Shown here in pieces: positions 1 to 32,826 of a DNA stretch of 32,826 nucleotides. The notes below the pieces were generated by a model. It ran no database searches, was not told the origin of the DNA, and saw only the letters and a program-made list of their open reading frames with translations. Both the position numbers and the translations under genes were made by a program. Origin of the DNA: a virus. The stretch lies in IMG/VR virus record IMGVR_UViG_3300044630_002818, positions 1-32,826 of that record; one strand, written 5' to 3'. Numbering within the stretch: position 1 is the stretch's first letter; the number at the start of each line of letters is the position of its first letter.

Positions 1-2
1 TA

Positions 3-209
3 TCGATTTACAGAAAAGAATTATGGAAAAATCCTGAATTTTATGAAAAAATGAAAAATAGACCTAAACAATATAAAAAGGTACTAATTAATGGAATTAT
101 TTATAATTCACTACAAGATGCTGGGATCTCACATAATATAACAGCTAATAATGTTTGTAAAAGATGCAAAAGTGGTAGTAAAAAATTTCAGAATTGGTCT
201 TATATTTGA
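3..209 (+). CDS. C-terminal end of a homing-endonuclease-like protein (NUMOD-type DNA-binding tail), 5' truncated
   Basis: An open frame runs in from the left edge and gives 68 residues before a TGA stop at 207-209. The last 45 residues include VLINGIIYNSLQDAGI, later VCKRCKSGSKKF, and end QNWSYI. This follows the pattern 'hydrophobic-G-x-x-Y-x-S-hxxA ... R-x-S ... K-F-x-x-W' of nuclease-associated modular DNA-binding domains. Such tails occur at the C-terminus of GIY-YIG and HNH homing endonucleases, including free-standing mobile genes in T4-like phages. The catalytic domain would lie left of the window, so the nuclease class cannot be read. The gene converges on the late sigma gene. Homing genes often sit beside essential phage genes, which fits this location. 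The family call rests on the motif only. Confidence 0.68.
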   Translation, partial: SIYRKELWKNPEFYEKMKNRPKQYKKVLINGIIYNSLQDAGISHNITANNVCKRCKSGSKKFQNWSYI

Positions 210-216
210 TTTTTTT

Positions 217-249
217 TATGATATGAATACGATTCGTATTCATATCATA
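217..249. repeat. Perfect 15-bp inverted repeat with 3-nt loop between convergent genes
   Basis: Bases 217-231 pair perfectly with 235-249 around an ATT loop. The hairpin occupies most of the 58-bp gap between the endonuclease-like gene and the sigma gene stop. It is placed like a bidirectional terminator, but neither strand has a clean T-tract directly after the stem. The T-run at 211-217 lies before the stem when read on the plus strand. It may act as a weak terminator, an RNA 3'-end stabiliser or a processing site. Confidence 0.55.
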
Positions 250-267
250 TATTATGAATTTTTCATG

Positions 268-1098
268 CTATTCATGATCATCGTTATATCGTCTTTCACC
301 AGCTTCAAAATCACCCGAATTGGTACGAGTAAACGATGGGTTAAGTCCATTCATTTCCAAAATATCATCTCTAATATTTTGATTTCTTTTTTCAATATTA
401 ATAACTCTAACAAACGAGTTAGTGACCGCTGCTGTAAAATAAGCAAACGGGTTATCGGATTTTGATTCATCGAATTGTAATCCAATTTGGGTCAACTGTA
501 AAATTGCTTGACCTCGCATTTCATCATTGTAAGTATATCCTCTCACGTTTCCACGAGTAGCATATCTTTCACATAATTTTAGCATCATTCTTGCCAATGT
601 ATCTGTTATTTTTCCTGCATTTTTATCAAAGTATCCAGTTTCTAAGTCTCCTTTCCAATGACTTTTTCCTACACATACTAAGTTATCATTTTCATCAAAT
701 TTCCAATGTTGGAATGGCTTGAAGTTAACTTTTGCTCTTTTATCTGCTTCAGATTTTGGGTTTTTCTTACGCCCGTGTTCCGCTGGGATGTGGTCATAAG
801 ACATAATTCTAAATATTAAATCAGTTTTTGGTATTTTTTTATAGTTTATTTCACAGTCGGATAGTTTTATTTTTTCACCTGCTGCTTTTCTAGTAGAATA
901 ATCAGTTTCTGACAATCTTTTTGCTTGGTTACGTTTTGCTTCTGCTATTGAACGAACGTTTATCTTATCTAAGCTTGGTAAAATTATATCATATTGGTGA
1001 TAACTTTTATCAACAAAGCTGCAATATGATGTTTTTGATCTGTGTATCTCTAGTAACATGTCCTTATTGTTAAGATAGTTTTTAGGGGTGGTTGTCAT
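268..1098 (-). CDS. 55: Late-transcription sigma factor, T4 gp55 family
   Basis: This 276-residue protein should bind host RNA polymerase core and direct it to phage late promoters. Residues 7-16 (NYLNNKDMLL) match the conserved opening of gp55 (T4 has NYVNNKELL). Residues 207-239 contain FDESKSDNPFAYFTAAV and NSFVRVINIEKRN, which align with the T4 segment FDETKYKNPHAY...FNAFVQRIKKERK in sigma region 2. T4 gp55 is 185 residues. Here about 125 extra residues (roughly 20-150, with GRKKNPK and FKPFQHWKF) separate the N-terminal motif from region 2. The C-terminus ends soon after region 2 in an acidic tail (RRYNDDHE) without the hydrophobic clamp-binding end of T4 gp55. The ATG at 1098 is supported by an AAGGA ribosome site 6 nt upstream and by a consensus sigma70 promoter. 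The gene is divergent from the late structural block it probably controls. Confidence 0.9.
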   Translation of the reverse strand: MTTTPKNYLNNKDMLLEIHRSKTSYCSFVDKSYHQYDIILPSLDKINVRSIAEAKRNQAKRLSETDYSTRKAAGEKIKLSDCEINYKKIPKTDLIFRIMSYDHIPAEHGRKKNPKSEADKRAKVNFKPFQHWKFDENDNLVCVGKSHWKGDLETGYFDKNAGKITDTLARMMLKLCERYATRGNVRGYTYNDEMRGQAILQLTQIGLQFDESKSDNPFAYFTAAVTNSFVRVINIEKRNQNIRDDILEMNGLNPSFTRTNSGDFEAGERRYNDDHE

Positions 1099-1121
1099 TA
1101 TATATCCTTATATTCTAGTAA

Positions 1122-1150
1122 ATTATAGCATGATGCGTTGTTTTTGTCAA
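1122..1150 (-). promoter_or_regulatory. Consensus host sigma70 promoter for the gp55 gene
   Basis: Read on the minus strand, a perfect -35 box TTGACA (1145-1150) is followed by a 17-bp spacer and a perfect -10 box TATAAT (1122-1127). A TGC just before the -10 box gives an extended -10. Transcription should start near 1115, leaving a leader of about 17 nt that carries an AAGGA ribosome site (1105-1109) before the ATG at 1098. A promoter this close to consensus points to recognition by unmodified host polymerase early or mid infection, before late sigma is present. Confidence 0.88.
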
Positions 1151-1157
1151 CTAAATA
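1150..1157 (+). promoter_or_regulatory. Putative gp55-dependent late promoter, unit A
   Basis: ACTAAATA lies 23 nt before the ATG at 1181. It resembles the T4 late promoter TATAAATA, which is read by gp55 at about -13 to -6. Similar motifs stand at nearly the same distance in front of 6724, 23813 and 28139. A start near 1163 would give an 18-nt leader with an AGGA ribosome site at 1170-1173. Its first base is the last base of the divergent sigma70 -35 box. Confidence 0.6.
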
Positions 1158-1180
1158 AAGAGATGAAATAGGAAAAAATC

Positions 1181-2182
1181 ATGTCAATTAATTTAGGACA
1201 AAGTTTACAATCTAACATATCAACTGCACAAAATGCAATTGGATCGATTGGTTCTGCTGTTAATACAGCACAAAATCTAAAAGCTGCCTTATCATCTTCA
1301 TATAGTTCTGGTGGTGTTTTAAGTGCAATACGAAGTGTTAACATTCCCGCAGCTGGTGAAGCGATAGGTGATATCATGTCTGCGGTTTCCTCATTTGGTG
1401 GTGATGCTAACTCAGATGATTGGCGAGTACGGTTAAGTCTTGCTAGTTGGGTTTCATTTAAGTCTAGTCCTGTCTTAGCACCGCTAAAAGAAGCAGGTGG
1501 GTTGATTTTTCCATATACTCCACAGATTACTATAAAAAGTTCAGCAACATATACCAGTACATCACCAGTTCATACAAATTACGCATTTAGATCCTATAAA
1601 AACAGTGACCCAGGAGCGATACAAATCATTGCTCCAATGAATGTTGAAGATTCAACACAGGCGTTGTATTGGATTGCAGCATTGCATTATTTAAGATCTT
1701 TAACTAAGATGTTTACTGGAAATGACCCTAAAGCTGGGAATCCTCCACCGGTTATTTACTTAAATGGATATGGGAATTATGTTTTCAAGAATGTTCCAGT
1801 TGTTGTTACTAATATTGATATTCAATTAAATGCAGAATGTGATTATATTGGGTGTAATGTGGTTGGTAGTTTGGCAGGGGAAATCTCTGGAATAGCTGAC
1901 TCATTAGGAAGTTTATCAGATACATTGGGTGGTAGTATTTCAGGGTTATCTGGTTTAGCCAATAATATTTCAGAAGGATTGGGAATTGTTGGTCAAACTG
2001 CAAGTGTTTTAGGTTCGTTGGGAATTGGTGGTACAACAAATGGTGGTGTAACACACGTTCCTACAAAAAGCACATTTACGGTGACATTACAACCAGTTTA
2101 CAGTAGAGATAGTGCCCGTAAATTTAGTTTAGATAGATTTGTGTCTGGTGGATATTTAAATAATTCAGTGGGGTATATTTAA
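1181..2182 (+). CDS. Baseplate/tail-tube junction protein (gp48/gp54-like)
   Basis: This 333-residue protein is probably the baseplate piece on which the tail tube starts or docks. Residues 1-78 are rich in Ala, Ser and Gly with helix-forming repeats. The ordered core begins at DDWRVRLSL (about residue 79) and contains GLIFPYTPQI, THTNYAFRS-like and ALYWIAALHYLRS stretches, a pattern I associate with gp48/gp54-type tail-tube initiator proteins of T4 relatives. Residues about 220-290 are a Gly/Ser-rich linker-like region, and the C-terminus returns to a structured strand (FTVTLQPVYSRDSARKF). It is the first gene of unit A, with AGGA before the ATG, and its stop overlaps the gp53 start as TAATG. 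Choosing between gp48 and gp54 is not possible from sequence reading alone. Confidence 0.55.
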   Translation: MSINLGQSLQSNISTAQNAIGSIGSAVNTAQNLKAALSSSYSSGGVLSAIRSVNIPAAGEAIGDIMSAVSSFGGDANSDDWRVRLSLASWVSFKSSPVLAPLKEAGGLIFPYTPQITIKSSATYTSTSPVHTNYAFRSYKNSDPGAIQIIAPMNVEDSTQALYWIAALHYLRSLTKMFTGNDPKAGNPPPVIYLNGYGNYVFKNVPVVVTNIDIQLNAECDYIGCNVVGSLAGEISGIADSLGSLSDTLGGSISGLSGLANNISEGLGIVGQTASVLGSLGIGGTTNGGVTHVPTKSTFTVTLQPVYSRDSARKFSLDRFVSGGYLNNSVGYI

Positions 2183-2484
2183 TGACAACTAGATATTCTA
2201 ATAATAGTCCATGGTATAACACTCAATTGAAACAAAACTATTTGGATACATTGACAATCAGACCAGTAAGTGCAGAAGTTGATGATTTTTTATATACGAT
2301 TGAAGCGCAATACACTTATAGACCTGATTTATTAGCATTTGATCTATATGGTGATGCTGGATTATGGTGGGTTTTTATTCAGCGAAATTTGGATGTTTTA
2401 CAAGATCCAGTATTTGATTTCACACCAGGTAAAAACATATACATACCAAAAAACAGTAGTTTAAGAACTGTACTGGGATTATAA
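2182..2484 (+). CDS. 53: Baseplate wedge protein gp53, short form
   Basis: This 100-residue protein belongs to the gp53 family, which joins neighbouring baseplate wedges in T4. The diagnostic stretch is residues 40-70, with YTYRPDLLAFDLYGD followed by LWWVFIQRN. The protein ends in a short segment, FTPGKNIYIPKNSSLRTVL, that resembles the start of a LysM-like tail. T4 gp53 is 196 residues, so this is a minimal version carrying the conserved N-terminal half. The ATG overlaps the upstream stop as TAATG, and the next gene starts one base after this stop. Both junctions suggest translational coupling with the flanking baseplate genes. Confidence 0.8.
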   Translation: MTTRYSNNSPWYNTQLKQNYLDTLTIRPVSAEVDDFLYTIEAQYTYRPDLLAFDLYGDAGLWWVFIQRNLDVLQDPVFDFTPGKNIYIPKNSSLRTVLGL

Positions 2485-2485
2485 C

Positions 2486-4699
2486 ATGACAGATATAATA
2501 GGTGCAACAACAGCTGGTATATCACTAGCTAAAAAAATATCAGAAATAGTACCAGTTAATGGATTATCATCTATAACTGATATGATATCAGGTGAGTTAA
2601 AATCAATTGGCTCTATATTTACAAAAATACCAGAACAGAAATTCCCATTACCAAATCCATTATTTGCATATGCATCATATACATATACTCTTGGTATTGC
2701 TGGATTAACTGATGATGACTTACATAATCCAGACACCTCATATCTATCTGGTAAAAGATTACCATTAATATGTAAATCTGCAAATGCGGATCCTTCAAAT
2801 AGAGTGAATACTCCATATGGTAGATTTGATTTCTTTATTGATGATGTTGAGTTGGAAAGTATAATTGGGTTTATGAAAGGATTTAACACTAATGTAAGTA
2901 AAATACGATTTAAAATAACAGAACCATATAGTATGGGATTGTTTATTATAGCAGTACAACAACTTGCTCAAGAGTTAGGACATGACAATTGGCGTGATGC
3001 CCCATTTTTATTATCAATCGATTTTAAGGGAAATAAAGAAACTGGGCAAATTGATAGTATTAATGGTACTAGTAAACGAATACCATTTAAATTTACAGAT
3101 ATTACTATGATAGTTAATGAAACTGGTAGTGTTTATACGTGTGAAGCAATGCCTTATAATCAAGCGGCATTAGCCGATAACGTTGCCAAATTTAAAAGTG
3201 AAATCTCGATTAAAGGAAAGACAGTACAAGAAATATTACAAACAGGTGAAAAAAGTTTACAAGCGGTTGTTAATCAACGATATAAACAACTAGTTGATCA
3301 AAAATTAGTAAGCGTAGCAGATGAAATATTAATATTATTTCCACAAGATGTTTCCTCATCGTCAAATGCTGATTCATCAAAGAAAGAAAATAACTCGTCA
3401 GCTGTAACTGATCCTGCCAATAGTTCAGATAGCTCTATATTTAAAAAATTAGGAGTTACTAGAAGCACTGTAAATCAATCACTAGTACAGGATGCGAAAG
3501 ACTGTAATGTAATAGGAAAAGCAAGTTCTGGGTTTAATGAATATAGAACTGGTACAACTCCTATCGGGAAAGAAAACGCAGTATATGATGAGAAATCAGG
3601 TGGGTTTATACGAGCACAGAATACTATTGATGTAAAAGAGAGTGATTTTAAATTTGCACAAGATACTGATATTCCTAATGCAATAAACCAGGTATTATTA
3701 CAAAGTGATTTTATTAAAGATACATTTAATGCAGCAAATTTAACAGCAGAAGGTTATCGTACATTATGGCGAATTGATGTTCAAACCTATAACTTAGGAT
3801 CAAAAGAAACTGTCGAACAAGGTGTTAAACCAAAATTATATGTGTATAGAGTAGTCCCATATAATGCTCATGCTGGAAATATGATGCCACCAAATACTAA
3901 ACCACCTGGGTACGATAACCTTAAGAAACAAGTAGTTAAAGAATACAATTACATTTATACAGGAAAAAATGTAGATGTTAAAAATTTTGAAATAAAAATC
4001 AATAATGGATTTTCTTCGGTAATGGCTGCTGATGGTGGACGAAAATCACAAGATATAAAACAAGCAGCTGAAATGAGTGGGAAATCAGAACAATCATCTG
4101 CTAGTTTACTTTTAGGGAAAGGAAATGCACCTAGTAAAGAACTTGGGGTTATTCCGACTATTGTAAATTATATTGGAACAATAACTGGCACTGATAAAAA
4201 AGGCGGTGGTGGCGTAGAAACTGAAGCTACTAGAGCTGGTAGATTGTTTATGGATGCAGTAACTCGTGGCTATGATTTAATAAACTTAGATATGACAATA
4301 ATTGGAGATCCATATTTCATTGTACAGAGTGGAATGGGTAATTATACATCAAAACCTACGCAATATATGAATTTGAATGCAGATGGTTCTGTTAATTATC
4401 AAAATGGGGAAGTAGTAATTAGTGTTAATTTTAGAACACCAATTGATATAAATCAACAATCCGGTATGTATGATTTTGGTGGTAAATCAAAAACAGCGCC
4501 AGTTATGCAATATAGTGGGATGTATAAAATACGAACTGTTGTTAGTACATTTAATGGCGGTGAATTTGTACAAAAATTAAAAGGACAACGAATGCCTCTA
4601 CAAGAAAGTAAACAGGAATCAACACCAGAACAAACATTTAACACTAGTACCGGATTAACCGGTATGTTAAATGATATTACAAAATTGTGGGATTTTTAA
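2486..4699 (+). CDS. Probable baseplate hub protein (gp27 position)
   Basis: This 737-residue protein lies between gp53 and the gp5 spike, where a central hub subunit that seats the spike is expected. I do not recognise a T4 protein by direct residue match. Two folded parts are visible. Residues about 1-287 include NPLFAYASYTYTLGI, a stretch around DNWRDAPFLLSIDFKG and VNETGSVYTCEAMPYN. They are followed by a Ser/Asn-rich linker at about 288-319. Residues about 320-737 contain LWRIDVQTYNL, GDPYFIVQSGMGNY and a closing YKIRTVVSTFNGGEF strand, typical of beta-rich tail hub domains. The last residues run into the gp5 start as TAATG. Length and position favour a hub role; alternatives are another central baseplate or spike-chaperone protein. 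Confidence 0.55.
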   Translation: MTDIIGATTAGISLAKKISEIVPVNGLSSITDMISGELKSIGSIFTKIPEQKFPLPNPLFAYASYTYTLGIAGLTDDDLHNPDTSYLSGKRLPLICKSANADPSNRVNTPYGRFDFFIDDVELESIIGFMKGFNTNVSKIRFKITEPYSMGLFIIAVQQLAQELGHDNWRDAPFLLSIDFKGNKETGQIDSINGTSKRIPFKFTDITMIVNETGSVYTCEAMPYNQAALADNVAKFKSEISIKGKTVQEILQTGEKSLQAVVNQRYKQLVDQKLVSVADEILILFPQDVSSSSNADSSKKENNSSAVTDPANSSDSSIFKKLGVTRSTVNQSLVQDAKDCNVIGKASSGFNEYRTGTTPIGKENAVYDEKSGGFIRAQNTIDVKESDFKFAQDTDIPNAINQVLLQSDFIKDTFNAANLTAEGYRTLWRIDVQTYNLGSKETVEQGVKPKLYVYRVVPYNAHAGNMMPPNTKPPGYDNLKKQVVKEYNYIYTGKNVDVKNFEIKINNGFSSVMAADGGRKSQDIKQAAEMSGKSEQSSASLLLGKGNAPSKELGVIPTIVNYIGTITGTDKKGGGGVETEATRAGRLFMDAVTRGYDLINLDMTIIGDPYFIVQSGMGNYTSKPTQYMNLNADGSVNYQNGEVVISVNFRTPIDINQQSGMYDFGGKSKTAPVMQYSGMYKIRTVVSTFNGGEFVQKLKGQRMPLQESKQESTPEQTFNTSTGLTGMLNDITKLWDF

Positions 4700-6237
4700 T
4701 GACAAATCAATCAGATAATAATCATATGTCATCGAGTCAGGGTGAGTCAAAACCAGGCCCATTTCTGGCCAAGGTTATAAGCCATCTTGATTCTACTAAT
4801 ATGGGAATTTTAGAAGTAGAAATACTTAGAGCTGGAGCAGGTAATACGGCATCCGAAGGACAATTACACCAAGTTCAATATATGAGTCCATTTTATGGAG
4901 TCACGAGTGAAGCATATACCGCTGCAGATCCGGATGATTATAATAATACACAAAAAAGTTATGGAATGTGGATGATCCCACCAGATCCTGGGTCTACCGT
5001 TGTTGTTATTTTCATTGATGGTGATCCAAAACGTGGCTATTGGATTGGATGCGTTATGGACAAAGGCATGAATTTCATGGTTCCAGGGCTTGCTGCAACA
5101 GAAAGTGTAGTAGAAACCCAGACTGGACGAGTACCAGTTGCTGAGTATAATAAAAAAATAACGGATAATACAGTAGATGCAACAAAGGTTAAAAAACCAA
5201 AACATCCATTGGCTGATGTATTAGCAGCACAAGGATTAATAAAAGATGATATTAGAGGGATAACAACTAGTAGTGCTAGAAGAGAAGCTCCAAGTATGGT
5301 TTTTGGAATTAGTACGCCAGGTCCGATTGATAAAAGACCTAATGCTAAACGTGGACCTATTGGAAAGAAAGAACATCAAGTACCAAATGCATTTGTTAGT
5401 AGATTAGGTGGTTCTACTATTGTTATGGATGATGGAGATGATAAATTTCTCCGCAAAAAACCTGCAAAAGAAGCAGGGCCTGAATATGTTGCTGTTGAAC
5501 AGGGAGAAACTGGCGGTGATGTCACAATTCCACATAATGAATTAATTAGGTTTAGAACTAGAACTGGGCACCAAATTTTATTGCATAATTCAGAAGATTT
5601 AATTTATATTGGCAATGCCCGTGGTACATCGTGGATAGAATTAACTAGTAATGGAAAGATTGATATCTATGCTGGTGATAGTATAAGTGTATATTCTGGA
5701 AATGATATTAATTTCACTGCTAATAGAGATATAAACTTAAATGCAATGAATGGTAATATCAATATGTCTGCTAAAATCAATATTAATGAAACAGCGGAAA
5801 AACAATTAAATTTTAAAGCTGGGACCGATGTTATTATTGAAGGAACATCCACTGCTAATTTAAAATCAGCTAAAACAAATATTCAGGGTGCTATTAATCT
5901 TTCAGGATCAGTGGTATCAGCTGATATTACTGGAAAAATAACATGCGCTGTTCAAGCAGGAACAGCTGGTGGAACAGGTGCAGTTTCTATAAGTAGTGGA
6001 AGTCCTAGCGCAGCAACGGCAGCAACGGCAGCACCTGTACCAATACGAGTTCCTCAGCCTGAACCATGGGCATTTCATGAGAATTTAGATCCGACTATGT
6101 TTGTGCCTGAAAAAACTGGAGCAGTAATTAAACCAACAGATAATACTATAGCAAAGCCTAAAGATACCCCAATTATGTATGGAAAATATACTACTACTAC
6201 CGATACATTTGCTAAAGTAAAAGGAGCAGAAAAATGA
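4699..6237 (+). CDS. 5: Baseplate hub spike, gp5-like, without lysozyme domain
   Basis: This 512-residue protein should form the central membrane-piercing spike. Residues about 20-130 form the OB-fold seen in gp5/VgrG N-termini, with VEILRAGAGN, YGMWMIPPDPGSTVVV and GYWIGCVMD. Residues about 290-410 are a triple beta-helix built from short repeats (YAGDSISVYSGNDINF, then NRDINLNAMNGNINM). The end contains EPWAFHENLDP, which may cap the tip. T4 gp5 has a lysozyme domain between OB-fold and helix; here that segment (about 135-285) is a charged linker with no recognisable lysozyme catalytic pattern. I place the start at 4699 rather than at the GTG at 4687, because the ATG forms the TAATG junction used elsewhere in this block. 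A short Ala/Thr 9-bp repeat lies at 6011-6033. The stop overlaps gp25 as ATGA. Confidence 0.8.
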   Translation: MTNQSDNNHMSSSQGESKPGPFLAKVISHLDSTNMGILEVEILRAGAGNTASEGQLHQVQYMSPFYGVTSEAYTAADPDDYNNTQKSYGMWMIPPDPGSTVVVIFIDGDPKRGYWIGCVMDKGMNFMVPGLAATESVVETQTGRVPVAEYNKKITDNTVDATKVKKPKHPLADVLAAQGLIKDDIRGITTSSARREAPSMVFGISTPGPIDKRPNAKRGPIGKKEHQVPNAFVSRLGGSTIVMDDGDDKFLRKKPAKEAGPEYVAVEQGETGGDVTIPHNELIRFRTRTGHQILLHNSEDLIYIGNARGTSWIELTSNGKIDIYAGDSISVYSGNDINFTANRDINLNAMNGNINMSAKININETAEKQLNFKAGTDVIIEGTSTANLKSAKTNIQGAINLSGSVVSADITGKITCAVQAGTAGGTGAVSISSGSPSAATAATAAPVPIRVPQPEPWAFHENLDPTMFVPEKTGAVIKPTDNTIAKPKDTPIMYGKYTTTTDTFAKVKGAEK

Positions 6238-6677
6238 GTTCAAATTCTAGATTATATGATAAAATATCATTACCAGCAGTACATAAACCTAATCAATTAA
6301 CATCAAAGATGTATAAGGGATTTAGTACAGTAAACAATAATACTGAAAATTTTAAGTTGTATGATTTTGAATTAATAAAACAGGATTTATTAAATCATTT
6401 TTATACTAGACAAGGTGAACGGTTGATGAACCCAACATTCGGTACAATTATATGGGATTTATTATTTGAACCATTAACCGAGCATGTAAAGAATTTAATA
6501 TTGCAAAATGTTAATGAAATAATTAATTATGACCCTAGAATACGGGCTGAAAATGTAATAGTTACACAATACGAGAGTGGAATTCAAATTCAATGTTCAT
6601 TAACGTATATGCCTTATAATATGACACAATCAATGCAGTTAAGATTTGACCAAGAAAATGGGTTATTAATGCAATAA
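6234..6677 (+). CDS. 25: Baseplate wedge protein gp25
   Basis: This 147-residue protein belongs to the GPW/gp25 family, whose members sit between the inner baseplate and the sheath and help start sheath assembly. The conserved core is residues 59-80, with RQGERLMNPTFGTIIWDLLF followed by an EP pair, and later EIINYDPRI, matching the usual family layout. T4 gp25 is 132 residues, so the length is normal with a slightly longer N-terminus. The ATG overlaps the gp5 stop as ATGA and is preceded by a good AAGGAG site. It closes unit A. The gap to gp6 contains a late-promoter-like motif and no obvious terminator. Confidence 0.9.
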   Translation: MSSNSRLYDKISLPAVHKPNQLTSKMYKGFSTVNNNTENFKLYDFELIKQDLLNHFYTRQGERLMNPTFGTIIWDLLFEPLTEHVKNLILQNVNEIINYDPRIRAENVIVTQYESGIQIQCSLTYMPYNMTQSMQLRFDQENGLLMQ

Positions 6678-6697
6678 TGTACATACTTAATTAATTC

Positions 6698-6705
6698 AAT
6701 AAATA
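6698..6705 (+). promoter_or_regulatory. Putative late promoter, unit B
   Basis: AATAAATA lies 18 nt before the gp6 ATG in the 46-bp gap after gp25, and differs from the T4 late consensus only at the first base. A start near 6711 would leave a 13-nt leader with an AGGA ribosome site at 6714-6717. The spacing agrees with the other three putative late promoters in the window. Confidence 0.6.
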
Positions 6706-6723
6706 CAATTATTAGGATTAATT

Positions 6724-9700
6724 ATGAGCTCAACAGATAGACAAAACAGACTTTTATTAGCTGAGGATTGGAAGAAGATATATCAATCGTATCGAAATGC
6801 GGATTTTCAAAGTTATGATTTTGAAAATTTACGTAGAGTAATGATTGATTATATAAGACAGAATTACCCAGAAGATTTTAATGATTACATTGAAAGTTCT
6901 GAGTATCTAGCTCTTATTGATTTAGTTGCATTTTTAGGTCAAAGCATTGCATTTAGAGTAGATTTGAATGCTCGTGAAAACTTTTTGGAATTAGCGGAAC
7001 GTCGTGATAGCATTTTAAGATTGGCACGATTGATTAGTTATAATGCAAAAAGAAATATTCCTGCTCAAGGTCTGTTAAAATTTAATACTATTCAAACCAC
7101 TGAGAATGTGATCGATAGTAATGGAAGAAACTTATCTGGACAAATAATTACATGGAATGATCCATCAAATTCTAATTGGTATGATCAATTCTTTAAAGTT
7201 ATTAATGCAGCATTCTCTCCAAATCAACAATTTGGTAATCCATCTGATAGAGCTACAATCCAAGGAACTCCAACAGAGCAATATAGATTTGAATCATCTA
7301 ATGCTGATGTTCCAGTATATTCTTTTACTAAATCAATATCTGGAAGTACTATGAACTTTGAAATTACTAGTACAACATTTAATGGTCAGAATTATATATA
7401 TGAAGAATCTCCAAAAATATCTAATAAAATTGCTTGTGTATATAAAGACGATGGCAGGGGTTATGGTAGTGCTGGCACTGGATTTTATTTTAATTTTACA
7501 CAAGGTTCATTGAACACTGGAACATTTACAATAACTCAGCCTAGTTCAAACGAATCTATAGATATTGATTCACAAAACATTAATAATAATGATATATGGT
7601 TATATCGATTGGACGCTAATGGCAGTGAATCGGAATTATGGACTCAAGTTCCTAGTTTTGAGGGTAATAATATAATTTATAATAGCATTATAAAAAGTAT
7701 TAGAAATATATACGGTGTTACAACACGGGTTGGTGATTCAGTTAGTTTAACATTTAGTGATGGAACTTTTGGAAACTTACCGCTTGGTACATTTAGAACT
7801 TATTATAGAATAAGTAATGGATTGTCATATACAATAAACACACAAGATATAAAAAATGTGTCAATCGCAATCCCATATACTTCAGTTACCGGACAAATTG
7901 AAACTTTGTCGTTATCACTTAGTTTAGCTACCTCGGTATCCAATTCGGATGCATCTGAAACTAATACAAGTATTAAATCAAATGCTCCAGCAAACTATTA
8001 TACTCAAAATAGAATGATAACGGGTGAAGATTATAATATAAGTCCATTGAGTGTAAATCAACAAGTTCTCAAAGTTAAGTCAGTTAATAGAACATCAAGT
8101 GGTATTAGTAGATATTTTGATTTAGTTGATCCAACTGGAAAGTATAGTACTACAAACTTGTTTGCTGATGATGGTGTTTTATACACCGAAGCATATACAT
8201 CATCCACTAGATTTTCATATGCAACTAGAACAGATATAGAAGGTATTATTTATAATACTGTTTTAGATATAATTTCTAACAACGGCATCCGAAATTTTTA
8301 TTATTCAAATTACATAAATTATGTAACCACAAGTATGAATATACTATGGAATTCTGTGACAACTGATTACAATTCATCGACTGGTAATATAGGTAACATA
8401 TTAGATGGTGAAATTTACGCAGTTGGTAGTACAGTAAATACTTTATTAAAATATATCACACCAGGTGCATTAGTAAAATTTTCAGCCCCAACCGGACAAT
8501 ATTTTGATACTACCAATAATAATAAGTTGACTAATGGAGTCGCTACTCCATTGGGTGCAAAAACTGAAATATGGGCCGAGGTTGTATCGATAATTGATGA
8601 TGGTCGTGCTAATGGTACTGGTGTATTATCAGATGGAACAGGCCCAATTACTATGAATAGAGTTATACCAACTAATGCGATTATAACACAGATAATTCCA
8701 AAATGGAGAACATCACTTGATTCTGCAGTGGTTACAACCATGATCGATTTAATATTCGCTAATAAGCCATTTGGGTTAAGATATGATGCATCAACACAAG
8801 CGTGGAAAGTTATATTTGAAACAAATTTAGATACATCTTCGAATTTTTCATTGTTAAAACAAGGTATCGTTACTAATACTCAACAGGATTCTAGTTGGAT
8901 ATTATTATTCACAACTGATAATGAATACTACACAATTACTAGTCGTGAATCAAGATATATTTTTGAAAGTGATAAACAATTAAGATTTTATTTTGATAGT
9001 AATTTAAAAATATATGATAGTAGAACTAATTCTATCATAAATGATAGAATTAATGTACTTGGGGTAAATAATCAACCTGATAGTACACAACCATTTACTA
9101 CCGATATAAAATGGGATATTGTATCTGAATATGTTGGATTAGATGGGTATGTCGATACTAAAAAAATTATAGTAACTTTTTCTGATACTGATTTCAATGG
9201 TGCAGTTGATAATCCTGAATCATTTTTAAATATAGTGGCTCCTTCTAATAATATATTAACAAAGTATATAGTTTTAGAAAAATATACAATATCAATTGGT
9301 CAAGAAGATTATCGATATGTTTCAAATTCAGACACCAAGGTTAAAATTTTGCAATCACAGACTGATGTTGGCTCATTGATTCAATACCAATCTGGACAAT
9401 ATTTTTATTTTATAGATACTGATGTAGTAAAACAATTAAAACTACCAGCTGGAACATTCACTCCAACGCTTGATTATAAAGTTTATTCTGGTCGAGATAA
9501 TTTAAAGTTTCAATATACTCATAGTGCAGATTATGATTCTAGAATAGATCCAGGGGTTAGTAACATCATGGATGTTTACATCTTGACCAAATCATATGAT
9601 ATATTATATAGACAATGGTTAAATGGTGCATCAGTGGATATGCCATTACCACCTAGTTCCGTTGAGTTATACAATACATTATCAACCAACTTAAATTTAA

Positions 9701-10182
9701 TTAAAGCAACATCGGATGAAATAGTATATCATCCAGTTAACTATAGAATATTATTTGGAAGTAAAGCAACTCCAGATTTACAAGCATCTTTTAAAGTTAT
9801 TAAAACTCAAGGTCAAGTTATATCTAATAATGATATCAAATCACAAGTCATAAGTGCCATTAATGAATTTTTTGCATTAGAAAACTGGGATTTTGGAGAT
9901 ACTTTTTATTTTTCAGAGTTATCGACTTATGTTATGAATAAGTTATCACCAAATATTTCAACTATAGTAATCGTTCCAAGACAGGGGACATTAAATTTTG
10001 GAAGTTTATTTGAAATTAAATCATTAAGTAATCAACTTTTTATCAACGGCGCAACTGTTGATGATATTGAAATCATAACTGGGATTACTACAAGCAATAT
10101 TAAATCTGTGAGTGGAACGGCGGTTGATTCGACCGTATCATCACAGCAATCAATAACAAGTTCATCATATGGGAGTAACTAA
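6724..10182 (+). CDS. 6: Baseplate wedge protein gp6, enlarged
   Basis: In T4, gp6 forms the inner baseplate ring and the core of each wedge with gp7. The N-terminus (residues 1-120) carries the strongest family signal: FENLRRVMIDYIRQNYPEDF, SEYLALIDLVAFLGQSIAFR and ARENFLELAERRDSILRLAR. Around residues 345-430 are baseplate-J-like strands (DGTFGNLPLGTFRTYYRISN, then NYYTQNRMITGEDYN). The end, residues about 1000-1110, has the C-terminal wedge pattern (AINEFFALENWDFGDTFYFS and STYVMNKLSPNI). At 1152 residues it is far longer than T4 gp6 (660), with most extra sequence between about 560 and 1000. Its stop overlaps the next start as TAATG. A 26-bp palindrome lies inside the gene at 9027-9052. 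Confidence 0.85.
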   Translation: MSSTDRQNRLLLAEDWKKIYQSYRNADFQSYDFENLRRVMIDYIRQNYPEDFNDYIESSEYLALIDLVAFLGQSIAFRVDLNARENFLELAERRDSILRLARLISYNAKRNIPAQGLLKFNTIQTTENVIDSNGRNLSGQIITWNDPSNSNWYDQFFKVINAAFSPNQQFGNPSDRATIQGTPTEQYRFESSNADVPVYSFTKSISGSTMNFEITSTTFNGQNYIYEESPKISNKIACVYKDDGRGYGSAGTGFYFNFTQGSLNTGTFTITQPSSNESIDIDSQNINNNDIWLYRLDANGSESELWTQVPSFEGNNIIYNSIIKSIRNIYGVTTRVGDSVSLTFSDGTFGNLPLGTFRTYYRISNGLSYTINTQDIKNVSIAIPYTSVTGQIETLSLSLSLATSVSNSDASETNTSIKSNAPANYYTQNRMITGEDYNISPLSVNQQVLKVKSVNRTSSGISRYFDLVDPTGKYSTTNLFADDGVLYTEAYTSSTRFSYATRTDIEGIIYNTVLDIISNNGIRNFYYSNYINYVTTSMNILWNSVTTDYNSSTGNIGNILDGEIYAVGSTVNTLLKYITPGALVKFSAPTGQYFDTTNNNKLTNGVATPLGAKTEIWAEVVSIIDDGRANGTGVLSDGTGPITMNRVIPTNAIITQIIPKWRTSLDSAVVTTMIDLIFANKPFGLRYDASTQAWKVIFETNLDTSSNFSLLKQGIVTNTQQDSSWILLFTTDNEYYTITSRESRYIFESDKQLRFYFDSNLKIYDSRTNSIINDRINVLGVNNQPDSTQPFTTDIKWDIVSEYVGLDGYVDTKKIIVTFSDTDFNGAVDNPESFLNIVAPSNNILTKYIVLEKYTISIGQEDYRYVSNSDTKVKILQSQTDVGSLIQYQSGQYFYFIDTDVVKQLKLPAGTFTPTLDYKVYSGRDNLKFQYTHSADYDSRIDPGVSNIMDVYILTKSYDILYRQWLNGASVDMPLPPSSVELYNTLSTNLNLIKATSDEIVYHPVNYRILFGSKATPDLQASFKVIKTQGQVISNNDIKSQVISAINEFFALENWDFGDTFYFSELSTYVMNKLSPNISTIVIVPRQGTLNFGSLFEIKSLSNQLFINGATVDDIEIITGITTSNIKSVSGTAVDSTVSSQQSITSSSYGSN
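9027..9052. repeat. Perfect 12-bp inverted repeat with 2-nt centre inside gp6
   Basis: TAATTCTATCAT (9027-9038) is followed by AA and its exact reverse complement (9041-9052). It encodes ordinary gp6 residues around NSIINDRIN. It is AT-rich and has no T-tract, so a terminator role is unlikely. Confidence 0.5.
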
Positions 10183-13100
10183 TGGCTGATAGCACAAAAC
10201 CAAACGCCAGTAATAACATTTCTTCAACCTTTTTACCAAGAATCTATGCAACTGATTTTAATAAAAAGTTTTTACAAGCTACAATGGATCAATTAATTAA
10301 ACCTGGCACTGTTAAAAAAGTAAATGGTTATATTGGTCGTAGAAATGCTAAAGCAACTTCTGGGGAAGATATATTTGTTTCTGCTACTGATACAGTTCGA
10401 CAAAATTATCAATTAGAGCCTGGATTAGTTATTAAAGATACGTTGAACAACACTACCTTGTTTAAAGATTATATTGATTATATCAATCAATTAGACGTAT
10501 TTGGTAGTGATGTATCAAACCATTCTAGAATTAATAAAGAAGAATTTTACAGTTGGGATCCACATATTGATTGGGATAAAATATCGAACTTTCAAAATTA
10601 TTATTGGTTACCATATGGACCAGATGTAGTTAGAATATATGGGCAGAAACATGCTATAGAAAGTACTTACACTGTAAACATAGAATCTGAAGGCGACAAT
10701 AATACATATATATTCACCCCAAATGGATTGGATAGAAATCCAGTACTTACTTTATTCAAAGGACAAACATACAATTTTGAAATAACAAGTCCTGGAAATC
10801 CATTTAGTTTCAAAACACATAGAAGTTCTGGTTCTAGTAATAGATATACTAATATAGGGATGAAAAATAATACTATAGAAACTGGTACTATAACTTTTAC
10901 AGTTCCGCATGATGCACCATCTGTATTATATTATCAAAGTGAAAATGATACTGATTTAGGTGGAGTAATTCACATTTTATCGATTGAAGAAAATTCATAT
11001 ATCAATGTAGAAACTGAGATATTAGGTAAAAAAACATACAAATTACCAGACGGGACACCGTTAAGTAATGGCATGAAAGTTACATTTGGTGGAAATGTAG
11101 AACCTTCTGAATATTCTACTGGAAAATATTATGTTGAAGGTATTGGGTCTTCGATAAGATTGGTTAATGAATCTGTATTAGAGATGACAAGTTCTTATAC
11201 ATCATCAGTTAATGTTGAATTTGATACAACACCTTTTGATAAATTGCCATTCAATGATGCATTATCATATGCAGGGCAGCCAGATTACATTGTTATTAAT
11301 AGAGCTAGTAGAGATCATAATCCTTGGTCTAGATATAATAGATGGTTCCATAAAGATACTATAGAATCGAGTGCTAGATTCAATAATAAAATAGCTGACT
11401 TAGATCAATCAGCAAGAGCAAACCGTGCAATTATTGAATTTGAAGCTGATATAAGATTATTTAATTTTGGAACAACTGCTATTAATGATGTTGATCTTAT
11501 AGATACATATACAACTGATATATTTTCAACAATTGAAGGATCACATGGGTATAACATTGATGGTGTGGATTTACTAGCTGGTCATAGAATTCTAGCAGCA
11601 GCTGATACAGATCCATTAGTTAAAAATAAAATATATGAAGTAGAAATTTTAGATTTTGAACATCTATCATTGAATGGTGTATCCTTATCAAAAATTATTC
11701 ATTTGGTTGAAGTTAGCACACCGACTATTGATCAAGTGGTTTTAATTCATTCAGGTGTTAAAAATCAAGGGGAAATGTATTGGTTCAATGGTGATAATTG
11801 GGTTAAAACACAGCAAAAAACATCATTAAATCAACCACCATTATTTGATGTTGTTGATGACACTGGTGTTAGTTATAGTGATATTAATACCTTTACTGGC
11901 TCTACTTTTAGTGGAACTAAGTTATTTTCATATAAGATTGGATCAGGACCAGCTGACTCAGTTCTAGGATTCCCATTATCATATAAAAATATTAATAATA
12001 TAGGTGATATTGTTTTTAATTTTAACTTAATCTCAGACACCTTTATATATAAAGAACTATCAACAGTTATTAATAAAAAAATTAATGTTGGATATTTATC
12101 AAAAATGGATTATGCTGGGAATACTGAATATGTAAATGGCTGGCAAAAAAATACAATTGATAACACACAAGCTGCGATTAGAATTTATAAATCAACCACT
12201 CAATTAAATGATTTTCAAATTGATATATTTGATAATATTAATGAGTTGGATGATTTAACCATAAAAGTATATGTAAATGGTACTAGATTGGATAATTCTA
12301 AATGGCAGATAATTGATGGTCCAACATATAAAGTCGTGCAGTTAGATACCGATGTAATGCCAACAGATATATTAACTATTAGAGCATTTGCAGCACAGGG
12401 AATTAATGGGAACGGGTACTATGAAATACCATTAAATCTCCAGAACAATCCAATGAATGATGAGATGACTGATTTTACACTTGGTGAAGTTATTGATCAT
12501 GTAAATTCAATTGTTGATAATTTATCAAACTTTTCTGGTGATTTCCCAGGCACTAGTAATTTAAGAGATTTGGGTAATATATCACAATATGGTACTCGAT
12601 TCATACAACACAGCGGTCCAGCAAGTTTATCTTTATACCATATAACAACTGAAACTAACAATATTATAAGATCAATAGAAAAAAGTAGAGATGATTATGG
12701 TAATTTTAAACGAAATTTTATTAAAATTGCTGAACGTACAGGGGTAGACATTGATGTAATAACACATATAGATCTAATATTGGATAAAATTAACAAAGAT
12801 AAACCGAATACTTTTCCTTATTATTTTAGTGATATGGTTCCATATGGTGCTAGTATAAAAACCACAATACAAGTAGTTGATTATAGAATAAAACTTTATC
12901 CATTAACAACTGTATTCACAACAGAAACATTATCTAATAAAGCTGTAATTATATATGTTAACAACGAGCAATTATTACATAGTCGTGATTACTATTTTGA
13001 TGGACAAGGATTCGTTGTTATAACATCAAAATTGATCAATGATGATATTATAACAATTTATGAGTATGAAAATACCGATGGATGTTTTGTTCCTGAAACA

Positions 13101-16100
13101 CCAACAAAGCTAGGACTATTTCCAAAATATCAACCAATGATATATCTTGATACTAGTTTTATAACACCACGATGGATGATTCAAGGACACGATGGTAGTC
13201 AAGTATTGGCATATGGAACATATGATGCTAATGGTACTCCTGATTACCGTGATGCATTGTTATTAGAATTGGAAAAACGTATTTACAACAATATTAAAGT
13301 ACAATACGATATAACAATATTTGATTTAAATGATACCATTCCAGGATATAACAGAAAAACCGACTATAGTTTATCAGAATTCAATACAGTTTTAGCTCCT
13401 AATTTTTATAAATGGACATCATTAATAGATCGAGATTTTTCAAAACCATTGAGCTTTGATAGAAGTAATTCATTCACTTATAACTATTCAGGGCATTCAG
13501 CACCAGATGGAAGTAACGTTCCAGGATATTGGCGTGGGGTATATAAATGGATTTTAGATACTGATAGACCGCACCTGTGCCCGTGGGAGATGCTAGGATT
13601 TACTGAAGAACCATATTGGTGGACAGATGTATATGGACCTGCGCCGTATACTAGTAATAATTTTGTATTGTGGGATGACATTAGCAATGGCTATGTAAAA
13701 GAACCAGGTAAGCCTACTATTAGATTGGAAAAGTATGCTAAACCATTTATAACAAACCATATACCAGTAGATGAATATGGTGCATTGGTGAGTCCTATTA
13801 TGTCTGATTTGGCAAATGGGATCATAACTGAATCAATTGGTGGTGATTTTGTGTTTGGTGATAGCAGCCCAATTGAATCAGCATGGAGACGTAGTTCATA
13901 CTACTCATTTGGGATTTTAATTACTGTATTATTATTAAACCCAAATAAATCTATCGGAGTATTATTAGATCGTTCTAGGATTATTAGAAATAAAACAGGA
14001 CAACTAGTATATAAAGACACAGGATTACGAATCAAACCAAGTGATATTGTACTACCAAGTATTCAATCTAGTAATACTAGAGAACAGACTGCTGGCATAA
14101 TAAATTATTTAGTTAATTATATTTTAAGTGATAATTTAAAATCATATACGCAATATCAATATGATTTAACCAATATTTCAGCTAGAATATCGCATAGACT
14201 TGGATCTTTTACAAGTAAAGAAAAATTCAATTTATTATTAGATTCCAAGACCCCATTGTCAACTGGTAGTGTTTTTGTACCGCAAGAAAATTATGATATA
14301 ATTTTGAATAGTTCAAATCCTATTAAAAAAATTACATATAGTGGTGTAATTGTTACCAAAATGGCTGATGGATTTGAAGTTAAAGGATATAGTAAAACCA
14401 CTCCATATTTCAAATATTATGCATGGCAACAATCAGGAATTACAATAAATGTTGGTGGTATATCAGAAAGTTATCTACAATGGACATCAAATCAACAATA
14501 TTCTGCTGGTAAAATTGTAAATTATAATGGAAAATATTATAGAGTAAAATCATTACATACAACTGGTACAACATTTGACCAATCATATTATCAAGTATTA
14601 GCTGAATTGCCTATTATAGGTGGTAAAGATGCAATTCTAAGAAAACGTTGGGATAGAGAATCGGCATTAATTATTCCGTATAATACTAAATTTAGAACTA
14701 CACAAGAAGTAGTAGATTTTTTACAAGGTTATGGTGAATATTTAAAAGATCAAGGATTTATTTTTGATGATTTTAATACTAATATAGCCAGTGTAACTAA
14801 CTGGGAAACCAGTGCGAAAGAATTTTTATTCTGGACTACTCAAAATTGGTCAACTGGGCAAGATAAATGGGATGAATGGGATGCTGATGTATTAGTATCA
14901 TATGGATCAATAGTGCGATATAACGGTGATTATTATCGTGCAATCAGAAATTCTCAATCATCTATATTCAACGAACATGATTTTGCAAAATTGGATGGGT
15001 TGAGTTCTATTGGAAGTTCGGTGATTTCATTAAGTCCAGCTGCTGAAAAATTAACATTTAGTTCACCATTATCAGTTGTTGATGATATTACCAATTCATT
15101 TAATGGATATGAAATATATCGCGTAGATGGTCAAGCTATACCATATAACTTCTTGAATTCGTATAGAGAAGATAATGCAGTTAGTTATACACCACAGGGT
15201 GATGACGGTATTTATGGCGCTACCTTTTACTTAGTTCAAAAAGAGCAAGTTGTTATTCTAGATAATTCTACAATGTTTAATGACACCATATATAATCCAG
15301 AAAGTGGATATAAACAAGATAGAATAAAAGTATCTGGATATCTTAGTATTGGTTGGTATGGTGCATTTGATGTGCCTGGTTTTATCTTTGATCAAGCTAA
15401 AATACAAGATTGGGAAGCATGGAAAGATTATGCGCTTGGTGATATTGTAAAATATAAAGAATTTTATTATAGTTCTAGTAAATTTATAAATGGTACTAAT
15501 GAATTTAATCATACGTTATGGATTAAACTAGATAAAAAACCTGAAGCAGCGTTACTTCCAAATTGGAATTACAAAGCCAGTCAATTTGAAGATTTTTATA
15601 GTTTGGATAGCGATAACTTTGATATAACACAACAAAAAATGGCACAACATTTGATTGGATATCAAAAACGTCAATATTTAGAAAATATTATTCAAGATGA
15701 TGTTAGTGAGTTTAAATTTTATCAAGGAATGATACTTGAAAAAGGGACTCAAAATGTATTGAATAAACTTTTTGATGTATTAAGTGCCGATAACCAAGAA
15801 AGTTTGAAATTTAACGAAGAATGGGCAGTTCGGGTTGGTCAATATGGCGCTAGTAATTCATATGAAAATATTGAATTTATTTTAGATGAATCACTATTCA
15901 AAAATAATCCACAAGGAATTGAGTTGGTGAATAAAATTGATACCACTTCTGTTGATTTTATTATAAGACAATCACAAAATGATGTATATTTAAAACCAGT
16001 TGGATACAATTCAAATCCATGGCCAATGTTAACATCTAAAAAACCATTTTTAAGAACTTCTGGGTATGTGAGAGAAGATGAAGTATTAGTTAGCTTAAAA

Positions 16101-19100
16101 TCAATTGATGATATTTTAACACAAGATATTACAAATTTTTCTAATGGTGATTACGTATGGTGCTCATTTGATATAAACGGATGGAATGTTTATAGATATA
16201 CAGATGCAAATATTGTAATTAATGATATTACTTATAGCAATAATAAATTAACTATTACTGCTGATTCATTAATTTCATTACCTATTGGATCTTATATTGG
16301 GATTAGAGAAAACATAAAAGTTGATGGTACATATATAACAACTGGTATAAGTGGATTTTATAAAATTTCCGATGTTAAACTAAATGTATTAACGATTGAC
16401 GTAATTGGATTGCAGATAGATCTACCATATGAAAATAATAAAAATACCATAATTTATTCATTTATAAGTCAACGTGTTGATTCTATAGATAATATTGATT
16501 TAAAACTACCAAAAGTATTAAAGGAAAATGAGTTATTATGGACTGATGACAATGGAACAGGAATGTGGTCAACATGGGAATACTCTCAGGTTTACACACG
16601 TACTACCCATTTATATAGAAATCCAAGTAATAACTTGAAATATGGTAAGGTAATTTCAATAAATTCAGATGCTAGATTACTTGCGACTACCTTAGAAACT
16701 GGAGAAGTTATAACATATGATAGAGGAAGTAGTACTGGCCCATGGGTACAACGTCAAATCATTGAAACTCCATTTATAACCCCGGATGTTGACCATGTAA
16801 ATCCTAATGATGTTTCAAATATTGCAAATGTTATTGCAATGTCTATTGATAATAGATGGATGGCAACCGGATCTCCTAACACTAGTAATGGTTCATATCA
16901 AACGAATGGATTTATTAATGCTATTGATGAACAGTTAAATGCATCAAGTATTGTTAATCATGGTGTGATATCGTTATATGAAAAAGATATTAATAATATC
17001 TATACACTAGTCGCAACCATTTTAAGTCCAAACCCAACTCAGAATGAAAAATTTGGTTCAAGTTTATTTTTTGGTATTAATTGCTTATATGTTGGTGCTG
17101 AGTATGGAAATGGTACTGTGTATAAATTAGAATATTCTAATACAGAATGGGTATCTGCATACTATGATGAAATAGGAAGCAAAGGAACCACAATAAAATT
17201 ATCTACAGTATCGGGAATACTACCTGGAATGAAAGTAACTGGTATTGGATTTACAAAATCACAAACCGTAGTAAGTGTAGATTCTGTTAATAAAACCATA
17301 TTATTAAACCTAGAACCTGATTCAACCCCAACTGGAATTATTAAGTTTATTACAACTGAATGGAAATATAATACATCAAAAACAAAACATGGTACTAATA
17401 CAAATAGTGGATATGGCAATAAAATAGTTGGTACTGTTGATGGATCTACTCTTTTAATTTCAGCTCCTGGTAACATTGATTTACCTGGTAAAGTATTTGT
17501 ATATGAAAATGATGTATTGGCACAAACAATTGGTGGAACTAATGCATATTTTGGAAAAGATATAACTATTTCATCATCTGGTGAATATATTTCTATTTCA
17601 GACATTTTATTTGATGGTGATAAAAATAATGAAGGTAAAGTTATTGTTTATAAAAACAATGGTATTGAGTATGAATTATATCAATCATTAATAAACAATA
17701 ACATAGAAGTATCTGGATATTTTGGTACTAAATTATTATTTACAAATGATTATAAAACATTATTGGTTTATAGTAAAAATGCTGACACTCAGGTGAAATG
17801 TAATTTTATAGATGATACTACATTTGATGATAAAACTACCATATTTATTGATGAAAATAATTTAGATAGTGGAAGAATTGATGTTTATAACAATTATGGG
17901 TCTAAGTGGGTTTTTAGTGAAAGCTTAGAAATGACTGATTCTGAGGTTGATGGATATGGCACTGTCCTGACTGCCTCAAATAATAATATTTTAGTTAGTT
18001 CACCATATGCTTTTTCTAATAATATAAAAGCTGGAGTAATATATGAATATAAAAAACAACCAAATGTATATAGTTGGAAAATTAAACATAGTGAAATATT
18101 AATTCCAGACGTTAAAAAAATAAAACAGGCGTTCTTATATAATAAATCAACCAATGAATTAATAAAATACTTGGATATAATTGATCCATTAAATGGTAAA
18201 ATAGCAGGTATTGCTGAATCGGAAATAAAATATAAAGTTTTCTATGATCCAGCGATATACACAGTTGGGACATCAACTGTGAATGTTGATGATGGTATGG
18301 CATGGACTACTAAAAATATTGGAACATTATGGTGGGATTTGAGAACTTCAAAATTCATTGATAGTAATGATAATGATGTTGTTTATAGAAACAGTACATG
18401 GAGTACATTAGCAACTGGTGCATCTGTTGATATCTATGAATGGGTTGAATCAAAATATCTTCCATCTGACTGGGATTTACAAGCTGATACTGAGGTTGGG
18501 TTGACTATTGGTATGAGTGGTAAATCATTATATGGAGATGCAGCATACAGTATAAAACGAAAGTATGATAATGTTAGTAAAACATTTAAAAATACATATT
18601 ACTATTGGGTTAAAAATAAAAAAACTACACCTAATACAACTGGTAGATATATTTCTGCCCAAGATATATCTAGTTTAATATCAAACCCACGTGGGGAAGG
18701 ATATCAATATCTTGCATTGACTGGTTCTAATTCATTTAGCTTGGTTAATGTAAAATCATTATTAAATGATAAAAACGTTGTATTATCAGTTGAATATTGG
18801 TTAGTTGAAAACAGTGAGAATAATATTCATTCACAGTGGAAAATGTTGAGTACAGATGTTAATAGTACCATACCTTCACAATTGGAAAAAAAATGGATTG
18901 ATAGTCTATGTGGAAAGGATGAACAGGAAAGAGTAATACCTGATACAACATTGCCATTAAAATTACGCTATGGGGTTGAATTTAGACCTAATCAAAGCAT
19001 GTTTATAAATCGATACGAGGCATTAAAACAATATGTTGAACAGACCAATTTAATATTAAAATCTAGATTAATCACTGAAACACGCGATATTAGTAACCTA

Positions 19101-22100
19101 GAAAGTTATGAAACCGAACCACATATTATACGAGGATTATATGATGATATAGTTGATACTGATGCAGAATTAAGATTTGCAAATATCAACTCTTATTCTA
19201 GACCTGTTATAGAACCGCAAATAATTGATGGAAGAATTACTGGTATTACTATAAAAAGTTCTGGTAGAGGATATATTAATCCACCATTTATTGAAGTTGT
19301 TGGTTCAGGTGTAAATGCTGTTATTAAAGCTAAACTTAATGGATATGGGCAAATTGATGGTGTTACTATTATTAACAGTGGATATGGATATAATGACAGT
19401 ACTATTTTAGTGGTAAGGGATTATTCTGTATTAGTTCATAGTGATTCTCAATCATCTGGTGTATGGAGCATTTATTCATATGATCCAACAACATTATTAT
19501 GGTCTAGAGTTCGTTCACAAACATATGATACTAGAAAATATTGGAATTATGTTGATTGGTACGATAATGGGTATAATCAATTTAGTGCAATACAATATTC
19601 AGTGGATACATATAGTGATTTAAATTCAATTGAAGTTAATATTGGAGAATTAGTCAAAGTACGATATACAAATTTAGGAACGTGGGTCGTATTGAAAAAG
19701 TATGCTGATTCTCAGTCAATTGATTGGACGAGTTCATATCAATTAATAGCATCACAGGACGGTACTATTCAATTAAGTAGTTCATTGTATGAGTTTTCTC
19801 ATACAATTGTTGGATATGATAATTTGTTATATGATGGTGGAATATTTGATAATAGTGCATCAACTGAATTGAGAGTTATATTGAATAGCATTAAAAATGA
19901 CATTTTCATTGATGATTTGAAAACTGAATATTTAAATTTATTTTTTACATGTGTAAGATATGTATTAAGTGAACAATCCTATGTTGATTGGATATTTAAA
20001 ACTAGTTTCATAAAAGCAAAACATAACTTAGGCGAATTGCACCAATCTGTTACATACAAAAATGATAACCTAACAAATTTTGAAGAATATGTATCAGAAG
20101 TAAAACCATATAGAACTAAAGTACGTGAATATATTAGTGCATATAATAAAACTGAATTAAATCAATTATCAGTTACTGATTTTGACATACCACCAATATA
20201 TGACAATGGAAATATTGGGATGATTGAGACAACAGTTACAGATGGTATTATTAATATAGATGACTCTCATATTCAATCATATCCATGGAAACATTGGTTG
20301 GATAATGTTGGATTTAATGTACTTAGTATTACAGTAGTTAATGGTGGTTCAGGTTATATTAGTGAACCAGTAGTTCGAATTAATGGTAACTCAAAAATTG
20401 CAGCTACTGCAAAAGCTTTTATTGCAAATGGTAAAGTTACTCGTGTGATTTTAATGACAACTGGTTCAGGGTATTTGTCTGCACCAATTATTCAGTTAGA
20501 TGGTGGGTTATCGCCTACTGGCACAACTGCAACTGCAGTTGCTATAATCGGTGATGGTGTTATTCGTTCAAATCTGGTTAAGATAAAATTTGATAGAATT
20601 ACACAGTCATATTATATTACTAAATTACAAGAGATAGAAACATTCTCTGGAACTGGTTCTCGCTTAATATTCCCATTAAAATGGGCACCAGACGTTAGAG
20701 TAGGTACATCAACGGTCACCATTAATGGTATTGATGCATTACGAGATGATTATAAATTAAAAATTGTAAAAACAGTTGTTAATGGTCATACTAATTATGT
20801 AGGGTCATTAACATTTTTAACTGCACCATCAAATAATGCAATCGTTTCAATCACATACATAAAAGATTGGTCATTATTAAATGCTGCCGACAGAATTCAA
20901 TATTATTACAATCCAGGTGATGGTGAGTTAGGTAAAGATTTGTCTCAACTGATGACTGGTATTGATTATGGTGGTGTTATTGTTAGCGGTCTTGGATTTG
21001 AAGTAAGCAGAGGTTGGGATAGTTCACCATATTATTCAGACAAATGGGATACTATGGATTCAACATTTGATGATTATATTGTGTATGTTGCAGCTGATAC
21101 ACGAGAATTTAATTTACCGTATGTTCCAGAAACAGGAGTAGTAATAACGGTATATCATAAACCGGCTGATTCTACAGATGATCCATTGAGAATAGATGAT
21201 CAATATTATAATACTGTTGATCAAACTAATAGTAATGCGGTAATGTCATCGTTTATTGGTGATGGGATTCATAAAACAATAACGATTCCAGATTCAGTAG
21301 ATGTTAATGAAAATGATGAATTCATCTTTAGAAAGATAACAAGTGATGGTTCTATAAAACCACTTGAAGCTGATTATGATACTGCATTAAGTGGTGGTGA
21401 TTTAGTATATTCAACAGCAAGAGGGTTGGCTGCTGATGATATTATTATAGATGGGGATGGTTTTATTACACCGACATCATCACCAGCACCAGAAGAAGTA
21501 ATACCAGGACAAGTTGTTGATACTGTTGCAATTAAAGTATTTGATATGCAATCTAATGGTTCAGCTAATATAAACATTGATAATTACTATGCTGATGGTA
21601 TTGTAAAAACTTTTCCAATAACACATGGTAGTACTAACAATAAGTCTATCATTGTTAAAGTAAGTACTAATAATCAGTCAGTTATAAAATCTATTGGTGT
21701 GGATTATTCAATAGATGGTATTACTAATGCAATTGTTTTTGGTCAAGCACCGGTAGCTGATTCACTTATATCTATTTTCGAAATTGGATACAGTGGTAAT
21801 AATTTACTGGATATAGGCCATGATATAGGAGATGGTAATACTAAAGAATTTTTAACACGTGCACCATGGTTGCAACCAGTATCATCCTTGGTTAATATAA
21901 ACGGCGTTTCAGGATCATATACTTTGATAAATCAGGATGGTTTCATTGCAATTAAATTTGATGAAGCACCAGAAGTTTATTCAAATATAGATTATATAAT
22001 AAGTAATGGAGTAAATCAATCATTTTCATTTTCTAAAATTGAAAAGATCCCGGTTGATGGTCGCGCATCATCATTGCCATATTCATTAATGACAACTTAT

Positions 22101-23756
22101 GGTGATTCACTGCCGCTTGAAGCAAAAATGATTGTACGTGTTGATCAGGCTATATTAAAAGCACCAAATAATAGTTATTTTACTATAAAAAGCAACAAAT
22201 TAAATTATACTGTTAATAAAATAAACAAACAACCATATAAGGATGATGTTTATACAATAAATGTATATGCCGGTGGTAAATTGTTAACGATAGGTGCAGA
22301 TTATTCAATTGATCTAAGTGGTATAACTGTAAAAATAACAAAAGATTCATATACCAAATATAATGGAGAACAATTAGTTATTAGTTTAATAAGTGACCAG
22401 GGTTATTCTTATGTACCTGCAACATCATCTGAACCAGCAAAAATATATTTTAAAGAAATATATAATAGTTCAAATACTGTTGAGATTATTAATTCATATC
22501 AACACGCCAATTTAGATATTCAACGTTCTGATTTAAATTTAGATATTACATTAGTATCAGAAGAACCAGAATATTATATATATAATAATATTTTAGGTGG
22601 AATTATCACATTGGATAGACCAGTTATTAATGACAATTATGTGTGGGTTGTTAAAAATGGAATACTATTAATACCTAGTGTTGATTTCAAGTTGAATGAG
22701 AATAAATCATCTATTGAAGTTGTTAATGGTTCAATTTCAACAGACGAATTTTCAATAATTACTTTTGGAAGTAATATATTATTGCCTTCAATAGCATATA
22801 TGCAATTCAAAGATATGTTGAATAGAACTCATTATAAACGATTGAGTTTGAAAAAACAAACTACACTTGTAAATGAATTGAAATGGAATGATACAATTAT
22901 TACAGTTGTTGATGGAAGTAATTTTGATAAACCAAATCCAACTAATAATAAACCTGGTATTATTGAAATACGAGGTGAGCGTATTGAATATTTTGAAATT
23001 ACCGGTAATATTCTTAGCAAGTTACGTAGAGGAACACTTGGAACTGGTACTCCTACCATTCATGAAGTCGGATCATTTGTGCAGGATATCGGTGCAAGTG
23101 AAACTATTCCATATTCAGAAGCACCAATTACAAAACAAATAGTATCAACTGGATCTAAAGTAATTGAGTTGGACGATATTATACCAACTAAATCTTTAAC
23201 AACATGGACTTATGATTCTGGATATATTTCATCCATCCCATCAACTTATGGTCAAGCGGATGATATTGAAGTATTTATTGGTGGTTATGATGATAGTTCA
23301 ATGTGGGTATCTAGTGTAAATTATGCAATTGATGATATTGTGATTATAGGTAGTTATACATATAGATGTAAAGAAGCACATATGAGTGGGTTATCATTCC
23401 ATGATGATATTTTAAAATGGGATTTTTTCATTGGTAATATACGTCTAAAGAAACAACCATATAAAGTACATAATGTTAATATAAATCAAGATAGTCCATC
23501 TGGTGATATACAATTTGATGCAGATTTTGCAGTTGATGGTACATCAAGTACTATACGATTGACTAATGAATTATCATCTGGTACTAGAGTTACGATTGTC
23601 AAACGTTCCGGGATCAACTGGGATGGGTATAATATGGATTTATTAAATCAGGGGTATAGACTTGGTAATTATAGTAGTAGTGTTTATGGTGGGTCTGATG
23701 CAATATCAACATTTTTAAAAGCAGAACCAGGTATATGGTATTCATTGTTAAAATAA
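10182..23756 (+). CDS. Giant multidomain baseplate wedge protein in the gp7 position
   Basis: This 4524-residue protein follows gp6 directly (TAATG overlap, GGGAG site), the place of gp7 in T4 (1032 residues), whose product joins gp6 in the wedge. The frame is open for 13.5 kb with codon use like its neighbours. Visible parts, by approximate residue: a conserved opening (SSTFLPRIYATDFNKKF); a cupredoxin-like beta domain at 167-268 without copper ligands; chitin-binding-like modules at 1430-1473, 1562-1605, 1741-1783 and 4372-4417; a probable FG-GAP-type beta-propeller at 2157-2626; SGxGY motif pairs at 3017-3077 and 3379-3443; repeated GDGxxxxF beta modules at about 3488-3945; and near the end NKPGIIEIRGERIEYFE with LSKLRRGTLGTGT. 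The gp7 call rests on position and wedge context. Large parts may project outward as a peripheral, possibly glycan-binding structure. Confidence 0.65.
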   Translation: MADSTKPNASNNISSTFLPRIYATDFNKKFLQATMDQLIKPGTVKKVNGYIGRRNAKATSGEDIFVSATDTVRQNYQLEPGLVIKDTLNNTTLFKDYIDYINQLDVFGSDVSNHSRINKEEFYSWDPHIDWDKISNFQNYYWLPYGPDVVRIYGQKHAIESTYTVNIESEGDNNTYIFTPNGLDRNPVLTLFKGQTYNFEITSPGNPFSFKTHRSSGSSNRYTNIGMKNNTIETGTITFTVPHDAPSVLYYQSENDTDLGGVIHILSIEENSYINVETEILGKKTYKLPDGTPLSNGMKVTFGGNVEPSEYSTGKYYVEGIGSSIRLVNESVLEMTSSYTSSVNVEFDTTPFDKLPFNDALSYAGQPDYIVINRASRDHNPWSRYNRWFHKDTIESSARFNNKIADLDQSARANRAIIEFEADIRLFNFGTTAINDVDLIDTYTTDIFSTIEGSHGYNIDGVDLLAGHRILAAADTDPLVKNKIYEVEILDFEHLSLNGVSLSKIIHLVEVSTPTIDQVVLIHSGVKNQGEMYWFNGDNWVKTQQKTSLNQPPLFDVVDDTGVSYSDINTFTGSTFSGTKLFSYKIGSGPADSVLGFPLSYKNINNIGDIVFNFNLISDTFIYKELSTVINKKINVGYLSKMDYAGNTEYVNGWQKNTIDNTQAAIRIYKSTTQLNDFQIDIFDNINELDDLTIKVYVNGTRLDNSKWQIIDGPTYKVVQLDTDVMPTDILTIRAFAAQGINGNGYYEIPLNLQNNPMNDEMTDFTLGEVIDHVNSIVDNLSNFSGDFPGTSNLRDLGNISQYGTRFIQHSGPASLSLYHITTETNNIIRSIEKSRDDYGNFKRNFIKIAERTGVDIDVITHIDLILDKINKDKPNTFPYYFSDMVPYGASIKTTIQVVDYRIKLYPLTTVFTTETLSNKAVIIYVNNEQLLHSRDYYFDGQGFVVITSKLINDDIITIYEYENTDGCFVPETPTKLGLFPKYQPMIYLDTSFITPRWMIQGHDGSQVLAYGTYDANGTPDYRDALLLELEKRIYNNIKVQYDITIFDLNDTIPGYNRKTDYSLSEFNTVLAPNFYKWTSLIDRDFSKPLSFDRSNSFTYNYSGHSAPDGSNVPGYWRGVYKWILDTDRPHLCPWEMLGFTEEPYWWTDVYGPAPYTSNNFVLWDDISNGYVKEPGKPTIRLEKYAKPFITNHIPVDEYGALVSPIMSDLANGIITESIGGDFVFGDSSPIESAWRRSSYYSFGILITVLLLNPNKSIGVLLDRSRIIRNKTGQLVYKDTGLRIKPSDIVLPSIQSSNTREQTAGIINYLVNYILSDNLKSYTQYQYDLTNISARISHRLGSFTSKEKFNLLLDSKTPLSTGSVFVPQENYDIILNSSNPIKKITYSGVIVTKMADGFEVKGYSKTTPYFKYYAWQQSGITINVGGISESYLQWTSNQQYSAGKIVNYNGKYYRVKSLHTTGTTFDQSYYQVLAELPIIGGKDAILRKRWDRESALIIPYNTKFRTTQEVVDFLQGYGEYLKDQGFIFDDFNTNIASVTNWETSAKEFLFWTTQNWSTGQDKWDEWDADVLVSYGSIVRYNGDYYRAIRNSQSSIFNEHDFAKLDGLSSIGSSVISLSPAAEKLTFSSPLSVVDDITNSFNGYEIYRVDGQAIPYNFLNSYREDNAVSYTPQGDDGIYGATFYLVQKEQVVILDNSTMFNDTIYNPESGYKQDRIKVSGYLSIGWYGAFDVPGFIFDQAKIQDWEAWKDYALGDIVKYKEFYYSSSKFINGTNEFNHTLWIKLDKKPEAALLPNWNYKASQFEDFYSLDSDNFDITQQKMAQHLIGYQKRQYLENIIQDDVSEFKFYQGMILEKGTQNVLNKLFDVLSADNQESLKFNEEWAVRVGQYGASNSYENIEFILDESLFKNNPQGIELVNKIDTTSVDFIIRQSQNDVYLKPVGYNSNPWPMLTSKKPFLRTSGYVREDEVLVSLKSIDDILTQDITNFSNGDYVWCSFDINGWNVYRYTDANIVINDITYSNNKLTITADSLISLPIGSYIGIRENIKVDGTYITTGISGFYKISDVKLNVLTIDVIGLQIDLPYENNKNTIIYSFISQRVDSIDNIDLKLPKVLKENELLWTDDNGTGMWSTWEYSQVYTRTTHLYRNPSNNLKYGKVISINSDARLLATTLETGEVITYDRGSSTGPWVQRQIIETPFITPDVDHVNPNDVSNIANVIAMSIDNRWMATGSPNTSNGSYQTNGFINAIDEQLNASSIVNHGVISLYEKDINNIYTLVATILSPNPTQNEKFGSSLFFGINCLYVGAEYGNGTVYKLEYSNTEWVSAYYDEIGSKGTTIKLSTVSGILPGMKVTGIGFTKSQTVVSVDSVNKTILLNLEPDSTPTGIIKFITTEWKYNTSKTKHGTNTNSGYGNKIVGTVDGSTLLISAPGNIDLPGKVFVYENDVLAQTIGGTNAYFGKDITISSSGEYISISDILFDGDKNNEGKVIVYKNNGIEYELYQSLINNNIEVSGYFGTKLLFTNDYKTLLVYSKNADTQVKCNFIDDTTFDDKTTIFIDENNLDSGRIDVYNNYGSKWVFSESLEMTDSEVDGYGTVLTASNNNILVSSPYAFSNNIKAGVIYEYKKQPNVYSWKIKHSEILIPDVKKIKQAFLYNKSTNELIKYLDIIDPLNGKIAGIAESEIKYKVFYDPAIYTVGTSTVNVDDGMAWTTKNIGTLWWDLRTSKFIDSNDNDVVYRNSTWSTLATGASVDIYEWVESKYLPSDWDLQADTEVGLTIGMSGKSLYGDAAYSIKRKYDNVSKTFKNTYYYWVKNKKTTPNTTGRYISAQDISSLISNPRGEGYQYLALTGSNSFSLVNVKSLLNDKNVVLSVEYWLVENSENNIHSQWKMLSTDVNSTIPSQLEKKWIDSLCGKDEQERVIPDTTLPLKLRYGVEFRPNQSMFINRYEALKQYVEQTNLILKSRLITETRDISNLESYETEPHIIRGLYDDIVDTDAELRFANINSYSRPVIEPQIIDGRITGITIKSSGRGYINPPFIEVVGSGVNAVIKAKLNGYGQIDGVTIINSGYGYNDSTILVVRDYSVLVHSDSQSSGVWSIYSYDPTTLLWSRVRSQTYDTRKYWNYVDWYDNGYNQFSAIQYSVDTYSDLNSIEVNIGELVKVRYTNLGTWVVLKKYADSQSIDWTSSYQLIASQDGTIQLSSSLYEFSHTIVGYDNLLYDGGIFDNSASTELRVILNSIKNDIFIDDLKTEYLNLFFTCVRYVLSEQSYVDWIFKTSFIKAKHNLGELHQSVTYKNDNLTNFEEYVSEVKPYRTKVREYISAYNKTELNQLSVTDFDIPPIYDNGNIGMIETTVTDGIINIDDSHIQSYPWKHWLDNVGFNVLSITVVNGGSGYISEPVVRINGNSKIAATAKAFIANGKVTRVILMTTGSGYLSAPIIQLDGGLSPTGTTATAVAIIGDGVIRSNLVKIKFDRITQSYYITKLQEIETFSGTGSRLIFPLKWAPDVRVGTSTVTINGIDALRDDYKLKIVKTVVNGHTNYVGSLTFLTAPSNNAIVSITYIKDWSLLNAADRIQYYYNPGDGELGKDLSQLMTGIDYGGVIVSGLGFEVSRGWDSSPYYSDKWDTMDSTFDDYIVYVAADTREFNLPYVPETGVVITVYHKPADSTDDPLRIDDQYYNTVDQTNSNAVMSSFIGDGIHKTITIPDSVDVNENDEFIFRKITSDGSIKPLEADYDTALSGGDLVYSTARGLAADDIIIDGDGFITPTSSPAPEEVIPGQVVDTVAIKVFDMQSNGSANINIDNYYADGIVKTFPITHGSTNNKSIIVKVSTNNQSVIKSIGVDYSIDGITNAIVFGQAPVADSLISIFEIGYSGNNLLDIGHDIGDGNTKEFLTRAPWLQPVSSLVNINGVSGSYTLINQDGFIAIKFDEAPEVYSNIDYIISNGVNQSFSFSKIEKIPVDGRASSLPYSLMTTYGDSLPLEAKMIVRVDQAILKAPNNSYFTIKSNKLNYTVNKINKQPYKDDVYTINVYAGGKLLTIGADYSIDLSGITVKITKDSYTKYNGEQLVISLISDQGYSYVPATSSEPAKIYFKEIYNSSNTVEIINSYQHANLDIQRSDLNLDITLVSEEPEYYIYNNILGGIITLDRPVINDNYVWVVKNGILLIPSVDFKLNENKSSIEVVNGSISTDEFSIITFGSNILLPSIAYMQFKDMLNRTHYKRLSLKKQTTLVNELKWNDTIITVVDGSNFDKPNPTNNKPGIIEIRGERIEYFEITGNILSKLRRGTLGTGTPTIHEVGSFVQDIGASETIPYSEAPITKQIVSTGSKVIELDDIIPTKSLTTWTYDSGYISSIPSTYGQADDIEVFIGGYDDSSMWVSSVNYAIDDIVIIGSYTYRCKEAHMSGLSFHDDILKWDFFIGNIRLKKQPYKVHNVNINQDSPSGDIQFDADFAVDGTSSTIRLTNELSSGTRVTIVKRSGINWDGYNMDLLNQGYRLGNYSSSVYGGSDAISTFLKAEPGIWYSLLK

Positions 23757-23784
23757 TTGATTAAACCAGTAGATAATAATACTT

Positions 23785-23792
23785 GATAAATA
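23785..23792 (+). promoter_or_regulatory. Putative late promoter, unit C
   Basis: GATAAATA lies 20 nt before the ATG at 23813 in the gap after the giant gene. It matches the T4 late consensus at 7 of 8 bases. A start near 23798 gives a 15-nt leader containing the purine-rich AAGAGAG ribosome site. The motif lies inside the longest possible reading frame, which argues that translation begins downstream of it. Confidence 0.6.
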
Positions 23793-23812
23793 TATGGATA
23801 AGAGAGATTAAT

Positions 23813-24409
23813 ATGCAGAATAAAGACATGACAGGGGTACATATTAGAGGACATATAAAAATATATGATCCAACATCTGATGAGGTATTCATTGATAAAA
23901 CAAATGCAATTCATTATGAAAATATGAGTATTGCCTTGGCTCAGAGTATTGCTAATACCGGCCAAGGTATTATTCACGCGATGGCATTCGGAAATGGAGG
24001 AACAACTATTGATCCAACTGGTATTATTACATATTTAACACCAAACAGCACCGGATCTAATGCTAGTTTATATAATGAAACATATACTAAAGTAGTAGAT
24101 GGTAATTCACCAGCAAATCGAGACCCAACCAGAAACTTAATTGAGACACGACATGTGACGGGTACTAATTATACGGATGTATTTGTTACATGTTTATTAG
24201 ATTATGGTGAACCAGATGGACAAAATGCATATGACACCACAAATAATAATGAAAGTGCATTTGTATTTGATGAACTTGGATTAAAATCTGCAAGTGGATT
24301 ATTGCTTACACATGTTATGTTCCATCCTGTACAAAAATCGTTGAACAGATTAATTCAGATTGATTACACCGTTCGTATTCAAAGTTTAACTGGATTAGTA
24401 GGAGTTTAA
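23813..24409 (+). CDS. Tail structural protein, possible baseplate-fibre adaptor
   Basis: This 198-residue protein lies between the wedge genes and the fibre genes. It opens with MQNKDMTGVHIRGHIKIYDP and continues with a hydrophobic, Gly-rich stretch (HAMAFGNGGTTIDPTGI). It ends in a likely structural beta segment (LLLTHVMFHPVQKSLNRLIQ, then DYTVRI). I recognise it as a conserved kind of marine T4-like structural protein but cannot name a T4 counterpart; it does not resemble T4 gp8 in length or motifs. The frame is open from a TTG at 23783, but I choose the ATG at 23813. It has AAGAGAG 6 nt upstream, and the putative late promoter overlaps the extra codons. The next fibre gene starts one base after the stop with a TAGGAG site, so the two are probably co-translated. 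Confidence 0.6.
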   Translation: MQNKDMTGVHIRGHIKIYDPTSDEVFIDKTNAIHYENMSIALAQSIANTGQGIIHAMAFGNGGTTIDPTGIITYLTPNSTGSNASLYNETYTKVVDGNSPANRDPTRNLIETRHVTGTNYTDVFVTCLLDYGEPDGQNAYDTTNNNESAFVFDELGLKSASGLLLTHVMFHPVQKSLNRLIQIDYTVRIQSLTGLVGV

Positions 24410-24410
24410 T

Positions 24411-26549
24411 ATGTCATATCAAGTAACATTTACCGAAACAAATAATTCATCTAAACAAGCAATAACAGTTGCAGATCAGTCATTAAATGTACAAACTGAT
24501 TTAACATTCGTTGGGAAAAATTTTTCAGGATATGGTCCATATGTTGCGGAAAATTTTTTACATTTGTTAGAAAATTTTGCTAATGTATCACCTCCATCTA
24601 AACCTGTACAAGGTCAATTATGGTTTGATAATTCTCCATCTATAAATCAATTAAAGGTATATGATGGAACTAACAATGGGTGGGTAATCGCGGGTGGAGT
24701 TAAAAAATCAACAACTGCTCCTTCTAAAGAATCGAGTATAGCAGGTGATATATGGGTTGATACTACCAACCAACAATTAAATATATTTTCAGGTTCTGGA
24801 TGGCTATTGGTAGGCCCTCAGTATAGTTCAGGTTCTAAAACTGGGCCAATAAATGAAACTGTTGTAGATGTTAACAATATCTCTCATAGTATTATATCGA
24901 TGTATTCAGCAGATAATAGAATTTCTGTTATTAGTAAAACAACATTTACACCTAAGACAACTATTATTGGTTTTAATACAATTAAAGAAGGTATTAATAT
25001 AAGTAGTATTAATTCTGATAATACCATCACTAATACGCCAAGTAGATTTTGGGGAATAGCTGAAAAGGCTGATTCATTAGTAATTAATGGCCAAACTGTA
25101 AATTCATCTAATTTTTTGAGAACAGATGTAACAGTACCATCTAATGTACAATTAAGTATTAGATCTGATAATGGTATTAAAATAGGAAGTGATTTATTAT
25201 TTAGTATAACAACTTCTTCTAATTCTGCTATGATAAAATCAAGCGGAAAAACAATTGATTTTAGTGTTAATAACACTGCATCTATTGTTCATATGGATGC
25301 TACTAAAGTTGGGATAGGCACAAATAATATAAACCCATCAGAAGTATTAGATGTCTTTGGAAATATAACCACTAGTGGTGCATTGATAACTAATGGTACA
25401 AAGGATTCAACTGGGTATGGAATCATCGTTAATTCTGGTGGAATATTAGTAGCTAACAACTCTACTTTTAGTAAAGATGTAACGATACAAGGTAAATTGT
25501 ATCTAAGTAATTTGGATAATACTGGTTTACCAGTTAATACAAGTGTAATACTACCATCTGATACAATAAGTTATGATATTGGTTCATCAATCAAAAAATT
25601 TAGATATGTATATGCAAATCAATTTATTGGTGATTTGAACGGTAATATTACTGGTACATTAACTGGTGATATAACAGGTAAAGCAGCACAATTAGCAAGT
25701 CCTACTAGATTTAGTATGACTGGTGATGTTGTTAATACCAACATTGTTGATTTTGATGGTAGGTCTGGCCCTGCAACATTTAATACTGTTATTTCTCAAG
25801 ATTTAATAACATCTAAAAGCCGCATAACTACTTCAATCGATACTGATGATTTTTTAATTTATAGATCATCTGTTGCAAACATTGGTCTTAAAAAAATATC
25901 AAAAGCTGCAATATTCTCGAATGTAGCTACAGTACCAATTGGCACAATATTGCCATATGCTGGACAAGCAGCCCCGACTGGATACTTGTTATGTGATGGA
26001 AGTGAGGTTTTAATCAGAGATTATACAGATTTATATAATTTAATTGGATATACATATAAAGGTGTTGATGCATTAGATGGTGCTGGTACATTTTCATTAC
26101 CTGATCTACGTGGGCGATTTGCGCTTGGTCGTGATAATATGGATAATAATACGACGGTACCAAGCAAAGCAGATCCTAACATATTAGTTGATGCAGGAGG
26201 TGGTTCCGCCAATAGAGTAACAGATTTATCTGCTGATGTTATTGGATATAACTCTGGTTCAGAAAATAAATCATTGGTTTTTAATAATATACCAGATCAT
26301 AAACATGATTTGAAATCTGATTCACCAACTAAATCACAACAGTATTATGCAGTTGGATTGCCTAATGCTGAATATGATGATAGTGACGGTGTAACTCCTG
26401 CAAGGGGAATGCCAAATTCTAGTACTGGAAATGCATTATCAAATAGTGGTGGTGTATTAACTCCGCCTAATACAAGTTTGGGACAACCGTTTTCAGTGAT
26501 GAATCCATACTTAACAATTAATTATATAATTTTTACTGGTGTACTATAA
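24411..26549 (+). CDS. Tail fibre with tail-collar domain (fibre paralogue 1)
   Basis: This 712-residue protein is probably a trimeric receptor-binding fibre. Residues 1-230 are the domain shared with the next two genes: GKNFSGYGPYVAENFLHLLE, then GQLWFD, a GDIWVDTTNQQL strand and FWGIAEKADSLVING. Residues about 230-500 are a repetitive beta-rich shaft (FIGDLNGNITGTLTGDITG). Residues about 508-575 form a phage tail-collar domain (VPIGTILPYAGQAAPTGYLL, then CDG and FSLPDLRGRFALG). A DHKH motif at 629-632 resembles the HxH pair that binds zinc in the T4 short-fibre protein gp12. The end, SVMNPYLTINYIIFTGVL, is the usual collar-fibre terminus. Its stop overlaps the next paralogue as TAATG. Confidence 0.8.
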   Translation: MSYQVTFTETNNSSKQAITVADQSLNVQTDLTFVGKNFSGYGPYVAENFLHLLENFANVSPPSKPVQGQLWFDNSPSINQLKVYDGTNNGWVIAGGVKKSTTAPSKESSIAGDIWVDTTNQQLNIFSGSGWLLVGPQYSSGSKTGPINETVVDVNNISHSIISMYSADNRISVISKTTFTPKTTIIGFNTIKEGINISSINSDNTITNTPSRFWGIAEKADSLVINGQTVNSSNFLRTDVTVPSNVQLSIRSDNGIKIGSDLLFSITTSSNSAMIKSSGKTIDFSVNNTASIVHMDATKVGIGTNNINPSEVLDVFGNITTSGALITNGTKDSTGYGIIVNSGGILVANNSTFSKDVTIQGKLYLSNLDNTGLPVNTSVILPSDTISYDIGSSIKKFRYVYANQFIGDLNGNITGTLTGDITGKAAQLASPTRFSMTGDVVNTNIVDFDGRSGPATFNTVISQDLITSKSRITTSIDTDDFLIYRSSVANIGLKKISKAAIFSNVATVPIGTILPYAGQAAPTGYLLCDGSEVLIRDYTDLYNLIGYTYKGVDALDGAGTFSLPDLRGRFALGRDNMDNNTTVPSKADPNILVDAGGGSANRVTDLSADVIGYNSGSENKSLVFNNIPDHKHDLKSDSPTKSQQYYAVGLPNAEYDDSDGVTPARGMPNSSTGNALSNSGGVLTPPNTSLGQPFSVMNPYLTINYIIFTGVL

Positions 26550-28102
26550 TGAGCTATATTATAAACAAAACTGATGGATCTAGATTAACAGAAATTGTAG
26601 ATGGGACTGTTGATCATGCTACTGATTTAACACTACTTGGAAAAAACTCCAGCTCGTATGGTGAATTTTTTAATGAAAATTTGGTATATTTATTAGAAAA
26701 TTTTGCTAATACATCTGCTCCAAATAATCCGATTACTGGGCAATTATGGTATGATACAAGTGAAGGGCGATTGAAAATATATGATGGCACGTTGTTTAAA
26801 GTAAGCGGTGGAACTATTGTATCAAATATTGTACCCAGTTCTATATCATCTGGTGATTTATGGGTTGATTCATATAGACAACAATTATACTTCAATGATG
26901 GGGTGTCTACTATTTTAGCTGGTCCGGGCTATTCATATCAACAAGGAATTTCAGGTTGTCAAACTATTGATGTTTTAGATATTAGTAATAATATACATAC
27001 TATAGTATTAGTATATGTGGGACGTGTATTGATTGGGTTATTCAGTAAAGACTCATTTGTTCCAAAATCACCAATCGCTGGTTTTACAGGAAATGTAGAA
27101 GTAGGATTTAATACAGGTAATTACTCAGGGATAAAATTCCATACTAGAGCAACCTCGGCAGATGCATTGGTTAACCCAGCTGATGGCAGTTTGCTAACTG
27201 CATCTTCTTTTGTAAATAAGAATGATGATAATATCTTTTATGGTATTATGACAATATTAAATAATAAGCCATTAGTATTAGGTCAAAATAGTAGCAATGA
27301 GATACAAGTGAGGCCAGATCTGTTTAGTATAAATTCTAATGCAACAAATCAAGATTTCAAGATTAATATTCTTAACGGTGGTGGTATAAAACCAGCAATA
27401 ACAATAAATGCTGCATCTGAAAAAATTGGGATTTTTAATAATAACCCATCGTCTACATTAGATATTACTGGTGATGTTAAATCATCAGGAAATATAACAA
27501 CAACTTCAGCACTTAAAATAGGACCAGAATCTAATATTACTTTAAACTGGGATAATAGTTCAACTAGTTTACTTTCAGATAAAAGTATTAATGTAACAAC
27601 TGGTAATGGTTATAAAATTAATGGAACTAGTGTATTAAATTCAACAACATTGGGGACAACAGTTGTAAGTTCAAGTTTAACTAGTGTTGGTTCATTAGTT
27701 TCTCTTCAGGTTGATTCGATAAATATCAATGATTCTACCATTAGTTATGTAAATGAAAGTCAAACAAATGGAGATATAGTATTAACTCCAAAAGGATCTG
27801 GTACAGTAAATGTAAGTAGTTCAAAAATAATTAATGTTGCGTCTGCAACAGCCGGGACTGATGCTGTTAATTTGAATAAATTAAATTCAACAGTTAAAAG
27901 TAGACCACTTGGGCTTTCATTAAATACTGCAAATCTTAGTAATATAAGTATTGCAACAAATTACTTGTCAATTGTATTCCCATCTTCTGATTATTCTACT
28001 AATACATTATGTAGAGTGGTTTGTAATGAACCGGATAATATATCTATACGATTATTTAAATTAAGTAGTTCCGGTGTATGGGAATTTCAAAATAACTTAT
28101 AG
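26549..28102 (+). CDS. Tail fibre paralogue 2
   Basis: This 517-residue fibre has residues 1-230 repeating the domain of its neighbours (GKNSSSYGEFFNENLVYLLE, then GQLWYD, GDLWVDSYRQQL and ATSADALVNPADGS). The shaft (about 260-430) contains the beta-rich, Asn/Ser/Thr-rich segments common in phage fibres, including PSSTLDITGDVKSSGNITT and LTPKGSGTVNVSSS. The C-terminus differs from both paralogues. It lacks a collar domain and the YADLAEKY module, and ends in a compact segment, VWEFQNNL. The start forms a TAATG overlap and has only a weak ribosome site, so its translation likely depends on the upstream fibre. An 18-nt identical stretch with paralogue 1 (26693-26710 versus 24567-24584) marks the duplication. 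Confidence 0.75.
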   Translation: MSYIINKTDGSRLTEIVDGTVDHATDLTLLGKNSSSYGEFFNENLVYLLENFANTSAPNNPITGQLWYDTSEGRLKIYDGTLFKVSGGTIVSNIVPSSISSGDLWVDSYRQQLYFNDGVSTILAGPGYSYQQGISGCQTIDVLDISNNIHTIVLVYVGRVLIGLFSKDSFVPKSPIAGFTGNVEVGFNTGNYSGIKFHTRATSADALVNPADGSLLTASSFVNKNDDNIFYGIMTILNNKPLVLGQNSSNEIQVRPDLFSINSNATNQDFKINILNGGGIKPAITINAASEKIGIFNNNPSSTLDITGDVKSSGNITTTSALKIGPESNITLNWDNSSTSLLSDKSINVTTGNGYKINGTSVLNSTTLGTTVVSSSLTSVGSLVSLQVDSININDSTISYVNESQTNGDIVLTPKGSGTVNVSSSKIINVASATAGTDAVNLNKLNSTVKSRPLGLSLNTANLSNISIATNYLSIVFPSSDYSTNTLCRVVCNEPDNISIRLFKLSSSGVWEFQNNL

Positions 28103-28106
28103 TAAG

Positions 28107-28114
28107 AATAAATA
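28107..28114 (+). promoter_or_regulatory. Putative late promoter, unit D
   Basis: AATAAATA lies 24 nt before the ATG at 28139 in the 36-bp gap after fibre paralogue 2. A start near 28120 would leave a 19-nt leader with an AAGGA ribosome site at 28124-28128. Spacing and sequence match the other three putative late promoters. Confidence 0.6.
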
Positions 28115-28138
28115 TACTATCATAAGGAATTAAATACG

Positions 28139-29665
28139 ATGTCATATATCATCAATAATACAAATGGGGATCAAATAGCAGTAGTAGCGGATGGGACTAT
28201 CGATACGACTCTAGATATTAAATTAATCGGTAAGAATTATGCCGGATATGGTGAAGCACAGAATGAAAATTTTGTATTTTTATTGGAAAATTTTTCACAC
28301 CCTTATCCACCAGCAAAAGCGGTTAAAGGTCAAATATGGTTTGACAGTGGAACTAGTAAATTAAAATTCTTTGATAGTTCTAAATGGCGCACAACTGGTG
28401 GTGCTGAGATCGGTGATAGTGCACCAGCTGGCTTGACAGTTGGTGATATGTGGTTTGATACATCACAAAATCAACTTAATACTTGGGATGGTGAACAATT
28501 CGTACTTATAGGGCCACAAGCTGCTGGTACACAAACCACTGAAATGCTTTCTAAAAATGTTAGAGATGCCTCCCAAGACCATACAAGCCATGCTATTATC
28601 CAAGGTATTGTAAATGGAGAAACAATATTCATTATTAGTCGTGATTCTGTATTTACATTAGATGACATGCTCAATCCTATTGCTGGTTTCACCAAAATCC
28701 AAAAAGGTATTACATTAAGAAATACAAATGATGATTTACAACCAGGTCAAACGATCACTGATCATAGATTCTGGGGTACTGCTACTAATGCTGATAGATT
28801 GGGTGGTCATCTACCATCAGATTTTGCATTGTCAAATAATGCATCATTTACTTCACAGGTGCATTTTTCTGAAGCTGGGTTGACTGTTGGTGGAAGTTCA
28901 CCTGATTATAGATTATGGATTTATAATGAAGCACAAACTAGCGGTGGCACACTAATCCCAATCATTCATAATAAAGTTAGTGATCAAATTATTTTTAAAA
29001 CAACGGTTAATAATTCTACAAAAACCCCATTAAAAATAGTTGGGATTGATGTATTACCTGGAGAGGATAATGTATCTACTATCGGAACTTCTACTAATAG
29101 ATTTAATAAAGTATATGCAACTTTATTTAAAGGTACTTCCGATCAAGCGGATGCACTATCGGTTGGCGGAACATATAGAACTGCAAGCATCGATGTTGCT
29201 GCTAGTACAATTGTGGCAAGAACCAGTGTAAATGAAACAATTAATGGTGTTGCAACTACTGCTGGATCAATTAAAGCAACTTATTTTGTAGGTACTGCAA
29301 CTTCTGCATATTATGCTGATTTGGCTGAGAAATATTTGGCTGATAGAAATTATGAAGTTGGTACAGTTGTTATGGTTGGTGGTGAAAAAGAAGTTACTGC
29401 CTGCCAACCAGGAAATAGAGCATTGGGTACTATATCAGAAAATCCAGCGTATATGATGAATAGTCATTTGGAAGGTGGTATATATATTGCATTGAAAGGC
29501 AGAGTACCAGTCAAAGTATCGGGTCCAATTACAAAAGGTGACCGATTAGTTGCAGGTGAAAATGGAACTGCGGTCGCAAGCTCATATGCAATTGATATAT
29601 TTGCTATAGCATTGGAAAGTAGTAATGATTCTGGTGTCAAAATAATTGAAGCAGTAATTTTATAA
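28139..29665 (+). CDS. Tail fibre paralogue 3 with YADLAEKY C-terminal module
   Basis: This 508-residue fibre has residues 1-230 repeating the shared domain (GKNYAGYGEAQNENFVFLLE, then GQIWFD, GDMWFDTSQNQL and FWGTATNADRLGG). The middle holds beta-rich shaft elements (NRFNKVYATLFKGTSDQADA). The last 125 residues (about 384-508) form a separate module starting SAYYADLAEKYLADRNYEVG and continuing with GTISENPAYMMNS, KGRVPVKVSGPITKGDRLVA and a closing VKIIEAVIL. Modules of this kind end many phage fibres and resemble the region of auto-processing fibre chaperones, but I cannot point to catalytic residues. It is the first gene of unit D, with its own putative late promoter and an AAGGA site. It lies 9 nt before the next gene. 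Confidence 0.75.
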   Translation: MSYIINNTNGDQIAVVADGTIDTTLDIKLIGKNYAGYGEAQNENFVFLLENFSHPYPPAKAVKGQIWFDSGTSKLKFFDSSKWRTTGGAEIGDSAPAGLTVGDMWFDTSQNQLNTWDGEQFVLIGPQAAGTQTTEMLSKNVRDASQDHTSHAIIQGIVNGETIFIISRDSVFTLDDMLNPIAGFTKIQKGITLRNTNDDLQPGQTITDHRFWGTATNADRLGGHLPSDFALSNNASFTSQVHFSEAGLTVGGSSPDYRLWIYNEAQTSGGTLIPIIHNKVSDQIIFKTTVNNSTKTPLKIVGIDVLPGEDNVSTIGTSTNRFNKVYATLFKGTSDQADALSVGGTYRTASIDVAASTIVARTSVNETINGVATTAGSIKATYFVGTATSAYYADLAEKYLADRNYEVGTVVMVGGEKEVTACQPGNRALGTISENPAYMMNSHLEGGIYIALKGRVPVKVSGPITKGDRLVAGENGTAVASSYAIDIFAIALESSNDSGVKIIEAVIL

Positions 29666-29674
29666 AGGAAATTT

Positions 29675-32617
29675 ATGTCAGAACAATATAAATTAATTAA
29701 AAGTATTCATTATAATGATATACAGTCAAAAATTTCTAATGTATTAGGAGTTGGGTCTAATGATTATGGATATGGACAGACTGTTCTTAGCTCGCAAATA
29801 TCATTAGGGGCTAAAATATCTAGCAATCAATGGTCAAATTTGAGAACAGATATTTTAAAAGCTAAAATTCACCAAACTGGCGCAACTGAAACTGAAGTAT
29901 TAACAAACCCAACGGTAGATACTATAATCACTGATGCCGATAGACAATCATATTTAGATATGGCTACATCATGTGAAACTAACAGGTATATAATACCACC
30001 ATTAAATCAGGCAACACAAGATATATTGGTTACTGGTACAAACCTTACATCATGGAATTCAACCCTAACTCACACTGTAACAATAACATTTACAAATGCG
30101 GCAGAAATGCGATATTTCTTCAATTCTGGAAGTTGTATTGATATATCTGCAAGTAGAACCAATGGTTCAACAACGGCGAAAAATACTTCATGGACTTCTT
30201 TGCTCTCAGCGGTTGGTACAATACGAATTGGAATGTATAATTCGTATCAGATTACTGGTTCAACCCCTGTTTTAACGTCTGTGATAGGAGCTAGTGAGTT
30301 AACTACTACCGATTCTTTGATATTTACTAAATCTCCGTCGGAAGGATTAACAAGCAATTCATATAACATTAGAGCTAAAATATCCACAACATCAAGTACA
30401 ACGATTATATTAACAATTTCTTTTATTGACGCGGACGGTACTGGAACTAGTGATATTAATGTTGATGGTACGTTGGTATCACTAGTAAAAACATATAGAG
30501 CGAGTGGTAATTACGTAACAGTAGCTGGTCCATCAGCGACTGGCACGTTCAGTGGTGGTGAAGTTGTATCAGTATATGCTATTGGTATAAATTCAACAAA
30601 TGTAAATGAAGGCAGTTCATTTGACATAACTATTTCAGGACAAGCAGTCCCACCATTAGAAACTACATACTATTTAACAACACTAACAACTACCGGTACA
30701 GTAGATTCTACCGATTTCGGCACCGGTGATTATTTCAATAGTACCCCTATTACAGTATCATTGATAACAAGTGAAAACTTAGATAAAAATTTTATATATG
30801 CCGATACTAGTATAGTTAGAGCAGATTTAAGATCAGAAGGAGTTGAAAAATTTAAACTTGAATTGAGAAGAGGTTCATCGCCTGGAACGTTAGTTGCAAC
30901 CAGTCCAGAAATAATGGTTAACGATACTTCCATAACATCTGAATCATTTTCTATCTCTGCGGATAAATCAAGTGTTGATGAGGGTGGAATTGTTACATTT
31001 ACTATTAGTGGAAACGCGGTGCTATCATCTAACACAACCTATTATCTAACAACCAGTGGTACGGTTATATCTGCAGATTTTACAAATGGGTATTATAATA
31101 ATAACCCAATCATCGTTTCATTAGTGACTGATACATATGGTGATAAGTATTTTACTAAGATTATTACTGCAACTTTATCATTAGATCAACTCTCGGAAGG
31201 GTCAGAGAATTTCAAACTTCAGCTACGGGCTACTTCAAATGGTTCAGCAATTGCTGAAAGTGACTCAATTACAGTTAATGATACTTCTATCACTATTCCA
31301 GTAGTAACAGTTCCGACAACCACCTATGTATTAGACTTTACAGCATTTAGTATTTCAGATGGGGTTGCTAATAATGGATGGTATATGGAATTTTGGAAAG
31401 ATACTGCACCAACTAATAAGGGAAGATATCCGGTGTCAGCTGGTGCAAAATTATACTTAAATTCTTCTGGTGGATATTCTTCTACTACTGGCTATGGAGA
31501 TATATCATTCTACCCAAAATCAGGGGCTCACACTCTTAAATTTATATTTGATAATGGAACCACCGTGACTAAAAATGTTACTGTGAACTATAAAGATATT
31601 ACGATTACCGGGGAGAATACCGGAGTAGTAGGCACCACTCAATCAGTATTAGTTGCCAATGGCCCTATCAACGGAACATATTACGTTACTGATCAATATA
31701 ATAATACTACTGCTACTCTTACATTAGATCAGTATGGCAGCCATACCAATACTTTCATACCTACGACACCAGGGGAATTTATATATACATTTCATTTTAG
31801 TGATAGCAGAACTGCTACAAAAACTATAACTTATAGTGTAACGCCATATTCACATACTTGGACCAACGATGACAATTGGACTGTTCCAGAATATGTATAC
31901 GCAATTAATGTAACAGTTAATGGCGCTGGTGGTGGTGGTGGTGGTAATGATAACTATACCGGGCTTGCTGGGCGCGGTGGAAATGTCGTATCAGGTACAG
32001 GATATCCAGTTAACCCAGGTGACATAATATCCATTATTATTGGTGCTGGTGGTAATCATGGTGTTAGTGACGTACGAGACACGGGTTCAGCCCCTGGTGG
32101 GTATTCTTCACTTGGGTCTGGCGGCAGCAGCGGCAATGGTGGTGCTGATAATGATTCTGGATCAGGAGGCGGTGGCGGCGGTGCATCCGGTATATCTGTA
32201 AATGGTATCGTTGTTATAGTAGCAGGTGGCGGAGGTGGCGGAGGCGGTGCTGGTGGTAATTACAGCACCCCGCAATACGGCGGCGGTTATTCTGGTATTG
32301 GATCAACTGGTGGTGGTGGAGTTCGATTATTAGGCGGACCTAAAGGCAAAGGTGATGACGGCGGTGGCGGCGGTGGCGGCGGTGGCGGGTATTTTGACGG
32401 TACCAATGTTGGCGGTGGACAGGGTGGCGGCGTTATTCGAAATGGTTATTTGACAAATGGGACAAGTGGTAACGGAAGTGATACATACGGGGCATATGGA
32501 TTAAATGGATTAAACTTAGTTCCATCCAACTTTAGTGCAACAACCGCTGGCGCTGGTAATGGCGGTGATTCATTAACTACAGGTGGTAACGGGTCAGTCA
32601 CAATAAGTTATCCATGA
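29675..32617 (+). CDS. Large tail adhesin with Calx-beta-like repeats and glycine-rich tip
   Basis: This 980-residue protein is probably a distal fibre or adhesin that contacts the host surface. Residues 1-75 form a small N-terminal domain (KLIKSIHYNDIQSKI, then NDYGYGQTVL and QWSNLRTDILKAKI) of a type found in marine phage fibres, unlike that of the three preceding paralogues. Residues about 300-421 and 422-540 are two Calx-beta-like modules with NEG or DEG near the start and VNDTSIT at the end. Residues about 540-725 contain Ig-like beta sandwiches. From about residue 724, WTVPEYVYAINVTVNGAG introduces a 250-residue glycine-rich domain with runs of 6-10 glycines, recalling polyglycine tips of phage adhesins. 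An AAGGA site precedes the ATG. A terminator hairpin begins 3 nt after the stop. Confidence 0.75.
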   Translation: MSEQYKLIKSIHYNDIQSKISNVLGVGSNDYGYGQTVLSSQISLGAKISSNQWSNLRTDILKAKIHQTGATETEVLTNPTVDTIITDADRQSYLDMATSCETNRYIIPPLNQATQDILVTGTNLTSWNSTLTHTVTITFTNAAEMRYFFNSGSCIDISASRTNGSTTAKNTSWTSLLSAVGTIRIGMYNSYQITGSTPVLTSVIGASELTTTDSLIFTKSPSEGLTSNSYNIRAKISTTSSTTIILTISFIDADGTGTSDINVDGTLVSLVKTYRASGNYVTVAGPSATGTFSGGEVVSVYAIGINSTNVNEGSSFDITISGQAVPPLETTYYLTTLTTTGTVDSTDFGTGDYFNSTPITVSLITSENLDKNFIYADTSIVRADLRSEGVEKFKLELRRGSSPGTLVATSPEIMVNDTSITSESFSISADKSSVDEGGIVTFTISGNAVLSSNTTYYLTTSGTVISADFTNGYYNNNPIIVSLVTDTYGDKYFTKIITATLSLDQLSEGSENFKLQLRATSNGSAIAESDSITVNDTSITIPVVTVPTTTYVLDFTAFSISDGVANNGWYMEFWKDTAPTNKGRYPVSAGAKLYLNSSGGYSSTTGYGDISFYPKSGAHTLKFIFDNGTTVTKNVTVNYKDITITGENTGVVGTTQSVLVANGPINGTYYVTDQYNNTTATLTLDQYGSHTNTFIPTTPGEFIYTFHFSDSRTATKTITYSVTPYSHTWTNDDNWTVPEYVYAINVTVNGAGGGGGGNDNYTGLAGRGGNVVSGTGYPVNPGDIISIIIGAGGNHGVSDVRDTGSAPGGYSSLGSGGSSGNGGADNDSGSGGGGGGASGISVNGIVVIVAGGGGGGGGAGGNYSTPQYGGGYSGIGSTGGGGVRLLGGPKGKGDDGGGGGGGGGGYFDGTNVGGGQGGGVIRNGYLTNGTSGNGSDTYGAYGLNGLNLVPSNFSATTAGAGNGGDSLTTGGNGSVTISYP
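30572..31294 (+). repeat. Two tandem Calx-beta-like modules in the adhesin gene
   Basis: Module 1 spans 30572-30937 and module 2 spans 30938-31294 (122 and 119 residues). Both run from a strand with NVNEGSSFDITISG or SVDEGGIVTFTISG, through TTYYLTT, to VNDTSIT. The near-equal lengths and matching landmarks show an internal duplication. DNA identity is no longer high over long stretches, so the duplication is not recent. Confidence 0.65.
32360..32389 (+). repeat. GC-rich glycine-codon microsatellite (GGCGGTGGC-type, 10 codons)
   Basis: Ten consecutive glycine codons (GGC, GGT and one final GGG) form an imperfect 9-bp tandem repeat coding the longest glycine run of the adhesin tip. Similar shorter tracts lie at 31928-31945, 32165-32182 and 32225-32248. 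They stand out from the AT-rich surroundings. Gain or loss of units would keep the reading frame. Confidence 0.7.
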
Positions 32618-32619
32618 TA

Positions 32620-32651
32620 AAAAATGCTTGGATATAACCCCAAGCATTTTT
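32620..32651. terminator. Intrinsic, probably bidirectional, terminator
   Basis: A 12-bp stem (32620-32631 paired with 32640-32651) with a GC-containing core GCTTGG/CCAAGC and an 8-nt loop. It has A-runs on the left arm and T-runs on the right arm. Either direction of transcription therefore ends in a U-tract. It lies 3 nt after the adhesin stop and 6 nt before the stop of the convergent minus-strand gene. Confidence 0.85.
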
Positions 32652-32656
32652 ATAAA

Positions 32657-32826
32657 TTACATAAAAAACCAACATAATCTTTTAAACCAGTTAGAGCCCA
32701 CTGGTTTAATCTTAATTATCTCTGGTTTTTTATACACATAAGATTCAGCTAATGGGAAAATTCTAGAAATTGCTTTTGCACATTCTAATGCTAATTCTCT
32801 ATGTTCTTTTTGAGTTGATTCTTCTG
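32657..32826 (-). CDS. Partial hypothetical protein, C-terminal 55 residues
   Basis: An open frame enters from the right edge on the minus strand and stops at TAA (32657-32659). The visible end begins EESTQKEHRELALECAKAIS, continues AESYVYKKPEIIKIKPVG and finishes NWFKRLCWFFM. The first half looks alpha-helical and charged, and the end is basic and aromatic. I do not recognise a family. It converges on the late block and shares its terminator, so it belongs to a separate leftward transcription unit. The start lies outside the window. Confidence 0.6.
   Translation of the reverse strand, partial: EESTQKEHRELALECAKAISRIFPLAESYVYKKPEIIKIKPVGSNWFKRLCWFFM

Follow-up and report, generated by a model that had tools for sequence, protein, structure and literature searches.

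T4 gp7 (1032 aa) and P2 gpI mark the position of the third protein of the baseplate wedge, and the gene of the former directly follows gp6. In marine cyanophages, the order gp25-gp6 is followed by a giant gene, of which the product is 3.9-4.5 kaa long in P-HM2 (annotated as gp7; 4454 aa), P-TIM68, S-8S55, Bellamy, ACG-2014f, and DSL-LC03, and reaches 6817 aa in ACG-2014d. These cyanophage giants match T4 gp7 with an hhalign probability of 94.7 and an E-value of 6e-8 via the motif FYs.KGt..S...LFK.LY. Other giants are known from phages related to RaK2, and RaK2 ORF070w, PBECO4 gp538, CBB_236, PA5oct gp355, Atu_ph07 gp180, the Phosso protein, and SCTP-2 gp140 belong to one and the same family, PHROG_10938, filed under 'head and packaging'.

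We analyzed the whole of a virus record from IMG/VR, 32,826 bases long (hereafter the window). The original prediction for this DNA was that a single frame of 4524 residues, comprising 41% of the window and lying in the position of T4 gp7, encodes a baseplate protein built from many domains, which would add a large mass around the baseplate and may have receptor-binding or anchoring functions. We consider that the giant is probably the third wedge protein of jumbo phages (T4 gp7 / P2 gpI position), composed of conserved cores and inserted outer beta domains. What we add is modest, namely a probable link between the jumbo giants and gp7 through a segment with a KGT motif (the KGT segment), and a map of stepwise insertions.

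The giant gene and the baseplate operon

The giant gene (10182..23756, plus strand) starts with ATG and comprises 4524 codons and a stop codon. Its product (509 kDa, pI 4.8) showed no obvious transmembrane stretch over the 4524 aa. The start codon lies in a TAATG overlap with the gp6 gene, and GGGAG approximately 8 nt upstream provides the ribosome site. Given the base composition of the window, the probability of finding no stop over this frame is ~10^-170, and position-specific GC is even along the ORF (GC3 of 0.12-0.17 per 500-codon block). A second 4524-aa ORF on another IMG/VR contig (L016) is 99.9% identical to the giant, relatives with 34-86% identity were alignable across most of its length, and ~65 further viral contigs possess relatives of its best-conserved stretch. 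A chance ORF and an assembly chimera were ruled out by the stop-free odds, the even composition, and the independent contigs. Thus, the single long frame is real, being supported by the ATG-initiated frame, the almost identical twin, and the conserved relatives.

Upstream of the giant gene, we found the homologs of gp53 (phrog_7145), a gp5-type hub (phrog_13211), a gp25-type protein (phrog_261/43), and a gp6-type wedge subunit (6724..10182, plus strand; phrog_10646, E=1.5e-299), the last of which shares 1 nt with the start codon of the giant. The giant therefore lies directly after gp25-gp6 as T4 gp7 lies after gp6, in agreement with the position originally predicted. The genes downstream encode a 208-aa protein (phrog_11259), collar/fibre-like proteins of 712, 517, and 508 aa, and then a glycine-rich protein of 980 aa. 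The locus is a baseplate operon with the gene order seen in PA5oct and its relatives. Altogether, the giant is real; it belongs to the structural proteins of a large phage with a tail and is encoded in the T4 gp7 slot. On the minus strand near the start of the window (268-1098), there is a divergent 276-aa ORF at the place where PA5oct has a late-transcription sigma factor, a suggestion by position only.

Affiliation to PHROG_10938

The giant matched PHROG_10938 with an E-value of 0 and 1069.9 bits in five stretches, and the pieces of the split protein matched in order. It is thus one more member of a family of giant wedge proteins that had been catalogued before and is not new in kind. The orthologs are 3326 aa in RaK2, 3333 aa in PBECO4, 3332 aa in XaC1, 3342 aa in Munch, ~3344 aa in CBB, and ~3345 aa in GAP32, and are longer in Vibrio phage 2.275 (3771 aa), SCTP-2 (3807 aa), PA5oct (3857 aa), Atu_ph07 (4449 aa), and Phosso (4555 aa). 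The shortest, in CM1, is unannotated (3138 aa). The relatives on viral contigs with a complete ORF are mostly of 3.9-4.9 kaa, and the largest one, for which two overlapping loci on its contig have to be taken together, is 5190 aa. Since the orthologs span 3138-5190 aa, the giant is mid-sized for its family, and an exceptional size is not supported; the corresponding proteins of cyanophages are as long as 6817 aa. On two contigs, L058 (3721-13092) and L072 (3297-8921), the longest ORFs were 3123 and 1874 aa, respectively, far below the family length.

In 10 of the 11 annotated orthologs fetched (PA5oct, Atu_ph07, Phosso, RaK2, PBECO4, CBB, XaC1, Munch, GAP32, and Vibrio phage 2.275), the giant gene comes after gp6, and in CM1 a gp6 match was also found just upstream of the giant. 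The exception is Salicola phage SCTP-2 (L006, 2609-11899), in which the giant is preceded by a 3096-aa protein and the gp6 match lies ~90 kb away, across two genes. The members of PHROG_10938 share with the giant the post-gp6 slot in most cases, the same two cores, and a comparable or larger size, and some of them have been detected in virions. The 'head and packaging' label of PHROG_10938 is probably a mislabel, as the giant's gene sits in a baseplate operon.

Mass spectrometry of virions, which the original prediction named as a check, gave positive results for the relatives; the data concern the orthologs in PA5oct, CBB, and phAPEC6 and not the virus studied here. The annotation of PA5oct gp355 carries an ESI-MS/MS note, and CBB_236 was detected in virions with 21 peptides (PMC5259590). 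In phAPEC6, gp245 (381.9 kDa), which adjoins the wedge protein gp244, was detected with 17 peptides (PMC7247149); we infer from gene order and size that gp245 is an ortholog of the giant. A 4455-aa 'structural protein' adjoining a wedge protein was also reported from a Sinorhizobium phage (PMC11242549). The size of the giant and the alternation of core and variable regions would suit a protein cut into several chains that act as separate parts after assembly. Nevertheless, the published peptide tables present one single protein, albeit at low coverages of 7.6% and 7.7% (PMC7247149, PMC5259590), and no cleavage signal was identified, albeit without a systematic search. We regard such processing as very improbable.

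Relationship to T4 gp7

No full-length match to the T4 gp7 family was obtained with any block of the giant (hhalign probability <1%). Blocks and sliding windows of the giant likewise gave nothing significant by hhalign against T4 gp7, gp6, gp8, gp9, gp10, gp11, gp12, gp53, gp5, wac, and P2 gpI. The HPxGF segment, which is common to T4 gp7 and the ACG-2014d protein, was not found in the giant, and a candidate for it located by eye near residue 3250 was unsupported on comparison. What the giant appears to share with T4 gp7 and P2 gpI, besides the gene position, is a short segment with a KG motif. The helical KGT segment of the giant (residues 1800-1985, with KGT at 1854-1856; 15579..16136, plus strand) is among the most conserved parts of the protein. 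Residues 1846-1866 follow the pattern FYqG.i.eKGT...l.KLF in the jumbo family, in which K-G does not vary across the aligned sequences, and we regard the segment as a candidate for the equivalent of 'FYSTKGI..SYKFLFK' in the core of gp7/gpI.

When compared with the corresponding cyanophage segment, the giant's KGT segment aligned KGT to KGT with a probability of 40 and an E-value of 3e-4. With the combined cyanophage and T4 profile, the windows covering KGT (1850-1870) ranked at the top of 110 windows, scoring 23.5-24.9 against 16.5 for the next one, and the score of the 1786-1905 window (23.9) was reached by none of the 300 column permutations. The match probability of the KG-motif core was 18-40%. 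In the AlphaFold model of residues 961-2010, the KGT region received a pLDDT of 28-45, too weak for recognizing a gp7/gpI fold, and the PDB profile searches with the KGT and N-terminal segments returned no match or chance matches. The N-terminal LP..helix segment (residues 16-45; 10227..10316, plus strand) is conserved in all orthologs, with P19, G52, and R73 being invariant residues of the N-terminal region. By eye, this helix may correspond to the core-bundle helix of gp7/gpI, and its profile comparison with the cyanophage N terminus was not significant.

Two readings of these results need to be weighed. The giant may be unrelated to gp7 and may have replaced it in the same slot, the resemblance around KGT being convergence or chance; neither a full-length nor a second-motif similarity to T4 gp7 was found, and a KGT match probability of just 18-40% fits this idea. 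On the other hand, the sole scoring window placed KGT on KGT in one of the most conserved stretches, and the gene slot has been kept across most of the family. We consider the replacement unlikely. As one short core segment outscored the rest of 110 windows and 300/300 permutations, the homology to gp7 is probable, not proven. Because HPxGF is missing and the model of the KGT region is not confident, we describe the giant as a gp7-position wedge protein with a core probably shared. We count against the wedge reading the lack of an overall gp7 match, the missing HPxGF, the weak AlphaFold model of the KGT region, the gene order in SCTP-2, and the PHROG label.

The cyanophage giants resemble the jumbo giant in bearing insertions around the KGT core and in sharing GSGY and other beta modules, whereas the alignment between the two is limited to the KGT segment and shuffled modules. 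KGT is found at residue ~200-710 in the cyanophage giants and at 1854 in the jumbo giant. The spacing between LP and the KG motif is ~86 residues in T4, ~180 residues in most of the cyanophages checked, ~690 in ACG-2014d, and ~1837-1840 in the giant. In the ACG-2014d protein (L089, 9307-29760), KGT (711) and HPxGF (3610) lie thousands of residues apart. As a tentative and rather doubtful proposal, the gp7 core may have been prised apart, with the LP helix and KGT kept as the wedge anchor, and independent insertions may have made a glycan-contacting shell of ~3 MDa, if six copies are present. If this is true, a single wedge protein has been expanded into the giants of both jumbo phages and cyanophages, and the carbohydrate-binding modules are an outer layer gripping polysaccharides beside the fibres.

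Under our main interpretation, the giant annotated as 'virion structural protein' in RaK2-like and related jumbo phages is probably a gp7-position wedge subunit. With its link to the cyanophage giant gp7, the annotation of jumbo phages would gain the gp7 that it lacks.

Conserved cores and inserted modules

The comparison with the RaK2-type orthologs assigned residues 1-140, 360-890, 965-1436, 1497-1559, 1613-1738, 1789-1985, and 2641-3660 to the core. The last of these is the second conserved core (18102..21161, plus strand), retained in the RaK2-type orthologs. The plug-ins absent from the RaK2-type include a 70-residue insert at 892-964. Compared with the other members of PHROG_10938, the group of the giant has added the carbohydrate-binding (CBM) modules 2-4, and compared with the RaK2-type it has also added a cupredoxin module, CBM module 1, and an FG-GAP propeller.

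The cupredoxin-fold module (residues 143-274; 10608..11003, plus strand; phrog_677, E=4e-14) is absent in the RaK2-type. Foldseek matched it to rusticyanin, AcoP, and CueO (E-values of 3e-5 to 2e-4) with a Greek-key fold. By inspection of the translation, the His/Cys/His/Met copper site was not found, with 'YYQSENDTDLGG' replacing the C-H-M loop, and the module appears to have lost the copper ligands. It also constitutes the C-terminal domain of gp9-type fibre connectors of cyanophages (phrog_677, tblastn).

Four CBM5/12-like modules were identified on the plus strand, three of them as stretches with a Pfam PF02839 score of 39.4 bits against the cut-off of 26.2. Module 1 (residues 1437-1496; 14490..14669; PF02839) is the most widespread of the four, being absent in the RaK2-type and common to PA5oct, Atu_ph07, and SCTP-2. 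Module 2 (residues 1560-1612; 14859..15017) was found in the close group only, and its single match in CM1 is probably an alignment artefact. Module 3 (residues 1739-1788; 15396..15545) is restricted to the close and mid groups, being common to the mid-distance contigs. Module 4 (residues 4369-4423; 23286..23450) matched the PDB profile 1ed7 with an E-value of 0.0015 (Pfam E=0.074). As modules 2 and 4 hardly occur outside the close group and modules 1 and 3 are wider in distribution, the modules were gained separately, each at its own site. Structure prediction, another check named originally, recovered the CBM5/12 fold in the model holding modules 1-3 (Foldseek to 1ed7, rmsd of 1.9 A over 44 columns) and did not confirm the KGT region.

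Residues 1990-2640 (16149..18101, plus strand) form an FG-GAP (integrin-alpha-type) beta-propeller, which evolves faster than the core and matched integrin alpha-4/X/L/M in the PDB (hmmsearch, E=2e-5). GSGY-type motifs occur at 3028, 3065, 3389, and 3428 and are common to wedge PHROGs and the Dpo31 tailspike. GSGY-type beta module a (residues 3010-3080; 19209..19421, plus strand) matched the baseplate wedge families phrog_2885/719/708 and the Dpo31 tailspike (28lx_A/8ck1, E=6e-4). Module b (residues 3386-3460; 20337..20561, plus strand) matched phrog_701/708/438 and, by blastp, the cyanophage 6817-aa protein. GSGY modules recur in cyanophage wedge proteins and other phage structural proteins. 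The C-terminal chain of beta modules (residues 3661-4524; 21162..23753, plus strand) is variable, being missing or replaced in several relatives, and one of its modules (residues ~4208-4287; 22803..23042, plus strand) resembles a module inserted in cyanophage gp7 (hhalign probability of 74, E=3e-5). The Pfam matches to Sgo0707_N2, Pox_A6, Pirin_C_2, Gp18_dom_I, and TFIIF were below the cut-off and ignored. The cupredoxin-like domain, four CBM-like modules, propeller-like region, and GSGY motifs of the original prediction were all recovered, supporting a multi-domain structural protein in the wedge operon. Judged from these matches, the modules have been shuffled among the structural proteins of phages and are not private to the giant.

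With its gene, family, gene order, module identities, their stepwise presence or absence, and purifying selection (see below) established here, the giant would be arranged as follows. In each wedge, both gp6 copies would be joined by the two cores (~1-1985 minus the plug-ins, and 2641-3660 as the second one), and the KGT segment at 1854 is the foremost candidate for making the contact in the wedge core. The beta domains (cupredoxin, four CBM5/12-like, FG-GAP, GSGY, and C-terminal chain) would have been inserted singly at tolerated loop sites and would sit on the baseplate exterior, where they would enlarge the baseplate and dock fibres or neighboring proteins. They perhaps give weak, non-specific contact to cell-surface polysaccharide. 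The outer location, the KGT segment as the wedge core, and the adhesive role are what we infer, and six copies per particle would be expected by analogy with T4. The CBM, cupredoxin, and FG-GAP modules, acquired step by step at fixed sites, offer a testable case of baseplate enlargement by insertion, and the insertion map bears on whether wedge-borne modules contribute to adsorption.

Selective constraint and host contact

We calculated omega by comparing the giant with an 86%-identical relative. The values fell within 0.03-0.22 in every segment, indicating purifying selection throughout. The core (~0.03-0.12) was more constrained than the propeller (0.155), GSGY, and C-terminal parts (0.13-0.22 for these parts as a whole), and the cupredoxin and CBM modules gave 0.07 and 0.10-0.22, respectively.

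The giant may take part in receptor binding. A mainly adhesive giant, attached to host glycans or an anchoring surface through its CBM5/12, propeller, and C-terminal modules and sharing in receptor binding, would agree with the CBM5/12 scores above the Pfam cut-off, with the difference in modules between lineages, and with modules 3 and 4 keeping, by inspection, at the domain end the C-terminal Trp expected in the CBM5/12 ligand site. The wedge protein Gp119 of the Herellevirus Vp4 (831 aa) also carries inserted CBM folds and has been shown to bind cells (PMC11406892), yet it belongs to the wedge-3 (A511 gp105) family and its folds are of CBM16 and xylanase types. Against this role, all the modules are under purifying selection, modules 1 and 2 lack the C-terminal Trp, the cupredoxin appears devoid of copper ligands, and the 980-aa neighbor is far more variable. 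Furthermore, a CBM5/12-like fold is present in a baseplate protein of a contractile injection system, Anabaena Cis13/All3316 (7b5h_AE), which differs from the giant in being a small separate protein (154 aa); its authors treated the part after residue 100 as a membrane helix (PMC8894136). We thus find it improbable that the giant is mainly adhesive and prefer a structural wedge protein, with the primary host recognition most likely residing in the fibre genes just downstream.

The 980-aa glycine-rich, fibre-like protein (window 29675-32617) is encoded by the gene that diverges most within the operon. In the nearest relative, the identity is 93% for gp6, 86% for the giant as well as the 517- and 508-aa proteins, and 67% for the 980-aa protein. 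In a more distant genome, the latter could be aligned only partially, at ~30% identity, and a pattern scan, sensitive to close relatives only, found it at nearly full length on one other contig only. Because it diverges far more, the 980-aa protein is a better candidate for host-specific recognition than the giant, indeed the best one, and is likely the receptor-binding tip. The consecutive 712-, 517-, and 508-aa fibre/collar-like proteins (window 24411-29665) have ~200-350 N-terminal residues in common at 32-42% identity. As their N-terminal parts are shared, the three look like paralogs, and they may all attach at one site of the baseplate.
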